The notes beneath the pieces are model-generated. The model saw nothing but the letters and a program-made list of their open reading frames with translations. It made no database searches and was not told the origin of the DNA. This document shows, one piece after another, positions 1-64,000 of a stretch of DNA of 64,000 bases. Source of the DNA: a bacterium. GTDB lineage: Bacteria; Myxococcota_A; UBA9160; UBA4427. The first letter of the stretch is position 1; every line of letters begins with the position of its first letter. The DNA lies in assembly GCA_024742285.1 (NCBI GenBank), contig JANSYR010000011.1, forward strand, positions 62,001 to 126,000, in the 5' to 3' direction. Both the position numbers and the translations under genes were made by a program.

Positions 1-3000
1 CGGCGCGGAGCGAGATCTGTGCGGACAGCGGGCTCGGCTCGATCGCTTCGAGGGCCTGGCGGCAGAGTGCGCGCAGGTCCTCGTCGGGCGCGCGCTCGCT
101 CGCGAGCTCGCAGAGCAGCAGCCACGCGGGCGCCAGCTGCGGGTCCGTCTCCGTCGCGTATTCCAGATGGGTCGTGGCCGTGTCCTTGCGGTCGAGGGCC
201 AGGGCGTGCTCCGCCGCGCGGAAGGCGGCCGCCGCGCGCGTCTCGCGATCCGACGACGCCTCGCTCCATCGCTCCAGGGCACGCATCGCCTCTTCCGGCC
301 GCGCCGCGCGCTCGTGAACACGGACGAGGCCTTCGTGGGCCGACTCGATCGTCCGATCGGCGTCGATCGCGTCCTCGTAGCGGGACCAGGCCGCGTCGAG
401 CAGCTCTTCCGCCTCGAGTCCTCGCGCGATCATCGCGAGGTGCTCGGCGCGGTTCGGATCGTCGCCGCCGAGGTCGAGCCGATGCTCGAGGAGCGGGCGC
501 GCGGCGGTGTAGGCGCCGTCCTCGAAGTGGGCGCAGGCCACGCCTTCGAGGGCTTCGATCTGGTCTCCGTCGAGCTCGAGGGCCTCCTCGAAGAGGCGCC
601 GGCTCGCGTCCTTGTGACCCAGTCGGAGGGCGGCGCGGCCACCGAGCACGGCGACCTCGAGACGCGTCGCGTCGTCGAGGGCTCCCGCGCGGGCGAGCTC
701 GAGGGCGGTCGTCGCTTCGACCTCGGTCTCGTCGTCGAGCTCCAGCGCGCCGGCGACGCGCGCGCGTGCGGCATGCCCTGCGAGGCTCGACGGATCGAGG
801 TCGGTCGCGCGAACGAGCAGGCGATGGGCCGTATCGAGATCGCTTTCCTGGAGACAGGCCGCCGCGGAGATGCAATCCTGCGCCGCGACGTCGTCGGGGG
901 CGTGCTCGGCGGCGCGTTCGAACGCCTCCGCCGCGTCGGTCCACCGCTCGGCCGTGCGGTCGAGCTCCGCGCGCAATCGCCACGCTGCGGAACTCTCCGG
1001 ATCGACGGCGGTCGCGCGTTCGGAACGGGCATGGGCCTCGGTCGCGTCGCCCCGGGCGACGAGGGCGCGGGCCAGCTCGAGGTGGTCTTCGAGCGCCGCG
1101 CCACTGTCCTCGCGGTCGCACCACCGGCCGAAGGTCTCGCAGAACGCGCTGTCGTCGCCTGTGGCTTCGAAGAGCCGAGCCAGCCGGAGCTCGTCGGGGG
1201 CGGCGAGCCGATCGAGGTCCGCGGCCTGCCGATAGGCCTCGATCGCGTCGTCCGGGGCGTCGAGGGCGTCCGCCGACAGACTCGCGAGCCGCAGCCAGAT
1301 CTCTCGCCGTCGCGGGCTCGTCGTCTCGTCGTTGGCCAGGATTTCGAGTTCGCGCCGGTAGAGGTCCGCGGCGGCGACGTGCGCCTGACAGGCTTCGCGG
1401 ACGTCGATCAGGCGGTGGAGCGTCTCGAGGTCGTTCGCGTCGAGGTCGAGGGCGAGCTGATAGCCGGCGGCGGCGCGCTCGCCTGCGCCGAGGCGCTGCC
1501 AGCAGAGGTCGCCGAGGCGGCGGGCGAGGACGATTCGTTCGTTGCGTTCGAGCCGGTCGGCCTCGTGGTACTCGGCTTCGAGCGCCCCGGCGACGGCTTC
1601 CCAGTCGCGCAGACGCTCGCTCGTCCGTCGCTGGCCGCGAATCGCGGCGCGCCGCAGCTCGCGGTCGCCTTCGGCTTCGCGATAGGCCTCGCGGGCGCCG
1701 GCCAGGTCGAGGAGCGCTTCTTCCCGGAGGCGTGCGAGCTCGAGCCAGTCGGCCGGCCCGCCCTGGCCGCGATCGAGATGTGCGGCCAACTCGACCGCGA
1801 GCTCGGGGCGTCGGCCCGTCCGGCGGAGCAGCGCGCGAAGGCGGGCGTGGTGTTCGGGCGTCGCGCGGTCTTCGTCGCGACACAGGACGCGCAGGTGGGC
1901 GAGGGCGCGATCGGCGTCGCCCATCAGCTCGTCCCAGGTCCGCGCCAGCTCTTCGCGCAGATAGCGCTCGAACTCCGGCGGCGTGTTCTCGGCGACGCTC
2001 GGCTCGCCTTCGATCAGCGAGAGCTCCGCCTCCGCAGTCTGGATCCAGGCGTCGTGCCGGCCGGCGGCTCGCAGGGCGGCCTCGAGGGCGCCCAGCGCCG
2101 CCATCCGGTCGAGGGGCTCGTCTTCGGCTTCGACGTTCGCCTCGAGGTGCGGGACCGCACGCTCGGGCTTGGCGAGGTCGACGCAGTAGAGCGAAGCGAG
2201 GGCGCGGCGGAGTTCGGTGCGCTCGCCGGCGGGAAGGCGTTCGACGCGTGCCTCGAGGATCTCCGCGCGCTCGCCAGGGCGACCCATGAGGTCGAGCAGG
2301 CGATCGAGCTCGCCGAGAATCTCGTCGGGGTCGTGCGTGAGAGCGAGCGCATCCCGATAGGCGCCGATCGCGCGGCCCGGTGCGTGGAGCTCGCGTTCGA
2401 GCAGGCGGGCGCGCTGGAGGTGCAGCTCGCAGCGTTCCCCGTCCGTCGCGCGAAGCGAGAGCTCCTCGTCGAGGGCGCGCAGGGCGGCTTCGAAGCGGCC
2501 GGCCCGGCGATGGACTTCGGCGAGGCGCGCGAAGATCTCCGGATCCTCGGGTCGCTCTTCGCGCAGGCGGTTCAGCCAGGGCAGCGAAGCGTCGGGGCTG
2601 ACCTGCGACCAGGCGATCTCCGCCGCCTCCTCGTAGAGGCGTACGCGCTCTGCGGCGGGCGATTCCATCGCCTCGACGAAGAGACAGTCGAGGACCGCGG
2701 GCCAACGCTCGAGGCGCTCGAGCTGCGCGCGCAGGGCGCTGCGCAGGCTCGCCCGTTGTCGATCGAAGGAGAGCGCCTCGCGGTAGCTGAGCACCGCCTG
2801 CTCCGGACTGGCGAGCTCCTCGGCGAGGAGTCGGGCGCGGCGTTCGAGGATCGAGGCGCGTTCCTCGTCCGGCAGCGTCGTGCCGAGGGCGCGATCGAGG
2901 AGCGAGAGCAGGCGCCGAGGATCATCGACGCGCTCGGCGAGCTCGAGGGCGTGCTGGAAGGCATCGCGGTGCTGCGGATGCGAGTCGAGGATCGACTCGA

Positions 3001-6000
3001 GATGGTGGAGGGCCTCGTCGGGCTCGCCGCGTTCGTCTGCGTGGAGTCGCGCGAGCTGAAGGCGAATCCCGATCGCCTCGTCTTCGCGCGCGAAGGGCAG
3101 ACGCTTCTCGAGGAGCTCGGCGAGGGGTTCGGACTCGCCCTCGTGCTCGTAGATCTCGATCAGCGCGTCTTCGATCTCACGATCGTCCGGCGAGTCGACG
3201 GCCGCCGCGCGATACGCCCTCGCTGCGGCGTCGTAGTGGCCGAGCGCGTGCTCGGCGCGACCCAGGCGTACGCGCCAGGCGAGGGGGTCGGCGCGGACGT
3301 CGTCCCGCTCGAGCACCTGTCGCGAGAGCGCCGCCAGAGCGGACGGGTCCTCGGCTCGCTCGTAGAGCTCGGCGAGCGGGTCGGCGATCGTCGCCCGTGC
3401 TCCGAGCCCTTCCAGGGCGGCTTCGAAATGCGGTCGCGCGCGCGCGTCGTCCGCGAGGCGATCCGCATAGAGGGTCGCGAGGCGCAGGCGCAGATCGTGG
3501 GCATCGGCCGTCGAGTGGTCGCTCAGGTTCGACAGTCGCGCTTCGAGGATCCGCGAGGTCTCGTCGTGACGGTCCGATCGCGAATAGTGGAGCGCGAGGA
3601 CCTCCGCCGCTTCGGCGTGGGTCGGATCGATCTCCAGCACGCGTTCGTAGTGGGCATAGGCCGCCTCCACGTCGCGGTCGTCGGGGCGCTCGTCGTCGTC
3701 CAGGTAGAGGCGGGCGGCGTTGACGCGAAGGGTGAACTCGCGCGGCTCGTCCGGTTCCGCGGCGAGCTCGGCCTCGACGACGCGCAACCAGTCTCCCGGT
3801 CGGTTCAGCTCGTTGCCGTAGAGGTCCGCGAGCTGTTGCCACACGTGGACCCGGTCCGTCGAGCGCTCGGCGATCCGTTCCAGCTGCTCGGCGCAGCCGG
3901 ACAGGTCCTGGAGCCGGTCGCGGCACAGCGTCGCGATCTGCTCGCGGAGTGCGATCTCGTCCTCGCCGCTCGTCTGCGGGATGCGGTCGAGGAGGTGGTC
4001 GCGCAGCGCTTCCCACTCGCCGAGTGCCTCGAAGAGACGCTCGAGCCGACGGTCGGCGGCGTCCGCTGCCGGCGCCTCCGGGTAGTCCCGAAGGATCCGT
4101 TCGTAGAGCTCGCAGGCGCGCTGTCGCTCGCCGAGGGCCTCTTCCGTGATCGTCGCGCGTTCGAGCTCGAGGGCCGCACGCGTTTCGTCGTTGTCGGCCC
4201 AGCCCGCGCGTCGCTCGAGCAGGTCGCAGAGCCCCGCGGCGTCGTCCCCGCCGCGCAGGGCGCGTTCGAGCAGGTCGAGGATTTCGTCGCTGTCGGGGTG
4301 ACGTTCGTGGAGGGCCGCGAAGATCTCGGCGGCCTCGTCGCAATGGCCGAGCGAATCGAGGAGTAGCGTCGCCCGACGCAGGTCCAGCTCGAAGGCCTCG
4401 TCCGACTCGTCGCCGAGCTGCAGACGACGCGTGTCGAGAAGGTGCGACAGCTCGGCATAGCGTCCCGCCAGCTCGAGCAGCGCTTCGAGCTTGCCAGGTG
4501 CTTCCGCCGGGCAGTCGGGCAGCTCGACCAGGCGCCAACGAACGACGATCGCCGTGTCGAGGTCGCCGAGCGGATCCTGAAGCGTGGCGGCGAGTTCCTC
4601 GAGCGGCTCGGCCCGGGATTCCTCCGGCAGGCGATCCGCCAGCAGTCGGAGCACGCGCACGAGATCCTGAGGACGGTCCAACGCGCGATAGACGTCGCAG
4701 AGCGAGGTCAGAATCTTGTCGTCGTCGGGCTGGGCTTCGAGCGCCTGCTCGAGCGCGGCGGCCGCTTCGGTGCCCTCGCCGAGCTCGCGATGGATCGCCG
4801 CTTGCCGCAGCAGCGCTTCGATGCGCTCGGCACCCGAGCGCAGCCTCGCCAGGGTGCGTCGGGAATCGACCTCCGCACGGGGGCGTTCGAGTCGCTGCTC
4901 GAGGTCGGCGCGTGCCGCCCAGGCGGCGTCGCTCCCGGAGGCGAGGTCGGTCCATCGCGTGATCCAGCCGAGGGCGCCTTCGAGATCGCCGCGGTCTTCG
5001 AGGAGGGGGGCTGCGCAGCGGGCCAGCGCGCCCATCTCGTCGCCGTCGCGGAGATCGACGGCCTCGCGGGCACAGACTTCGAGCAGCAGGTCCGGGTCGT
5101 CGCTGGCGTCCGCGATCGCGCGCAGGCCGCGCAGGGCCGGGGCGTTGCGATCGTCCTTCGCGAGCGCCCGGTCGAAGAGCGCGCGGGCCGCCGTCGCGTC
5201 GTCGAAGTGATCGACGAGGAGCTGACCCTGTCGCGCGAGGAGGTCCGCCTCGGCGTCCTCGCCCTCGGCGCCGATGGCGACGTCGAGGACCTCCCGAAGC
5301 GCGTTCCAATCGTCGAGCTTGCGGTGGAGGCGCTCGAGGGCATCGAGGGCGGGGCCTGCACCGGGCTCGAGGTCGAAGGCACGTCGCCAGGTCTGCCCGG
5401 CGGTCGCATCCTCGCCGAGATCCTCTTCCTGGATCGCCGCGAGCTCCCGCAGCATTCCGGCACGGGTCGCCGGGTCCTGACTTCCGTCGAGGGCCGTCAG
5501 GGTCTCGAGGACCTCGGCGAGCTCGAGCTTGGCGCCGTCGTCCCGCAGGAGCCGGGCCTGGAGGAGCAGCACGCGCTCGTCGTCCGGTCCTTCCCGATCC
5601 GCGGCGCGTCGGATCGCGGCGAGGGCTTCCTCGGTGTGGCCGAAGTCTGCGTGGAGCTCGGCCGCTTCGATCAGGGCCGACTGGGGCGTGTGGCGACCCG
5701 CGACCTCGAGCAGCTGGTCGAGATGGGCCAGGAGTGCGTCGCGATCTCCGTCCGCACGCTCGACGTCGCACGCGGCGAGCAGGACGGAGGCGTCCTCGGC
5801 GTTGAGCTCCGTCGCGCGGTCGACCCACGCGCGGGCCCGTGCGGGGGAGCCGAGATGGTTCAGCTGGATCTGACTCGCCTCGACGGCGATGGCCGCGCGG
5901 CTGCGAGCGCCGCTCGCGAGATCGAATCGACTCTCGAGCAGCTCGGAGACCGTGGACCAGTCCTCGGCTTCGGTCGCGAGGAGCAGCGACCACTCGACGG

Positions 6001-6715
6001 CGGCCGCCTGGAACGGATCGTCCTCGAGCGCGGACTTGAAGCAGCGGCGGGCGCGGGCGCGTTCGTCGAGGGGGCCGGCGAGCAGGGTTCCGAGCGTGAT
6101 CCAGACCGGGGCCCGTTCGGGGCCGCGCAGGCGGTCGGTGAGCCGCTCGAGGATCGTGGCGGCATCGCGCAGCCGACCCGCCTCCTGATGGATCGCCGCC
6201 AGGCCTTCCAGCGCGGCGGGGAAATCCGGGTCCGATTCGAGGGCGCGTTCGAACGCGTTCCGGGCCTCTTCGGGATCCCCGAGATGTTCCTTCCACGTGC
6301 GGCCGAGCTCGGACTCGAAGGCGGCCCGCTCGTAGGGCGGCATCGAGGTCTGGCTCTCGAGCTCCGCGATCTGCAGGACCATGTCCCACTGGGCGCGGCG
6401 TTCGTGCATTCCGCGAAGCTGGCGAAGCGCGGGACGATTGGTCGGGTCGAGCCGCGCGAGCTCCCAGTAGATCTCGGTCGCGGCGTCGACGTCGAGGACG
6501 CGCTCCTCGAGGATCTGTCCGAGCCGGAAGAGCAGCGGGCTCTTCTGGGAGAGGTCGTCGGCGATCGAGGGCGCGGCGATGCGTGCGCGATACAGTTGCT
6601 CGAGCGCGTCCCAGTCGCCTTCGAGGAAGTAGTGCTCCTCGAGCGCCTCGAACGCCCGGCGATCGTCGGGGTGGGCCTGGAAGATCTTCTGTTGCGCGTC
6701 GAGACCGGTGGCCAA
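1..6715 (-). CDS. Giant tetratricopeptide-repeat protein, 3' end outside window
   Basis: One minus-strand frame appears open from a TTG start at 6715 to the window edge, giving at least 2,238 residues. I checked the translation at both ends and at several points between, not every codon. It begins L-A-T-G-L-D-A-Q-Q-K-I-F and is made almost wholly of helical repeats with the TPR spacing (A-L-E-x-L, A-x-x-x-F-E-R-A-L, D-P). A GAGG Shine-Dalgarno lies about six bases upstream of the TTG. No ATG fits, and the overlapping long frames on the plus strand and in the other minus frames read as arginine-rich GC shadows. No catalytic domain or signal peptide is visible in the part seen. TPR proteins of this size usually act as scaffolds; the partner is unknown. 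Codon use matches the surrounding core genes. Confidence 0.85.
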   Translation of the reverse strand, partial: MATGLDAQQKIFQAHPDDRRAFEALEEHYFLEGDWDALEQLYRARIAAPSIADDLSQKSPLLFRLGQILEERVLDVDAATEIYWELARLDPTNRPALRQLRGMHERRAQWDMVLQIAELESQTSMPPYERAAFESELGRTWKEHLGDPEEARNAFERALESDPDFPAALEGLAAIHQEAGRLRDAATILERLTDRLRGPERAPVWITLGTLLAGPLDERARARRCFKSALEDDPFQAAAVEWSLLLATEAEDWSTVSELLESRFDLASGARSRAAIAVEASQIQLNHLGSPARARAWVDRATELNAEDASVLLAACDVERADGDRDALLAHLDQLLEVAGRHTPQSALIEAAELHADFGHTEEALAAIRRAADREGPDDERVLLLQARLLRDDGAKLELAEVLETLTALDGSQDPATRAGMLRELAAIQEEDLGEDATAGQTWRRAFDLEPGAGPALDALERLHRKLDDWNALREVLDVAIGAEGEDAEADLLARQGQLLVDHFDDATAARALFDRALAKDDRNAPALRGLRAIADASDDPDLLLEVCAREAVDLRDGDEMGALARCAAPLLEDRGDLEGALGWITRWTDLASGSDAAWAARADLEQRLERPRAEVDSRRTLARLRSGAERIEALLRQAAIHRELGEGTEAAAALEQALEAQPDDDKILTSLCDVYRALDRPQDLVRVLRLLADRLPEESRAEPLEELAATLQDPLGDLDTAIVVRWRLVELPDCPAEAPGKLEALLELAGRYAELSHLLDTRRLQLGDESDEAFELDLRRATLLLDSLGHCDEAAEIFAALHERHPDSDEILDLLERALRGGDDAAGLCDLLERRAGWADNDETRAALELERATITEEALGERQRACELYERILRDYPEAPAADAADRRLERLFEALGEWEALRDHLLDRIPQTSGEDEIALREQIATLCRDRLQDLSGCAEQLERIAERSTDRVHVWQQLADLYGNELNRPGDWLRVVEAELAAEPDEPREFTLRVNAARLYLDDDERPDDRDVEAAYAHYERVLEIDPTHAEAAEVLALHYSRSDRHDETSRILEARLSNLSDHSTADAHDLRLRLATLYADRLADDARARPHFEAALEGLGARATIADPLAELYERAEDPSALAALSRQVLERDDVRADPLAWRVRLGRAEHALGHYDAAARAYRAAAVDSPDDREIEDALIEIYEHEGESEPLAELLEKRLPFAREDEAIGIRLQLARLHADERGEPDEALHHLESILDSHPQHRDAFQHALELAERVDDPRRLLSLLDRALGTTLPDEERASILERRARLLAEELASPEQAVLSYREALSFDRQRASLRSALRAQLERLERWPAVLDCLFVEAMESPAAERVRLYEEAAEIAWSQVSPDASLPWLNRLREERPEDPEIFARLAEVHRRAGRFEAALRALDEELSLRATDGERCELHLQRARLLERELHAPGRAIGAYRDALALTHDPDEILGELDRLLDLMGRPGERAEILEARVERLPAGERTELRRALASLYCVDLAKPERAVPHLEANVEAEDEPLDRMAALGALEAALRAAGRHDAWIQTAEAELSLIEGEPSVAENTPPEFERYLREELARTWDELMGDADRALAHLRVLCRDEDRATPEHHARLRALLRRTGRRPELAVELAAHLDRGQGGPADWLELARLREEALLDLAGAREAYREAEGDRELRRAAIRGQRRTSERLRDWEAVAGALEAEYHEADRLERNERIVLARRLGDLCWQRLGAGERAAAGYQLALDLDANDLETLHRLIDVREACQAHVAAADLYRRELEILANDETTSPRRREIWLRLASLSADALDAPDDAIEAYRQAADLDRLAAPDELRLARLFEATGDDSAFCETFGRWCDREDSGAALEDHLELARALVARGDATEAHARSERATAVDPESSAAWRLRAELDRTAERWTDAAEAFERAAEHAPDDVAAQDCISAAACLQESDLDTAHRLLVRATDLDPSSLAGHAARARVAGALELDDETEVEATTALELARAGALDDATRLEVAVLGGRAALRLGHKDASRRLFEEALELDGDQIEALEGVACAHFEDGAYTAARPLLEHRLDLGGDDPNRAEHLAMIARGLEAEELLDAAWSRYEDAIDADRTIESAHEGLVRVHERAARPEEAMRALERWSEASSDRETRAAAAFRAAEHALALDRKDTATTHLEYATETDPQLAPAWLLLCELASERAPDEDLRALCRQALEAIEPSPLSAQISLRA

Positions 6716-6833
6716 CGTTGCCTCTCGTAGGTCGGGTCAGGGGTTCTCCGGACGTATCTATCGGCCTGTCCGGGGCAGCGCTTGACGACGGATTTCACGT
6801 GGTGATCCGGGGGGATCCGGTCCCGAGGCGCGA

Positions 6834-7349
6834 GTGGGAGAGCGGTTGGACGAGCTCGCGGGAGAGCGGAAGGGCCGAGGGGAAGAAGCCTCGATCGCGG
6901 AGGCCATCGCGACCCTGGCCGGGCGGGCGATGGACGCCCCCTGGAGTGCCGGGCAGATCCGGGAGGCCCTGGCTTCGCCCCGCGCCAGTCTGATGTGTCA
7001 GGAGGATGAAGACGGCGCGATGGTCGGCTTCGTCCTCGGTCGCCGGGTCGACCGGGACCTGGTCGAGATCGACCTGGTGGCGGTCGACCCGGACCGGCGC
7101 CGACGAGGGATCGGGTGCGCGCTGCTCGAAGAGCTGATCGCCGCGGAAGGCGAGGGCGGGGTGACCACGTTCCGGCTCGAGCTCGCCGCGCGCAATGCGG
7201 CGGCCGCCGCGCTCTATGCAGCCGTCGGATTCGTGGTCGTCGGTCGGCGGGCACGCTATTACCCCGACGGCGACGACGCCCTGTTGCTGACCTGGACCGC
7301 GGAGGACGCGGCGGCGGAGACGGGGCGCGACGGACGGAGGGGGGAGTGA
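6834..7349 (+). CDS. rimI: RimI-like ribosomal protein S18 N-acetyltransferase (GNAT family)
   Basis: This 171-residue protein has a GNAT fold. Acetyl-CoA motif A is seen as RRRRGIGCALLEEL near residue 88. The C-terminal RimI signature follows, with ARNAAAAALYAAVGF and then ARYYPDGDDALLL. RimI acetylates the N-terminal alanine of ribosomal protein S18. The start is GTG at 6834; the first 25 or so residues are not conserved-looking, so a slightly later start is possible. The stop overlaps the GTG of pyrK (GTGA), so the two are translationally coupled and probably form one transcription unit with pyrD. A generic GNAT role cannot be excluded. Confidence 0.8.
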   Translation: MGERLDELAGERKGRGEEASIAEAIATLAGRAMDAPWSAGQIREALASPRASLMCQEDEDGAMVGFVLGRRVDRDLVEIDLVAVDPDRRRRGIGCALLEELIAAEGEGGVTTFRLELAARNAAAAALYAAVGFVVVGRRARYYPDGDDALLLTWTAEDAAAETGRDGRRGE

Positions 7350-8212
7350 GCGCGAACGGGCCGATCGTCTCGAGCGTTCCCGCGGCGCATGCCCCCATTC
7401 GTGGACACGGCGAGGTCGTTTCGAACGTCGTCGATGGAAACGGGCGCAAGCTCCGACTGCGCGTCGAGGGCTGGCCCGGCGCGTCCCCCGGCCAGTTCGT
7501 GATGGTCGGCGCCGGGCCGGAGTCGAGCGTGCCGCGGCGGGATCCGTTGCTGCCTCGACCGATGGCGGTCTTTCGTGATCTCGGTCCCGACGGCGAGGCG
7601 ACCCGCGAGGTGGAGCTCCTCTATCGCGTCGTGGGCCGTGGAACGACGCTGCTCGCGGAAGCGGAGGAGGGCGACACCGTGTCGATCGTCGGTCCCCTCG
7701 GCGAGAGCTTTCCCGTCGATGGGGGAACCGGGCCGGCCCTCCTCGCCGGCGGCGGCACCGGAATCGCCTCTCTCTACGAGCTCGCGCGCGCCCTCGCTGC
7801 GCAGGGTCGGGAGACCGTCGTCATGCTCGGTGCGCGAGGCGAGCAGGACCTGATCGGACGGGGCGACTTCGCGGCCCTCGCGACCGAGGGCATCGAGCTG
7901 GTCTGCGCGACCGAGGACGGGAGCGTGGGCGTGGCGGGCTTCGTCACGGTGCCCCTCGGCGAGCGTCTCGCCGCGGCGGGCGCCGAGGCGACGGTCTTCG
8001 CCGTCGGCCCGACGCCGATGATGCGTGCCTGCGCGGATCTCGCGGCAGCGGCGGGAGCGCCTTGCCTCGTCTCCCTCGAGAATCCGATGGCCTGCGGCTT
8101 CGGCGTCTGTCTCGGCTGCGCGGCGCCCCGCGCAGAAGGCGGCTTCTCGCTCGTCTGCAAGGCGGGCCCGGTCTTCGATGCCCGGGAGATCGCCTGGGAG
8201 GGACTGCCGTGA
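7346..8212 (+). CDS. pyrK: Dihydroorotate dehydrogenase B, electron transfer subunit
   Basis: PyrK carries electrons from the FMN of PyrD to NAD through FAD and a [2Fe-2S] cluster in de novo pyrimidine synthesis. The 288-residue product has the ferredoxin-reductase layout: a beta-barrel with the FAD motif RPMAVF, a nucleotide-binding stretch LLAGGGTGIASLYELA, and a C-terminal cluster motif with cysteines in MACGFGVCLGCA plus a fourth in SLVCKAG. The GTG start at 7346 overlaps the rimI stop. Its own stop overlaps the GTG of pyrD. The pairing with pyrD immediately downstream confirms the class 1B assignment. Confidence 0.92.
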   Translation: MSANGPIVSSVPAAHAPIRGHGEVVSNVVDGNGRKLRLRVEGWPGASPGQFVMVGAGPESSVPRRDPLLPRPMAVFRDLGPDGEATREVELLYRVVGRGTTLLAEAEEGDTVSIVGPLGESFPVDGGTGPALLAGGGTGIASLYELARALAAQGRETVVMLGARGEQDLIGRGDFAALATEGIELVCATEDGSVGVAGFVTVPLGERLAAAGAEATVFAVGPTPMMRACADLAAAAGAPCLVSLENPMACGFGVCLGCAAPRAEGGFSLVCKAGPVFDAREIAWEGLP

Positions 8213-9132
8213 ACGTGGCCGACGTCGATCCTCGCGTCGAGCTCGCCGGCATCCCCCTGCGCAACGCCGTCCTGACGGCGAGCGGGACCTTCGGCTACGG
8301 AACCGAGTTCGCGCCCTTTCTCGATCTCGAGAAGATCGGCGGCTTCGTGGCGAAGAGCCTGACCCTGGAGCCGCGCTTCGGAAATCCGCCGCCCCGGATC
8401 GGCGAGACGCCGAGCGGAATGCTGAACGCCATCAGCATCGAGAACGTCGGGGTGAAGGCCTTCCTCGAGGAGAAGCTCCCCGCACTTCCGGCGGGCGTGG
8501 TCGTGATCGCGAGCGCCTTCGGCACCGCACCCGAGCAGTACGCCGAGCTCGCCGCCCGGGTGTCGCCCCATCCGCGGATCGCCGGGATCGAGATCAACGC
8601 GTCGTGCCCCCACGTGAAGGCGGGCGGGATCGAGTTCGGCCAGGACCCGCAGCTGCTCGGCGAGCTCGTGCGCACGGTCCGCGCGGCGACCGAGGGACCG
8701 CTCCTGGTGAAGCTCTCGCCGAACGTCACGCGGATCGCCGACATGGCGAAGGTCTGCGAGGACGAGGGCGCCGACGGCATCTCCCTGATCAATGCGGTCC
8801 AGGCGATGGAGATCGACGTGCGGACGCGCAAGCCGATCCTGTCGAACGTGCTCGGCGGCCTGAGCGGTCCGGCCATCCGACCGATCGCTCTACGCATGGT
8901 CTACCAGGCGGCCCAGGTCGTGAACATCCCGATCTGCGGCATCGGCGGCATCAGCCACGCCGAGGACGCCGTCAAGTTCCTTCTCTGCGGGGCCTCCGCG
9001 ATCCAGGTCGGGACCCTCAACTACCTGGAGCCCGGCGCCGCCGAACGGATCGCGCAGGGGATCGCGCAGTACGCCGCCGACCACGGCTTCGCGCGCGTGG
9101 CCGACCTGACCGGCGCCCTCGAGCTCGGCTGA
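8209..9132 (+). CDS. pyrD: Dihydroorotate dehydrogenase, class 1B catalytic subunit
   Basis: This 307-residue FMN enzyme oxidises dihydroorotate to orotate. The N-terminal LRNAVLTASGTFGYG, the catalytic cysteine in NASCPHVKAGG (the class 1 base, in place of the class 2 serine), LVKLSPNV, and the phosphate-binding GIGGISHAEDA and GASAIQVGT motifs are all present. The GTG start at 8209 overlaps the pyrK stop (GTGA). PyrK and PyrD are expected to form a heterotetramer in the cytoplasm. Length and motifs are normal for the family. Confidence 0.95.
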   Translation: MNVADVDPRVELAGIPLRNAVLTASGTFGYGTEFAPFLDLEKIGGFVAKSLTLEPRFGNPPPRIGETPSGMLNAISIENVGVKAFLEEKLPALPAGVVVIASAFGTAPEQYAELAARVSPHPRIAGIEINASCPHVKAGGIEFGQDPQLLGELVRTVRAATEGPLLVKLSPNVTRIADMAKVCEDEGADGISLINAVQAMEIDVRTRKPILSNVLGGLSGPAIRPIALRMVYQAAQVVNIPICGIGGISHAEDAVKFLLCGASAIQVGTLNYLEPGAAERIAQGIAQYAADHGFARVADLTGALELG

Positions 9133-9187
9133 GCCCCCTCGCTGCGCCGGCTTTCCCCGGGGTATAGGATTCGAGAAGTGGCCGAAG

Positions 9188-9214
9188 TTGCCATTCCTCG
9201 CACCTTCCTATAAT
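9188..9214 (+). promoter_or_regulatory. Sigma70-like promoter for rimP-nusA-infB
   Basis: TTGCCA at 9188-9193 and a perfect TATAAT at 9209-9214 are separated by 15 bases, slightly short. They sit in the 355-base gap between pyrD and rimP, where no other gene is seen. The box would start a transcript with a leader of roughly 270 bases before rimP. Confidence 0.55.
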
Positions 9215-9487
9215 TTGCGCGGGCTTTCGAGGCGCCCTGCGCCTGGAAGGTGAAAGCTTTTCGGGTCGATCGATCGACGGAATCCCTCTCGGGGGGCGCC
9301 CGAGGTCGATGGGAACCAACCGGGAAAGTGGGCGTTTCGTCCGCTTTTTTTCGTTTTGGCGCCTGGGTTTACGCGATCTCGCCGAGAAGCGCGAAAGAAG
9401 TGCTGATGCCGGGTCAGGTGGTGGGGTCCGGACCGACGAGGGAGGAAGGAAGCGATCTATCGAGACATCCCGGAGGAGCTGCGCGCG

Positions 9488-10081
9488 ATGATCGAGCCGG
9501 TCGTGGACGAGCACGGCTGTGAGCTCGTCGACGTCGAGGTGGCCCGCAACCGAGGGCAGGGACTGCTGCGGATCACCGTGGACTCCCCGAGTGCCGACGG
9601 GCGGGTGCCGATCGACCGATGCGTGGCGATTTCGCGGGAAGTCGAGACGTTGCTCGATGCGGCCGACGCCATGACCGGCGCGTACCAGCTCGAGGTCTCG
9701 TCCCCCGGACTCGATCGATTGCTCGGAAGAGAAAAGGACTTCGTTTCGGCGGTGGGGCAGGAGCTCAAGCTCCGGACGAGGCGTCCCTTCGAGGGGCGAA
9801 AGCGATTTCGAGGACGGTTGCTCGCCGTGGACACGCAGCGCGAGCCGGCCGTTCTCCAGATGGACGTCGATGGCGAGTCGTTCGCGATTCCCTTCGACGA
9901 GGTCGAGAAGGCCAACACGATCTACGAGTTCACGAGCGCGGATTTCGGGAAGCAGGGAGGCGAGAAGCCGGGCCCGCGGACGTCGCACCGCAAACGCCAG
10001 AACCGCCAGAACGGCCGGAACGGAAAGAAGCGCTCGGGGAAGGCCAAGCCTCAGAGCCGAGGCCAGGTGGAGAAATCATGA
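9488..10081 (+). CDS. rimP: Ribosome maturation factor RimP
   Basis: RimP helps assemble the 30S subunit and normally lies just before nusA, as here. The product has the N-terminal GCELVDVEVAR strand, the LEVSSPGLDR signature (YQLEVSSPGLDRLLG) and a C-terminal SH3-like domain ending near KANTIYEF. A 50-residue basic tail rich in K, R, N and Q follows, which is longer than usual. ATG at 9488 is taken as the start, but it leaves out the first helix of the family. An in-frame ATC at 9455 would restore it and lies 4 bases after a GGAGGAAGGA stretch (see findings). The stop overlaps nusA by ATGA. Confidence 0.9.
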   Translation: MIEPVVDEHGCELVDVEVARNRGQGLLRITVDSPSADGRVPIDRCVAISREVETLLDAADAMTGAYQLEVSSPGLDRLLGREKDFVSAVGQELKLRTRRPFEGRKRFRGRLLAVDTQREPAVLQMDVDGESFAIPFDEVEKANTIYEFTSADFGKQGGEKPGPRTSHRKRQNRQNGRNGKKRSGKAKPQSRGQVEKS

Positions 10082-11469
10082 TTGGGATGAACCTCAAGCG
10101 GGAAATCGATCAGATCGCCAAGGACAAGGGGATCGACCCGAACGAGATCACGGAAGCGCTCGAAGAGGCGATGCTCCAGGCCGCGCGCAAGCGCTTCGGC
10201 CAGGAGAAGGAGATCGAGTCTCGCTACAACGACGAGATCGGCGAGGTCGAGCTCTTCGAGTTCCGCGAGGTCGTCACCGAGATCACGGATCCGGACAGCC
10301 AGATCCTGATCGCCGAGGCCCAGCGCGACTACGATCCGGACGTCGAAGAGGGCGACGAGATCGGCGTGAAGCTCGACACGACGGACTTCGGCCGGATTCT
10401 CGCCCAGGCCGCGAAGCAGGTCATCATCCAGAAGATCCGGGACGCCGAGCGCGACAACACCTTCGATGAATACCAGGACCGCCAGGGCGAGGTCGTGAAC
10501 GGCATCGTCCGCCGCTTCGAGAAGGGCGCCATCATCGTCGACCTCGGCCGCGCCGAGGCGGTGATTCCGCCGAAGGAGCAGGTTCCGCGCGAGAGTTACC
10601 GGCCCGGCGACCGCGTCCGCGCGTACGTCGTCGAGGTGAACAAGGTCGCGAAGGGCCCGCAGATCGTGCTCTCTCGCGCGAACATGGAATTCCTCGTGAA
10701 GCTCTTCGAGCAGGAAGTGCCGGAGATGTACGAGAAGATCGTGTCGATCGAGTCCGCCGCGCGAGAGCCCGGCGGGCGGTCGAAGATCGCGGTCGTGTCC
10801 CGGGACGGCGACGTCGACCCGGTCGGCGCGTGCGTCGGTATGAAGGGAAGCCGCGTCCAGGCGGTCGTCCAGGAGCTGCGCGGCGAGCGGATCGACATCG
10901 TGCCGTGGAGCGACGATCCGGCCCGCTACGTGTGCAGCGCGCTCTCTCCGGCGGCGGTTTCGAAGGTGATCATCGACGAGGCCCAGCAGGCGATGGACGT
11001 GATCGTCCCCGACGACCAGCTCTCGCTGGCGATCGGGCGGCGTGGCCAGAACGTGCGCCTCGCGGTCCAGCTCACGGGCTGGAAGATCGACATCAAGAGC
11101 GAGACGAAGATGCGCGAGATCGCCGAGTGGCTCGCGCGAGCGGTGGCCGCGGTCGAGGGCTGCGGCGAGCCGGAGGCGGAGCTGCTCCTCCAGCAGGGCA
11201 TCACGTCTCTCGAGGACCTCTCGGAGTGCGCGGTCGAGGTGCTGACTCAGCTCCCCGGCATCGACGAGGACGGGGCCGCGTCGATCAAGGCGAAGGCTGC
11301 CGAGCTGGTCTCGGTCAAGGCCGCCGAAGACGAGGAGCGCGCCCAGCGCGAGGCCGAAGAGATCGAGCGGCAGCGGGCGGAGGCGGAGGCCGTCGCCGCC
11401 GCGGGTCCGCCGGACGGCGAGCCGCGGACGCCTCCCAGCGGTCCGGCTGCGACGCGGGGTGAAGAATGA
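10078..11469 (+). CDS. nusA: Transcription termination/antitermination factor NusA
   Basis: NusA binds RNA polymerase and the nascent RNA. The 463-residue protein shows the N-terminal polymerase-binding domain, an S1 domain from about residue 135 (GEVVNGIVRRFEKGAIIVDL), KH1 with CVGMKGSRVQAVVQEL, and KH2 with LAIGRRGQNVRLAVQLTGW. A C-terminal helical domain ends in an alanine/glutamate-rich tail. The ATG at 10078 is preceded by GGTGGAG and overlaps the rimP stop, so translation is coupled. The tail carries about one helix-hairpin repeat rather than the two acidic repeats of enterobacteria. Confidence 0.95.
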   Translation: MIGMNLKREIDQIAKDKGIDPNEITEALEEAMLQAARKRFGQEKEIESRYNDEIGEVELFEFREVVTEITDPDSQILIAEAQRDYDPDVEEGDEIGVKLDTTDFGRILAQAAKQVIIQKIRDAERDNTFDEYQDRQGEVVNGIVRRFEKGAIIVDLGRAEAVIPPKEQVPRESYRPGDRVRAYVVEVNKVAKGPQIVLSRANMEFLVKLFEQEVPEMYEKIVSIESAAREPGGRSKIAVVSRDGDVDPVGACVGMKGSRVQAVVQELRGERIDIVPWSDDPARYVCSALSPAAVSKVIIDEAQQAMDVIVPDDQLSLAIGRRGQNVRLAVQLTGWKIDIKSETKMREIAEWLARAVAAVEGCGEPEAELLLQQGITSLEDLSECAVEVLTQLPGIDEDGAASIKAKAAELVSVKAAEDEERAQREAEEIERQRAEAEAVAAAGPPDGEPRTPPSGPAATRGEE

Positions 11470-11631
11470 TGGCGACGATCCGATGACACGAGATCGTGCG
11501 CAGAAGACCACGGGAACGGTCCGATGACCGGATAGACAATCGACGACCGACTCTTTTCCAGCGGACAGGACGGCGGACGGAGTCGAAGGGGGATGCGCCA
11601 GCAGGCGGCCCCGGGGAATCAGCAGGAACAG

Positions 11632-14127
11632 ATGGCAAAGATCAGGGCATACAAGCTCGCCGAAGAACTCGGCATCGAGCGCAACGAGTTCGTCGAACAG
11701 GCCGGCACTCACGGCGTCGAACTCAAGAACGCGATGGCCTCCCTCGACGAGGAGCAGGTCGAGCTTCTCACGCAGCAGCTCGGCGGCGGCGCGAAGTCGA
11801 AGAAGAACGTCGACGAGCGCCGACTCGAGGGGAAGGCGGGGACCACCGTCGTCCGTCGCCGCCGCAAGAAGGCGCCGGAACCGGAACCGGAGCCCGAAGT
11901 CGTCGAGCCGGAGCCGGTTCCCGAGCCCGTCCTCGAGGAGTCCGTCGAGGCGGTTCCCGAGCCGATCGCCGCCGAGGCCGAAGAACCCACCGAAGCAATC
12001 GAGCCGACCGAGGTCCAGGAGCCCGCGGCGACGCCGGAGCCCGTGGCGGCGGAGGCCGATGCGGCCGCAGCCCCGCCGGCTGGACCGACGGCACCTTCGG
12101 GCCCCGCCCGCGAGGCGAAGCCCGGTCCGGCCCCGAGCGACAGCGGCGGTCCGGCCGACAAGAAGGGCAAGCAGCGCAAGCGCGTGCGCGAGGTGGTGAA
12201 CCTGCAGGAGCAGGAGCAGTTCGCGCGCCAGATCACGAGCCGCGGGCCCCAGCAGCGTCGCGCGCCCGCGCCGGCGCAGCGCCCGATGATCAACCCTCGG
12301 GCCCGACGTCGCGACAAGCTTTCGCCGAAGCCGTCTCCCGCGGCGGCGGCAAGCCAGGCCCGCCTGGTGAAGGTGGCGGGCGACATCAGCGTCGGCGAGC
12401 TGGCCAAGCAGGCCGGGCTCAAGGCGCCGGCCATCCAGGGCAAGCTCATGGCCCTCGGCATCATGGTCTCGGTCAATCAGCGGATCGACTTCGAGACCGT
12501 CGAGAAGATCGCCGTCGAGATGGGCTTCGAAGCCCAGGACGTGGGCTTCAAGGAAGAGGAATTCCTCGATACGCCCCAGGTGCCCGAAGGCGAAGCCGTC
12601 GAGGAGACGGGCAACGAGGTCACGCGCCCGCCGGTCATCACCGTCATGGGCCACGTCGACCACGGCAAGACGTCGCTGCTCGACGCCATCCGACAGACCA
12701 AGGTCACCGAGGACGAGGCCGGCGGCATCACCCAGCACGTGGGGGCCTATCAGGTCGAGACCGGCGGCCAGCGCCTCACCTTCATCGACACCCCCGGCCA
12801 CGCCGCGTTCACCGCGATGCGCGCCCGGGGTGCGGCGGTGACGGATCTCGTGGTCCTCGTGATCGCAGCGACGGAAGGGCCGATGCCCCAGACCGTCGAG
12901 GCGATCGAGCACGCCCAGGCGGCGGGTTGCCCGATCGTGGTCGCGGTCAACAAATGCGATCTGCCGGACGCCGATCCCGAGAAGGCGCGTCAGCGACTCA
13001 CGGAGCACAACCTCGTGCCCGAGGAGTTCGGTGGTGACGTGGCCTGCGTGAACGTTTCCGCGAAGACCGGCGACGGTCTGCCCGAGCTGCTCGAGATGCT
13101 CGCCCTCCAGGCAGAGGTGCTCGAGCTGAAGGCGGATCCGGAGCGACGCGCGAGCGGTTCGGTTCTCGAGGCGCGCCTCGACAAGGGCCGAGGCGCGGTC
13201 GCGACCCTGATCGTCCAGGACGGCACCCTGAAGAAGGGAGACACGATCGTCGTCGGGACGGAGTGGGGCCGCGTTCGACAGATGCAGAACGACGAGGGGA
13301 AGAACGTCAAGACGGCGGACCCGTCGACGCCGGTCCAGATCACGGGGCTCGGGGGCGTGCCGGCGGCCGGCGCGGCCTTCCACGTGGTCGAGAACGACCG
13401 CGTCGCCAAGCAGATCGTCGACCATCGCGAGGATCAGGCCCGTGGCCAGGTCGCGGCGCCGAAGCCGAGGATGACCCTCGACGAGTTCTACGCTCAGTCC
13501 GAAGGAGAGGGCGCCAAGGAACTCACCGTCGTCCTGAAGGCGGACGTGCAGGGCACCTGTGAAGCGGCGAAGGATTCCCTCGAGAAGCTCTCGACCGACG
13601 AGGTCACGCTTCGGGTCCTCTCCTCGAGCGTGGGCGCGATCACCGAGAACGACGTCAACCTCGCCTCGGCGAGTGAGACGATCATCCTCGGCTACAACGT
13701 GCGCCCCGATCCGGCGGCTCGGCGCCTCGCCGACTCCGAGGGGATCGAGATCCGCACGTACTCGATCATCATGGAGATGCTCGACGACGTGAAGGCGGCG
13801 ATGGCCGGACTCCTGCCGAACGTCGTGACCGAGAAGATGCTCGGTCGCGCGGAGATCCTCGAGACCTTCACGATTCCGAAGGTCGGGACGATCGCGGGCT
13901 CCCGTATCGTCGAGGGCAAGGCCGTTCGGCACGCCCACTGCCGGGTCGTGCGCGATGGCATCCAGGTCTACCAGGGGACGGTCGGGTCGCTCCGCCGCTT
14001 CAAGGACGACGTCAAGGAAGTCATCAACGGCATGGAGTGCGGTATCGGGGTTTCTCAGTACAACGACGTCAAGGTCGGCGATGTGATTGAGATCTTCGAA
14101 CTCGAGGAGACGCCCGCGACGCTCTAG
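11632..14127 (+). CDS. infB: Translation initiation factor IF-2
   Basis: IF-2 is the GTPase that places fMet-tRNA on the 30S subunit. The 831-residue product starts [17 protein letters not shown] disordered region rich in E, P and A lies around residues 80-180. The G domain follows: [11 protein letters not shown] (P-loop), [10 protein letters not shown] (switch I), DTPGHAAF (G3) and NKCD (G4). The C2 domain closes it. ATG 11632 is chosen because AGGAAC lies just upstream and the protein then begins at the conserved residues; ATG 11593 is an alternative 13 codons earlier. No ylxR gene lies between nusA and infB; the 160-base gap shows nothing recognisable. Confidence 0.95.
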
Positions 14128-14156
14128 CGTCCCGGAGACGTCGTTGAACTGAGAAA

Positions 14157-14217
14157 CGTCGGGCGCGGAGCGCCCGACGGGGTTTCCTTTCTACCTTGCC
14201 GCGCGCTTTGCGCGCGG
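14157..14217 (+). terminator. Two GC hairpins between infB and the DUF503 gene
   Basis: A perfect 10-bp stem, CGTCGGGCGC/GCGCCCGACG, spans 14157-14166 and 14170-14179 with a 3-base loop, and is followed by GGGGTTTCCTTTCT. A second perfect 8-bp stem, CCGCGCGC/GCGCGCGG, lies at 14199-14206 and 14210-14217. The first could act as a weak terminator or attenuator inside the cluster. The T tract is broken, so read-through to DUF503-rbfA-truB is likely. Confidence 0.5.
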
Positions 14218-14330
14218 GGCTCGGCTCCGCCGATTCAGCTGACAGATTCGGTTCCGCAAATGCCTCGCCGGACGAGGCGGTCGTCTCCGCTGAGACGGTC
14301 GCTGCTCGATCCGGGAGGCTGAGTGCTGCC

Positions 14331-14711
14331 ATGATCGTAGGGGTTGCCGTCATCGAGATTCATGTGGAGGAGGCGCAGTCGCTGAAGGCGAAGCGGGGCG
14401 TCGTCCGGTCGATCTCGCAGCGGTTGCGGAACGAGTTCAACGTGTCGGTGGGCGAGGTCGGCGGGCAGGGGACCTGGCAGCGGGCGACGCTCGGGGTCTC
14501 GATGACCGGGAGCGACGAAGTGGGAATCCGGCGGGCGCTCGAGCGGGCGGTCGGGTTCGTCGAGGACCTGCATCTCGCGCAGGTGATCGCCTGCGAGGTC
14601 GACACGCTGCGGAGGCCGCTCGACGAAGAGGGGCCGCTGCCTTTCGGCAGCGAGGAAGCGCAGGCCTGGGACGAGAACCTGGGCGGCGGAACCGAAGAGG
14701 GAGAGGACTGA
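14331..14711 (+). CDS. DUF503 (YlxP-like) family protein
   Basis: This 126-residue protein matches the DUF503 family, small RNA-binding-like proteins that sit between infB and rbfA in many bacteria. The motif VEEAQSLKAKRGVVRSISQR and the start MIVGVAVIEIHV are typical. ATG 14331 begins at the family's first residue; GGGAGG lies 13 bases upstream, a rather long spacing. The acidic C-terminal tail (GGGTEEGED) is specific to this protein. A role in ribosome assembly is inferred from gene order only. Confidence 0.85.
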   Translation: MIVGVAVIEIHVEEAQSLKAKRGVVRSISQRLRNEFNVSVGEVGGQGTWQRATLGVSMTGSDEVGIRRALERAVGFVEDLHLAQVIACEVDTLRRPLDEEGPLPFGSEEAQAWDENLGGGTEEGED

Positions 14712-14716
14712 GCGCG

Positions 14717-15094
14717 GTGGCGGAGAAGGTCCGGGTACAGCGCGTGGCGGAGCAGATCCGCGGAGAGCTCTCGCAGATTCTGCGCGACGAGGTCCGTGAT
14801 CCGCGGCTGCCCCTGCTCACGATCACGCGGGTGAAGCTCGCCGTCGACCTCGGTGCGGCGACGATCTTCTACAGCCCCCTCGGCGAGGATCCCGACGAAG
14901 CTCGCGCGGCGGAGCTGCAGGACGCGATGGGCAGCGTGACCGGCTTCGTTCGTCGCTCGCTCTCGAAGCGGGTGAAGCTCCGCCATACGCCGGAGCTGCG
15001 ATGGGTCCTCGACGATTCCATCGCGGAAGGCAGCAACACCCTCGAGCTGATCCGTGAGCTCGACGTCACGCCCGGCGTCGACGAAGAAGACTGA
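14717..15094 (+). CDS. rbfA: 30S ribosome-binding factor A
   Basis: RbfA is a KH-fold factor for late 16S rRNA processing and cold adaptation. The 125-residue product has RVQRVAEQIRGELSQILRDEVRDPR at its start (positions 6-30), then a central strand region, and LRHTPELRWVLDDSI near the end, all diagnostic. The start is GTG 14717, five bases after the DUF503 stop, with GAGG upstream. Gene order infB-DUF503-rbfA-truB is the usual one. Confidence 0.93.
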   Translation: MAEKVRVQRVAEQIRGELSQILRDEVRDPRLPLLTITRVKLAVDLGAATIFYSPLGEDPDEARAAELQDAMGSVTGFVRRSLSKRVKLRHTPELRWVLDDSIAEGSNTLELIRELDVTPGVDEED

Positions 15095-15103
15095 TCCGAA
15101 TCG

Positions 15104-16039
15104 ATGGCAAGACGAAACAATCGCAAGCGCCGTCCCGAGCCGCCGGGGCCCTCGGGCTTCCTGGTCGTCGACAAGCCGTCGGGAATGACGTCCCACGACG
15201 TCGTGGACGCGGCACGGAAATGGCTCGGCACGCGTCGTGTCGGTCATCTCGGGACCCTCGATCCGCAGGCGACCGGAGTCCTTCCCCTCGCGATCCGCGC
15301 CGCGACGAAGCTGATTCCCTTCATCGAGGGCGGCGCGAAGGGCTACGACGGCACGATCGTCCTCGGCTCGGAGACCGACACCCTCGATCACGAAGGCGAG
15401 GTCACCGCGCGCTTCGACGGGGAGCTTCCCGACCGTGAGACCGTCGAGAAGGCGCTCGCCGCGTTCAAGGGCGACGTGCAGCAGGTGCCGCCGATGTACA
15501 GCGCGGTCAAGAAGGACGGCGTCCCGCTCCACAAGCTCGCCCGGGAGGGCAAGGAGGTGGAGCGCGATCCCAAGTGGATCACGATCGACGCCCTCGAGAT
15601 GACGCGCTTCGAGTCGCCGGAGCTCGACGTGCGGGTGCTGTGCTCGGCCGGGACCTACGTACGCGTCCTCGCGGCGGATCTCGGGAAGGCGCTCGGCTGC
15701 GGAGCCCACCTCGGCGGTCTCCGCCGGACCCGCTCCGGCCCCTTCGTCCTCGAAGAGGCGAAGACGTTCGAGCGGATCGAGGCGGCCGTCGAAGCGGGCA
15801 CGGTCGACGAGCTGCTCGTCTCGCCCGAGGAAGCGCTGGGATTCCCGGTCCTCGAGCTGAACCGGGACCAGCGGATCCGTCTCGTGAACGGCGGCGACAT
15901 CCCGGCGGGCGAGCTCCACAACCGCAAGCCCGGGACCCGGGTCTCGGTCCTCGGGGAGGGCGGCGATTTTCTCGCGGTCGGGGAGATCCGGGCGGACCAC
16001 CGTCTCTGGCCCCTGCGCGTGCTCCCCCTCGAAGGCTGA
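15104..16039 (+). CDS. truB: tRNA pseudouridine(55) synthase
   Basis: TruB makes pseudouridine 55 in the T loop of tRNAs. The catalytic aspartate is in GHLGTLDPQATGVLP (near residue 50). The YDGTIVLGSETDTLD strand, the PPMYSAVKKDG motif and RVLCSAGTYVRVLAADLG are also present. The 311-residue length is normal, with a C-terminal PUA-like domain. A basic N-terminal tail (MARRNNRKRR) precedes the fold. It lies nine bases after rbfA and is presumably co-transcribed with it. Confidence 0.95.
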   Translation: MARRNNRKRRPEPPGPSGFLVVDKPSGMTSHDVVDAARKWLGTRRVGHLGTLDPQATGVLPLAIRAATKLIPFIEGGAKGYDGTIVLGSETDTLDHEGEVTARFDGELPDRETVEKALAAFKGDVQQVPPMYSAVKKDGVPLHKLAREGKEVERDPKWITIDALEMTRFESPELDVRVLCSAGTYVRVLAADLGKALGCGAHLGGLRRTRSGPFVLEEAKTFERIEAAVEAGTVDELLVSPEEALGFPVLELNRDQRIRLVNGGDIPAGELHNRKPGTRVSVLGEGGDFLAVGEIRADHRLWPLRVLPLEG

Positions 16040-16165
16040 GGGCGCGGCGGCCGGGCGCCTCGCTCCCTTCGCCCGGTCAAAGGTCGCGCGCCCGGACGGC
16101 CGATCCGTCGGGGGCCGGCGCGAAAGGCGTGCTCCGCGTTCTGGTCGTCGCCGGCGGAGTGTCGA

Positions 16166-17125
16166 TTGGCGAAGGTCGCGAACAGCGTCTTGTCTCGCGT
16201 GCTCTGGCTGGCGATCGCCTGGCCGGCGCCGGCCGCGATCGCCGGGCTCGCGGGCTGGACCGGGATCTGGGGGAGCGGGAGCGCGTTCTTCGACTACCTG
16301 GTCCCGATCCCGGTGGCCGGCGGGGTCCTGCACGTCCCGACCTTCGCCGCGGCGACGGCGATCGTCTTCGCGTTCGGGCGACGAGCCGACGTGGCCGAGG
16401 GCGACGCCCGCTGGCTCGGGCCGTTGCTGCTCGGACTGACGCTCTTCGGGTTCGCCATGCTGCTCGATCTCGAGCGGCTCGGCCGGTTCCTGTTCTTGGA
16501 TGCGCCGTTCCCTCGACGGTTCGAGAAGAACGCGCTCGCGCTCTTCGTCACGACGGATTTCGGACTCGCTCTCCTCTGGACGCGCGGACCGCGCGTGTCG
16601 CGTCGCGCCGCGGCGAGCGGCGCCCTGGCGGTCGCGATCGTGCTCCTCGGATGGCAGGGCTACCGCGTAGTCACCGCGCTCGAGCTCTGGCACGGCGCGA
16701 CGACCCCGGGCAGGGCGCCGGGCGATCGGATCCGGTGGATCTACTCGAGCAGCACGTCCCTGGTCGAGATCGATGATCCCCTCCTCGACCTCGCCCTCCA
16801 GTACCCGCCCGAGGAGGACGACACGACGGAGGACGTCGCATTCTTCGTGACCTCGAGCGCCTCCGCCGCGCGCGAGGGGATCGCCGAAGAGGTCTTCGCC
16901 ACGATCTGTCTCTACGAAGACGGGCCCCGCGCGATCATGGAGGAGGGGCGGGTCGACTGCTTTCGGCATGCGTCGTTCAGCGATCGCCTCGCTGCCGGGG
17001 AGATCGATCTCGCCCGATTCTGCCCGCGCCTCGAGGGGCTTCAGGCCCGATTCCAGCCCAGACGCGCTGATTCGGCCGCCCGCCAGGCCTGGCGGGATCG
17101 GCGGGGCACGCTCGAAACGCCCTGA
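16166..17125 (+). CDS. Four-helix membrane protein of unknown function
   Basis: This 319-residue product has about four membrane segments in its first 175 residues (roughly 10-33, 41-70, 83-108 and 150-172). A soluble C-terminal half of about 140 residues follows, with no motif I recognise. TTG 16166 is the only good start, with GGAG about six bases upstream; a GTG seven bases earlier is out of frame. It lies between truB and rpsO, where no fixed partner is expected. Codon bias and the run of hydrophobic segments support a real gene. The function is unknown. Confidence 0.7.
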   Translation: MAKVANSVLSRVLWLAIAWPAPAAIAGLAGWTGIWGSGSAFFDYLVPIPVAGGVLHVPTFAAATAIVFAFGRRADVAEGDARWLGPLLLGLTLFGFAMLLDLERLGRFLFLDAPFPRRFEKNALALFVTTDFGLALLWTRGPRVSRRAAASGALAVAIVLLGWQGYRVVTALELWHGATTPGRAPGDRIRWIYSSSTSLVEIDDPLLDLALQYPPEEDDTTEDVAFFVTSSASAAREGIAEEVFATICLYEDGPRAIMEEGRVDCFRHASFSDRLAAGEIDLARFCPRLEGLQARFQPRRADSAARQAWRDRRGTLETP

Positions 17126-17362
17126 TTCTTCCCGAAAATCGGGATTGGCGGCCGTTCCCGCTTGCCAACCCGGCGGGGATCGGCAAAACTCCCGCCGTCC
17201 GAAAAACGACGAGAAAACAATGGCTTCCCGGCAGACCGACAGGCGGTCTGCGAAACCACGGAAAGCGCAACCCGTCGATCTCCGTGCGCGCGTCGAAGCG
17301 CGCACCGCATGATCGACCACTCGAAGCGACTACGCACGCTCGAGTGCCAAGGAGTCATCGAC

Positions 17363-17629
17363 TTGATCTCTGCAGCGAAGAAGGCCGAAATCATCGCCAA
17401 GCATGCGCGCGGCGAAGGCGACACGGGTTCTCCCGAGGTTCAGATCTCCCTCCTCACGGAGCGGATCACGGGTCTCCAGGAGCACTTCAAGACCAACGCG
17501 AAGGATCATCACTCCCGACGTGGTCTGCTCAAGATCGTGAGCCAGCGCCGCCGCCTGCTCGACTACCTCCGGAACAAGGACGTGGATCGCTACCGCGCCC
17601 TGATCCAGGAGCTCGGTCTCCGTCGCTGA
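17363..17629 (+). CDS. rpsO: 30S ribosomal protein S15
   Basis: S15 binds the central domain of 16S rRNA early in assembly. The 88-residue product matches family length (about 89) when read from TTG 17363, which has AAGGAG eight bases upstream. Upstream in-frame codons would add an unrelated N-terminal extension. Conserved residues include [20 protein letters not shown], then [22 protein letters not shown]. It is followed by a structured leader and pnp, the order seen in E. coli, where the two genes are partly co-transcribed. Confidence 0.96.
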
Positions 17630-17775
17630 CTAATTTTGTCGCCTGCGGGCGCTCGGCGACGTTGTAGCTCGCCCGGCGGTTGCAGCTTGACCCACCCCGT
17701 GATGCGGGAGTCGGTCATACGCGAACGGTGCTGCTTTGCGGCACGCCCCCCAAGCCATTCGCGCATGGGTGATCC

Positions 17776-17853
17776 CGTATTCGGGGCCCTTCCGGGAATC
17801 CGGAAGCGCTTTCGAATACGTCGTGCCTCGTGTTGCGTCCAGGGAGGACGCAA
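17776..17853 (+). promoter_or_regulatory. Double stem-loop in the pnp leader
   Basis: The 322-base gap between rpsO and pnp holds two strong hairpins. The first is composite: an 8-bp outer stem CGTATTCG/CGAATACG (17776-17783, 17813-17820) encloses a 7-bp inner stem CTTCCGG/CCGGAAG (17789-17795, 17800-17806) with a GAAT loop. The second is an 8-bp stem TTGCGTCC/GGACGCAA (17833-17840, 17846-17853). In E. coli a leader stem cut by RNase III lets PNPase repress its own message; similar control is inferred here. No promoter was clear in the gap. Confidence 0.5.
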
Positions 17854-17951
17854 TCGATTCGGGGCCATCAACCGCATGGGCATGCGATCTCCAACTCGAG
17901 AAGGAAGAGGGGAGACGAGGCCGGTGCACACACGAGTGAGTAAGTAAGAAC

Positions 17952-20147
<2,196 letters not shown>

Positions 20148-20209
20148 CCGACTTCCAGGCCGGACGGCGAGGAGCTCTCCTCACCTCCGGATCCTTCTGA
20201 TTCCGTACG

Positions 20210-20247
20210 CGGGGTCGGGCTCCCTGCCCGGCCCCGCGTCTCGTTTC
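20210..20247 (+). terminator. Rho-independent terminator after pnp
   Basis: An 11-bp stem with one G-T pair, CGGGGTCGGGC/GCCCGGCCCCG, spans 20210-20220 and 20226-20236 with a TCCCT loop. The tail is CGTCTCGTTTC. A shorter palindrome, GAGGAGCTCTCCTC, precedes it near 20169. Together they likely end the pnp transcript before dut. Confidence 0.6.
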
Positions 20248-20308
20248 GGGGCCACGTGTGCGACTTCGAGGTCTAGACCCATCGGCGGGTAGAGGCTACG
20301 AACGGGGC

Positions 20309-20797
20309 ATGGGTGAGCCCGACACCGACGATGTCCTCTGCGCGGGCCAGCGCGTGCGGGTCGAGATCCTGCGCGAGGCCCACGCCGCCGATCTTCCGCT
20401 GCCCCAGGCCGAGTCCGAGGCCGCGGCGGGCGTCGATCTGCGCGCCGCGGTGACCGAGCCGGTGACCCTGGCTCCAGGAGAACGGCGGTTGATTCCGACG
20501 GGGCTGCGCATCGCGCTGCCCGTCGGCTTCGAGGCCCAGGTGCGTCCCCGGAGCGGATTGGCGCTCCGGCATGGCATACTCATCCCGAACTCGCCGGGGA
20601 CGGTCGATGCCGACTATCGGGGCGAGCTCCAGGTGCTCCTGATGAACGGGGGCGCCGAGGATTTCGAGATCAGCCGCGGAGACCGGATCGCTCAGCTCGT
20701 CGTCGCCGCCGTGGCGCGGCCGCTCTGGGTCGAGGTGGAGGCGCTCCCGGAAACGGAGCGCGGCGAGGGTGGCTGGGGCCACACCGGCCGCCGCTGA
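20309..20797 (+). CDS. dut: Deoxyuridine 5'-triphosphate nucleotidohydrolase
   Basis: The trimeric dUTPase removes dUTP and supplies dUMP for thymidylate synthesis. All five motifs are present in 162 residues: [39 protein letters not shown] and a C-terminal [10 protein letters not shown]. In the last motif tryptophan replaces the usual phenylalanine that stacks on uracil. ATG 20309 is chosen because it sits close to the first conserved strand; an in-frame start at 20258 would add 17 unconserved residues. The gene lies alone between pnp and cdsA. Confidence 0.95.
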
Positions 20798-20832
20798 CGT
20801 CGATTCGGCGGGTCGAGGGGGGAGCAGGGGAC

Positions 20833-21843
20833 GTGAGCGAAGGCGCATCACAGCAGGACGTGGAGCCGCGGCCCACGCTCGCGGACGCGAGCGCGACCGC
20901 GGACCCGGCGCGCGCCGCCGCCGAGGCCGCCGCGAAGAAGGCGTCCCGCCGCAAAGACCTGCTCACCCGTCTCGCGACCGCCGCGGTGCTCATCCCCTTC
21001 GTGATCTGGGCGATCGTGCAGGGCGGTCTCATCTATCTCGCGATCGTGATCGGGATCGGACTCCTCGCCCAGCACGAGTTCTACGGCCTGATCGTCGACA
21101 AGGGCGCGAAGCCGATCGGGAGCGTGGGGCTGGCCTTCGGTCTCGCCGTGATGGTGCTCGCGTATTTCGGAACCGAGTACCAGGCGATGCTCGCGATGAC
21201 CGCGACGCTCCTGTCGCTGATGGTCGCACAGCTCGGCAAGAACGAGATCCATGAGGCGATGGCCAGCATCTCGGGCACTTTCTTCGGCGTCTTCTACGTC
21301 GCCTGGCTGCTCTCCCACGCGGTCCTGCTCCGCAAGTTCGATGCCGCGGCGGCGGCGCACCAGGATCCGGCGCTCCTCGTGACGCTGGGGCTGACCCCGC
21401 AGAGCGGGATCTTCCTCATGTTCTTCGCCCTCGTGCCGGTCGTCCTCTGCGATGCCGGCGCCTATTTCGCCGGGCGCGCCTGGGGGCGGCGGAAGCTCGC
21501 GCCGGAAGTCTCCCCCAACAAGAGCGTCGAGGGCGCCCTCGGCGGGGTCATCGCCGGCGTGCTCGGCGGACTCGCGACGAAGTGGTTCTTCGACACCTTC
21601 TTCCCCGACCTGTCGGCGGCGCTTCCGTGGAGCATCGCGATCTTCTTCGGCTTCGCGCTCTGCGTGGTCGGCATCGTCGGCGACCTCGTCGAGTCGCTCC
21701 TGAAGCGCGACGCCGAGGTCAAGGACACCGGTGCGCTCCTGCCGGGCATGGGCGGCGTGCTCGACCGGATCGACGCGCACCTGCTCGGCATCCCGACCAT
21801 GTACTACATGATGCTCGGGTACATCTATCTGCAGGCGCGCTGA
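20833..21843 (+). CDS. cdsA: Phosphatidate cytidylyltransferase
   Basis: CdsA makes CDP-diacylglycerol, the precursor of all phospholipids, at the inner membrane. The 336-residue protein has several hydrophobic segments. The C-terminal signature is GDLVESLLKRDAEVKDTGAL followed by LPGMGGVLDRIDA, with the conserved acidic residues. The N-terminal 50 residues are alanine-rich and disordered. The GTG start at 20833 has GGAG upstream. The usual neighbour uppS is not present. pgsA at 33.5 kb would use the product. Confidence 0.94.
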   Translation: MSEGASQQDVEPRPTLADASATADPARAAAEAAAKKASRRKDLLTRLATAAVLIPFVIWAIVQGGLIYLAIVIGIGLLAQHEFYGLIVDKGAKPIGSVGLAFGLAVMVLAYFGTEYQAMLAMTATLLSLMVAQLGKNEIHEAMASISGTFFGVFYVAWLLSHAVLLRKFDAAAAAHQDPALLVTLGLTPQSGIFLMFFALVPVVLCDAGAYFAGRAWGRRKLAPEVSPNKSVEGALGGVIAGVLGGLATKWFFDTFFPDLSAALPWSIAIFFGFALCVVGIVGDLVESLLKRDAEVKDTGALLPGMGGVLDRIDAHLLGIPTMYYMMLGYIYLQAR

Positions 21844-21878
21844 AGGCTCTCTACGGGTACGCGCTGAAGGCTCCCCGT

Positions 21879-22322
21879 CTAGGGGCGCCGGTCCGCGCCG
21901 AAGGGCGCGACCTCGTAGTGCTCCGCGTAGCCGTTCTCGATCCCGGGCAGGATCTCGAGCACGTCGAAGTAGTGATCCCAGAAGAGCGTCTCCCGGATGC
22001 CCTCGATGAGGGACCGGTACTGCGACAGGTCCTGCGTCTCGAAGAGCAACACGTCGCTCACCCGGGCGCTCAGGTGCTCGACGTCCCAGAAGCGTAGGGC
22101 GACGCCGGGATGGTCCTCGAGGCGACCCTGGACCTCGTCCTCGAGGAACGCGAAGCGCTCCTTCGGTGAGAGTGCGAGCCACGCCGGGGTCGCGCGCACG
22201 AGCATGAAGATCGAGTAGGCGGATTCGTCGCTCTGCAACGGCTTCGGCGCGTCGGCTGCGCCCGCGTACGGGGCAGCGAGGCTGGTGGCGACGGTGGCGA
22301 GGAGGGCAGTGAGACGGAGCAT
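21879..22322 (-). CDS. Secreted darcynin-family protein
   Basis: This 147-residue protein has an N-terminal signal peptide (MLRLTALLATVATSLAAPYAGA). A domain that I recall as the darcynin family follows, with SIFMLVRATPAWLALSPKER, then ARVSDVLLFETQDL and LFWDHYFDVLEILPGIENGY. The fold may be a ferredoxin-like dimer as in antibiotic-biosynthesis monooxygenases; its activity is unknown. It is transcribed away from the TetR gene at 22527, and a palindrome at 22361 lies in its promoter region. Repression by that TetR protein is inferred. The family name rests on memory of the consensus. Confidence 0.75.
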   Translation of the reverse strand: MLRLTALLATVATSLAAPYAGAADAPKPLQSDESAYSIFMLVRATPAWLALSPKERFAFLEDEVQGRLEDHPGVALRFWDVEHLSARVSDVLLFETQDLSQYRSLIEGIRETLFWDHYFDVLEILPGIENGYAEHYEVAPFGADRRP

Positions 22323-22360
22323 GGCGGGTCCTTTCCGGAGTCGGGGCGTGTCATCAGGAT

Positions 22361-22376
22361 ACGAGCAATCACTCGT
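22361..22376. promoter_or_regulatory. Putative TetR operator next to the darcynin gene
   Basis: The palindrome ACGAGCAATCACTCGT has 5-base arms around a 6-base centre. It shares the pattern RCGAGCAAnnnCTCGY with a second site at 22499-22514. It lies 39 bases upstream of the darcynin start codon. Confidence 0.55.
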
Positions 22377-22498
22377 TTCCCTACTCGCTTTCGCGCCGGA
22401 GCGTCTCGGGCAGTAGAGCCCTCGAGACGGCCCGATGCGCCACCTCCCTGGAATCCCTCGTTCGTGCTGCTCACATCGCGCTCGCCGGGATCAGGAAT

Positions 22499-22514
22499 GC
22501 GAGCAAAAGCTCGC
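22499..22514. promoter_or_regulatory. Putative TetR operator next to the regulator gene
   Basis: The palindrome GCGAGCAAAAGCTCGC lies 13 bases before the TetR start codon and matches the site at 22361-22376. Two copies in one divergent promoter region are the usual pattern for a TetR protein that represses itself and its neighbour. Confidence 0.6.
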
Positions 22515-22526
22515 TATGCTGACGAG

Positions 22527-23141
22527 ATGTCCCGACGACCGGACGTGAAGCCCCGCAAGCGCCCGCGCCAGCGACGCGCACGCGAGACCGAACGCGCGAT
22601 CCTGATCGCCGCCGAGCGTGTCCTCGTGGAAGAGGGCCCGGCCGCGTTCAACACCAATCGCGTGGCGGAGGTCGCGGGCGTCAGCATCGGCTCCCTCTAT
22701 CAATACTTCCCGAACAAGGCCGCGATCCTCTTCCGCCTGCACGTCGTCGAGAATGCGACCACCTTCGCCGCGGTCTCCGCGGCGCTCGACCGCGAAGGGC
22801 CGTCGGCGGCTCGGCGCCTGCGCGGGGCGATTCGCGTGTTCTTCGAGACCGAGCGGGCGGAGGCGCCCCTCCGAACGGCGCTCGAGCTGGCCTCGGCCTT
22901 CGATCGCGACGCCGCCCACTACCGGGAGGTCGAGCAGCGAGGCGTCGACCTGGTCCGGCGATTCCTCGACGAGGTGCGGCCCGCGAAGCGCCGGGAGCCC
23001 GGGCACGAGGCCCGTTTCGTCTACTTGACGGTCACGAGCCTGGCCGAGGCGGCGAGCGTACGCGCGAGCGGGCCGCGTGCGCTGCGTCGCTACGCCGACG
23101 ACTGTGCAGGCATGATCGCGCGTCATCTGGCGCTCGAGTGA
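22527..23141 (+). CDS. TetR-family transcriptional regulator
   Basis: The 204-residue protein has an N-terminal TetR helix-turn-helix: AILIAAERVLVEEGPAAFNT, then RVAEVAGVSIGSLYQYFPNK, with the usual YQYF recognition residues. The C-terminal ligand domain shows no close relation I can name. A basic N-terminal arm (RRPDVKPRKRPRQRRAR) precedes the fold. ATG 22527 is the likely start. The gene is divergent from the darcynin gene, with two matching palindromes between them. The ligand is unknown. Confidence 0.88.
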   Translation: MSRRPDVKPRKRPRQRRARETERAILIAAERVLVEEGPAAFNTNRVAEVAGVSIGSLYQYFPNKAAILFRLHVVENATTFAAVSAALDREGPSAARRLRGAIRVFFETERAEAPLRTALELASAFDRDAAHYREVEQRGVDLVRRFLDEVRPAKRREPGHEARFVYLTVTSLAEAASVRASGPRALRRYADDCAGMIARHLALE

Positions 23142-23277
23142 ATCGATCGATCCGCCGATCGAAGAGGTGTGCCATGGACGACGCGTTCGCGTGCAGGCGG
23201 CACGGTCGAGCTATCGTGGGGAAAGAGAGCCTTGCTACGCGATCCCGCTCGGGATGGCTTGCGTACGGGAGTGATCA

Positions 23278-24780
23278 GTGAGTCGGATTCAGACGCGCGC
23301 CCTCGACCGCCAGATGGCGGCGGCCGAGACCTTCGAGGAATGGTCGGACCTGGCCCGTGAGCACGACGAGGCGACCGGCATGGATCGCTGGCGATCGCGT
23401 GACCACACCCGCCTCTACGACTACGAGGCGATTCGCGAGCGGCTCGACCGACTGCGCGAGCTGCGGATCCAGGGCGACGACCACGGCCTCCTCTTCGCCC
23501 TCAACGAGGGCATTCACGGCAACATGGGCGGCATGGGGAGCCCGAAGCTCCACGGCCGTGCGAAGTCCGGGACGAAGAAGCTCGTCGAGGCCTACGTCGA
23601 CGAGATCGTCGATGCCCTCCGGTACCTGGCGGAGCTCGAGTCCGACGAGGTCGACGAGGCGGAGAAGATCGACTTCTTCTATCGCGCGAACCACTGCTTC
23701 GGTCGCACTGCGCTGATGCTCTCCGGCGGCGGCACCATGGGATTCGTCCACGTGGGCGTCGTCAAGGCGCTCTTCGAGCAGGGCATGCTGCCGCGCGTGA
23801 TCTCCGGCGCGAGCGCGGGCTCGCTCATCGCGGGCATCATCGGCACGAAGACCGACGCCGAGCTCAGCGAGTTCTTCGACCCGGCCCGGCTCGCCGAGGA
23901 GGCCCACGAAGACACGGACATCATGGAGCAGACCGCGGAGGGGCGCGTCGGGACGATCGGCGTCGACAGCATCCGCGCCATGATCGAGCGCATGATCCCG
24001 GACGAGACCTTTCAGGAGGCCTACGAGCGGACCGGGCGACAGATCAGCATCTCGGTCGCGCCGTCGGAGCTCCATCAGACCTCGCGCCTGCTGAACGCGA
24101 TCACGTCGCCGAACGTCTACGTCCGCTCCGCGGTGCAGGCGTCCTGCGCCGTGCCCGGCGTCTACCCGCCGGTCACGCTGCACGCGAAGAACGTCCACGG
24201 CGAGTCGCAGCCCTATCTGCCGTCGCGGCGTTGGGTCGACGGTTCGATGAGCGACGACCTTCCGGCCAAGCGGCTCGCCCGGCTCTACGGGACGAACCAC
24301 ACGATCGTGAGCCTGGTGAACCCGGTCGTGTTGCCCTTCGTGCGGCGGGTGAGCGAGATGAACCAGTTCGCGTCGGGGCTCGCGCGCCTCGGGCTCGAGA
24401 TCTCGCGAGAGTTCCTGAACTACCAGCGCCATCAGCTGGCGCGCTTCCCGCGCGCGACGACCCTCAACGCGATGGTCGCGGGCCTCAACGGTCTCGTCGG
24501 TCAGACCTACTCGGGCGACATCAACATCATCGCCCGCGCGCCGTTCGTCGACCCCCGCCGCTATCTGGGCGCGCTGACGGAGGACGAGATGATCTCGCTG
24601 ATCAAGTCGGGTGAGCGATCGACCTGGCCCCACATGAACGCGATCGGCGTCGCGACCAGGATCAGCCGGACGCTCGACCACATCCTCGAACGCTACGAGC
24701 TCGCCGGCCCGATTCCGAGAGCCGCCCGAAGGCGGTCGAAGCGCGGACCGCGACCGGCCACGGGGTCGCAGGCAGCGTGA
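23278..24780 (+). CDS. Patatin-like phospholipase with DUF3336-type N-terminal region
   Basis: The 500-residue protein has a leading helical region of about 140 residues, as in DUF3336-patatin triacylglycerol lipases. The patatin domain follows. The oxyanion loop is SGGGTMGFVHVGV near residue 148, the catalytic serine lies in GASAG at about 179, and the dyad aspartate is in VDGSM near 320. Such enzymes hydrolyse acyl lipids. The basic C-terminal tail (RRRSKRGPRPATGSQ) may bind membrane. GTG 23278 is the start. The 136-base gap upstream shows no gene. A hairpin CACGCCC-AG-GGGCGTG follows at 24784. Confidence 0.88.
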   Translation: MSRIQTRALDRQMAAAETFEEWSDLAREHDEATGMDRWRSRDHTRLYDYEAIRERLDRLRELRIQGDDHGLLFALNEGIHGNMGGMGSPKLHGRAKSGTKKLVEAYVDEIVDALRYLAELESDEVDEAEKIDFFYRANHCFGRTALMLSGGGTMGFVHVGVVKALFEQGMLPRVISGASAGSLIAGIIGTKTDAELSEFFDPARLAEEAHEDTDIMEQTAEGRVGTIGVDSIRAMIERMIPDETFQEAYERTGRQISISVAPSELHQTSRLLNAITSPNVYVRSAVQASCAVPGVYPPVTLHAKNVHGESQPYLPSRRWVDGSMSDDLPAKRLARLYGTNHTIVSLVNPVVLPFVRRVSEMNQFASGLARLGLEISREFLNYQRHQLARFPRATTLNAMVAGLNGLVGQTYSGDINIIARAPFVDPRRYLGALTEDEMISLIKSGERSTWPHMNAIGVATRISRTLDHILERYELAGPIPRAARRRSKRGPRPATGSQAA

Positions 24781-24943
24781 CGCCACGCCCAGGGGCGTGA
24801 CGGAATGCCGCAAGTCGTGGGCGCAGGCGCGCAGGAGGCGTTCGCAGGGGCGCGCTGACGCAGGCTCAGTTGGGCCCGCATCTTGCTCTTTCCCCGAAGC
24901 AGGGGGAAAGCGAGATGCCGATGAAGCGTCCGGCGAGGCGCGC

Positions 24944-25249
24944 ATGCTGAGCGCGTTCCAGGAAGTCCAACACCTGCTCGAGGTCGGCGGCAGCGTCCTC
25001 GTCGCGATCTTCTGCGCGGCCGTCGCCCTCTGGACCCTGCTGATCGAGCGCTTCTTCTACGCGCTGTGGGTCCACCCGGGGCGGGCGGAGGCGGTCGGGA
25101 GGAAATGGGACGCGATGCCGGACAAGGACTCCTGGGATGCCCAGGTGATTCGCCGGCTCTGGATCAGTGAGCTGACCCTCGACTCCGGCCTCGCGGTGAT
25201 TCGTTCCCTCGTCTCGGTCTGCTTCGCTCGGCCGCGCGGGTCTTCCTAG
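24944..25249 (+). pseudogene. Truncated ExbB/TolQ-like proton channel subunit
   Basis: A 101-codon frame from ATG 24944 matches the N-terminal half of MotA/TolQ/ExbB proteins: LLEVGGSVLVAIFCAAVALW, then TLLIERFFYALWVHPG, and LAVIRSLVSVC. It breaks exactly where the second and third membrane helices (LLGLLGTVTGM in the family) should begin, ending instead in FARPRGSS and a stop. The rest is absent before purC. No exbD or tonB lies nearby. A hairpin (CTTTCCCC/GGGGAAAG, 24888-24910) precedes it. It is most likely a decayed gene left by a deletion. Confidence 0.7.
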
Positions 25250-25285
25250 ATCGGCGCTGAGATCCGGCGCTGTGCCGGACCGACG

Positions 25286-26263
25286 TCAGTCGAGTCCGAG
25301 GTTGCGGCGGATCCGCGGCTCGGGCGCCTCGAGGTCCGCCGCGAAGGGCTGCCCGGACACCTGCTCGAAGGCCGCGATGTAGCGCTCGGCGGCGGTGACC
25401 CGGACTTCGACCGGGAGCTCGGGCGGGGTCCCTTCGCCCTTGTAGCCCTGCTCGCCGAGCCAGAGCCGCACGTACTCCTTGTCGATGGCCGAAGGCGACT
25501 CGCCGCGGGACAGGGCGTCCTCGTAGCCGTCGATCCGCCAGTATCGGGACGAGTCCGGAGTGTGGATCTCGTCGATCACGACGAGGTTTCCGTCCTCGTC
25601 GAGGCCCATCTCGTACTTGGTGTCGACCAGGATCAGGCCCTGCTTCTCGGCGAAGCGGGTGCCCTCGGCGAAGAGGCGCTGGGCGATCGCGTGGGCCTCG
25701 TCGTAGAGGGCCTCGGAGATCGCGCCGCTCTCGATCAGTGTCGCCCGCGAGGTCAGCTCGTCGTGGTCACCGAACTCGGCCTTGGTCGTGGGCGTGAGGA
25801 GCGGCTCTGCCAGCTTTTCGTGGCGTCGCATTCCGTCGGGCAGGGCGTGCCCGCAGTACTCGCGCTCGCCGCGCTCGTAGGCGGTCCAGATCGAGGTGCT
25901 GGTCGAGCCGGTCAGGTAGCCGCGCATGACGAACTCGACGGGCAGCGTCCGGCACTCCTTCACGATCGAGACGCTCGGGTCCGGCACTTCGATCAGGTGG
26001 TGGCGCAGCCAGCTGCCGGTCTCGCGGAACCAGAAGGCGGCCATCTGGTTGAGGACCTGGCCCTTGAGCGGGATCGTGCCGACCACGCGATCGAAGCAGG
26101 AGACGCGATCCGAGACGACGATCGTGCGTTTGCCGGGCATGCGCTCGGGGTCGAGGTAGCTGTCGCGGACCTTGCCCTGGATCCGTTCCCCGAGGCCGTC
26201 GAAGGTCGTCTCGTCGAGGGTGGAGTCGCAGAGGGCTTCGAGCTGCTTGCGGTCGATCGCCAC
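25286..26263 (-). CDS. purC: Phosphoribosylaminoimidazole-succinocarboxamide synthase (SAICAR synthetase)
   Basis: PurC joins aspartate to CAIR in purine synthesis. The 325-residue protein is of the longer, yeast-like form. It shows GKVRDSYLD (ATP loop), VVSDRVSCFD, the SAICAR signature EFVMRGYLTGST, LILVDTKYEMG, and VIDEIHTPDSSRYW with the metal-binding acidic residues. The GTG start at 26263 has GGAGG nine bases upstream. It is divergent from purF across 259 bases, so both purine genes may answer to the same signal, although no operator was recognised there. Confidence 0.95.
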   Translation of the reverse strand: MAIDRKQLEALCDSTLDETTFDGLGERIQGKVRDSYLDPERMPGKRTIVVSDRVSCFDRVVGTIPLKGQVLNQMAAFWFRETGSWLRHHLIEVPDPSVSIVKECRTLPVEFVMRGYLTGSTSTSIWTAYERGEREYCGHALPDGMRRHEKLAEPLLTPTTKAEFGDHDELTSRATLIESGAISEALYDEAHAIAQRLFAEGTRFAEKQGLILVDTKYEMGLDEDGNLVVIDEIHTPDSSRYWRIDGYEDALSRGESPSAIDKEYVRLWLGEQGYKGEGTPPELPVEVRVTAAERYIAAFEQVSGQPFAADLEAPEPRIRRNLGLD

Positions 26264-26522
26264 CGATGGGGGCCTCCGTGCGATGCCCCGCGGCGGCTGC
26301 GGCGGGGGCGGGCAGCGCCATGGAACCCCACCGATCCCGGGGCGGCAACCGAGGCGCGATCGAGTGCCCGGCTGCGGGCCCAGGGAGGTCCGGTTGTTTG
26401 ACCCGACCGGGGGCCGCCTCTACAGTTGGCCGCGTCGTGGGGGCTGGGTGTCGGTCGCTGCGCCCGGATCCTCCCGGGATCCGTTCGTCGTCTCGCCATC
26501 TTGCCGGAGCCCCCAGCTCGAG

Positions 26523-28064
26523 ATGCATGCCAAGCACCCCTCGTCGTCCCCGCACTCTGGTCTGACGCCGCCGAGCGATCGGCCCTTCGACCGGCTGACC
26601 CGGGACGAGCTGCGCGCCCTCGAGCAGGCCCATCGGGCGGATCACTTCCACGACGAGTGCGGCGTCTTCGGCGTCCACGGGAGCGACGAGGCGTCGCACC
26701 TGACCTATCTCGGCCTCTACGCGCTCCAGCACCGGGGCCAGGAGAGCTGCGGCATCGTCGCCTCGAACGGCCGCGAGCACACGGCCCACCGCGCCATGGG
26801 GCTGGTCGCCGACACGTTCGGCGCGCCGATCCTCGATCGGCTGAAGGGCCGCCACGCGATCGGGCACGTCCGCTACTCCACCGCGGGCGGCTCGATGCTC
26901 CGGAACGCGCAGCCCATCTGCGCGAACACCGACGGCGGCCCGGTTTCGATCGCGCACAACGGCAACCTCGTGAACGCCGGCGTGATCCGTCGGGAGCTCG
27001 AGGGGCGGGGGGCGATCTTCGGCTCGACCTCGGACAGCGAGGTGATCCTCCATCTGCTGGCCCGCTCCCGTGAAGGCCACATGGAAGACCGCTTCATCGA
27101 CGCGATCTCCCGCGTAAAGGGCGCGTTCTCGATCCTGCTCCTGACCGACGACGCCCTGATCGCCGCTCGGGACCCGCACGGGTTCCGGCCCCTCTCGATC
27201 GGCCGCAAGGACGGGGCCTGGATCATCTCGAGCGAGACCTGCGCCCTCGACCTGATCGGGGCCACCCACGAGCGCGACGTCGAGCCCGGCGAGGTGGTCG
27301 TCATCCGGCGCGGGCGCTTGCGCTCGATCCGGCCGCTGCAGCGCGATGCCGCCGAGCACTTCTGCATCTTCGAGCAGATCTACGTGGCGCGGCCCGACTC
27401 GAACCTGGTCGGCAACAACGTCTACGCCTACCGGAAGGAGCTCGGGCGCATGCTCGCCCGCGAGCACGACGTTCCGGCGGACATGGTCGCACCGGTCCTC
27501 GACTCGGGGAACGCGGCGGCGCTCGGCTACGCGGAGGAGGCGGGGATCCCGTACGAGACCGCGCTGATCCGGAACCACTACGTGAGCCGGAGCTTCATCG
27601 AGCCGACCCAGACGATCCGCGACTTCAAGGTCCGCGTGAAGCACAACCCGATCAAGGGCTTCCTCGACGGCAAGCGGATCGTCCTCGTGGACGATTCGAT
27701 CGTGCGTGGAACCACGCTCCTCAAGATCGTCGGCATGCTCCGTTCGGCGGGGGCGCGGGAGATCCACGTCCGGATCTCGTCGCCGCCGACGATCGGCCCG
27801 TGCCACTACGGGATCGACACGCCGAGCCGGGAAGAGCTGATCGCCTGCCAGTTCTCGATCGAAGAGATCCGCCAGAAGATCGGCGCGGACACCCTCGGCT
27901 ACCTCTCGGTCGAGGGCCTGCGTCAGACCGCCGCCAATGAGCTCAAGCGCGGCATCTGCGATGCCTGCTTCTCCGACGAGTATCCGGTTCCGGTCGATGC
28001 CTCGGCGGTCGCCCCGCAGCTCACGCTCTTCCGCGCGGTCAAGGAAGAGGACGGCAGCTTCTAG
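26523..28064 (+). CDS. purF: Amidophosphoribosyltransferase (glutamine PRPP amidotransferase)
   Basis: PurF carries out the first committed step of purine synthesis. The N-terminal Ntn glutaminase begins at the cysteine of HDECGVFGVHG after a propeptide of about 45 residues. The phosphoribosyl motif is RIVLVDDSIVRGTT. Cysteines in SETCALD, GPCHYG and ICDACFSDEYP match the four ligands of the Bacillus-type [4Fe-4S] cluster, so this is the oxygen-sensitive form with a cleaved leader. ATG 26523 gives 513 residues and a leader of plausible length; longer in-frame starts exist upstream. The gap to the next gene (28065-28331) holds nothing I recognise. Confidence 0.95.
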   Translation: MHAKHPSSSPHSGLTPPSDRPFDRLTRDELRALEQAHRADHFHDECGVFGVHGSDEASHLTYLGLYALQHRGQESCGIVASNGREHTAHRAMGLVADTFGAPILDRLKGRHAIGHVRYSTAGGSMLRNAQPICANTDGGPVSIAHNGNLVNAGVIRRELEGRGAIFGSTSDSEVILHLLARSREGHMEDRFIDAISRVKGAFSILLLTDDALIAARDPHGFRPLSIGRKDGAWIISSETCALDLIGATHERDVEPGEVVVIRRGRLRSIRPLQRDAAEHFCIFEQIYVARPDSNLVGNNVYAYRKELGRMLAREHDVPADMVAPVLDSGNAAALGYAEEAGIPYETALIRNHYVSRSFIEPTQTIRDFKVRVKHNPIKGFLDGKRIVLVDDSIVRGTTLLKIVGMLRSAGAREIHVRISSPPTIGPCHYGIDTPSREELIACQFSIEEIRQKIGADTLGYLSVEGLRQTAANELKRGICDACFSDEYPVPVDASAVAPQLTLFRAVKEEDGSF

Positions 28065-28331
28065 CGGCAGCCCCCTTCGCTCCCAAGCGCTCGAATCGGA
28101 CACGTCGTGGGGCGTCGTCGCACGCCGCAATCGCGGCTGCCGCTTCGCCAGGGTCGGAATGCGCATCCCTTGCGGGGGCATTTCCGTGTTCTCGGTACCG
28201 ATCGCGAAATCCGGTTCCGAATCACTTTGGCGATGAAACGGGTTCGCCGAATAGGAGCCGATGGAACCGGGAATCGACGTCGGCGCGCGTCCGGCGTTCG
28301 CGGCGCGTATTCCGGGTTCAGGCGAGGCCCC

Positions 28332-29639
28332 GTGACCGAAGAACCGCTCATAGTCCGATTCGCGTCTCCCGAGGCGCTGCGCGACGAGTTCGAGAAGAAC
28401 ATCGCGAATCGAGGCGTCTTCGTGGAGACCGACGTCGCGTTCGACGTGCGCCAGGCGGTCATGGTGGAGATCGTCCTCGACTACCTGCCCGGCGCGGACG
28501 CGCGCTCGGAGTCGGCGCCGGCGCTCACCCTCGAAGGGGAGGTGGTGCACGTCGTGCCCGTCGAGATGGCGGCGAGCGGCGCGAAGCCCGGCGTGGCCGT
28601 CCAGTTCGACGCGAGCGCGACCGACCTGCGCGAGCGCTTCGAGCCGCTGCTCGGCCAGGAGGCGGCGAAGGCGGCGTCCCCCGACATCGACAACGAAGGC
28701 GCGGGGCGACGCGGCGCGAAGCGTGGCGCGGTCCGCGTTCCGGTCCGGGTCATGCCGATGAGTCGGCCGCCCTTCGAGGCGACGTCACGGGACCTCTCGG
28801 CGACGGGCATCCTGCTCTCGATGAAGGGCGACGCGCTTCCGGTCGGCGAGATCGTCCGCGTCTGTCTCTGGCATCCGAGCGGAACGCCTTCGATCGAGAT
28901 CGACGGCAAGGTCGTGCGCCAGGTGCCGAACAAGAAGGGTCGGATCGCCGCCGTCGCGGTGGCCTTCGACCGGAATCAGGTCGCCGATCCGATGATCAAC
29001 GGCGTCCTCGAGGCGCTCCGGGAAGCGGGCCATCGCAGTCGTCTCGGTGGCATCAGCGGCTCGCTCCGGGACCTCGGTCTCGCGAACATGCTCCAGATGT
29101 TCGGCTCGTCCGCACCGAAGGGCACCCTCGTCGTCGAGTACGAAGGGGAGCAGGGCTGGATCGCCTTCGCCGAGAATCAGCTGCTCACGGCCGAGCTCGG
29201 CGCGCTTTCGGGCAAGGACGCGCTCGTCGCGATGCTCGCCTGGGGCGAGGGCGATTTTCAGTTCGAGGCGACGGTCGACGAGGGGCTCGAGGCGCGGGCC
29301 GAGGCGACGCCGCTCCACGCGGCGGTCCTCGATGCCGTGTGTACGCTCGACGAGGCAGACCAGGAGACGTCGGAGGCCGATCTCGATGCGGCCTTCGGGC
29401 TCGGCGGCGAAGGGCCGATCGCGACGATCCCGGTCGAGGACGCTACGAAGTTCGAGATCGATTTCGAGCAGGAAGAGCTCTCGCGTGCCGCTCTCGACAA
29501 GACCGAGGACGCGATCCTCGAGCTCGCGCGCGCCGGAATGAGCGTCTCCCAGTTCTGCGACGTGATCCCCGAGGCACCGGAGGCGATCCGGGCGTCGGTG
29601 ATGGGGCTCGTCGAGATGGGCGTGCTCGTCCCGCGCTAG
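28332..29639 (+). CDS. PilZ-domain protein with C-terminal DUF4388 domain
   Basis: The 435-residue protein has three parts. Residues 1-115 resemble the N-terminal PilZ-like domain of myxobacterial regulators (LIVRFASPEALRDEFEKNIA). A PilZ domain follows at about 130-220 (RVPVRVMPMS, SATGILLSMK), but the usual RxxxR/DxSxxG c-di-GMP residues are only partly clear. The third part is a DUF4388 domain (GSLRDLGLANMLQMFGSS, then GWIAFAENQLLTAELGALSG), common in Deltaproteobacterial signalling proteins. GTG 28332 is the likely start; the upstream frame is arginine-rich and non-conserved. The role is probably signal transduction, perhaps for motility or surface behaviour. Confidence 0.75.
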   Translation: MTEEPLIVRFASPEALRDEFEKNIANRGVFVETDVAFDVRQAVMVEIVLDYLPGADARSESAPALTLEGEVVHVVPVEMAASGAKPGVAVQFDASATDLRERFEPLLGQEAAKAASPDIDNEGAGRRGAKRGAVRVPVRVMPMSRPPFEATSRDLSATGILLSMKGDALPVGEIVRVCLWHPSGTPSIEIDGKVVRQVPNKKGRIAAVAVAFDRNQVADPMINGVLEALREAGHRSRLGGISGSLRDLGLANMLQMFGSSAPKGTLVVEYEGEQGWIAFAENQLLTAELGALSGKDALVAMLAWGEGDFQFEATVDEGLEARAEATPLHAAVLDAVCTLDEADQETSEADLDAAFGLGGEGPIATIPVEDATKFEIDFEQEELSRAALDKTEDAILELARAGMSVSQFCDVIPEAPEAIRASVMGLVEMGVLVPR

Positions 29640-29661
29640 CGGCCGACGTTCACGCCGAGAC

Positions 29662-29771
29662 GGGACCACCGCTTCGGCGCATCCAGCTCACCGCGAATTG
29701 GGACCACCGCTTCGGCGCATCCGGCTCACCGCGAATTGGGACCACCGCTTCGGCGCATGCGGGTCACCGCG
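29662..29771. repeat. Three tandem 38-bp repeats over the protease stop codon
   Basis: Copies run 29662-29699, 29700-29737 and 29738 to about 29773, beginning GGGACCACCGCTTCGGCGCA. Copies 1 and 2 differ at one base; copy 3 differs at two further positions. Copy 3 lies inside the 3' end of the minus-strand protease gene, and copies 1 and 2 are duplicates of that end. Because 38 is not a multiple of three, the duplication moves the frame and supplies the present stop codon. Confidence 0.9.
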
Positions 29772-30745
29772 AAGAGGACGACGCCCAGGATGCCCAGCGA
29801 GGCACCGCCCGCGATCCACATGGACCGATCTCCGAAGCGCGTGCCGTCCCGCTCGTTCCGGTCGTCGGGTCCATCGCAGCCCGGGTCATCGGGGAAGTCG
29901 ATCCGGTCGTCGCCGTCGTCGTCCACCTCGTTCGAGCAGGAGGCGCGCGTCCAGCGCATGATCTCCGGGCGGTAGTGGGAAAGGTCGACCACGTAGGTTC
30001 GATCGCCGTAGACGGCGCCGCTCTTGGGTGCGTTCCGCACGCCCGAGACCGAGACCATCAGTCCGAGCAGCTGCCACTCGCCGTCGCGCAGGACGAAGAC
30101 GCCCCCGCCCGAGTCGCCGATCGCCGCCTGGGCCTCGTAGCGCGTCGAGTATTGCGAGTAGGGCTCGTCGAAGCGCATCGAGAACGCGCGGCTCGTCAGG
30201 TTGCCCTGGGCGAGGACCTCGAAGGTGCTGGTGATCCGGTTCGTCGCCCAGCGCTTCTCGCCCTTGGCGGTCCATCGGAAGCTGAACCGGGAGCCGTGTT
30301 CGTCGTCGAACTCGTCGACGCGGGCTCGGCCGCGCCCGAAGCCGATCAGCAGCACGTCCTCGCCGTCCCGCGGTGGCTCCGTGGCGATCGGGACCAGCGG
30401 CCAGTCGGGCAGCGGTGAACCGTCCTCGAGCTCGAAGACCATCGCGTCCGCGGCGGTCCCGTTCGTGTTGAGGATCGTCCGATTCGTCCCGCGCTCCGGC
30501 TCGAAGATCTCGCCATCGAGGAAGATCTCGCCCATGCCGACGTGGCGAGCCGTCAGCGCGTGCCCCTCGCCGAGATAGATCACCGTCGGCCCGTCGTAGC
30601 GGCGCTGGGTGACGTGTTCCCAGTAGGGGAAGTCCGGGGGCGTTTCGGTCGCCGGCTCCGTGTCCGGACTCGCGAAGACGAGCGCCGACGCCGGCGCCGC
30701 CGACAGGACGAGGAGCGAGAGCAGGCCGGCCGCGACGGCGCGCAC
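29726..30745 (-). CDS. Secreted trypsin-like serine protease with C-terminal membrane anchor
   Basis: The 339-residue protein has a signal peptide (VAAGLLSLLVLSAAPASA) and a chymotrypsin-fold domain. The triad is His in LTARHVGMG, Asp in GTAADAMVFE and Ser in AIGDSGGGVFV. After it comes CSNEVDDDGDDRIDFPDDPG, a cysteine-bounded acidic repeat common in Deltaproteobacterial surface proteins. The C-terminal helix WIAGGASLGILGVVLFAV ends in a basic tail, as in MYXO-CTERM-like sorting tails. GTG 30745 is the start, inferred from the signal peptide; the ribosome site is weak. The last three residues come from the tandem repeat. Confidence 0.8.
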   Translation of the reverse strand: MRAVAAGLLSLLVLSAAPASALVFASPDTEPATETPPDFPYWEHVTQRRYDGPTVIYLGEGHALTARHVGMGEIFLDGEIFEPERGTNRTILNTNGTAADAMVFELEDGSPLPDWPLVPIATEPPRDGEDVLLIGFGRGRARVDEFDDEHGSRFSFRWTAKGEKRWATNRITSTFEVLAQGNLTSRAFSMRFDEPYSQYSTRYEAQAAIGDSGGGVFVLRDGEWQLLGLMVSVSGVRNAPKSGAVYGDRTYVVDLSHYRPEIMRWTRASCSNEVDDDGDDRIDFPDDPGCDGPDDRNERDGTRFGDRSMWIAGGASLGILGVVLFAVTRMRRSGGPNSR

Positions 30746-30813
30746 GCGTCGGACTCGGCGCGCGAGGCGGGGCAGGTCGACGCCGGGGCGCGGAGGCTTC
30801 CTGCCGGACGCCG

Positions 30814-32499
30814 TCAGGTCGGGCTGATCCAGGGGGTATCTCCACGCTGGATCAGCGTATCCCGCCCGAAGCGCTCGTCGTCGCGGTCCGGGTGGTCGAG
30901 GTTGTAGTGGAGGCCACGGCTCTCCTTGCGGAAGGCGGCGCTCTGGATGACCAGCTCGGCGACGGTGGCGAGGTTGCGGAGCTCGATCAGCTCCGGGGTC
31001 ACGCGGAAGTTCCAGTAGTACTCGTTGATCTCTTCGCGGAGCATGTCGATCCGGTGCTGGGCACGGGAGAGGCGGCGGTCGCTGCGGACGATGCCGACGT
31101 AGTTCCACATGAAGCGGCGAATCTCGTCCCAGTTCTGGGTGATGACGACCGCCTCGTGGATCGGCGTCGCTTCGCCGTGGGTCCAGGCCGGGACCTCGCC
31201 GACGGGCGGGGTGTCCGGCCGGCGGCGGATCGACTCTTCCGCGGCGGCGTCGGCGTAGACGATCGCTTCGAGCAGCGAGTTGGACGCCAGCCGGTTCGCG
31301 CCGTGGAGGCCCGTCGAAGAGACCTCGCCGGCGGCGAAGAGGTTGGGGAGGTCGCTCTCGGCCTGGTCGTTCGTGCGGACGCCGCCACAGCAGTAGTGCG
31401 CGGCGGGGACGACCGGGATCGGCTCGCGGGTGATGTCGATGCCGTACTTGAGGCAGCGCTCGAAGATCATCGGGAATCGCCCGCGGACGAAGCTCGGATC
31501 CTTGCCGGAGGTGTCGGGCGTGATGTCGAGGACGACGTAGTCGTCGCCGCTTCGCTTGAGCTCGGTATCGATCGCGCGGGCCACCACGTCGCGCGGCGCC
31601 AGGTCCCGCATCTCGTGGTAGTCCTTCATGAAGGGCTCGCCGTCGCGGCGGCACAGGATCCCGCCTTCGCCGCGCACGGCCTCCGTGATCAGGAAGGACT
31701 TGGCCTGCGGGTTGTAGAGGCAGGTCGGGTGGAACTGCATGAACTCCATGTTCGCGAGGGTCGCGCCCGCGCGATACGCCATGGCCATGCCGTCGCCGCT
31801 CGCGACGTCGGGGTTGCTCGTGTAGAGGTAGACCTTGCCCGCGCCGCCGGTGGCGAGCAGCGTGATCGGCGCGGTGTAGGCGTGGACCTCGCCGGTGGAG
31901 GCCTCGAGGACGTAGGCGCCGAGGGCGCGGTTCGCGCCGTTGTGGCCCGCCTTGGTGGCGGTGATCAGGTCGATCGCGCAGTGGTCCTCGAAGAGCGCGA
32001 TCCGCGGGTGGGCGCGGACGCGAGCGAGGAGCGAACGCTCGATCTCGCGGCCGGTCGCGTCCTTGTTGTGGAGGATGCGGCGCTGGGTGTGTCCGCCTTC
32101 GCGGGTCAGGTCGAACTCCGGTCCGCCGGGGCCGGCGGGCTCCCGGGGCGGATCGAACTCGACGCCGTTCTTGCGGAGCGAGGCGATCGCGTCGGGGCCG
32201 CGCTCGACGACGAAGCGGACCGTGTCCTCGTGGCAGAGGCCCGCCCCGGCGTTCATCGTGTCCTCGACGTGGGCGTCGAAAGAATCCTCGGGCGCCTGGA
32301 CGGCGGCGATCCCGCCCTGGGCCCAGTCCGTCGCCGAGTCCGTGGCCTGGCGCTTCGTGATGATGGCGACGTCGCCCACCTCGGCGACCCGGAGCGCGTA
32401 GTGCATCCCGGCGAGCCCCGATCCGATCACCAGGAAGTCGAAGGTGCGCGGGGCGTCGTCGCTCTCGGCCTTCCGGCCCTCTCGGGAAGCGGGGGTCAT
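30814..32499 (-). CDS. nadB: L-aspartate oxidase
   Basis: NadB oxidises L-aspartate to iminoaspartate for quinolinate and NAD synthesis. The 561-residue flavoprotein has the FAD Rossmann motif [30 protein letters not shown], the second FAD stretch [17 protein letters not shown], an active-site region with [10 protein letters not shown], and [17 protein letters not shown] near the end. ATG 32499 begins a 17-residue lead before the Rossmann strand. No nadA or nadC lies nearby. It could share a promoter region with the plus-strand transglycosylase. Confidence 0.94.
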
Positions 32500-32715
32500 G
32501 GAGTCGTCCGGGCTCTCAGGTCGGGCGGGGCCCGGCGGGGTCGGTCGAAGACGGGCGATCGGGGGCGGGCTCAGGTCCCGCCCCGAAGGTTCCGATAGCG
32601 GAAAATACGGAATTCTATCGGGCCCTTGCGGCGCGATCCATCGCGGAGCGCGCAAGGGTTCGGGCCACCCCTTGGGGGCTGTCGGGCCGGCGCGTCCGGC
32701 CGAAGGAGTCTCCGC

Positions 32716-33447
32716 ATGATCCGGGATCCCCGACATCGCCGCCGCAGGACACGAAGCGCGTGTGCGCTCTTCGTGGGCGTCGTGATGGCGGCGTTCGCCG
32801 GGCCGGCGGTCGCGGGCGGCATCTACAGATACATCGACGCCGGCGGCGCGGTCCACTTCAGCGACTCGCCCCGGGACGCCCGCTACGAGCGGATGCGACC
32901 GGTCCACCAGGACGGGATCGTGATCACCCCCCGTCCTCGCGCCATCGTCCCGACCGAGCGCGACTACGACCAGCTGATCGAGCAGAAGGGGCGGCGCTAC
33001 GGCGTCCATCCGGCGCTGGTCAAGGCCGTGATCGCGGCGGAGTCGAATTTCCAGCCCGGCGCGGAGTCCCATGCGGGGGCGCAGGGAATGATGCAGCTGA
33101 TGCCGGCGACCGCGGCGGAGCTCGGCGTCGAGCGCCCCTTCGGCGTGGTCGAGAACATCGACGGCGGCGTCCGCTACCTGCGCGCCATGCTCGACAAGTA
33201 CGGCGACGTGAAACGGGCGCTGGCGGCCTACAACGCCGGCCCCGGGACCGTCGATCGCTACGGCGGCATTCCGCCCTACCGGGAAACCCAGGCTTACGTG
33301 AAGCGGGTCCTGGAGTACTATCGCGGCTACTGGTCCGAGTTCGAGCGATCCACGCGCCTGGCGGCAACGCCGCGCGCCGGAGCCGCGCTGGCGGCGCCGC
33401 GCTCGACCGCCGGACGAACGGGTCGCGTGCCGCTGGGGGGGCGCTAG
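32716..33447 (+). CDS. DUF4124 plus soluble lytic transglycosylase
   Basis: The 243-residue protein has a basic signal peptide ([18 protein letters not shown]) followed by a short DUF4124 motif ([18 protein letters not shown]). An SLT domain follows with the catalytic glutamate at about residue 109 (VIAAESNFQ), the [10 protein letters not shown] motif and [16 protein letters not shown]. It cleaves peptidoglycan glycan strands in the periplasm to give anhydromuramic ends. ATG 32716 has AAGGAG seven bases upstream. The C-terminal 35 residues are basic and disordered. pgsA follows closely. Confidence 0.92.
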
Positions 33448-33550
33448 CGCGATGTACGATTCCACCGGACACGAGACGGATTCGGGCGCGCCCTCCGGGC
33501 CGGTCGTGATCCAGTTTCCCGATCGGGGTGTGCGGGCGAGGGGGGACGGC

Positions 33551-34249
33551 ATGAGCACGCAGGAAAGCGGCCTCGACTCCTCGGCGTCGTCCGGGTCCCC
33601 TGAACACGAGCAGGGCGAGGGCGCGGCCGATTCCGGGAACGGGGCCGCGGACGCGCCGCAGCTCGACGCGTCGGGAATGCCCGTCGAGCGCTTCTGGAAC
33701 CTGCCGAACACGGTGACGATGCTGCGGATCGGCGTGGTCCCGGTTCTGCTCTTCCTGCCGATGGCCCTGTCCGAGCCCGCCTCGACCTTCATGGCCTGGG
33801 CCTTCATCATGGCCGCGCTGACCGACTGGCTCGACGGCTACCTGGCTCGCCGCAACGGCGGCAAGGACGTGACGCGGATCGGCAAGCTGCTCGACCCGCT
33901 CGCGGACAAGCTGATCGTCTCGACCGCGCTGATCATGCTGCTCGCCGTCGGACGGATTCCCCTCTGGGGAGCCGCGATGGTCGTCGTGATCGTCGGTCGC
34001 GAGCTGGCCGTGACGGGTCTGCGAGGGATGGCGGGCAGCGCGGGGCACGTCGTGGCGGCCGCCTGGCCCGGCAAGCTCAAGACCGTCGTCCAGAGCAGCG
34101 CCATCGGCGCGCTGCTCTTCCACTACGAGACGATCGGTCTGCCCGCTCACACGGTCGGAATGACACTTCTGGCCGCCGCGACGGCACTCACGTTGTGGTC
34201 GGGTTGGCTGTACTTCTCCGACTATTTCGGGTGGAACCGAGACGCCTGA
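33551..34249 (+). CDS. pgsA: CDP-diacylglycerol-glycerol-3-phosphate 3-phosphatidyltransferase
   Basis: PgsA makes phosphatidylglycerol phosphate from CDP-diacylglycerol in the inner membrane. The CDP-alcohol motif D-G-x2-A-R-x8-G-x3-D-x3-D is complete: DGYLAR, then GKLLDPLAD. The N-terminal membrane stretch [20 protein letters not shown] is typical. ATG 33551 is preferred because GAGGGGGG precedes it. ATG 33452, four bases after the transglycosylase stop, would add 33 residues. Either way the first 40-75 residues are disordered and not part of the family. Confidence 0.92.
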
Positions 34250-34455
34250 GCGACGTTGCGTCGTTTTGGACGCTCGTTCACGCGGGTGCATCCCTCGGGA
34301 GGGTGGCCCGCAGATCGCAGGCAACCGATCCTCCCGGGCGGTGACGTACCCGGCGTAGACCTCCGGCCGAGGGGGCGTCGGGTCGTTCTGCATCCGACAT
34401 CCTCCGACATTCGCAGATCCCCTCCGAGGCCCCGCCTCGAAAAGGACTCCCCCAG

Positions 34456-35769
34456 ATGAGCAAGCTCCAGGATCTCCGCGCGAAGATCGAGGCCCGCGAG
34501 GCGCGGATCGGCGTGATCGGTCTCGGTTACGTCGGCCTCCCGCTCGCCGTCGAACTCGGCGAAGCCGGCTTCCGCGTGATCGGCTTCGACGTCGATGCGT
34601 CCAAGGTGCGCACCCTCGGCGAGGGGCGCTCCTATATCGGAGACGTCCCGTCCGAGGACCTCCAGGCCCAGATCGACGGCGGCCGCTTCGAAGCGACCGC
34701 CGACTTCACGAAGCTCGCCGACGTCGACGTGATCAACATCTGCGTCCCGACGCCCCTCAACAAGACCCGCGACCCCGACGTCTCCTACATTGCCTCCGCG
34801 GTGGAGGAGATCCGCAAGCACCTCCACGAGGGCCAGCTGATCATCCTCGGCTCGACGACCTATCCCGGCACGACCCACGAGTTCGTGATCCCGATGCTCC
34901 TCGATTCGGGCCTCGAGATCGGCAAGGACTTCTCGATCGCCTTCGCCCCCGAGCGGATCGACCCGGCGAACACGAAGTTCAAGGTGAAGAACGTGCCGAA
35001 GGTCGTCGGCGGCGAGACCGCGTTGTGCACCGATCTCGCCTGCGCGGTCTTCGACACCGTCTTCGACACGACCGTCCCCGTGTCCTCGACGCAATCCGCC
35101 GAGATGGTGAAGCTCCTCGAGAACACCTTCCGCGCGATCAACATCGGCCTCGCCAACGAGGTCGCGCTGATGTGCGAGAAGCTGGGCCTCGACGTCTGGG
35201 AAGTGATCGACGCCGCGGCGACCAAGCCCTACGGCTTCATGAAGTTCACCCCGGGCCCCGGCCTCGGAGGCCACTGCATCCCGGTCGATCCGGCCTACCT
35301 CTCGTGGAAGATGAAGAGCCTGAACTTCCCCGCCCGCTTCATCGAGCTCGCCACGGAAGTGAACTCCGGCATGCCCGACCACGTCGTCGACCGCGTCGCC
35401 GAGATGCTCAACGAAGACCGCCTCGCCGTGAACGGCGCGCGAATCCTGATCCTGGGCGTCGCCTACAAGTCGAGCGTCGACGACATGCGCGAGTCCCCGG
35501 CCCTCGACGTGATCGCGGGCCTCCGCGCCCGCGGCGGCGACATCCGCTACCACGACCCCTTCGTCCCGGAATGCACGATCGACGGCGAGTCCTTCAAATC
35601 GGTCGACCTTACCGACGAGGAGATCAAGACGAGCGACCTGGTCGTCGTCCTCACCGACCACCCGAACGTCGACTACGACCGGGTGGTGAAGGTCGGCCCC
35701 CGCGTCTTCGACACCCGGAACGCGACCAAGGACGTCGCCCGGGATCGGGAGAAGATCAAGAAGCTCTAG
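34456..35769 (+). CDS. Nucleotide-sugar 6-dehydrogenase (UDP-GlcNAc/UDP-GalNAc dehydrogenase type)
   Basis: The 437-residue enzyme belongs to the UDP-glucose/GDP-mannose dehydrogenase family. It shows the NAD motif IGVIGLGYVGLPLAVELGEA, STTYPGTTHEF, a conserved FAPERIDP, and the catalytic cysteine in GPGLGGHCIPVDP. The form with TYPGTT and FAPERIDPA is closest to WbpA/TviB-like dehydrogenases, which make uronic amino sugars for surface polysaccharides. AAAGGA precedes ATG 34456. No other polysaccharide gene lies beside it. It is the last core gene before the tRNA and island. Confidence 0.87.
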   Translation: MSKLQDLRAKIEAREARIGVIGLGYVGLPLAVELGEAGFRVIGFDVDASKVRTLGEGRSYIGDVPSEDLQAQIDGGRFEATADFTKLADVDVINICVPTPLNKTRDPDVSYIASAVEEIRKHLHEGQLIILGSTTYPGTTHEFVIPMLLDSGLEIGKDFSIAFAPERIDPANTKFKVKNVPKVVGGETALCTDLACAVFDTVFDTTVPVSSTQSAEMVKLLENTFRAINIGLANEVALMCEKLGLDVWEVIDAAATKPYGFMKFTPGPGLGGHCIPVDPAYLSWKMKSLNFPARFIELATEVNSGMPDHVVDRVAEMLNEDRLAVNGARILILGVAYKSSVDDMRESPALDVIAGLRARGGDIRYHDPFVPECTIDGESFKSVDLTDEEIKTSDLVVVLTDHPNVDYDRVVKVGPRVFDTRNATKDVARDREKIKKL

Positions 35770-35842
35770 ACGCTGCCCCACGAATCGGTCGGAAAGGCCC
35801 GCAAGTACCTGAAATTGCAGGCTTCGTGCGGCTTTCCGGGGG

Positions 35843-35871
35843 TTGACTCCCGAACCCGATTCGTTTATAAA
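35843..35871 (+). promoter_or_regulatory. Promoter of tRNA-Gly
   Basis: TTGACT (35843-35848) and TATAAA (35866-35871) are separated by the ideal 17 bases, 86 bases before the tRNA. The -10 box also contains the stop codon of the antisense integrase frame. Confidence 0.7.
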
Positions 35872-37211
35872 ATGCGGCCCGTCGCGGTGATCCAGCCACC
35901 GCCTCCCACGCTCCACGCCGGGCGAGGGCCACGACGGCCGACAGATTCAGTGATTACGCACGAGTAGCTCAGCTGGTAGAGCATCACGTTGCCAACGTGA
36001 GGGTCGCCAGTTCGAATCTGGTCTCGTGCTCCATCAAATCGCAAGCGCTTCCGACCATTTACGGCGGGAGCGCTTGCTGCTTTTGGGGGTCTCTGGTCCG
36101 GTTTGGTCCGGCTTTGGTCCGGCGTGGCGTCCGCAAGAAAATCGAGCTCATCCTCCGGCGCGGTCATCAGGTGCGAATAGGTCCGCAGCGTGATCTCCGC
36201 GGAGGCGTGTCCGAGGACCGTCTGAACCCACTTGATCGAGCGGCCCGCGTCGAGTGCCCAGCTCGCGAAGGTGTGCCGGGCGCAATGGAAGTGGAGCTTT
36301 CGCACGCCGTGCTGCTCGTTCGCGGACTTGCGCAGCCGATCGAACCCGCGTGCGAAATTGCGCTCGTCCCATCGCAGGCCCCGCGGTGAGAGGAAGACGT
36401 AGTCGTCTCCCGAGGGATCGCTCGCGCCGTCGCGGAGGTCGCCGAGAACGCGTCGTAGCGGGGCGGAGATCGGTACCTCGCGGGAGCGCCCGCTCTTGGG
36501 TGTCGTGACATGACCACGGACCAGCGCGCGGCGCACCCGAATTTTGTCTGCCCCCACGTCCTCCCAGCGGAGGCCGAGGATCTCGCCGCGCCGCATGCCC
36601 GTGTGGATCGCGCAGGTCAGGGGAGCCAGCAGCAGTGGCTCCTCTTCCCGAGCGACGTTCAGGAGCTCCTTCACCTCGGATCGCGTCCAGGCGTCGATAT
36701 CCCGAGGTTCATGCTCGAACCGTCGTGCGACTCGGGCGACGATTCTCCCGGATCCGAGGGCTGGATTTCGATTCAGCAGCCCTTCCTCCACATGAAGTGC
36801 ACAGACTCGCCGGACGACCGAAAGCGCCGTCTCGACGGTGCGCGGAGCGAGGCCCGATTCGAGCTTGGCATGGGCGAACTCGATCAGATCCTCACGCGAT
36901 AGATTTCTGAGGTCTACAGAACCAAAATGTGGGCTGAGATGGTTTCGGATCAAGCTGCGCGCGTTCGCCTCGGTACTGCGCGCGAGTTCGGGGCCGTGGC
37001 TCGCGAGCCAGCCGTCGAGACATCGATCGAGGGGTAGCGCGCCCTGTCGGAGCCAGGCGCTACGTCCGCTCGAGCGCCGGTTGATCTCCTCGGCCATGGC
37101 GATGGCTTCGGACTCGCTGGCGCATTTCTCGTCGAACTGCTTTCCGTCCGCGTAGACCCGGACGAACCAGCCGCGTCCCGGTCGATGTCTCACTTTCGCG
37201 CTCATTATCAC
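35865..37211 (-). CDS. Tyrosine-type site-specific integrase
   Basis: The 448-residue recombinase has an N-terminal arm-binding region, a SAM-like core-binding domain, and a catalytic domain with Arg in HTGMRRGEILGLRWEDV, HCARHTFASWALD (HxxR), the second His in VLGHASAEITL and the tyrosine in RTYSHL. GTG 37211 is favoured, with AAGGTGG upstream; ATG 37205 is two codons later. The last 50 or so residues are read antisense through tRNA-Gly and into its promoter, so they are set by the integration site. The gene lies four bases after an excisionase-like gene. Confidence 0.93.
   Translation of the reverse strand: MIMSAKVRHRPGRGWFVRVYADGKQFDEKCASESEAIAMAEEINRRSSGRSAWLRQGALPLDRCLDGWLASHGPELARSTEANARSLIRNHLSPHFGSVDLRNLSREDLIEFAHAKLESGLAPRTVETALSVVRRVCALHVEEGLLNRNPALGSGRIVARVARRFEHEPRDIDAWTRSEVKELLNVAREEEPLLLAPLTCAIHTGMRRGEILGLRWEDVGADKIRVRRALVRGHVTTPKSGRSREVPISAPLRRVLGDLRDGASDPSGDDYVFLSPRGLRWDERNFARGFDRLRKSANEQHGVRKLHFHCARHTFASWALDAGRSIKWVQTVLGHASAEITLRTYSHLMTAPEDELDFLADATPDQSRTKPDQRPPKAASAPAVNGRKRLRFDGARDQIRTGDPHVGNVMLYQLSYSCVITESVGRRGPRPAWSVGGGGWITATGRIL
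35958..36033 (+). tRNA. tRNA-Gly(GCC)
   Basis: A complete cloverleaf can be drawn. The acceptor stem GCACGAG pairs with CTCGTGC, the D arm is GCTC/GAGC, and the anticodon stem TCACG/CGTGA carries the loop TTGCCAA with anticodon GCC (35991-35993). The T arm is GCCAG/CTGGT with the loop TTCGAAT. The discriminator base is T and CCA is encoded. The 3' end is the likely integration target of the neighbouring island. Confidence 0.97.
36041..36077 (+). terminator. Inverted repeat and T tract after tRNA-Gly
   Basis: GCAAGCGCT at 36041-36049 and AGCGCTTGC at 36069-36077 form a 9-bp stem with a 19-base loop, followed by TGCTTTT. It begins eight bases after the tRNA and may end its transcript. Three copies of TTGGTCCGG-like sequence follow at about 36095-36123 and could be integrase arm sites. 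Confidence 0.4.
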
Positions 37212-37215
37212 GAAA

Positions 37216-37494
37216 CTACCCCACCTTTCGGATCAGTCGATCCACGCGTGTCTGGACATCCGGACGTTGGTCTGGCTCAGCGTGAGGGTCATCATCGGGA
37301 CCGATCTCTCCGATCCAGACGCGGAAGGCTCGCGTGGGAACCACCCGTACACGTCCAAGCCGCCGGCTCTCAAGACGGCCCGATCGGATCGCCTCTGAAA
37401 CAGTCCTTCGGGAAAGGCCGGAGAGCTCGACGCATTCGTCGATTCGAAGATGGGGGAGCTCCCGCCAGGGGACGTCGTCTCTCTTGATACCCAT
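37216..37494 (-). CDS. Excisionase-like helix-turn-helix protein
   Basis: The 92-residue protein contains a MerR/AlpA-type helix-turn-helix: LRIDECVELSGLSRRTVSEA, then IRSGRLESRRLGRVRVVP, the pattern of excisionase-family DNA-binding domains. It ends four bases before the integrase start, the usual xis-int order. It probably directs excision or regulates the integrase. The C-terminal tail is acidic then basic and without a known domain. Confidence 0.75.
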   Translation of the reverse strand: MGIKRDDVPWRELPHLRIDECVELSGLSRRTVSEAIRSGRLESRRLGRVRVVPTRAFRVWIGEIGPDDDPHAEPDQRPDVQTRVDRLIRKVG

Positions 37495-37553
37495 GAATTC
37501 GATCTCGGTCTTCGGTTCTGATTATGATTCGGGGCTCATCCGAGCCTCAGAAA

Positions 37554-39716
37554 TCAGAACGATTTGCCAGACGAGCGACTGCCGGTCCCGAGGAGGCGCT
37601 CCAACACCTCTCGAAAGTCGACGAGGCGAGCCACTTCGATGGTGATTCCTTGTCGGAGTTCAGCTTCATGCTCCGACTCGACCTTCGCCCTGATCAGCTG
37701 CATGCGAGAAGGGGACTCGACGAGACTCACGATCGTTTCGAATCCGGCGGTTATATCCTTTCGAATGTTCGCCATCTCGTGTCCCGGGCTGGTCTCGACC
37801 TCGCATGCAACTGGTGCGACCGATTCGAGGCGAATCGTTACGTCGACCCGCGCGCCACTCGATTCGTCTTCGATGTCGGACTTGGCCCCCAGTCCGACCG
37901 CGAAATCTCTCAGTGCCGCTACCCACCACATGTGGACCGGGCCTCCCCTCCCAAGTCCGTGTTGTTCGATTCTGACGCCGAGAGAATCAAGAAGCGCGTG
38001 GCCAGCCGGGGTGATCTCGAGCAGAACCCGCGAGCTTCCTCGCGTGCCAGGATTGACGCGGCGTTGTTTGATAAGTCCCTCCGCTTGGAGGCGCGCCCTC
38101 ATGTTGTTCCCCTTCCATGCACTGATGTGTAGACGCTTGTCTCGCGCCGTCGTCGAGTCCACTGGACTCCCTGCTATGGCTTCGAGGTAATCGAGGTCTT
38201 CCTTCTTCAGCGTACGCGGCAGCTGAGGGGGTTGACTCTCCTGGTCGCTAGGATCGGATGCTTCGCTCTGAGTTTTCCTCGGACCGGCCGCGGATTCGCG
38301 CCCGCCCTCGGTCTTCACCTCGACTGGCCTTCCGGGCCAATCCGAGAACTCGGGCGCCGGAACGGTCGGGATGTGATCGAGCGCTGACACGCTTTGGGCG
38401 ACGTCCTCGTCCGTGACGGTCGGTGGTACCTTGACTTCTGGAATCGAAAGAAGCATCGGATGTCGCCATCGACCGTCGGCAGTCTGAACGATGTATCGTC
38501 CCGCTTCCAAGTTGTGCTTCGCCCACTGGATCTGCTCGCGCGAGAGCCCCATGTCGCCGCCGAAACGCACATAGTCGTCGGCGGTCCCAAGCGGCCCGAC
38601 GTATCGCGTCCCCATGTTCGCGCTGAGGCTCTTCGGCAGCCCTATGCCCGTCTGAACGTTTCCGAGCAGTGCCAGGCCGCTCCCGCGGATCAGACCCGCC
38701 TGCTCGATCACCGTCGGGTTCACGATGTCGCCTCCCGACGGTTCGCTGAAGAATCGCTGGCTGTCTTCGAGTGCGATCACGAGCGAAAGCGGGCCGTTTA
38801 CGATTCCCTCATCGATCTTGTCGTTGAAGATCGAAGACAGTGTGGTCTCGAGCATGATTTGCTTCGCGCTCTCCGAGGCATCCTTCATCTCCAAGACGAT
38901 CGAGTGCTCCGCGAAAACCGATGCTGGCCATCCACGCTTCCACGCATTGCGGTGAAACGGGTGAGACTCGACGAGTGAACCGACTCGGTCGAGAACCGCG
39001 TCTCTCGCAGCGGGGTTCTGGCCGCGCTTAGACTCTATTCGAACGAGGGCTTGCTGCAGGCAGGGCCATTCCGTGCGCGGCCCGTCGAAGATGCCGTACT
39101 CGGCGTAGAGCTCATGGATCGTCGTTCTGAAGAGAGCGCGTGCCCTAGACGGGAGTCCAACGCGTGAGGCAAGGATGTCCGAAAACCGCGCGGCGTGGGC
39201 AATGGGATCGCGATCGTCCGACTGAAGCGGATTGAAAGGCCAGGCGCGCGGTGTGAGGACGATGAGCTCTTTCCCGCATCGCGCAAAATACGGGAGCAGA
39301 TGACGGGCCTGCGTCTTGTACATGTCGAGTAACATAAGGGCGACGTTCCGCATCGCCGCCCATTGGAGCGCGTGAAACGCAAGCAGATTGGATTTCCCTG
39401 CTCCCGTATGTCCGGCGATCAGTGTTCCGCGCGTCAAGGAGTCTCGAGGAACACGGATCGGCCGGCCGTCATCCAGGAAGCCGAGAATGAAGTCGCCCTC
39501 AAGAGGAGGGGGAACGCGGAACGGGACTTCCTCCCCGAATTTGGCTTTCATGCGGAGGGGGTGAGTGAGTTCGTAGATCATCTCGATGTCGGATGCGTCG
39601 GCCTCACCGGCGCGCCATACGTCCAATAGGCTCTGCCCGAGATCCGATTCGAACGCTCCGCGTTTCGACCCCCACACGATCTCATCGATCAGATCCTGTC
39701 GATCGCGCCTCGCCAT
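37554..39716 (-). CDS. HerA-type ATPase fused to winged-helix and nuclease-like domains (copy 1)
   Basis: The 720-residue protein has a HerA/TrwB-type P-loop motor: Walker A GHTGAGKSN at about 102-110 and a Walker B-like LSLVIALEDSQRF near 340. A proline- and serine-rich linker follows at about 460-510. After it comes a winged-helix-like region (ARLQAEGLIKQRRVNPG, LLEITPAGHALLDSLG) and a C-terminal domain with RVDVTIRL and ACEVET (623-642), like PD-(D/E)XK nuclease cores. The usual lysine is not obvious, so catalysis is uncertain. ATG 39716 overlaps the stop of the zinc protein by one base. Function could be DNA transfer, processing or defence. Confidence 0.75.
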   Translation of the reverse strand: MARRDRQDLIDEIVWGSKRGAFESDLGQSLLDVWRAGEADASDIEMIYELTHPLRMKAKFGEEVPFRVPPPLEGDFILGFLDDGRPIRVPRDSLTRGTLIAGHTGAGKSNLLAFHALQWAAMRNVALMLLDMYKTQARHLLPYFARCGKELIVLTPRAWPFNPLQSDDRDPIAHAARFSDILASRVGLPSRARALFRTTIHELYAEYGIFDGPRTEWPCLQQALVRIESKRGQNPAARDAVLDRVGSLVESHPFHRNAWKRGWPASVFAEHSIVLEMKDASESAKQIMLETTLSSIFNDKIDEGIVNGPLSLVIALEDSQRFFSEPSGGDIVNPTVIEQAGLIRGSGLALLGNVQTGIGLPKSLSANMGTRYVGPLGTADDYVRFGGDMGLSREQIQWAKHNLEAGRYIVQTADGRWRHPMLLSIPEVKVPPTVTDEDVAQSVSALDHIPTVPAPEFSDWPGRPVEVKTEGGRESAAGPRKTQSEASDPSDQESQPPQLPRTLKKEDLDYLEAIAGSPVDSTTARDKRLHISAWKGNNMRARLQAEGLIKQRRVNPGTRGSSRVLLEITPAGHALLDSLGVRIEQHGLGRGGPVHMWWVAALRDFAVGLGAKSDIEDESSGARVDVTIRLESVAPVACEVETSPGHEMANIRKDITAGFETIVSLVESPSRMQLIRAKVESEHEAELRQGITIEVARLVDFREVLERLLGTGSRSSGKSF

Positions 39717-40123
39717 CACCCACCCCGAAGAAGAGCCAGCGTTCGGGCAAGACCTCGGACGGGGGCCGTCCACAGCGCGCATTCAGGACACAGGTGTGCC
39801 CCGGACCCGTCGGTGCCGGCCTGTGCGTGCCGGCTGCAAATGCCCCGGCCACAGCGAGCGCACAGGTACCAGTGCAGGGCGCAGGCGACTCCCCGACAAA
39901 CCTGGCATCGCCCGCCGGCGGCGAGATCGGTCGCACTACAGCCACAGGTCTCGAAGTAGCGGTGCTCGACGACGACCGTTCGATCGATCGAGCCTTCCTC
40001 GGAGCGTGAAATGTTCACGGACCGAATCGGGACCATCGGGACCTCGCCCTGTTGGATGTCGTACTCGACGATCCGCTTCACCGGTCGTGATCGGTTTCTG
40101 AAGAGACGGCGAAATCCTGCCAT
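39716..40123 (-). CDS. Cysteine-rich zinc-finger protein
   Basis: The 135-residue protein has a C-terminal half packed with metal-binding pairs: CGC, CQVC, CALHWYLCARCGRGICSRHA and CPEC, resembling cross-braced B-box or treble-clef fingers. The N-terminal half is basic, then strand-forming. ATG 40123 has AAGGAG upstream. The stop overlaps the HerA ATPase start (TGATG), so the two are made together and may act together. It has no catalytic motif; a DNA- or protein-binding partner role is inferred. Confidence 0.65.
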   Translation of the reverse strand: MAGFRRLFRNRSRPVKRIVEYDIQQGEVPMVPIRSVNISRSEEGSIDRTVVVEHRYFETCGCSATDLAAGGRCQVCRGVACALHWYLCARCGRGICSRHAQAGTDGSGAHLCPECALWTAPVRGLARTLALLRGG

Positions 40124-40150
40124 TCAACATTCTCCTTCGGGGAGCTCGGT

Positions 40151-40327
40151 CTAGAAGAACCAGGGCGTGTTGAAGAACTCCGTGTCGAGGTATTCGAGGG
40201 CGAACCAGCACAGGCGAACGACCAGGTAGGTGGCGAGCAGCGCGATGGCGCCGAGCGCCGTACCGAACAGCATCCAGAGGAGGATCTGGAGGAGCCGCAG
40301 AAGCCAGAACAGATTGAATGGGTTCAC
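40151..40327 (-). CDS. 58-residue single-span membrane protein
   Basis: GTG 40327, with AGGAGG eight bases upstream, opens a 58-codon frame ending at TAG 40151. The product is very hydrophobic (FNLFWLLRLLQILLWMLFGT, then ALGAIALLATYLVVRLCWFA) and ends in the aromatic tail EFFNTPWFF. It fits between two genes of the operon with 27 bases on one side and 65 on the other. The strong ribosome site and clean membrane segments support a real small gene that is easy to miss. It is probably an inner-membrane subunit or anchor. Confidence 0.7.
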   Translation of the reverse strand: MNPFNLFWLLRLLQILLWMLFGTALGAIALLATYLVVRLCWFALEYLDTEFFNTPWFF

Positions 40328-40392
40328 CGTATGGGCCTCCTCTATGCTGGGGATGCAGGCGCACTCCTCGCGGGGATCTCCGAGGCGATTCG

Positions 40393-41358
40393 CTAGTCGG
40401 TGACAAGAATCCGTGCGGTGTTCTTGACCTCGGAGAGGAGGGAGCGACGACGCGAAGATCGCGCCCTGGCCTCCCTCTGCAGCACCCCACCCCGTACATC
40501 GGCGGGAGAGAATATGGGCATCGTCGGGGTCGAGAACTGTCGAGGAGGCAGTTCGAACATCCGCTCGAGAACCCAGCGGTCACGACGCCTCACGGCCAGC
40601 ACGAAGAACATGACCGGATCGACCCGGTCGATGAAGGCTACGCCCCGGCGCTCCCGATCGTCGGTGTCCTCAACAAGGATGTCGTGAACGACGGCACGTC
40701 GGAGATCGGTCCGGCGGGCATCCGGTTGGACTTCCTCGACGCGGATGTCGTAGTTGTTCCCCGAAGCACCGTCGATGAGCTCGATGCAGTCTTGGACCGG
40801 CACGCCCTCGAGAAAGGCCGCGGTGCGCGACGCAGTGGATGCGTGGGTAACGGCGCGTGCGCGTTCGGTTGGGTCGGCGTTCGCGGCCCAGTCGGTCATC
40901 TCCCGCGACGTCGTACGCTCACCTGCACCATCCGCGACGCGGTCGAGAAGCTTTTGGGTGCCGCTTCGCGCCGCTGTCATTCCCGGTCCGGAGGCGGCGA
41001 CGATCGCGTTGGAGAATCCGAGACCCCGCCCGGCGTGGCCGTCTGACAAGAGAAGGGCTGTTTGGTGGAGGTTGGGAAGCGTAGTCCCTTCCCAAATCGC
41101 TGCCGTGGCTGGTGCGTCGTCGATGAAGGTCGCGCAGTACGTCGCGTTCGATTCACGCGGCGCGCGGTCCTCCACGTGCGAGGTGGTGATCCCCTGCGAC
41201 CGCAGGTCCGTCGCCCGCTCGAGAGCCCGGCCCGGCTCCGGGTCCACGATCTGGACTTCGCTCTCGCGCACGCCGTCCGGCGCAAGTCGGAGCAGCTCCT
41301 GCAGGTGTGCGTTTCCGCCGCGGTTCATACCGTTGAGCTGGATGGTCTTCTTGGTCAT
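40393..41358 (-). CDS. Unknown protein of the island operon
   Basis: ATG 41358 has AAGGAG nine bases upstream and starts MTKKTIQLNGMNRGGNAHLQ; the frame extends further upstream but without a better start. The 321-residue product has a threonine/alanine-rich middle and no signal peptide, membrane helix or motif I recognise. Its C-terminal half (MFFVLAVRRRDRWVLERMFE) looks strand-rich. It lies between the vWA-like lipoprotein and the 58-residue membrane protein, so it is presumably part of the same machine. Confidence 0.65.
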   Translation of the reverse strand: MTKKTIQLNGMNRGGNAHLQELLRLAPDGVRESEVQIVDPEPGRALERATDLRSQGITTSHVEDRAPRESNATYCATFIDDAPATAAIWEGTTLPNLHQTALLLSDGHAGRGLGFSNAIVAASGPGMTAARSGTQKLLDRVADGAGERTTSREMTDWAANADPTERARAVTHASTASRTAAFLEGVPVQDCIELIDGASGNNYDIRVEEVQPDARRTDLRRAVVHDILVEDTDDRERRGVAFIDRVDPVMFFVLAVRRRDRWVLERMFELPPRQFSTPTMPIFSPADVRGGVLQREARARSSRRRSLLSEVKNTARILVTD

Positions 41359-41380
41359 GGTGATGTTCTCCTTGTGGGGG

Positions 41381-42097
41381 TCAGTCGATCCGGAAAAAAA
41401 TGCGGCGCGCCCTCGGCGCCCACTCGGCGAAGAACGCCTCGAAATCGCTCCGATCGCGCGTGTATTGCGCGACGTTGACCTTGCTGCCAATGAGGCCCGG
41501 CCAGGAGTAGACGCGGATCTCATCGGGGGGCTGGCCGACGCGAGGGCAGAGCTCGAGCATCCATCTCGGGGTCGGACTCTCGGCGGTCCCGGAGCTTCGT
41601 CTGAGCGCTCTCGACCGCGGACTCTCCTCGTGGAGGTCGCTGTAGAGGACGAGGCTGTAGGGCTCGGTCTGCGTCGCGGAAATCAGGTGCACCGCTTCGA
41701 GAAGGGGGGTCTCGCCGACACCGGACGGCAGGTCGCCGAGGGCCTTCTTCAGTTGGCTGACGAGATCCACGACCGCCGCTTTACGGGCTTGGAAGGCTGG
41801 CATGGCGAGCGTTGGAAACGTGAACGATCGACTCTCGGCCGGATACGGGGCGGAGGCCGGTGCGAGCCACCAGAGCGTATAGACGTCACCAGTTTCGCTG
41901 TGCAGAGCCCACGTCTTCATCGATTCGAGGGCCGCGTCGTGAATTCGCTTCGACACGGAGGGGCCGATGGATCCGCTGGTATCGACGAGAAGATTAAAAT
42001 TCGAGGTGTCTTCGCGACCACAACCGGCGAGGGCAGCGATGCAGAACAAGATGAGTGCACGGCGGTATTGCGTGGAGGGCTTCGTTCGTGCGCTCAT
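41381..42097 (-). CDS. Lipoprotein with von Willebrand A-like domain
   Basis: The 238-residue product has a lipoprotein signal (ALILFCIAALAGCG) with the lipobox cysteine near residue 26, then NLLVDTSGSIGPSVSKR. That holds the DxSGS metal-ion site of vWA domains at the start of the fold. Later segments (VGETPLLEAVHLISA, LVLYSDLHEES) match the T and D positions of the MIDAS. It would sit on the outside of a membrane and bind a partner protein. ATG 42097 overlaps the preceding stop (ATGA). Confidence 0.75.
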   Translation of the reverse strand: MSARTKPSTQYRRALILFCIAALAGCGREDTSNFNLLVDTSGSIGPSVSKRIHDAALESMKTWALHSETGDVYTLWWLAPASAPYPAESRSFTFPTLAMPAFQARKAAVVDLVSQLKKALGDLPSGVGETPLLEAVHLISATQTEPYSLVLYSDLHEESPRSRALRRSSGTAESPTPRWMLELCPRVGQPPDEIRVYSWPGLIGSKVNVAQYTRDRSDFEAFFAEWAPRARRIFFRID

Positions 42098-43356
42098 CGC
42101 TGCCTCCGCTCGTCGATTGCCCAGCGCGCGATTTGCCGCGCAGTCGAGTCGATTTCCCCCGAGAGTTCACGAAAGGCGCGCCGAACCTCTCGGTCGACCA
42201 ATCGTCTCGTCGCGGCCTGTTCGCCCAGGATCCGATTTTCGAGTCGGGCGATCTCGCGCGGAAGGGTCGTCTGGAAGAGGGACCGGGTCCGCGTCCGGAC
42301 CTCGCGACGGACAGCCGACCAGCGTCGGCGAAGCCGAGTGACGAGGGCTTGTGTTCTCGCGTCGACGACGCGATCCGCGTTCTGTGCGAGGAAGGCGGTC
42401 CGCTCGTCCAGTGCCTCGGTAGCGACCTCGACGGACTGCGTCGCCACCAACGGCATCACGAGCGGAGGGACGACGAAGAGGATGCCGATCCCGACGATGA
42501 AGCCGATGATGCGGGTTGACTCCCATGTCGGACTGACCTCAACCAACGACATCCGGAGGAAGGCGAGTACGACGGAGATGACGACGAGGCCCACGCCCGC
42601 CATCCAGCGGACAGCGGGCTTGGATTTCGAGTTTGTGGTCCAGTGCGCCAGTAAGAAGAGCACGAGGCTGGTGATGGGGCTCAGTACCGGGAGGAGTCGG
42701 CCCGCTGAGCCAGCCGTAGACCCGAGAATCGGGTCGAGGGTCATGAAGACCAACCCGGTCTCGAGGCACACGAGGCCGACGGCGGCTATTAGCCCAAGGG
42801 CGATCCGCCAGTGGAATCGATTCAGCTGTCCGAGTACGAGGCGCGCACGCTGGCTGGCGCGGACGGATTCCTCGTTCGGCGGCTCGTCAGGGAGCGGCGA
42901 CTCGATCGCGAGGCGAACTGAGTCCTCGTAGTCCTGACGGAGGTCGGAGAGCTGGACCCCGAGCGACTCGATTCGTGCCCGCCGGATCGCTATCGCGTCT
43001 CGGGCCCTTTCCGCGGCGGCCTCGCCGGCTTGGCGAACCCGATTTTCAAAGAGCATCCCGCGGACGCGGACTCGATTGCGATTCGCCTGCGTGCGGAACT
43101 CGAGCGCTATGGCGGCGAAGGCCTCGTCCTCGACGACGGGCTGGCCCGTGAGCTGCCCATACGTCACTCGGCTCAGGTATTGGCGGGTGGAACTCCGGAG
43201 AAAGGATCGAATCTCGCGGTAGCGAGTCCACCCGTTCCAAGCGTCGACGAGCGTCCATCGGCGGGTGGGTACAGGCGGTCGCGGATCGCGGACTTCTCGC
43301 GACGTGCGAGGGGGCGGGACCGGGAGGCCAGCGTCGTCGCCGTGATCGTCACGCAT
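42094..43356 (-). CDS. Coiled-coil membrane protein
   Basis: The 420-residue protein has long charged helices at about residues 50-175 and 315-420 around a central block of four hydrophobic segments (about 183-205, 222-240, 250-270 and 284-305). The flanking helices are rich in R, E and A with heptad spacing. No enzymatic motif is seen. ATG 43356 has GGAGAG upstream. The stop overlaps the vWA lipoprotein start. With that lipoprotein and the 58-residue protein it suggests an envelope-located complex. Confidence 0.7.
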   Translation of the reverse strand: MRDDHGDDAGLPVPPPRTSREVRDPRPPVPTRRWTLVDAWNGWTRYREIRSFLRSSTRQYLSRVTYGQLTGQPVVEDEAFAAIALEFRTQANRNRVRVRGMLFENRVRQAGEAAAERARDAIAIRRARIESLGVQLSDLRQDYEDSVRLAIESPLPDEPPNEESVRASQRARLVLGQLNRFHWRIALGLIAAVGLVCLETGLVFMTLDPILGSTAGSAGRLLPVLSPITSLVLFLLAHWTTNSKSKPAVRWMAGVGLVVISVVLAFLRMSLVEVSPTWESTRIIGFIVGIGILFVVPPLVMPLVATQSVEVATEALDERTAFLAQNADRVVDARTQALVTRLRRRWSAVRREVRTRTRSLFQTTLPREIARLENRILGEQAATRRLVDREVRRAFRELSGEIDSTARQIARWAIDERRQR

Positions 43357-43525
43357 CGGTGCTCTCCGAGGGGAGGGCGACAGCGACCTCGGCGAGACCG
43401 GGAATGGAGCGGCGGGGGCGACGCGGGGTAGCTCGGAACTCGCCGATCAGTTGGCGAACGAGCCGACCGGCGCGGCTCCGGAGCAAGGGGCGTCGTCGGT
43501 ATGGGCAGCAGCGAGCGTCTTGCAT
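43349..43525 (-). CDS. Small arginine-rich protein, candidate first gene of the operon
   Basis: ATG 43525 opens 58 codons with GGAGG ten bases upstream. The product (MQDARCCPYRRRPLLRSRAG at its start) is strongly basic. Its stop overlaps the next start by eight bases. It lies directly after the promoter palindrome. GC-rich DNA easily gives arginine-rich chance frames, so this is only a candidate. Confidence 0.35.
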   Translation of the reverse strand: MQDARCCPYRRRPLLRSRAGRLVRQLIGEFRATPRRPRRSIPGLAEVAVALPSESTDA

Positions 43526-43542
43526 CGAGACCCGACCTCCGA

Positions 43543-43562
43543 TCGTGTCTTGGTTGACACGA
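43543..43562. promoter_or_regulatory. Palindromic operator upstream of the HerA-1 operon
   Basis: TCGTGTCTTGGTTGACACGA is a perfect inverted repeat with 7-base arms and a 6-base centre. It lies just before the minus-strand operon. An AT-rich stretch (about 43,585-43,640) beyond it may hold the promoter. It is a likely binding site for an island regulator. The 43,563-43,798 stretch holds no gene that I can support. Confidence 0.5.
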
Positions 43563-43798
43563 CCCTAGCGGAGGATGGGTCCAAATCAATAAGTGTATTT
43601 TGGTTCTTTTAATTCTTGTCGAGAAAGTCGGGTCATAAAGTTTCAGGTCGCGTCAAGATGAGCCGAGGGGCTTCTCGTCTGAGTGACTGTCCGGATGTGT
43701 CCCCATGGGACCGTTCCGCTCGCTCGAGCGGATGTCATTCCTAATCCCCTCATACGTGGATTCTTGTCGTCCGGGAGCCCGCCGTTTCGCAGTCGTCA

Positions 43799-44692
43799 TC
43801 AGGCGGCCGACGAACGGGCCTCGAGGAGGTGCTCACAGAACGACCAGAAGGAATGCGTGAAGTCCGCGCCCATGGGCGCATGGAACTCGAGCTCCTTCTC
43901 GTCGTCGCCCATCGGAAAGAACCCGAAACATCGCGTGCCCGTCGTGGAGCGCCGGGGATTCCGGTACCGGAAGATTGCGTAGCGATGCCCGGGGACGAAG
44001 AACGGACTCGAGTCGCACGCAATGAGCCGGATTCTGTCGTCTAGCGGTAGGTCATTGGCGAGCGACTTCCGGACCTCCCTCTTGAGGCGCTCGACTGCCA
44101 CCGTGAGGCTGTCTACGCCGGGAATCGGGTAGAGGCCTTCGGAGGCTGCGCGTTTGAGCGCGGTCGGGCTCGGCACGAGGTAAATGAGGGTGGCGCCTCG
44201 AGTGACTGCGCGGCCCAACTGGGCCCCGAGTTCTTCGAGGTGCGCCGCTCTCGACTCCTCGGGCTGGCGATCGAAGCTGCAGTGGACGTAGATGTCGTCC
44301 TGGGTGAGCGCTTCGAACTGGGGCTGAATCTCCTTCGCCAAGTTCTCCTTGATCATTCGTCGGAGCTTGGGCAGTCGACCATCGATCTCCGAGTTGGCGA
44401 GTTCGATGCTGAGACCGTCGCGGGCGTCCCGTTGATCTCGCGTTCGCGTTCGGGCGGTCGAGCGCCCGCGGGTCCAATCGACGGCAAATTCGCGCTCGAG
44501 AATGTCGATCTCACTCGGAAGCCCCGCGACCCGTGCGATCGACGCGATGTCGGCTTTGGCGAAGCGGCCGTCTCGAAGCCACCCCTTCAGGGAGTCGTAG
44601 GGGACGTCGGCCTCGCGAGCCGCCGCCGCGATCGACAGGCCGCGCTCGCGGAAGGCTTCCTTGAGGACATCGCTCAATGCGGGTCTTTCCAA
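43799..44692 (-). CDS. Helix-turn-helix protein with unknown C-terminal domain
   Basis: The 297-residue protein has an N-terminal XRE-like helix-turn-helix (LKEAFRERGLSIAAAAREAD, then VPYDSLKGWLRDGRFAKADI). The C-terminal 200 residues are alpha/beta-like: DDIYVHCSFDRQPE, GATLIYLVPSP, a conserved-looking GTRCFGFFPMGDDEKELEFH, and a final helix FWSFCEHLL. I do not recognise that domain; it could sense a ligand. TTG 44692 is the start, with AGGAG seven to eight bases upstream. It lies between the two halves of the island and near two palindromes, so it is the likely master regulator. Confidence 0.65.
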   Translation of the reverse strand: MERPALSDVLKEAFRERGLSIAAAAREADVPYDSLKGWLRDGRFAKADIASIARVAGLPSEIDILEREFAVDWTRGRSTARTRTRDQRDARDGLSIELANSEIDGRLPKLRRMIKENLAKEIQPQFEALTQDDIYVHCSFDRQPEESRAAHLEELGAQLGRAVTRGATLIYLVPSPTALKRAASEGLYPIPGVDSLTVAVERLKREVRKSLANDLPLDDRIRLIACDSSPFFVPGHRYAIFRYRNPRRSTTGTRCFGFFPMGDDEKELEFHAPMGADFTHSFWSFCEHLLEARSSAA

Positions 44693-44789
44693 AACTGTCT
44701 CCTAGAACGGGTCTGCGGCCCAGGCGGGCTGGGCCTGGGCCTCGGCCTGGCTGACCACCACAAAATCATCCTAGCAGGTGAATATTAAT

Positions 44790-44817
44790 TTGCACCGATT
44801 ATAAACCGGTGTAGAGT
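44790..44817 (+). promoter_or_regulatory. Promoter with embedded palindrome for the plus-strand genes
   Basis: TTGCAC (44790-44795) and TAGAGT (44812-44817) are 16 bases apart. Between and over them lies CACCG-n9-CGGTG (44793-44811), an inverted repeat that could be an operator for the adjacent regulator. The region 44,760-44,815 is AT-rich and divergent between the regulator and the plus-strand genes. A hairpin GGCCCAG/CTGGGCC (44717-44735) lies in the regulator's leader. Confidence 0.4.
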
Positions 44818-44918
44818 CTCATGAGGCTGGGCAGGCTCAGAGATCCTGCCCAAAAGATTTCCCAGGGGGCGTGCAGGCCCAGGCTGTGTCGCGCCGCCGC
44901 TACCGGATCGGAGCGCCT

Positions 44919-45593
44919 ATGGCCGAGGAGCCCATCTCCACGCAGTGGCTACGACTTTTCCGGGGAACCCAGGCCCCGGAACTCTTCGTCCGCGACCTCG
45001 AGTCGCTCCTGGCGCTGCCAGCCGACGCGCAGAATGAAGTGGTGGCCCTTCTTCGCACTCGGGACACGATTCTGGCCGAGATTCAGCCGGAAGAATTGAG
45101 GGACCTGGAGCAGCGCACCGGCTCGAGCAGAGATGCTCTGACGAATGGATTCGACGTCGTGCGCTTCCTGCTCCGCGAGATCGCGACGTCCCGCGTCAGC
45201 GTTGAACAAGCGATCGAGGATCTCCGCACTCTTGGCCGTTCGGACGAGGACGTGGCTACCGTCGGCGGTCTCGTGCGGTCCTTGCTCGATACGCGGACCG
45301 ATCTGGTGGCTGAGGTTCGAAAAACCCGCCACGCGCTCGGTACGCTCGATACCGTCGATAGCCTGGCATTCGCAATCGACTTCCGCGCCGTCGAGGAGGA
45401 CGATGAGGTAGTTGACCTGGCTCCAGTTCTCATCGTTCGCATGGGGATCGACGGTCGCAAGGAGGATGTCGTGTTTCAGCTCAACCAGCGCCTGTTGGGC
45501 CAGTTCGTCCAACGATTCTCGGAACAGCAGGCGAAACTCGAGGCGGCCGCCGATCGCGTTTCTATCAATCCCACCGGACGTGGGACAGAGTAG
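44919..45593 (+). CDS. Unknown helical protein of the island (plus-strand gene 1)
   Basis: ATG 44919 with GGAG six bases upstream gives 224 residues. The N-terminal two-thirds are helical and acidic (FVRDLESLLALPADAQNEVV). The C-terminal third has strand-turn segments (VVDLAPVLIVRMGIDGRKED) followed by a helix rich in Q and E (LLGQFVQRFSEQQAKLEAAA). No motif is recognised. It is the first of three plus-strand genes that likely form a unit from the promoter at 44790. Confidence 0.6.
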   Translation: MAEEPISTQWLRLFRGTQAPELFVRDLESLLALPADAQNEVVALLRTRDTILAEIQPEELRDLEQRTGSSRDALTNGFDVVRFLLREIATSRVSVEQAIEDLRTLGRSDEDVATVGGLVRSLLDTRTDLVAEVRKTRHALGTLDTVDSLAFAIDFRAVEEDDEVVDLAPVLIVRMGIDGRKEDVVFQLNQRLLGQFVQRFSEQQAKLEAAADRVSINPTGRGTE

Positions 45594-45597
45594 CGAG

Positions 45598-46443
45598 ATG
45601 CAATCAAGTAGTTATTTCGGGTCGAATCTCGGCGACCGCCTCGGGCTACTAGGCTCCGATGAAATCGATCTCGATCTGGGCATAGGGTTCGTCGACTCAG
45701 GCTCGTCGTCTTCAGAAGCAGATCCGACTTGTTTCGACCTCTCAGCGAGGGCCTCCGGCGAAGGCCTGCTCTTGGGAGAACGGAGGCGCAGCCGTCTCCG
45801 GGCGCAGGCGCGAAAGATCGAGTCAGCTCACCAGAAGCCCTACTTGGGCGACGACGCTCCTGAACTGCTCCGCCACCGGAAGCTCGATGAGCGTGGTTCG
45901 CCTCGTCAGCCCGTGGAAGGCGATGTGGTTCGAGAGGTTGAGACGTCGTATCACGATTGGTCGGCTCTCGAGAATGAGATTGAGTCCGATGCTGTGCTCA
46001 GGGATCGAGTGACCGCGTTCAATACGACGAGCGATCTTGCGGGGGCGGCTCGCGACTCGCGATTTGTCCGATCAGTCCTCGAGTTCGATGATTGGTCGCT
46101 GCGGAAGAACCTTCTTGAGATGTGCGAGTTCCGCGGGATCGATCCGGGGCCTCGCATGGCGGCTGCCTGTGTGGCCTTTCTCGTGTTCGCTGAGACCCGA
46201 TTCGACCAAGCCGTGCCCTACCTGCTCTCCTATGTCGGATCCGCTTGCGAACGAGGACTACCGGATCCGCCAAGCGACTTGGCGGTCTACGCATTGTCGT
46301 GCATTTGCGAATCCGATGTTCCCGAACCGATCGGGTACCGATACCAGGATGACGATAGGGAACGTGTACTTCAGCAGGCGTGGGAGTACGCCCGATGCCG
46401 CTACGTCGTGTCGCGGAGCAAATACAGGTCGGGTGCAGGCTGA
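45598..46443 (+). CDS. Unknown protein of the island (plus-strand gene 2)
   Basis: ATG 45598 follows the previous stop by four bases and gives 281 residues. The protein begins with a serine-rich, acidic region (MQSSSYFGSNLGDRLGLLG). A basic helix and a C-terminal helical block follow (LRKNLLEMCEFRGIDPG, FAETRFDQAVPYLLSYVG). No catalytic motif or membrane segment is visible. Its end overlaps the start of the next gene by 49 bases. The function is unknown. Confidence 0.55.
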   Translation: MQSSSYFGSNLGDRLGLLGSDEIDLDLGIGFVDSGSSSSEADPTCFDLSARASGEGLLLGERRRSRLRAQARKIESAHQKPYLGDDAPELLRHRKLDERGSPRQPVEGDVVREVETSYHDWSALENEIESDAVLRDRVTAFNTTSDLAGAARDSRFVRSVLEFDDWSLRKNLLEMCEFRGIDPGPRMAAACVAFLVFAETRFDQAVPYLLSYVGSACERGLPDPPSDLAVYALSCICESDVPEPIGYRYQDDDRERVLQQAWEYARCRYVVSRSKYRSGAG

Positions 46444-47015
46444 GGACAAGTCGAGATCATCGGCGCATTCCCCACCTTCATTACGGTCCCGATTGGCGAG
46501 TGGTCGGCCCTCACGGCAGCCGAGCGATAGGGCGTCTACACAACATTGTCAGACTTTACGATGAGGAATGGCGCACAATCTTGATTGAGCGAGACCGTGA
46601 GCGCGTGCGCGAGTTTCAACGCGAAGATCCGCAATTTCGCCGACTCCCTTCTCTATCTCTGGATGAGTGCCTTCGGTGCAATTGTGTGGGGCAGGCGTTC
46701 GGGCTTCCCTACACAACCATCGATGTTCACGATCTCCATATCATTCTCGATGAAGTTGCTTTCGAGCAAAGACAGCCCGGCGAGTCGCAGCCCGGGGATC
46801 TCGTGATCTATCAAGCTTCGTCGGGCTTAGATGAACACGTTGGCGTGGTCGTCTCGGTCGAATCAGGCGATGTGCGGGTGAGGTCGAAATGGGGGAGCAG
46901 CTTCGAGTACGAACACAGGATCCTCGCGGTTCAGCCGCAGTGGAGGCATCGTGTTCAAATTCTTCATTCCGTGGAGGGCTGGCATAGGGCCGTAGTTCAC
47001 GAGCCGATCGTGTGA
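46395..47015 (+). CDS. Cysteine-peptidase-like protein (NlpC/CHAP-type fold, inferred)
   Basis: ATG 46395, with GGGAG eight bases upstream, gives 206 residues. The C-terminal half has the sequence order of NlpC/P60 or CHAP enzymes: LRCNCVGQAFG (possible nucleophile cysteine), then GDLVIYQASSGLDEHVGVVV (catalytic-type histidine) and a strand VRVRSKWGSS. This assignment rests on pattern only. No signal peptide is seen, so it would act in the cytoplasm or on the element's own product. It overlaps the preceding gene and faces the HerA-2 gene. Confidence 0.55.
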   Translation: MPLRRVAEQIQVGCRLRTSRDHRRIPHLHYGPDWRVVGPHGSRAIGRLHNIVRLYDEEWRTILIERDRERVREFQREDPQFRRLPSLSLDECLRCNCVGQAFGLPYTTIDVHDLHIILDEVAFEQRQPGESQPGDLVIYQASSGLDEHVGVVVSVESGDVRVRSKWGSSFEYEHRILAVQPQWRHRVQILHSVEGWHRAVVHEPIV

Positions 47016-47078
47016 CTGATGAGCCGGACGGGACGGTTCCCCGCCAGACGTACCTTTCGGTTGCTGGCTTTGCGCATT

Positions 47079-48962
47079 CTACGCGGTGTGACCACCCGTA
47101 AGCTCCCTATCTCTCAAGAGAAGATGAACGCGTCGTGCCGACTGGCTTGACAGGCCATCGACTACCTTTTGAATTCGGTCGGATGCGGCTTCGTTGGTCG
47201 CAACGATCCAGATCTGGGAGAAGTCGGAGTTGAGGCAGTTCTGGATGTTGTCTGCGACTGAGGATTTTCCGGTTTCGACCTCGATCGCGATGCGCTCTGA
47301 ATCCCTGGTCGCCACTACGTCGACCCGTCCGCCGAGCCGCGCTGCCTCCTTCGTAACGTCATAGCCGACCGCACGGAATTTCTCGACGTAGAACTCCTTC
47401 CAAAACGCATGCTCAATTGATTCGGAGCGGGAGCTCTCGGAGCCGCGTGTCAGTCGGTACGCGGCATGCGTGGGCCGCAGGACAAGCTTCTTTGTTTGGC
47501 CGACAGGAATAGATGCGGACGCGAGCAGGCCGCGAGCGATGAGTGAGTCCTTGAGCCGGGTCCCCCGGTCTGCGCTCAAACCGAGTCGTCGGTAGCGAGT
47601 ACGAACCGCGTCGAGTGGATGCTGATCGCAGTCCAGAAGAAAACGGATATCGAGCGACTCTGGAGCGCCGCCAATCGCGGCGCTGGAACCTATCGGGTCG
47701 GGTCCTGCGGGTAGTCTCCACCGGTAACTTGCTCGCACCCTTCCGCTGCGCAGATGGTGAGCAAGCACAGCATCCGTGACGCACCCCTTCGCAACTTCCT
47801 GTTTTGGGAAATGCACCATGAAGGGCTTCTGCCAGCGTCCCTGAAGCTTGACGATTCCGTCGCCCAGCGGGAGGCGGTTCAGGTACCGCTTCTGATTCTC
47901 TTGGAGCAGCATCATCGCGGCCGCTCGGTTGATGTCGGTCGGCTCCTTGAGATTTAGGCAGATGCTCGTGTAGGTGTTGCCGAGCGCGGCGCTGCTGATG
48001 AGGTGCGGGTGCTGGTCGACAACGACAACGCCGATCCCCACCTCGCGGCATTGCCGGAGCAGTCGGTTCATCGCCGACTCCTTTGCTCGGTTTTCCTGGC
48101 GGTAGAGGAAGTGATGCGCCTCCTCGACGATGATCATCAGGCGGACCACCTCGCGATCGGGAGCCTGGAGTCGATGGTGGAATAGCCACGTCATGAGCGT
48201 CGACACGAGAAACTGCTGCGCCTTCTCGTCCAAGCCATCGAGCTCAATGATCGTGTTCTGCCCAAGAAGCTGATCAACCAGGCGGGATGGGTCGCTGGAA
48301 GCGGCCTCGAAGCCGCCTGCGAAGGTGAGGCTCTCTAGGGCTCGGACCATGGATGCCTTCCAGCCGACGGCTCGCCCTTGAACGTCGAGTTCACGCGCTG
48401 CCTGAAGAATCGAGTCGATCGTTGGCCAAGGCTGGCTTGGCCCGTACGCGCCTATAACGAGCTTCTGAAGCTGGCTTCTGGCTCCGTCCCCGAGAGTGAA
48501 GGCCGCCGCGAGGGCGTCTATGAGCTGCGCGACGTGGGCGCGGAGGTCCAGACCTGGGGGTGGTATCAGCGGATTGAACGAGAGCGGGGAAAGCGATCGC
48601 CCCGGCGTGAACAAGTTCGTGGCGCGTTTCAGCACTGGAAGCAAATGTCGCACGGTCCGTTTCGTGTCAAGAAATAGGAACGGGATGCCTTGCTGACCAA
48701 GCTGGCGGAGGAGCCCGAATACGATGTTCGTCTTGCCGCTTCCCGAGCGCCCGTAGAGGCCAATCCCCTGCAGCAGGTCCGCTCGGCTGAGCCCGAATGG
48801 ATGGGAAAGCTGGAGATACTTCACGCTGCCAAGATGAATCGGGCCGGCCGCGAGTGCTGCCGGGGGCGGGGGCAGCAGAATCGAATCCGCCCAATCGCCT
48901 AGGATCCTTCGGGCTGTGGCCCCTATATGTCGCTCCAGAAGCTGTCTGGATTCGGCATCCAA
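47079..48962 (-). CDS. HerA-type ATPase fused to nuclease-like domain (copy 2)
   Basis: The 627-residue protein has Walker A GRSGSGKTN at about 71-79, a FLDTKRTVRHLLP stretch, Walker B LMIIVEEAHHFLY near 290, and an arginine-finger-like RLLRQCREVGIGVVVVDQ. The C-terminal part has a winged-helix-like region (IRFLLDCDQHPLDAVRTRYR) and a nuclease-like core RVDVVATRDSERIAIEVETG (546-565). It shares RVDV...EVET with copy 1, although the rest differs. The start is uncertain: TTG 48962 has a poor ribosome site, and the frame is open up to the preceding stop at 49043. Likely a DNA motor or a processing enzyme. Confidence 0.72.
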   Translation of the reverse strand: MDAESRQLLERHIGATARRILGDWADSILLPPPPAALAAGPIHLGSVKYLQLSHPFGLSRADLLQGIGLYGRSGSGKTNIVFGLLRQLGQQGIPFLFLDTKRTVRHLLPVLKRATNLFTPGRSLSPLSFNPLIPPPGLDLRAHVAQLIDALAAAFTLGDGARSQLQKLVIGAYGPSQPWPTIDSILQAARELDVQGRAVGWKASMVRALESLTFAGGFEAASSDPSRLVDQLLGQNTIIELDGLDEKAQQFLVSTLMTWLFHHRLQAPDREVVRLMIIVEEAHHFLYRQENRAKESAMNRLLRQCREVGIGVVVVDQHPHLISSAALGNTYTSICLNLKEPTDINRAAAMMLLQENQKRYLNRLPLGDGIVKLQGRWQKPFMVHFPKQEVAKGCVTDAVLAHHLRSGRVRASYRWRLPAGPDPIGSSAAIGGAPESLDIRFLLDCDQHPLDAVRTRYRRLGLSADRGTRLKDSLIARGLLASASIPVGQTKKLVLRPTHAAYRLTRGSESSRSESIEHAFWKEFYVEKFRAVGYDVTKEAARLGGRVDVVATRDSERIAIEVETGKSSVADNIQNCLNSDFSQIWIVATNEAASDRIQKVVDGLSSQSARRVHLLLRDRELTGGHTA

Positions 48963-49042
48963 AAGGGGGAGGGCGCTTCTCCATCGCCGAACGCTGGAAC
49001 CGATGATCGGTTCCAGCTTCGCGAGGAGATCTGAGGTGGATT

Positions 49043-49471
49043 CTATTCTGTCCCTCCCAGACCAGCATGCTGCCGCAGGCGTTTGAAGAGCTCGTCCTGC
49101 AAGGCAGAGATGTCGCTCTCGTGGTCCCGCAATCGCCGCAAGCGATCCCGCTCCAGAGTGAGCAGCTGATTCTTGAGATTGTCGCGTGACTTAGCCCGAT
49201 ATCGCGGAATACGGGGCAAGTACGAATCCAGAGCCATGAGATCCGTTCCGATCCGGCACTGCGCGCGGAGAATTTCACGCAGATGGCCGCGGTGGAGGTC
49301 TCGGACGCGATCCAGCCTTTCCGAGAGTATTGCGATCTCGAGGCCGAGCTGAGCCCGCGGCGTACTGGGAGAGAACGCGGTCTGCGTTCGTCGAAACGAT
49401 CGCGCGATCGATTCGAGCCTCTCCGCTACTTTGGCCATGGGCAACGATTGGCTCGTAGCTGGAGCCATTGA
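49043..49471 (-). CDS. Coiled-coil protein upstream of HerA-2
   Basis: From ATG 49471 the product is 142 residues, nearly all charged helix: VAERLESIARSFRRTQTAF, LGLEIAILSERLDRVRDLHR, then NQLLTLERDRLRRLRDHESD and LQDELFKRLRQH, with heptad spacing. Alternative starts lie at 49546 (GTG) and 49441. It overlaps the end of the winged-helix gene and lies just upstream of the HerA-2 frame. It may bridge or load the ATPase; this is inferred from context only. Confidence 0.6.
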   Translation of the reverse strand, partial: SMAPATSQSLPMAKVAERLESIARSFRRTQTAFSPSTPRAQLGLEIAILSERLDRVRDLHRGHLREILRAQCRIGTDLMALDSYLPRIPRYRAKSRDNLKNQLLTLERDRLRRLRDHESDISALQDELFKRLRQHAGLGGTE

Positions 49472-50202
49472 ATTTTCTTGCCTGGTTGCGTGAGCTCGTA
49501 GAAGGGGTGAGATCTCCTTCTCCGTGGAATCCGGCGGACCACGCACTGCGCATGAAGAAAGCGAATAGCGTCCCGCGCATTGTTTCCGCTCATGCGAATC
49601 GTTGCGTCGCGCATCTTTGCGAGCAGACGGATACGGGCCGGCTGCATCGGCTCGCGGAGCGCTCGGATGACGAGGCTTCGATGGGTCGAGCAGGTTCGTC
49701 CATAGAGCTCCCAGTCGAGGTCAGGATAGGTGAGTGTTGGTGGCTCGAGCTCTTGATCCCGATAGAGGCTGGCCTGCATCTTGGCCCCGCGTGTGGTGAG
49801 CCAGTAGACGCGATGGTTGACGGCTCCGGGATTGAGGCAGACTACGAGTCGATCCGCGTGAAGGCGGCGGAGAACGGCGCAGCATTCGCTACGCGGGACT
49901 CTCGCTCTCGCGGAGCACTGCGTCGCGGTCAGAGGCTGATCCACGACAACAAGGATTCGTTGGCGTCGATCCAAAGCAGGTAATCGAAGCAACCTGGGTG
50001 ATATCTGTGGAATACGCTTGTCCATGCGACGGGTTGTACGGCGCGCTCGCACTCGAATGCCACGAACGCGCGTGCGTCTAGACAGCGACTTCTCGGTTTT
50101 TAAAGCTTTCTCCGGATAGTTCGACGCTTCAGAGTTGACGCTTCTCGCCCCATCAGGGGTCTCGGCTGGATCGTGTGGATCTAGTACGGGAGCTCGCCTC
50201 AT
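49426..50202 (-). CDS. Tandem winged-helix DNA-binding protein
   Basis: The 258-residue protein has a basic, low-complexity N-terminal 60 residues. A winged helix follows (QCSARARVPRSECCAVLRRL, then a wing ending YWLTTRGAKM). A second winged-helix-like unit near the C-terminus is similar in layout (RIRLLAKMRDATIRM, ARDAIRFLHAQCVVRR, YELTQPGKKI). ATG 50202 has GGAGG upstream and overlaps the preceding stop (ATGA); ATG 50025 is an alternative that begins closer to the fold. It may regulate the module or deliver DNA to HerA-2. Confidence 0.65.
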   Translation of the reverse strand: MRRAPVLDPHDPAETPDGARSVNSEASNYPEKALKTEKSLSRRTRVRGIRVRARRTTRRMDKRIPQISPRLLRLPALDRRQRILVVVDQPLTATQCSARARVPRSECCAVLRRLHADRLVVCLNPGAVNHRVYWLTTRGAKMQASLYRDQELEPPTLTYPDLDWELYGRTCSTHRSLVIRALREPMQPARIRLLAKMRDATIRMSGNNARDAIRFLHAQCVVRRIPRRRRSHPFYELTQPGKKIQWLQLRANRCPWPK

Positions 50203-50678
50203 GGTTCCTCCACGCGGCGCTGAACCTCATCCCAGACGTCTGCGATCGACTGTGATCGAAACCAGAGCATGGAATGATCAGCGCAGTGCTTCGAGCAGAA
50301 GAGGCTCGAGTCGCTGGGGTCGATCGGACGCGTCGAATCGAGCTCGTCGATCGTTGAGTCGTGCACGCGAATCGCTCGCATGCCGTAGCCGAGGGGAGCT
50401 CCGCATCGATCGCATGCTGGCTGATTCGGTGCACTCGTGTTGGCAACGATCGGTGGCATGGATGTGCCGCGATAGCTGTGGATGTCGTCCAGTATCTTGT
50501 AGTCGAGAAAATGTTCATCCGAGCAGAACACCAGCAGGTCATCTCTGTCGCTCTTCGGGACAAACTCGTTGATGCCGATCACGCTGTCTTCCGCGACGAT
50601 GACTCGGGATCCCTGGTCCAGGGCCTCGCCGCAGGTGTGGCACTTCCACGCTGAAACTGAGAATTCATCGGGCGTCAT
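50199..50678 (-). CDS. Protein with two tandem zinc-binding modules
   Basis: The 159-residue protein has two copies of one pattern: CHTCGEALDQGSRVIV ending in FCSDEHF, and CDRCGAPLGYGMRAIRV ending in FCSKHCADH. Each has a CxxC pair and a later C-x-x-x-H pair, as in TRASH or zinc-ribbon-like folds. A helix with tryptophans ends the protein. ATG 50678 is the start. It is the first gene of a tightly overlapping set leading to HerA-2. The partner is unknown. Confidence 0.65.
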   Translation of the reverse strand: MTPDEFSVSAWKCHTCGEALDQGSRVIVAEDSVIGINEFVPKSDRDDLLVFCSDEHFLDYKILDDIHSYRGTSMPPIVANTSAPNQPACDRCGAPLGYGMRAIRVHDSTIDELDSTRPIDPSDSSLFCSKHCADHSMLWFRSQSIADVWDEVQRRVEEP

Positions 50679-50785
50679 GTTCTGGATAAGGAGCCCGAGT
50701 TTATTAACAGTTCAACTGGATCGGTCGTCCCGTGTAGGCAGCATGATGTGCTCAGGCATTGAGATCGTGCGGTCGTGCCTCCCAG

Positions 50786-51430
50786 TTACTTCGCATCCTT
50801 AGAAATCGATCTGTATCCACCGCCTCCGACGACCACGTGGTCGAGGAGCGGGACTCCGAGAATCTCGCCCGCTTCCGACAGTCGCTTCGTGACCGTGAGA
50901 TCTTCCTTCGAGGGATCCAGGTTCCCTGAGGGGTGGTTGTGGGCGACGATGATTCTGGAGGCATTGGCCAGCAGAGCCCCCTTGTAGACCTCCCTTGGAT
51001 GGACGAGGGAAGCGTTGAGGGTGCCGACCGAGATCTGCTCGAGTCCGCAGAGCCGGTTTCGGGCGTCCATGTGAACCGCGTAGAAGGCCTCTCGGTCCAG
51101 GGCCTGGAGCGGTGACAAGAATCGCGCGACATCAGCAGGCCCGTGGATGGGCGGCCGCTCGGTCGTCTGTGGCCGGCTGAGCGATAGCTCCACGCGATAG
51201 TCAGAAATGTCGAAGTAGGCGCTGCTCGGTCGATCTTCGTCCCCGGCGCTGTAGCGCGGGCGTGAGGGAGCATCGGAGCGCGGATGTATGAGTAGGACGT
51301 CATCCTCCGCCGTCACCTCGAACTCCGTTCCTGGGTAGTAGCCGTGCTCCTTGAGCCAGTTCCCCGAGAGTCGAATCTGTGGGTACTCCTTGCCGTTCGA
51401 TGAGTAGCTTGAAACTCGTCTCCTTCTCAT
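50786..51430 (-). CDS. SymE/AbrB-like domain fused to RadC-like JAB domain
   Basis: The 214-residue protein has an N-terminal stretch (PQIRLSGNWLKEHGYYPGTE, FEVTAEDDVLLIHPR) that closely fits the SymE toxin-like SpoVT/AbrB fold. From about residue 95 it is RadC-like. The JAB/MPN metal motif is IIVAHNHPSGNLDPSKED, preceded by a conserved LNASLVHPREVYKGALL. RadC proteins are frequent on mobile elements and have a putative metalloprotease or nuclease role. The fusion with a SymE-like domain is unusual. It is separate from the HerA-2 set by about 107 bases. Confidence 0.8.
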   Translation of the reverse strand: MRRRRVSSYSSNGKEYPQIRLSGNWLKEHGYYPGTEFEVTAEDDVLLIHPRSDAPSRPRYSAGDEDRPSSAYFDISDYRVELSLSRPQTTERPPIHGPADVARFLSPLQALDREAFYAVHMDARNRLCGLEQISVGTLNASLVHPREVYKGALLANASRIIVAHNHPSGNLDPSKEDLTVTKRLSEAGEILGVPLLDHVVVGGGGYRSISKDAK

Positions 51431-52067
51431 GTCTCAGCGGAGTCGATCTCGCTTGATAAACCTTCATCTGGATAGGTGGATTGGTTCGCGACTGATCGAA
51501 TAGCGCAGCGTTCTTCGGCTCTATCGAACGCATCGAGACGAGCTCAGTTCACAGTTTCTAGCGAAGCGCTGCCGATGTCAGGTCGGCTGTCGTTCGCTAA
51601 TGGAGATAGCGTCGCCGCGCCGTGGTACTGGACAACATTGCTAAGAGCGATGTGGGTATTCCGGGAACAACAGTGGACTGTCTGAGAGCTGAGCGCGTCG
51701 AGCGCGTCCGGCCGCCGCGTGAAGGGCAGGTTTTCCGCCCGAACGCGTCGTGTGCCGGCGTTCACAACGGGCAAGCGGCGACGCGAACGATCAGCTGCGG
51801 ATAGCGTCCGAGAAATTCGACTCTCGAGTGGCGATTGTCGTCGGAGGGCGTGTGGTTGCCAGATTCGCAATCCGGAACGAAACCGAAAAGCTTAAGTACT
51901 TGAGGAACGTATTTCGCTCAACGGAAAGTGCATCACGCGTTCGAAACGAGCGTTTGGGGGTCGAACTTTCGGCATCATGCCCGGTTGGGGCGTGCTACCG
52001 AAAGTTCAATCTCCCGCGTTCGGTACGTGTTCGGAACCCTATCCAGGTGAACGAATATTAGAGCGCG
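51431..52067. other. Noncoding region upstream of the second integrase
   Basis: No gene can be supported in this 637-base stretch. Short frames on both strands lack ribosome sites. It contains a 10-base inverted repeat at 51963-52007 and AT-rich patches near 51,880-51,930 and 52,055, suitable for promoters of the divergent RadC-like gene and the integrase. Confidence 0.5.
51963..52007. repeat. Inverted repeat upstream of the second integrase
   Basis: GAACTTTCGG at 51963-51972 and CCGAAAGTTC at 51998-52007 are perfect 10-base arms with a 25-base spacer, ending 60 bases before the integrase start. They could be recombinase-binding core sites or an operator. Confidence 0.5.
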
Positions 52068-53369
52068 ATGCCTCGTATAGCTGGAGCAATGGCAGAGGAG
52101 GATATTTACGGCAACAAGAGAAGATACGAACGGATGGTTGCGAACATCGACGCGCTCGCACTTCCGGTGACTTCGCATGGAGTTCGTGGCCGTCGAAAAT
52201 ACCACTGCAAGAACCCTGACAATCTTCAGTACTTCCATCGACTACACAGAATCTTCGAGAGCCGCGATACCAGCTTCACGCGGAGGGGCAGGTTGCTGGG
52301 AATACTCCTGTTTCTGACTGCGGCAACAGACAAGAATCTGGCTGATTGCGATCGGGAGGACGTCAATGAGATGGTTGCGAAGGCACATACAGTGAACCAC
52401 TCGAGCGAATCAAAGGAGACCTTCTTCAAGGCGATGAAGTACATCTGGGGGCAGCTCTTCCCGGAGCTTGACTCAAGGGGGCGAGTTCAAGATGGAGTTG
52501 TTCCATACCCAGTCAGGCACGTCTCCACGCGGGTAGACAGGAGTAGACAGCGCCGGCGAAATGACCGCCTGGCTGAGAGTGAGATCGATCGGCTGATCGC
52601 GTACTTCGGTACCGATCCGCAGATGCAGGCCTACATAGCCCTCGCGCTGGAGTCGCTCGGGCGGCCCCAGGAGATCTGCTACACGCGGGTAGGGGACGTC
52701 GAGATCAGAGATGGGGCCGCGAAGATCTGGGTTAGCTCGCACGGGAAGGAAGGGACGAAGTTTCTTCATTGCATTGAATCATATCCGTACGTGGCTCGTT
52801 GGCTTGCCCGGCATCCATACCGCGATGATCGAGAGGCGTTTCTCTTCATTGCATCCGGCGAGAAGGATCGCCAACTCACACCGGCGAACATCAACAAGAA
52901 GCTACGCCTCGCGTGTGCTCGACTCGGAATCGAGCGACGGATTACCGCGTATTCGCTGAAGCGGAACGGCGTGACTATACGCCGGCTGCGCGGGGAGTCC
53001 GACGTGGAGATCCAGCACGTTGCGGGCTGGACATCAACGAAGCAGCTCAAGACCTACGATCTCTCTAGCGCCGAAGACGTCTTCTCGAATCAGATGAGTC
53101 GAAAGCTCGGGCCCTCGCAGGTCGCCGCAGGAGAGTCCGAGAAATCTGTTCGGAGGACGTGTGCCTGTGGCGCACTTGCGGCCCCGATTGACAGGCTCTG
53201 TGGGACCTGTGGGCGAGTACTTGATCCGCAGCAGATCGAGCGGGAGCAGCAAGCAGATCGTGAGATCAGGGAGGTGTTTGCGAGAGCGCTTCAGAATCCG
53301 GAAGCGAGCCTTGCAGAGATAATCGCGGCGTATAGAAAGGAGAGGGTCTTCTGGGGATCTTCGAGCTAA
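52068..53369 (+). CDS. Archaeal-type tyrosine recombinase with C-terminal zinc ribbon
   Basis: The 433-residue protein has a recombinase fold with non-standard signature residues. The first Arg is in ALESLGRPQEICYTRVGDV. The usual HxLRH box reads AYSLKRNGVTIRR. The second histidine box reads VAGWTSTKQL, with W in place of H. The tyrosine is in KTYDLSS. These changes are seen in haloarchaeal-like XerC/D relatives. After the catalytic domain comes a zinc ribbon (CACGALAAPIDRLCGTCGRV) and a helical tail. ATG 52068 is the start. Its stop meets a converging mobile-gene remnant, so it sits at the island's right end. Confidence 0.82.
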   Translation: MPRIAGAMAEEDIYGNKRRYERMVANIDALALPVTSHGVRGRRKYHCKNPDNLQYFHRLHRIFESRDTSFTRRGRLLGILLFLTAATDKNLADCDREDVNEMVAKAHTVNHSSESKETFFKAMKYIWGQLFPELDSRGRVQDGVVPYPVRHVSTRVDRSRQRRRNDRLAESEIDRLIAYFGTDPQMQAYIALALESLGRPQEICYTRVGDVEIRDGAAKIWVSSHGKEGTKFLHCIESYPYVARWLARHPYRDDREAFLFIASGEKDRQLTPANINKKLRLACARLGIERRITAYSLKRNGVTIRRLRGESDVEIQHVAGWTSTKQLKTYDLSSAEDVFSNQMSRKLGPSQVAAGESEKSVRRTCACGALAAPIDRLCGTCGRVLDPQQIEREQQADREIREVFARALQNPEASLAEIIAAYRKERVFWGSSS

Positions 53370-53510
53370 TACCGTCTGGCGATTCGCTGAATGGCTCCGG
53401 CGCGTGTGGGCGTCCAATGCAGGTCTCGGTCGACTTCTATTCCGCTGCGAGTCCTTAGGGACCGCAGTTCAGGGAGACTGAAGTAGCCCCACTCGGCATC
53501 TTGGTGGCGG
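53366..53510 (-). pseudogene. C-terminal remnant resembling DUF2958
   Basis: A 50-codon minus frame (TTG 53518 to stop 53366) encodes EWGYFSLPELRSLR and IEVDRDLHWTPTRAG. This resembles the conserved C-terminal part of DUF2958, a family carried by plasmids and integrative elements. The N-terminal half is missing; in its place is the end of the MMPL transporter gene. The fragment marks a breakpoint between island DNA and the P450 cluster. The family match is from memory of the consensus. Confidence 0.5.
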
Positions 53511-55475
53511 TCAAGCAAAGAAGCCGGTCACTTCGACCTTTGCCTCGGGCACGATGGCGCGGAGCGGCTCGACGTTCTCTTCGAGAAATCTGATCTGAGA
53601 GCCGGCTCCAACTTGAGGCGCTTTCAACGTGACCCGCGCCAGCTGAAATCTCGAATCCACGACTTCTTCGAGATCGTCGCTGCCCGCGTTCTCGAAAAGC
53701 AGTAGTTCCTGTGCGATCAGCTTGCGATCGGAGGCTACCGAGTATGCATCGGAAGCCCCTTGATTGAGCGCCTGGTGGATTTCCTTGACGATATCAACGA
53801 CGGAGATCGTCTTTGTGATTCGGACGCCCTCGGTATCGGTGGCCTCGGCGTATGTCTGCAGGCGCTCGATCCGCTCGAGAAGCTGCGGGTCGTGCAGACC
53901 ATTCTCGTGCCCGGAGTCGAGAATGAGCTCCATTCCGCTCGCTCCGCCCATTGTGCGATCGATTGATTCGATGGCGATCCGAGCCTCGTTCTCTTCGGGT
54001 AGCCGTTCGAGCGGGTCATAGTCACTCGTGATTTTCGGAATACCGGCGCCAGCCACCGACAACACGACGAGAGCGCAAGCGATGACGCTCTTTGGATAGC
54101 GAGTTCCGATGCGCCCGCAGTGTTCGAGTAATCGTTCCGTCATCGGATCGGCCGTATCTGCGGTCGATGTGCGCGCCCGAATCTGGATCAGCGCAAGCAC
54201 GGCAGGGAGCGCGGTCAGAGAGAGCAACGCCGCACCGAGTACGCCAAACGGAATGAACAATCCGATGTCTCGAATCGGGACGAGATTGGCGGGGACGAAG
54301 GACAACATGCCACCAGCCGTCGTGAGGCTCGACATCAAGATCGCGGGTCCTGAATGATGCAGCGCGCCACGCAGTGCGTTTTCTCGCGCCTGCCCCCGAT
54401 CGAGGTTCTGGAAGAAAATCGCCAAGAGGTGGACCGAGAATCCCACGCCGACCGCAAGAATGAAGGAAGGGACGATCTGGCTCACGAACGTGAGCGGGCG
54501 GCCTGTCGCTCCCATCAAGCCGAGCGTCGCCACGACTGAGGCGCTCACGAGCGTAATGGGGAGCAGAACGGCAGCCCAGCGTCGGAAGACGAGGAGGAGG
54601 AGAGCCCCGATGGCCATGAACGCGTAGCCGGAGAATCGCGTGAGCTCCCGAAGCGTGAGCTGTTGGATCTCCCGGTTCAGAACCGGTGAGCCCGCCACCT
54701 CGATTTCGACGGCCGGGTGCGTAGATCGGAACGTCCGAACGAGCGCTTGCGCGGCCGCAACGAGCTCTCCGACTTGTGCCTCTGAGAGGTATTCGATCTC
54801 GTCGTCGGGCTCCCCGTCGGTGGTCGCGTCGCTGAACCCGGCGAGCACGTCGAGATCGACGGGTGCAAACGTCAAGGGCCGAATCACGATTCCGACGGTC
54901 CGCCCGTCTGTTGACAGGAATAGATCGCGATAGAAGGGATTGTCTCTGGCGAGCTGCTGCAATCGGGAAACGGCCTGAGGTGAGTCAGGCCATTCGTCGA
55001 ACAGCTCTCCCACGATCAGCGTATCGCCTTCGCCGCGAGTCTCACGGGCGTTGATGAGGCTCTGGACTTCGTCGACGTAGGGAAAGTCGTCTTCTATCTG
55101 CTCGTGCAGCTCACGCAAGACGGTGAGGAAGTCGGGATCGAAGACTCGGGGCGGCGTGATTGCGACGAGAAGGAAGTCGTCGCGGCCGAACTGCTCGCGT
55201 AGCAGGTCGTAGCTTTGGCGGATCGGATCATCGACGTCCAGATACCGGTCGACGTCGGCCAGAAACTCGAGCCTCGGAAGCTGGCCGGCCAGCCCCAGCA
55301 CGATCGCAAGGGCGCACACCAACACCCTGCGCGGGCGTCGATGGCAGGCCAGTCCGATCGCAGCGACTGCAAGTTCGAGTCGTCGACGAAGGCTCGGGGC
55401 TCGCGGACCCTCACGTGGTGAATCTGGGCCGGCGACAGACGCGGCATCCGCCGCGGGGGCGTCGGATTCAGACAT
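53511..55475 (-). pseudogene. MMPL/RND-family transporter truncated at its C-terminus
   Basis: The 654-codon frame has a first membrane helix (CALAIVLGLAGQLP, about 55-70), a periplasmic loop and the first membrane bundle at about 275-440 (YAFMAIGALLLLVFRRW, VPSFILAVGVGFSVHLLAIF). A helix near 465-485 and a second periplasmic loop follow. It then ends in VEVTGFFA and a stop. Family members continue with a second five-helix bundle, which is absent. The break lies where a mobile-gene remnant begins. ATG 55475 follows the P450 stop by three bases. It may be inactive, or part of a split gene. Confidence 0.75.
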
Positions 55476-55478
55476 GAA

Positions 55479-56702
55479 TCATTCGTGGAAATCTACCGGC
55501 AGGGATTCGATTCGGCTGAACATGCCGAAGCGCGTCCATTTGACGGCGTCTTCGACGAGCGAGGAGCACCAAGGGAGGAATTCGAGCGCTGCCTCGTACA
55601 TGCAGGCAAGTTCTTGCCGGGCGAGATTGGCGCCCAGGCAGTAGTGCGGACCGTGACCGAAGATCGTCAAGGCCTTCACGTCTCGCCCGAGATCGAGCTT
55701 GTCGGGGTCCGGAAACACGTCTGGGTCGCGGTGTGCCCCAATGAAGCTGAGGAGCATCAGCTGGCCCTTCTTGATGTCCCGCCCGTGGAACGAGAAGTCC
55801 TCGAGGGCGTAGCGTGGCATTCCCATCGAGCCGAAATCGAAGCGCATGAGCTCGTCAACGGCGTTGGCCATCAGTTCTGGGTGTCGCCAGAGTCTTCGCA
55901 TTTCGCCTTTGTTCAGCAGCAGCGAACGGAGTCCTCGCGTGGCGGCGATCGTGGTCGTTTCGGTTCCAGCAGCAACGAGGCCAGCGACCATCAGGACGAT
56001 TTCGTCATTCGTCATCTGGTCGTCCTCGTCGTGGGTCTGGACGAGATCAGTGATGAGGTCGGCTTCAGGACGTCGTCGCCGCTCGGCGGCGAGAACGCGC
56101 ACGTAGTCGCAGAGTTCCGTCATGGCGTCTTCCGAGCGCTTTCGCTCTTCGGGGCTGAGAAACGGCGAGACGCCGCGAACCGCTTCCCTACCGAGCGTGC
56201 GCCAACGCAGCTCGTCGGTCCCATTCGGCGGAACACCTGCGATGCGTCCGATCACGACGTTGGGAACCGGCTCCGTGAATTTTTCAAACAGATCCACGAA
56301 GCCGACTCGCCCGCGCAACGGATGGGCGTACTGAGCGACGACATCACGAACTTGTTGCTCCATTCGCTTTACGGCACGTGGAGTGAGAGCCGAGGAAACC
56401 AGCCGGCGCATCCTTGCGTGCTGCTCGGGTGGGGCGGCAAACGGTCCGTTCTCGGCGATCCACCGTGCCGTGGTGCCTTCGGGCGGAAGGGAGTAGTTCG
56501 CATAGGCGCGACGATCGTTGGTGACCCGCGAATCGGTGAAGAGCGACCTCACGTCCTCGTGGCGTGTCACCATCCAGGCATCGAGCTCTCGGATGTAGTG
56601 GACCGGATCCTCGCGACGGACGCGCGCTACGACGTCGGCCGGATTCGTCTGGAACTCTTCACTGAGAAAGATGTCGGTCAGGGCGGTCTCTGCAGCACTC
56701 AT
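55479..56702 (-). CDS. Cytochrome P450 (first of cluster)
   Basis: The 407-residue P450 has the I-helix oxygen motif AGTETTT, the ExxR pair in VDELMRFDF, and the heme loop FGHGPHYCLGANLAR with the ligand cysteine near residue 355. It lacks any membrane anchor, so it is a soluble bacterial class I enzyme that needs a ferredoxin and a reductase, neither encoded nearby. ATG 56702 has AGGAGG ten bases upstream. Its N-terminal FLSEEFQTNPADVVARV is echoed by the remnant at 58.9 kb. The substrate is unknown. Confidence 0.92.
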   Translation of the reverse strand: MSAAETALTDIFLSEEFQTNPADVVARVRREDPVHYIRELDAWMVTRHEDVRSLFTDSRVTNDRRAYANYSLPPEGTTARWIAENGPFAAPPEQHARMRRLVSSALTPRAVKRMEQQVRDVVAQYAHPLRGRVGFVDLFEKFTEPVPNVVIGRIAGVPPNGTDELRWRTLGREAVRGVSPFLSPEERKRSEDAMTELCDYVRVLAAERRRRPEADLITDLVQTHDEDDQMTNDEIVLMVAGLVAAGTETTTIAATRGLRSLLLNKGEMRRLWRHPELMANAVDELMRFDFGSMGMPRYALEDFSFHGRDIKKGQLMLLSFIGAHRDPDVFPDPDKLDLGRDVKALTIFGHGPHYCLGANLARQELACMYEAALEFLPWCSSLVEDAVKWTRFGMFSRIESLPVDFHE

Positions 56703-56733
56703 TTGTAGATTTCCTCCTGTTGATGGATCCGAT

Positions 56734-56952
56734 CTATGCAGCCTTGAACGAAATCTCGACGGACCGCGGTCCCCGCAACGCCAACGAGTCGAGCACGGGG
56801 ATCTCTTCTGCCGTCTGCTCGAGATCCCAGCAGCGTTTCCAGCGCGATTCGAGCTTCGAGTCGTGCGAGGGATGCGCCGAGGCAAAAAGAGTCATCGGGA
56901 ACGAGTGCTTCTCGATTTGCGTTCCTGCGAGTTCGACGGCCTGCGCGGTCAT
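56734..56952 (-). pseudogene. Decayed P450 3' fragment
   Basis: One minus frame encodes VELAGTQIEKHSFPMTLFAS and later EIPVLDSLALRGPRSVEISF, matching the C-terminal region of the P450 at 58,986. The heme loop between them (SFCLGASLARLEARIALETL) is present but in another frame. About 25 residues before it are deleted. So the fragment has an internal deletion and two frame changes. A 72-codon frame from ATG 56952 is still open, but it cannot make a P450. The rest of the gene is absent. Confidence 0.8.
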
Positions 56953-56955
56953 GGA

Positions 56956-57693
56956 TCAATCCTCTCGCAAACGTGGCTCGTTGATTGTGGTGTTCTGAAT
57001 CTCTCGCAAGAGTCGGCGGGCGCGCTCGTTGGCGGGGTCCGTCGACAGAATCTCCTGGAGTCGGAGTACCGCCGATTCTGCATCTCCCGCGATCGCGTCG
57101 AGCTGAGCCAGACCGATCGTGACCGAGGCATTGCCGGGCGCCGCAGATCGTGCCCGCAGGAGGTGGGAACGGGCCCCTGTGAAGTCACCGTTGTCGGCGA
57201 GTGCTGACGCGAGGTTCATGTTCGCCGCGAAATGCTCGGTATCCAGGTTGAGCGCAGCCCGATAGAGCTCGACTGCGCGTGTGACGTCGCTGCCGTGGAG
57301 AAGTGTTGCAGCGGTTGCGTAGTCGTCGGCGTTCGCGCGTCGGAGCTGGAGAATCCTCTCGAAATGCTCGAGCGCTTCGTGATTGCGGCCGAGCGCGGCG
57401 TTCACGTTGAGAAGTGCGCGGAATCCATCGTCGCTCCCGGGGTTGCGTCGAATGACTTCTTCGCCCCATTCGATGGCCTCGAGATGCCGCCCCCTCGCGA
57501 CGAGTGCGTCGATGAGGTCAATTTGAACGCTCTGATTGTCCGGGAGGGAATGCGCGAGCTTTCTCTGCCAATCGAGTTCGGATCGGCTGGAGCCCATTTG
57601 ACTTCCGGTCAACACCGCGATTGGAATAAGGAGCCAGAGCCACGTCGCCCCGACCTTCAGTCGTCGCCGTAGACGAGGGTGGATAGGTCGCAT
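56956..57693 (-). CDS. Membrane-anchored tetratricopeptide-repeat protein
   Basis: The 245-residue protein has a basic start and an uncleaved hydrophobic segment (GATWLWLLIPIAVLTG, about 15-30). Four or five TPR-like units follow (GRHLEAIEWGEEVIRRNPGS, GRNHEALEHFERILQLRRAN, VTRAVELYRAALNLD, AESAVLRLQEILSTDPAN). ATG 57693 overlaps the preceding stop by one base; GTG 57696 is one codon earlier. It probably tethers a partner to the membrane beside the histidine-rich membrane protein. Confidence 0.8.
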   Translation of the reverse strand: MRPIHPRLRRRLKVGATWLWLLIPIAVLTGSQMGSSRSELDWQRKLAHSLPDNQSVQIDLIDALVARGRHLEAIEWGEEVIRRNPGSDDGFRALLNVNAALGRNHEALEHFERILQLRRANADDYATAATLLHGSDVTRAVELYRAALNLDTEHFAANMNLASALADNGDFTGARSHLLRARSAAPGNASVTIGLAQLDAIAGDAESAVLRLQEILSTDPANERARRLLREIQNTTINEPRLRED

Positions 57694-58781
57694 CACGCTC
57701 GCTCCGCATCGTCGACACCAAGCACCTTGCGAACCGGGGCGTCGCGTAAGTTCCAGATGAAGCTGTCGGTGTAGAAGTGGAGGAGGGTGGATAGCAGGAC
57801 AAGAACCGCGAGGACCTGCGCGGCCGTACCGCTGAATATCTGCTCGGCTCCACGAAATGCGGTGCCGTAGACGACGGCCAGAATCACAAATAGAGAGAGA
57901 CTCTTTGGGTTGGCGCTGAACAACATCGCCGATAGGCGAGCAGGTCTCTCGGCTTTCCGAAGGTCCGCGTTCTTGAAGTTCCAGACGAATCCCAGGTACT
58001 GAACGTCGTGGAGGATTTCAAAGAGCGCGACACCGATGATGACATTCTGGACCGGGACGTTCGCGTACCACCAGAACGCGATGCTCCCCGAGAACAGGAT
58101 CACCTTGGTGAGACTCTCGGGGCGGTCCGTTTTTCTCGAGTCGAGGTGATGGAGCAGCCATGCGCCGGTCGTCGCCGAGGTGGCGATGATCGCAGCGAGC
58201 TGAAGATTGGACAGAGCTTCGGGTGCGATGGCGGGGATGCCGCTCTTGTAGAGTTCGGTAAGAGCGACCTGGATCCGACCGGGTGATAGAAGGAGTACCG
58301 TGGTGAACCAGCTGACGCAGAAGGCCTTGTCGAGGTAGGCCGTCTGGCGCGAAAGGTGGCCGACCTTCGCGTCGTATACACGTCCCATTCCATAGACCTG
58401 GGCCATCGCGTGCCACACGCCCCACATGAGCACGATGAAGCCGAGGCCGTCCAGATCTGCGAAAATGAACGTGCTGCAAACGATCGCGAGAACACACGCC
58501 CCTATGACCAGTCGCGACCATTGCCTAACGAAGAGTGCGCGGTCCCCGTAGGCCCGCATGAGACCGGGGAAGTGATGACCAATCGCCCCCACGGTTCCAA
58601 GCACGATGATCGCGACCTCGAAACCGAATGAAAGCGCCAGCTCCGCCACCACGAAGAGCAGACATGGTGTTCCGAGAAAGAGGAGGAGATCAGGGCGCGC
58701 ACCAATGATCCATTGCATCGTGGATGCCCCGCGATCGGTGCGTTCGACGTCATGAAAGGCGTCGGGACTCGTAGTGCTCAT
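57693..58781 (-). CDS. Multi-span membrane protein with conserved-looking histidine motifs
   Basis: The 362-residue protein has eight or nine hydrophobic segments. Histidine motifs lie near their ends: GAIGHHFPGLMRAYGD, WHAMAQVYGMGRVYD, EILHDVQYLGFVWNFK and LLHFYTDSFIWNLRD. The spacing recalls membrane di-metal or retinal-cleaving enzymes (Brp/Blh-like), but I cannot assign a family. ATG 58781 has GGAG upstream and overlaps the stop of the remnant frame (ATGA). It lies amid P450s, so it could be a further oxidising enzyme or a lipid-modifying protein. Confidence 0.7.
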   Translation of the reverse strand: MSTTSPDAFHDVERTDRGASTMQWIIGARPDLLLFLGTPCLLFVVAELALSFGFEVAIIVLGTVGAIGHHFPGLMRAYGDRALFVRQWSRLVIGACVLAIVCSTFIFADLDGLGFIVLMWGVWHAMAQVYGMGRVYDAKVGHLSRQTAYLDKAFCVSWFTTVLLLSPGRIQVALTELYKSGIPAIAPEALSNLQLAAIIATSATTGAWLLHHLDSRKTDRPESLTKVILFSGSIAFWWYANVPVQNVIIGVALFEILHDVQYLGFVWNFKNADLRKAERPARLSAMLFSANPKSLSLFVILAVVYGTAFRGAEQIFSGTAAQVLAVLVLLSTLLHFYTDSFIWNLRDAPVRKVLGVDDAERA

Positions 58782-58966
58782 CGCCGATCTCCATGACCAG
58801 CCGTTTTCTGCGAAAAAGAAAGAACCTCGGCCGTGAAGGCATCGTTTGCGTCGCCTCCGACCATATGGCCCGGGTCGTCGGAGCGCATTCGCGCCACTAC
58901 CGAAGCGGGGTTGGTCTGGAACTCTTCGCCCAGAAAGTAGTCGTTCGGAGTCGATGTCATTCGCAC
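58778..58966 (-). pseudogene. Chimeric remnant of P450 5' end and hydrolase 3' end
   Basis: This 62-codon frame starts with YFLGEEFQTNPASVVARMR, matching the N-terminus of the P450 at 55,479 (FLSEEFQTNPADVVARV). It then changes to GHMVGGDANDAFTAEVLSF, matching the C-terminus of the hydrolase at 60,394 (GHMVSGDQNDAFTAAVVDF). A large deletion evidently joined a P450 start to a hydrolase end. The stop overlaps the next gene's ATG, so it may survive as a coupling leader. Confidence 0.8.
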
Positions 58967-58985
58967 GGATCGCCAAGCAAGGGGT

Positions 58986-60224
58986 TCACGCTGCCTCGAA
59001 TGCCAGAGGAACCGACTTCGGTCCTCTCAGCGCCAACGAGTCGAGCATCGGAATCTCGTTGCTCCGAAGCTCTAGCTTTCTACAACGAGAAAGGAGCGTC
59101 TCGAGTGCAACCCTCGCCTCGAGGCGGGCGAGAGAAGCACCGAGACAGAAGTGGATTCCGTGACCGAATCCGACGTGCCCCTGCGGCTTTCGGTGGATGT
59201 CGAAGGTCGCGGCGTCAGGGAATTTCTCGTCATCGCGGTTGGCGGAGGCGAAGAGCGTCATGAGGAAGGAGCCCTTTTCGACCGTTCCGCCATCGAGCTC
59301 CACCGTTTCGGTCGCAACTCGCGGGAGCGACTGAATCGGGGAGTCGTAGCGAACGACTTCCTCAATGGTCTGAGGAATCAACTTGGGGTCACTCTGCACT
59401 TGCTTGAGCTGGTCTGGGTGTCGCAGAAGAGCACTCACGGCGTTCCCGATGAGGTTGGTCGTGGTTTCGTTTCCGGCCACGAGCAAGAGGAATACGAACG
59501 AGCGAACCTCACCATCCGACAGCGCCTCCTCGCCGTCCTGTGCACTGACAAGCACGCTGATGAGGTCATCCTTTGGATTTTCTCGACGCTCTGCGGCGAT
59601 TTCGTCAATAAACTCCGACATCTCGTCGGCGTTCTCCCGAACCGCCTCCTTCGTGAAGTCCTTGGCGATTCCGGAAAGCCCAATCACCGTCGCATCCGAC
59701 CACCTCTTGAAGTCGCCTCGCCTCTCGGGGTCAATTCCGAGGAGCTCGGCGATGACGGTGACGGGGAACGGGATGGACAGGTCTTGCACAAGGTCCATCT
59801 CTCCGCGGTCGAGGGCCTCATCGACGAAGCGCTCAGCGATTTCCCGCAATCGGGGTTCGAGAGCGGCAATGCGGCGCGGTGTGAAGCCGCGGTTCACGAT
59901 TCCGCGGAGCCGCATGTGGTTCGGCGGGTCGACCGAAATCATCATCGGCGACTCGAGGAGTCGGTGACCCGCGAGTGCCCCTGAGTTCGGGCTCAGGTTG
60001 AGTCCACCCGAGAACAGCGCCTGAAACGCGGTGGATGAAAACTTCGCCGGATGGTGGAGGACATATTCGACGTCCTTGAATCGACTGACCGCGAAGAGTG
60101 GCGTGCCTTCCATCATCGGATGGACGGGGCTCTCGCGCCGAAGCGCCTCGTAGTATGGATAAGGATTCGCCCGAACCTTGGGGTCGAGGAAGTTGTAGTC
60201 GGCAGCCGTCACTTCATTTTCCAT
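58986..60224 (-). CDS. Cytochrome P450 (second of cluster)
   Basis: The 412-residue P450 shows VAGNETTT (I-helix), EEVVRYDSP (ExxR), and the heme loop FGHGIHFCLGASLAR with cysteine near residue 360. The C-terminal LDSLALRGPKSVPLAFEAA is shared with the decayed fragment at 56.7 kb. GGAGG lies nine bases upstream of ATG 60224. It is a soluble class I P450. Similarity to the third P450 (GASLARLEARVALE in both) suggests recent duplication within the cluster. A 169-base gap separates it from the hydrolase gene upstream. Confidence 0.93.
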   Translation of the reverse strand: MENEVTAADYNFLDPKVRANPYPYYEALRRESPVHPMMEGTPLFAVSRFKDVEYVLHHPAKFSSTAFQALFSGGLNLSPNSGALAGHRLLESPMMISVDPPNHMRLRGIVNRGFTPRRIAALEPRLREIAERFVDEALDRGEMDLVQDLSIPFPVTVIAELLGIDPERRGDFKRWSDATVIGLSGIAKDFTKEAVRENADEMSEFIDEIAAERRENPKDDLISVLVSAQDGEEALSDGEVRSFVFLLLVAGNETTTNLIGNAVSALLRHPDQLKQVQSDPKLIPQTIEEVVRYDSPIQSLPRVATETVELDGGTVEKGSFLMTLFASANRDDEKFPDAATFDIHRKPQGHVGFGHGIHFCLGASLARLEARVALETLLSRCRKLELRSNEIPMLDSLALRGPKSVPLAFEAA

Positions 60225-60393
60225 GTTCAGAATCCTCCAAGCTGGCCGAATCGAAAATCCGACTCGGCCGCAGTAAGCAGAAAAAATGGTGTTCCTGGAA
60301 TGAGAATGGGTGTCGAGCGCGCGGACGCTAGACGCCGCGCGCTACAGCTGTGGTCGGACGCTGCACCGAAATTGACGTGGTCGTGCACGGCAC

Positions 60394-61341
60394 TCACCGT
60401 TTGGACCTTTGCTGGAAGGACTTTGCAAGAAAGTCGACGACCGCCGCAGTAAACGCGTCGTTTTGGTCGCCCGAAACCATGTGCCCCGCGTTCTTGATGT
60501 CGACGCACTGAGCATGTGGGACAGCATCAAGTAGGTTGTCGGCTCCTTCTTGGCTCACTACATCGCTCTCGGCGCCTCGCACCAACAACGTCGGGACCTC
60601 GATTCGGCGAGCGCCGGCAAGTAGGCTCTCCTCCATGGCTTGTCTCGACGATCCGAGACGTTCGATGCCTTTTTCGCCCGGCTGAAATTTCGACGTCAGA
60701 AAGCGAACATCCCAACGCCAGTGCCATCGTCCGTCGGGCGAGCGACGAAGTGTTCGTTTGAGGCCGCTCAAGTCGGACGGTCGGGGCTTGTTGGGTCGGT
60801 AGGCCGAGATGGCATCAGCCGCATCGCTCAAGGTGTCGAAGCCGTCCGGGTAGCCCAGCATGAACCCGACGATGCGTTCCACGCCTTCTCGTTCCATTCG
60901 AGGCGCGATGTCGACGAGAACCACTTCCGAATAGAGCTGAGTTTCTGACAGTCGCAATGACGCCAGCGTCATCATCCCACCAAGAGAGGCACCCACGACG
61001 GCAGGTGGCTCCCGCAACGCGTCGACGACCGTGCGAAGGTCGGCGGCGAAATGCTCCGGGTCGTAGTCGCCGTCTTCTGGCCAGTCGCTGTCGCCGTGCC
61101 CTCTGAGGTCGAGTGCGATGGCGCGCCATCCGTCCTTCGCAAGCTCCGACGCAGTGTTTGCCCAGGCGTGGCGCGTCTGTCCGCCTCCGTGCAAGAGAAG
61201 TACGGGAGGACCGTCTTCGGGACCTCGCACATCGGCAGTGAGCTGGACTCCGGCCCCTGGAAGTCGAATTGTCGAGACGCCACCGACCGCGATATCGGTA
61301 TCGGCCGCTAGTTGTGTCGGAGAAAGTCGAGAGAGCCTCAT
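60394..61341 (-). CDS. Alpha/beta-hydrolase
   Basis: The 315-residue hydrolase has the oxyanion loop LLLHGGGQTRHAW, ALDLRGHGDSDWP, the nucleophile elbow VVGASLGGMMT, an acid in LLVRGAESDVVSQEGAD and the histidine in NAGHMVSGD. No signal peptide is seen. ATG 61341 has GAGG upstream and begins five bases after the third P450's stop, so they are co-transcribed. Likely substrates are esters, lactones or epoxides made by the P450s; this is inferred. A duplicate of its 3' end survives at 58.8 kb. Confidence 0.88.
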   Translation of the reverse strand: MRLSRLSPTQLAADTDIAVGGVSTIRLPGAGVQLTADVRGPEDGPPVLLLHGGGQTRHAWANTASELAKDGWRAIALDLRGHGDSDWPEDGDYDPEHFAADLRTVVDALREPPAVVGASLGGMMTLASLRLSETQLYSEVVLVDIAPRMEREGVERIVGFMLGYPDGFDTLSDAADAISAYRPNKPRPSDLSGLKRTLRRSPDGRWHWRWDVRFLTSKFQPGEKGIERLGSSRQAMEESLLAGARRIEVPTLLVRGAESDVVSQEGADNLLDAVPHAQCVDIKNAGHMVSGDQNDAFTAAVVDFLAKSFQQRSKR

Positions 61342-61345
61342 TGTT

Positions 61346-62551
61346 CTAGCCCTCAAACCGAATGCGAACGGACTTCGGTCCCCTAAGGATGAGTGAATCA
61401 ATCCACTCCACGTTCGAAGTCGCTCGCTCGACGTTCTTGCATCGGCCGAAGAACTCCTCGAGAGCTACGCGAGCCTCGAGCCGAGCGAGGGATGCGCCGA
61501 GGCAAAAATGAAGCCCGAATCCAAATCCGATATGCCCCTTGAGCTCTCGGGTGACGTCGAATTGCTCGGCATTCGCCAGCCACTCCTCGTCGTGATTGGC
61601 AGAGCCAAGCAACACCATGACCATCTTTTCCTTGGGGATGGGAACGCCACATAGCTCCGTGTCAGCGGCTGTCTGGCGGAAGACGGCTTGCACCGGTGAG
61701 TCGTAGCGAAGCGCTTCCTCAACCACGCCCGGAATCATCTCCGGGTTATCTGTGACCTTCGCGAGCTGTTCAGGATGAGCTGTTAAGGCAAGCAGCGCGT
61801 TCCCGAGCAGGTTGGTTGTGGTTTCGTTGCCGGCGACGAGTAGGAGCACTGTAAAGGCGAGCACCTCACCCTCCGATAGCGTGCCTTCGCCTTCCTCGGC
61901 CCGAATCAGAGTCGAGATCAGATCGTCGTTGGGGCTTCGCCGACGTTCCTGGATCGCCCCGGCGAAGTAGTCGAGGAATTCCTCACGGGCTTTGAGCGCA
62001 ATCTCGGGATCCCCGTCGCCGGAGACGCCCGTCGCGCTCGTGACGATCGCGTCGGACCAGCGCTTGAAGTCGTGGAGGCGTTCGGATGGGACGCCAAGAA
62101 GCTCCGCGATGACCCGGACGGGGAGCGGCATGGACAACGCCTGCACAAAGTCGACCTCGCCGGAGGCTGGGAGTGAGGCGAGGCAATCCTTTGCGATTGC
62201 GCGCACCCGTGGCTCGAGCTCCGCCATTCGGCGCGGCGTGAAGCCGCGATTGACGACTGCCCGTAGTCGGTCGTGGATCGGCGGGTCGGACGAGATCACG
62301 CTATTCGAATCGGTCAATGCGCTTGAGCGCTGACCCGAGCCCATCATGCCCGTCTGGCCGGTCATCATGGCTCGCATGCCCGCGGACGAGAACACTTCCG
62401 GAGTCTTCAACACGTGCTGCACGTCTTCGTGACGGCTTACGGCGAACACACCGAAGGGCTGCATCTCGTGGACGGGCGCCTCCTTTCGAAGAAGCGCGTA
62501 TCCAGGGTAGGGATTCGCGCGCGATTCGGGAGAAAGAGGGTTGTAGTCCAT
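61346..62551 (-). CDS. Cytochrome P450 (third of cluster)
   Basis: The 401-residue P450 has LLVAGNETTTN (I-helix), VVEEALRYDSPVQ (ExxR) and the heme loop FGFGLHFCLGASLAR with cysteine near residue 350. The start at ATG 62551 has GGAG upstream. Methionine-rich sequence near residues 59-71 (MRAMMTGQTGMMG) may line the substrate pocket region. It is followed at once by the hydrolase. The gap of 63 bases to the RND gene upstream suggests one operon. Confidence 0.93.
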   Translation of the reverse strand: MDYNPLSPESRANPYPGYALLRKEAPVHEMQPFGVFAVSRHEDVQHVLKTPEVFSSAGMRAMMTGQTGMMGSGQRSSALTDSNSVISSDPPIHDRLRAVVNRGFTPRRMAELEPRVRAIAKDCLASLPASGEVDFVQALSMPLPVRVIAELLGVPSERLHDFKRWSDAIVTSATGVSGDGDPEIALKAREEFLDYFAGAIQERRRSPNDDLISTLIRAEEGEGTLSEGEVLAFTVLLLVAGNETTTNLLGNALLALTAHPEQLAKVTDNPEMIPGVVEEALRYDSPVQAVFRQTAADTELCGVPIPKEKMVMVLLGSANHDEEWLANAEQFDVTRELKGHIGFGFGLHFCLGASLARLEARVALEEFFGRCKNVERATSNVEWIDSLILRGPKSVRIRFEG

Positions 62552-62614
62552 GTCAGATCTCCATGTGGTTAGCGTGCTACTCGGTCTTGCGGCGACGTCG
62601 AGGTCACACAGTGA

Positions 62615-64000
62615 TTACTCATGCGAAAGCTCACCTCGAGGAACCTCGCGCAAACGAGTCTTGCGGTGGCTTGCTAGGCGGATGAGTCGCTTGCCGTAAC
62701 CGACCGCGTCGTCCGTCAGCGTGTAGACAACGGGCACAACGAGAAGCGTCAGGGCCGTCGAGGAAAGCATTCCACCGATCGCGAGAACGCCCATTGGACT
62801 CCGATACTCCGAGCCATCTGCTTGAGAGAGAGCGAGCGGAAGCATTCCGAAGACCGTAGAGAGCGTCGTCATGAGAACTGGGCGCAGGCGAACCGGTCCT
62901 GACTCCATCATGGCTGCATGCGCGTCCAATCCTCGCTCGCGCGCTCGGTTGGCGTAGTCGACGAGCAGGATCCCGTTCTTCATGACCAGGCCGACGAGTG
63001 CGAGAAGCGCAATCTGTCCGAATATGCTGAGGTTCTGGCCCGAGATGGCGAGGGCGATGAATGCACCCACAAACGCAAGCGGTGCCGTCGCCATGATGGC
63101 GATGGGCTGAATGAAGCTATTGAACTGACTTCCCAGCACCATGAAGAGTGCAAGCACGGCGAGGAAAAAGGCGAAGACAATGGCCTCACCCGTGTCCTGC
63201 ATCTTTTCGCCCCAGCCCCGGTGACGTCCGGTGACGCCTGGCGGTAAACCAACTTCCGATACGAACCGGTCGAGCTCAGCGACGGCGTCGCCAAGTGCCA
63301 CTCCAGCTGGATTGTTTGCGAAGATTTCAATTTTTCGCGTTCGATTTTCTCTATCGATTTGGACAGGTCCAGAGCCGACTTCGAGTGCAGCGATGCTCGC
63401 AAGATTCGCGAGCGAACCGTCAGCGGACCGGACCTGGAGGATGCTGAGGTCTGCTAGGTCATCGCGCTGAGACTCCTCGAGCCGAACCCGGACGTCGTAG
63501 CGCTCTCCGTCCTCCTCGTAGGTCGCTGCGTCGACGCCGCCCACGGTTGCTCGAAGCGTGTTGGCGACCGAGCGGAGGAAGACCCCCTGGTCCGCAGCCG
63601 CACGCCGGTCGACCAGGGCCTGAATTTCCGGGCGTCCCGTCTCGTAGGTCGAGGTCGGGTCTGCGAAGAGTGGGTTCGCTCGCATTCGGGAGATGAGTGC
63701 GTCTGAGACCTGTGCGAGTTGGTCCAGGTCGGGCCCTTCGAGTGCGTATTGCATGTTGAAGCCTGTGTAGCCGCCACCGGAGATCGCAGAGACTTCGCTT
63801 ACGACCACGCTCTTTGCTTCCGGTACGGCAGCTGGAACGACACGGCGAGCTTCTTCCATCACCTCGAGCATCGTCGCCGCCCGTTCTTGCTTCGAGGTCA
63901 GCCCCACGTAAAGAAGAATTTCATTCACGCGACCCTGGCTTCCGGAACCAATCGTTGCGAATACGGCCTTCACGTTCTCAACCGAAGCAAGCGCCGCCTG
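62615..64000 (-). CDS. AcrB/HAE1-type RND efflux pump, 5' part outside window
   Basis: The last 461 or so residues are present and the frame is open to the window edge. They include the pore domain (YTGFNMQYALEGPDLDQLA), DRENRTRKIEIFAN, and the second membrane bundle with FMVLGSQFNSFIQPIAIM, LVGLVMKNGILLVDYANRAR and RPVLMTTLSTVFGMLPLALS. This is the standard HAE1 layout in the inner membrane, driven by protons. A periplasmic adaptor would normally lie upstream, outside the window. Its place in front of P450 genes suggests export of their product or substrate. Confidence 0.9.
   Translation of the reverse strand, partial: QAALASVENVKAVFATIGSGSQGRVNEILLYVGLTSKQERAATMLEVMEEARRVVPAAVPEAKSVVVSEVSAISGGGYTGFNMQYALEGPDLDQLAQVSDALISRMRANPLFADPTSTYETGRPEIQALVDRRAAADQGVFLRSVANTLRATVGGVDAATYEEDGERYDVRVRLEESQRDDLADLSILQVRSADGSLANLASIAALEVGSGPVQIDRENRTRKIEIFANNPAGVALGDAVAELDRFVSEVGLPPGVTGRHRGWGEKMQDTGEAIVFAFFLAVLALFMVLGSQFNSFIQPIAIMATAPLAFVGAFIALAISGQNLSIFGQIALLALVGLVMKNGILLVDYANRARERGLDAHAAMMESGPVRLRPVLMTTLSTVFGMLPLALSQADGSEYRSPMGVLAIGGMLSSTALTLLVVPVVYTLTDDAVGYGKRLIRLASHRKTRLREVPRGELSHE

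What the first reader, a model, noticed from the sequence alone, without database searches (positions are those of the whole stretch)
37554..48962. Two HerA-type ATPase-nuclease fusions in one island: candidate undescribed system
Two proteins, 720 and 627 residues, share a HerA/TrwB-like motor (GHTGAGKSN; GRSGSGKTN), a winged-helix-like middle and a C-terminal RVDV...EVET core. Each ends a tightly overlapping minus-strand gene set that includes a zinc protein: one set with a membrane coiled-coil protein, a vWA-like lipoprotein and a 58-residue membrane protein, the other with a tandem winged-helix protein and a coiled-coil protein. Known HerA systems (HerA-NurA, HerA-Sir2) have separate nucleases. 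The set could transfer the island, process its DNA or defend the host. Function is inferred.
Basis: partly seen in the sequence, partly recalled or inferred. Interest (0 to 1): 0.8.

Follow-up and report, generated by a model that had tools for sequence, protein, structure and literature searches.

The report
Twin DNA-pump core of mobile elements
The two ATPase-nuclease proteins are real and are the conserved core of a family of tRNA-inserted mobile DNA elements seen in several phyla; the elements carry two DNA-pump motors but no recognised conjugation genes, and so may move DNA in a way not yet described.

Summary
HerA1 (37554-39716, minus) and HerA2 (47079-48962, minus; its conserved N-terminus starts about 28 codons further upstream) are divergent HerA-type ATPases. 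Each ends in a winged helix plus an alpha-beta3-alpha-beta domain with conserved E...RVDV...ExET. They lie in a 46.3-kb island bounded by a perfect 45-bp repeat of the tRNA-Gly 3' end.

A motif scan of public genomes found HerA2 relatives (38-48% identical), mostly in Planctomycetota. HerA1 relatives turned up in 12 of 16 planctomycete genomes with HerA2, against 3 of 293 background genomes, and on the same contig in 10 cases. Gene order recurs: int-xis-HerA1-Zn-TM ... HerA2-coiled coil-winged helix-RadC-int2. Two further elements have tRNA direct repeats (34.6 kb, tRNA-Ser; 44.6 kb, tRNA-Arg).

So the two 'sets' are two modules of one element family. In most relatives the HerA1 nuclease-like domain is a separate downstream gene. 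Accessory genes vary, and no relaxase or VirB4 family was seen in the elements scanned.

Best reading: the motor core of a relaxase-independent, ICETh1-like transfer system. Integration and core status are well supported; transfer is inferred. Defence, maintenance and packaging remain rivals. Nuclease activity is untested.

The parts
35958..36033 (+). tRNA-Gly(gcc), the integration target; its last 45 bp (35989-36033) are attL
   Evidence: ARAGORN; 45-bp 100% repeat at G000:C11:144324-144368, i.e. window coordinate 82324-82368, outside the window
35865..37211 (-). int1, tyrosine recombinase; its ORF runs through the tRNA antisense
   Evidence: Pfam Phage_integrase 6e-26; same integrase family beside HerA1 in 11 loci including this one
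37216..37494 (-). xis-like HTH_17 protein
   Evidence: Pfam HTH_17 4e-6; 68-aa HTH counterpart at the same place in G384
37554..39716 (-). HerA1: ATPase, winged helix, nuclease-like domain (720 aa)
   Evidence: one clade with 16 relatives, support 100/100
37590..37940 (-). HerA1 nuclease-like domain (residues about 593-709), a separate gene in 11 relatives
   Evidence: alignment; model H-EEE-H-E order, pLDDT 86; separate ORFs
39716..40123 (-). Zn1, cysteine-rich protein of the HerA1 module
   Evidence: 10 Cys; homologues directly upstream of HerA1
40151..40327 (-). TM58, small membrane protein (C-terminus F..PW) of the HerA1 module
   Evidence: hydropathy and 12-member alignment
40393..41523 (-). 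unknown ORF (376 aa, probably begins internally)
   Evidence: no homologue found in the related loci
41381..42097 (-). vWA-like lipoprotein, accessory in this element
   Evidence: lipobox and VDTSGS by reading; no Pfam vWA match
42094..43356 (-). membrane protein with 4 predicted TM segments and coiled-coil flanks, accessory
43799..44692 (-). HTH regulator-like protein
   Evidence: weak HTH_31 match, E 0.026
44871..45593 (+). 240-aa protein with a homologue in a related element region (L113, 28%, E 3e-30)
47079..49046 (-). HerA2: ATPase, winged helix, nuclease-like domain (627 aa from TTG 48962; probably 655 aa from ATA 49046)
47115..47417 (-). HerA2 nuclease-like domain (residues about 516-616): H518, W521, E539, D548, E561-x-E563, N572
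47445..47654 (-). HerA2 winged helix (residues about 437-506)
   Evidence: model
49043..49546 (-). CC: small coiled-coil protein of the HerA2 module (ORF too long at its N-terminus)
   Evidence: homologues just upstream of HerA2 in about 10 loci
49426..50202 (-). WH: tandem winged-helix-like protein of the HerA2 module (ORF probably too long)
   Evidence: 11 homologues near HerA2, 35-43% identical
50199..50678 (-). Zn159: zinc protein
   Evidence: weak homologues in G382, G396, G384
50786..51430 (-). RadC-like protein with a SymE-like N-terminus
   Evidence: Pfam RadC 1e-39; 45% identical homologue in the G384 element
52068..53369 (+). int2, second tyrosine recombinase with a C-terminal zinc ribbon
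   Evidence: Pfam Phage_integrase 1e-11; int2 family near HerA2/WH in G384, G382, G393, L045

Best explanation
The two proteins are the motors of a family of tRNA-integrating mobile elements. SHOWN by sequence: int1 sits at the tRNA gene and the element is bounded by tRNA repeats. Module A is TM58-Zn1-HerA1-nuclease beside xis/int1. Module B is HerA2-CC-WH(-methylase)-RadC(-int2). Both modules recur together in fixed order while accessory genes change. INFERRED: after excision, the module B complex (WH and the HerA2 C-terminus bind DNA, HerA2 translocates, its nuclease-like domain cuts or trims) prepares element DNA. Module A, held at the membrane by TM58 and Zn1, pumps the DNA out of the cell, probably as double strands and without a relaxase or type IV secretion channel. 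The closest functional parallel is TdtA with NurA in ICETh1 of Thermus. RadC, ArdC and lone methylases of these elements would protect the DNA on arrival.
For: Three elements bounded by tRNA direct repeats: window 46.3 kb (45 bp, 100%), G384 34.6 kb (73 bp, 98.6%), G422 44.6 kb (49 bp, 100%). The sequence after attR resembles what follows the intact tRNA in relative G006, and the sequence after attL does not. HerA1 present in 12/16 HerA2-bearing planctomycete genomes vs 3/293 background, Fisher p about 6e-16; both on one contig in 11 cases including the window. Same order across phyla. Fused in the window but split in its nearest relative in the tree, G384, so HerA1 and the nuclease-like protein work together. 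TM58-Zn1-HerA1 linkage in about 12 loci. C-terminal fold. No relaxase or T4SS family among those shown for 52 proteins of two elements; no PF03135 (VirB4) or PF03432 (relaxase) match in the genomes of G384, G422, G524. ArdC and N6/N4-methylase genes near HerA2 in relatives. ICETh1: a 14-kb tRNA-inserted element whose HerA-type TdtA is essential for DNA donation (PMC5365140).
Against: No transfer, excision or nuclease activity has been shown. No pore or pilus was recognised; TM58 alone is not a channel. The Pfam scan listed only the 25 commonest of 33 families and cannot see unknown relaxases. HerA2 sometimes occurs without a detected HerA1 (G396, G393, L057, L072). Several HerA1-like proteins (G422, G524, G684) have lost the second acid of ExE, so that domain may bind DNA rather than cut it. 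ComEC in all four hosts checked is compatible with uptake by the recipient but common anyway.
Confidence: 0.5

Rival explanations
1. Defence core: HerA1 and HerA2 are ATPase-nucleases that destroy incoming phage or plasmid DNA, carried as standard equipment of a defence-bearing integrative element.
For: HerA ATPases with nucleases are known defence proteins; HerA2 matches PADLOC mad8 (7e-15), DndH (4e-12) and HerA (7e-12) models over the ATPase. Neighbours in relatives include methylases, ThiF/JAB, Hsp70/GrpE/vWA and kinase/PP2C sets.
Against: The pair is the invariant part of the element while neighbours vary, the reverse of the usual cargo pattern. Other mad, dnd, SIR2 or DUF4297 partners were not seen. 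Anti-phage HerA model score 27.5 against a cut-off of 800. Gene order is tied to int/xis, RadC and ArdC.
Confidence: 0.2
2. Maintenance: the motors serve excision, segregation or replication of the element inside one cell (DNA-end processing, dimer resolution), and spread depends on other means.
For: HerA/FtsK motors work in repair and segregation; the modules sit next to recombinases and RadC. HerA2 occurs alone beside int2 in an archaeal contig, G393.
Against: A conserved membrane protein is locked to HerA1, which maintenance would not obviously need. No replication gene is part of the conserved set.
Confidence: 0.2
3. Packaging motor of a virus-like or satellite element: ATPase plus nuclease as large terminase, WH/CC as small terminase.
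For: HerA2 matches a PHROG called terminase large subunit (7e-12, residues 255-359); FtsK-HerA motors package DNA in several virus groups.
Against: No capsid or structural families among those shown for the two elements scanned. Phage-collection hits of HerA2 are three ATPase-only matches. Motif scans of viral contigs gave only chance matches.
Confidence: 0.06
4. Ordinary conjugative coupling proteins (VirD4/TrwB/TraD) of a decayed ICE.
For: Superfamily likeness; an order-mate carries TrwB-type ATPases, one with a similar C-terminal domain (L018).
Against: TrwB_AAD_bind 12.9 bits, below its 20.5 cut-off, in HerA2 and no match in HerA1. No relaxase or VirB4 partner in conserved syntenic elements of several phyla. 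L018 ATPases fall outside both HerA1 and HerA2 clades.
Confidence: 0.04

Closest known systems
ICETh1 transjugation element of Thermus thermophilus (TdtA, NurA-like nuclease, type IIG enzyme, PF01555 methylase)
   Same: Inserted in a tRNA 3' end with direct repeats; HerA-type motor plus nuclease; methylase of the same Pfam family near HerA2 in relatives; a pump-driven element of an unconventional kind.
   Different: One motor with a separate NurA family nuclease, against two motors with PD-(D/E)XK-like domains, WH, CC, Zn1, TM58, RadC and int2; no type IIG enzyme found in the window part.
HerA-NurA repair complex
   Same: HerA-superfamily ATPase with a nuclease partner.
   Different: Bit scores far below the HerA equivalog cut-offs; no NurA match; short N-terminus with little room for a HAS barrel before the P-loop.
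Anti-phage HerA systems, MADS mad8, DndH
   Same: ATPase core of HerA2 is similar.
   Different: Equivalog cut-offs not met; partner genes not seen; winged helix and nuclease-like domain are fused.
CedD/CedB DNA-import ATPases of Crenarchaea
   Same: Best NCBIfam match of the HerA2 ATPase (63 bits); two-ATPase system for DNA exchange.
   Different: Cut-off 600 bits not met; Ced proteins have TM/VirB4-like N-domains; CedA channel not found.
Actinomycete AICEs (FtsK-type TraB)
   Same: Concept of an integrative element spread by a double-strand DNA pump without a relaxase.
   Different: FtsK_SpoIIIE family not matched by HerA1 or HerA2; two HerA motors with nuclease-like domains.
Archaeal ICEs with paired VirB4/VirD4 and no relaxase (Thaumarchaeota, PMC6563490)
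   Same: Integrative elements with two pump ATPases and no relaxase.
   Different: Those carry recognisable VirB4/VirB6/TadC and pilin genes; none recognised here.

Membership tests
Integrative mobile element at a tRNA gene | Recombinase gene beside a tRNA and direct repeats of the tRNA at both borders | tested here: met
   Window 45 bp/46.3 kb, G384 73 bp/34.6 kb, G422 49 bp/44.6 kb
Classical T4SS-based ICE | Relaxase and VirB4/coupling protein genes | tested here: not met
   None among the Pfam families shown for 52 proteins of two elements (8 of 33 families not shown; the window element beyond 64 kb read by eye only); PF03135 and PF03432 absent from genomes of G384, G422, G524; in G000 only on another contig, C8
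ICETh1-type transjugation element | HerA-type motor in a tRNA-integrated element | tested here: met
ICETh1-type transjugation element | NurA family nuclease and type IIG restriction enzyme | tested here: not met
   No NurA or type IIG match in the window proteins scanned
ICETh1-type transjugation element | DNA donation activity | not testable with these tools
   needs mating assays
HerA helicase (HerA-NurA) | NCBIfam equivalog score | tested here: not met
   HerA2 35 bits vs 800-970 cut-off; HerA1 no match
Anti-phage HerA (HerA-SIR2 and similar) | NCBIfam equivalog score and SIR2/DUF4297 partner | tested here: not met
   27.5 vs 800 bits; no such partner in the families shown
MADS / Dnd | Other mad or dnd genes nearby | tested here: not met
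   PADLOC scan of neighbours gave only a weak mad1-like HTH hit, E 0.065
Ced DNA-import ATPase | CedD equivalog score | tested here: not met
   63 vs 600 bits
PD-(D/E)XK nuclease superfamily | alpha-beta-beta-beta-alpha-beta core | tested here: met
   AF2 models, pLDDT 85-86; HerA2 model finds Bax1, AF1548, VC1899, Can2/Cdn1 at E 1e-4 to 5e-3, with low TM-scores; the HerA1 search returned winged helices first
PD-(D/E)XK nuclease superfamily | Active site D...(D/E)xK | tested here: inconclusive
   Invariant E...D...ExE (BamHI-like, from memory) in 25 sequences; degenerate in some HerA1-like proteins
PD-(D/E)XK nuclease superfamily | DNA cleavage | not testable with these tools
   needs biochemistry

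The most novel reading that the evidence does not exclude
A previously undescribed class of self-transmissible integrative elements, spread over several bacterial phyla, moves its DNA between cells with two dedicated HerA ATPase-nuclease motors and without a relaxase or type IV secretion system.
Probability: 0.35. Interest if true: 0.9.

Novelty: new variant of a known kind. Interest (0 to 1): 0.75.

Why it matters
Many integrated islands in uncultured phyla carry no recognisable transfer genes, so how they spread is an open question. A syntenic core of about ten genes with two DNA pumps at tRNA genes, found in Planctomycetota, in an unplaced MAG and in the window's phylum (with the HerA2 half also in a Thermoanaerobaculia and a Woesearchaeota contig), gives a concrete marker set to find such elements and a short gene list to test. 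If it does transfer DNA, it would extend relaxase-free transfer beyond actinomycete AICEs and Thermus ICETh1. Here the element carries P450, oxygenase and efflux genes, so it may spread catabolic traits.

Tried and rejected
The search for related loci with HerA2 alone in genome contigs found nothing; P0001/P0002 searches in 148 relatives and 379 phylum genomes found no full-length relatives. Plasmid and phage collections gave only ATPase-level HerA2 matches and none for HerA1 in plasmids; the plasmid neighbourhoods showed no recognisable shared partner. Two motif scans of viral contigs gave zero and five chance matches. L016, L017, L019, L020 were other ATPases. A direct repeat of the tRNA end inside the window was sought and not found; it lies 46 kb away. 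The conflict-system paper PMC7159879 describes Hsp70/GrpE and kinase/PP2C/vWA sets but in other contexts. Paper searches found no description of this gene set; subscription journals and preprints are not covered. The HerA1 C-terminal fold search was swamped by MarR winged helices. The tree has long branches, so the place of the divergent HerA1-like proteins of G422, G524 and G684 is unsure.
Full report
Observation. The two ORFs, their motifs and the overlapping minus-strand neighbours are present as described. HerA2 reaches Pfam's cut-off for the HerA central domain; HerA1 is too divergent for it. The reported HerA2 start (TTG 48962) is too late: 28 more codons match the family N-terminus, probably read from an ATA codon at 49046 behind GGGAGG, overlapping the stop codon of the coiled-coil gene.

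The island. The integrase gene lies against the 3' end of tRNA-Gly. The last 45 bp of that tRNA recur exactly at contig position 144324-144368, 46.3 kb away and outside the window. In a relative of the same genus (G006) the sequence behind the intact tRNA resembles that behind our right repeat and not that behind our left one, as expected of an insertion. The island thus also holds the P450, MMPL, RND, oxygenase and thiolase-like genes to the right.

Finding the family. Whole-protein searches failed. A DNA pattern for G-RVDV-x11-E[VI]ETG over 84,980 genomes gave 31 loci. All but four encode HerA2 relatives, full-length where the contig allows, at 38-48% identity with the same architecture. Most are Planctomycetota (chiefly Phycisphaerae); others are a Thermoanaerobaculia MAG, a Woesearchaeota contig and an unplaced MAG. 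Homologues of the coiled-coil and winged-helix genes lie near HerA2 in about ten loci each.

Both modules recur together. HerA1 was not used in that scan, yet HerA1 relatives (27-36% identical over up to about 570 aa) occur in 13 of the 19 genomes (the weaker hits there are HerA2 itself or fragments). Among planctomycetes it is 12 of 16, against 3 of 293 in an even draw of the phylum, p about 6e-16; many of the MAGs come from one project, so they are not fully independent. Both lie on one contig in 10 relatives plus the window. In an even draw of 294 planctomycetes, six genomes besides the centre have HerA2. Four of them (G422, G524, G684 and, weakly, G461) have a HerA1-like ATPase with a Zn1-like gene, or beside int at a tRNA, within about 30 kb.

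Conserved order. Window: int-xis-HerA1-Zn1-TM58 ... HerA2-CC-WH-Zn-RadC-int2. G384: int-xis-nuclease-HerA1-Zn1-TM ... HerA2-CC-WH ... Zn-RadC ... int2, inside a 73-bp tRNA-Ser repeat. G422: int at tRNA-Arg, HerA1-like, HerA2, WH, RadC and int2 inside a 49-bp tRNA-Arg repeat; G524: tRNA-Phe-int ... HerA1-like-Zn1 ... HerA2-CC-methylase-WH ... int2-RadC (RadC there by reading). G392 has two contigs with int at tRNA-Phe and tRNA-Asp. Variable between elements: Hsp70/GrpE/vWA, kinase/PP2C, ThiF/JAB, M48 peptidases, methylases, ArdC, and here a membrane coiled-coil protein with a vWA-like lipoprotein.

The nuclease-like domain. In 25 HerA2 relatives H, W, E, RVDV, ExETG, S and N are invariant, and HerA1 shares most of them. 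AlphaFold2 gives a winged helix followed by H-EEE-H-E in both (pLDDT 85 and 86). Foldseek places the HerA2 C-terminus near Bax1, AF1548, VC1899 and CRISPR ancillary nucleases (E 1e-4 to 5e-3, low TM-scores); for HerA1 the winged helix dominates the list. In 11 relatives the HerA1-linked domain is a separate protein, typically starting MRG..HN, with E, FVDL and ExE. The window protein is fused while its nearest relative in the tree, G384, is split. Such fusion and fission argue that the two parts work together. The pattern is ExE rather than ExK, and G422, G524 and G684 HerA1-like proteins lack the second acid, so cleavage is uncertain.

Mechanism. A small membrane protein with a conserved C-terminus and, usually, a Cys-rich protein precede HerA1 in about 12 loci, which suggests a membrane-docked motor. 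HerA2 with WH and CC looks like a cytosolic DNA-handling complex. No relaxase or T4SS family was seen among those reported for 52 proteins of two elements, and three of four host genomes gave no VirB4 or relaxase (PF03432) match at all. A 14-kb tRNA-inserted Thermus element with a HerA-type pump, a nuclease and a methylase performs DNA donation (PMC5365140, PMC7767461). I therefore favour a relaxase-independent transfer system; that step is inference. Defence, maintenance and packaging are kept as rivals.

Known systems. HerA2 fails the score cut-offs of HerA, anti-phage HerA and CedD models by wide margins, and partner genes of MADS, Dnd and HerA-NurA were not seen. I found no paper describing this gene set, within an open-access library only.

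Noticed in passing
window 53511-64000 and G000:C11:126001-144300 (L031): Cargo of the island: MMPL, at least four cytochrome P450s, RND efflux with TetR regulator, Baeyer-Villiger-type monooxygenase, Rieske oxygenase, thiolase-like proteins, amidohydrolase, alcohol dehydrogenase: looks like a xenobiotic or terpenoid/steroid catabolic set.
   Followed up: partly
G000:C11:144548-144576 and 147568-147595; G006:C80:80973-81001; G006:C135: Further 28-31 bp copies of the tRNA-Gly 3' end behind the island and in relatives: the tRNA-Gly gene is a repeated insertion hotspot in this genus, with remnants of earlier elements.
   Followed up: partly
window 49044-49046: HerA2 appears to start at ATA, forming ATAG with the upstream stop where relatives have ordinary starts; either a rare start codon or a sequence error.
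   Followed up: partly
window 35865-36033: The int1 ORF runs through the tRNA antisense (ARDQIRTGDPHVGNVMLYQLSYS), so its C-terminus may change on integration or excision.
   Followed up: no
G000:C8:118990-126851: A separate VirB4 match and a weak relaxase match on another contig of the host genome, probably another ICE.
   Followed up: no
L018 4889-9924 (G055, same order): Tandem TrwB/HerA-type ATPases, the larger (975 aa) ending in a similar RVDV...EIS domain: fused nuclease-like domains also occur on coupling-protein-like ATPases in this order.
   Followed up: partly
L107, L108, L109, L113-L119 (Planctomycetota): A GrpE-like, Hsp70 and vWA triad sits between HerA1 and the integrase in many elements; elsewhere kinase/PP2C or ThiF/JAB sets lie near HerA1.
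   Followed up: partly
G379 (L043, L046, L051, L054, L065; L114-L116): At least five HerA2 copies and several HerA1 copies in one Phycisphaerae MAG: several elements in one genome.
   Followed up: no

Follow-up and report, generated by a model that had tools for sequence, protein, structure and literature searches.

The stretch of DNA analyzed here (the window; 64,000 nucleotides, C11:62,001-126,000) belongs to a 6.55 Mb genome in 56 contigs that is 95% complete with 4% contamination; positions beyond its right end are also given in window numbering. A tRNA-Gly (GCC) gene, identified with ARAGORN and lying in the same gene order as in sister genomes, is found on the plus strand (35,958-36,033) and is the target of a genomic island, with a tyrosine integrase gene (35,865-37,211, minus strand; Pfam PF00589, 91.7 bits) adjoining the left attachment site. 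The integrase reads toward the tRNA, and its frame stays open across that gene and on into the flank, where the host DNA sets its end. The integrase is part of a mobile-gene module that also comprises two HerA/DUF87-like ATPases, a RadC protein, a recombinase and a remnant of a DUF2958 gene. Pfam support for the ATPase assignment falls on the gene at 47,079-48,962 (minus strand), and the first ATPase (37,554-39,782) is tentatively of HerA/TraG type; by eye, both may carry nuclease-like C-terminal parts. Searches with the ATPase at 47,079-48,962 gave, apart from itself, a single distant match in 377 genomes of the phylum, 26 distant plasmid records and no relatives among viral contigs. A defence library returned just HerA and DndH-like matches to the two ATPases, and a weak Cas1b match (E 0.003) to the second. 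The RadC domain protein (50,786-51,430, minus strand), assigned by domain search, carries a SymE-toxin-like domain at its N-terminus (29.8 bits, cutoff 29). To the right of this module lie a gene for an MMPL transporter and, directly upstream of it, a cytochrome P450 gene (55,479-56,885, minus strand), accompanied by two more P450 genes (58,986-60,224 and 61,346-62,551, both minus strand), a TPR protein, a putative RND efflux pump, so called from its sequence, with its HlyD partner, and a TetR regulator. From the regulator up to 81.9 kb follow a flavin monooxygenase, a nitronate monooxygenase, a Rieske oxygenase, another P450, an amidohydrolase, an alcohol dehydrogenase, and thiolase-like and CMD proteins. 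This right-hand cargo is one of oxidative catabolism and transport.

The MMPL frame (53,511-55,475, minus strand; PF03176, 94 bits) comprises 654 codons, against an expected length of about 850 residues, so that about 195 C-terminal residues are missing. In alignments, it is 57% identical to an 849-residue relative (G065) and 53% identical to a paralogue on contig C6 of the same genome. Homology to these full-length proteins holds up to the last codon and then ends (GFFA versus GFYA at the last residue), and both continue into TM8 at the point where the MMPL frame stops. Hydropathy analysis indicates that TM7 is kept (residues ~464-482) and that the helices of the G065 relative from residue 694 onward have no counterpart, such that TM8-12 are absent from the two-bundle TM1-12 set of a functional MMPL transporter. 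The original prediction that the frame stops before its second membrane bundle was therefore nearly right: TM8-12 are lost, but TM7 is still there. A functional, selected short form could be proposed, given that the 654 codons are free of frameshifts and stops. However, among 101 matches in 191 genomes only two frames fall below 750 codons, namely the one in the window and one located at a contig end (G041), the other 99 reaching at least 750 codons. Furthermore, RND proteins have half of their proton path in TM8-12. We thus regard a functional short form as highly improbable, and the transporter has probably lost its function.

The DUF2958 remnant (53,366-53,518, minus strand), recognized through Pfam and plasmid matches, consists of the next bases after the MMPL end, on the same strand, and retains only the C-terminal part of its gene. 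Its 50-codon frame aligns with positions 64-95 of the roughly 111 positions of the full-length Pfam domain (22.1 bits, cutoff 21, E 2e-4). Eight plasmid records match this frame at E ≤ 0.1, seven annotated as DUF2958 and one belonging to a record without annotation. In a genome-wide search the remnant is the sole DUF2958 match, scoring 18.9 bits, below the cutoff. The TTG start of its frame is the first after a stop and not a conserved start. MMPL homology stops at 53,514 and DUF2958 homology is recognizable from about 53,498 downward, and hence both genes are cut at one common point. The alignments place the breakpoint, to which no strand is assigned, within 53,498-53,520. An MMPL gene truncated against a fragment resembling the C-terminal half of DUF2958 and overlapping its end, with a breakpoint within about 20 bp of 53,510, is what had been anticipated, and these elements of the original prediction are borne out by the two full-length relatives, by the presence of both frames and by the ends of the two homologies.

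The distribution of the join was assessed by searching the junction DNA (53,250-53,800) against 285 genomes, scoring two candidates per genome. This yielded 55 places, 54 of them besides the window's own. Under that scoring, none of the 54 reaches the DUF2958 side, as all start at or beyond query base 284 (53,533), and the MMPL/DUF2958 join was not found in any other of the 285 genomes. A distant-mode search against plasmids returned no match, and a literature search on a truncated MMPL in a tRNA-Gly genomic island gave no result. The absence of the join from these other genomes, scored on two candidates each, together with the fragmentation and contamination of the assembly, would fit an assembly or binning artefact. 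Yet the junction lies deep within a 246-kb contig, composition is alike on both sides and an exact pair of attachment sites flanks it, making an artefact quite unlikely. No close relative was found to carry the same short MMPL protein with no island nearby, an observation that would have counted against the prediction; this outcome must be read in the light of the nearest MMPL relatives being just 53-58% identical to the gene in the window.

The extent of the island was established from the duplication of the tRNA 3' end. The core of the left attachment site, attL (45 bp, 35,989-36,033, plus strand), is exactly repeated outside the window at 82,324-82,368, on the same contig (C11:144,324-144,368), and these 45 bp are the longest exact repeat between the two positions. 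A search of the whole genome with the final 27 bases of the tRNA, allowing up to three mismatches, identified five places: the tRNA itself, C11:144,342, 144,550 and 147,570, and one on C13 with three mismatches. No complete tRNA was found in the 80 kb to the right of the window. An arm of about 110 bp preceding the 82,324 copy is ~78-88% conserved, in blastn pieces, in three sister genomes (G001, G002, G006), where it also adjoins tRNA-Gly remnants; within the contig it stands before the third copy of the tRNA end as well, at 85.57 kb. Such an arm is what would be expected at the end of a family of elements using the tRNA-Gly hotspot. The three tandem 3' remnants lie at L018:18217-18576 and L019:1376-1595 (82217-82576 and 85376-85595 in window numbering). 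In some tRNA-Gly remnants the variable-loop position holds a partly palindromic insert of ~70-95 bp that resembles its counterparts in other genomes (L018:18461-18576, L019:1490-1595, L101 and L112). In the sister genomes examined for an empty site, the left side and the tRNA are conserved, with tRNA-Gly coming after the same upstream gene; beyond the tRNA these contigs soon stop or diverge. A right-flank gene (98,453-100,039) was matched in 23 of 30 family genomes, with no link to the tRNA.

Sequence composition was compared between the two island parts and the flanks. GC content is 0.615 in the island to the left of the junction and 0.622 to the right, versus 0.693 and 0.694 in the flanks. 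Tetranucleotide distances, computed without a permutation control, are 0.116 between the two island parts, 0.30-0.34 between island and flanks, and 0.098 between the flanks. Neither measure shifts at 53.5 kb; the shift is present beyond the cluster of attachment sites. The stretch from 85.6 to 98 kb, with a GC content of 0.635, is low as well and may constitute a further element. The 46 kb from 35,989 to 82,368 are therefore an island inserted at tRNA-Gly, with the tRNA 3' end directly repeated at its two borders, an adjacent integrase and a composition unlike that of its flanks. Given the repeat at 82,324, the conserved arm and the unchanged composition, the junction falls within the island, about 29 kb from its right end and not at its edge. 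The original prediction had placed the right edge of the island at 53.5 kb, which would leave the MMPL and P450 genes on the chromosome, and a truncated gene abutting a mobile-gene remnant beside a recombinase gene does resemble such a border. Against it stand the attR copy and the conserved end of the element, 29 kb further right, the constant composition and the lack of any attachment-like repeat at the break (53.37-53.56 kb), and the breakpoint was rejected as a border, a placement that we consider very unlikely. Accordingly, the P450, RND and MMPL genes beyond 53.5 kb belong to the cargo and not to the chromosome, and the first-drawn extent of the island is corrected.

The gene next to the DUF2958 remnant on the mobile side encodes a tyrosine recombinase with a zinc ribbon (52,068-53,369, plus strand), assigned by sequence matches to an archaeal-virus type. 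It runs convergently to the DUF2958 remnant, with overlapping stops, and terminates 142 bp from the break. All six matching library records are archaeal, at 23-35% identity: three phage records, all archaeal viruses, and three plasmid records, all haloarchaeal. Its catalytic domain and zinc ribbon align with two pleolipovirus integrases and one Halorubrum integrase. No relatives besides itself were detected in 191 related genomes (E 1e-5), in 377 genomes of the phylum (E 1e-10) or in viral contigs. An archaeal origin can be put forward as a lead only, the bacterial chromosomes searched being those of the phylum. The protein keeps Tyr330 and Arg199 and presents Y295-S-L-K298 (Y-x-x-K) at box II instead of the H-x-x-R motif, and this alteration makes its activity doubtful. 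A pleolipovirus-type recombinase carried into a bacterial island might have helped to make the join, in which case an integrase transferred between domains would have left its mark on a bacterial genome as a rearrangement scar; we see this as a slim prospect. The archaeal-type recombinase beside the join may merit separate study. Its closeness to the break and its convergence with the remnant could also indicate that it belonged to a nested element inserted in the MMPL gene, the far end of which was later lost. Such an insertion appears unlikely, since the MMPL 3' part is nowhere else in the assembly, no repeats of at least 11 bp are shared between 51.4-52.15 and 53.3-53.7 kb, and box II of the recombinase is altered.

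The fate of the missing MMPL 3' part, for which a search elsewhere in the genome had been suggested, was followed by using the final 198 residues of the G065 relative as a query against the entire assembly. Each of the 28 matches to the C-terminal half is part of a long open frame, strong matches adjoin their own N-terminal halves, and no orphan 3' end was found. The best reading is thus a deletion, or an illegitimate join, within the island. Most likely, deletion or illegitimate end-joining between the mobile module and the cargo would have taken out the 3' third of the MMPL gene and the 5' half of the DUF2958 gene, the remaining ends becoming joined on the same strand. The deletion that had been proposed is plausible and most simply explains a same-strand loss at a common point, but a join of unrelated ends fits too, and no closer relative shows an unbroken arrangement by which the two might be told apart. 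Both the deletion itself and its timing relative to integration are inferred. That both remnants keep open frames suggests that the join is fairly recent. Overall, we assign a probability of about 0.8 to the junction being a scar within a 46-kb mosaic island at tRNA-Gly, joining a mobile-gene module to P450/RND/MMPL cargo. Biologically, the join is an ordinary scar of mosaic rearrangement.

With respect to known systems, the MMPL protein resembles the MMPL/HAE3 RND transporters (PF03176, TIGR00921) in its first TM bundle, TM7 and both loops, at 53-57% identity, and differs from them in lacking TM8-12. The DUF2958 remnant shares with its family (PF11171) the C-terminal positions 64-95, and differs in that its first half is missing and that it is joined to the MMPL end. 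The island as a whole matches tRNA islands with a tyrosine integrase in its exact duplication of the tRNA 3' end, the integrase beside the tRNA, its foreign composition, its variable cargo and its several tandem attachment-site remnants; nothing essential differs, the integrase frame here continuing through the tRNA.
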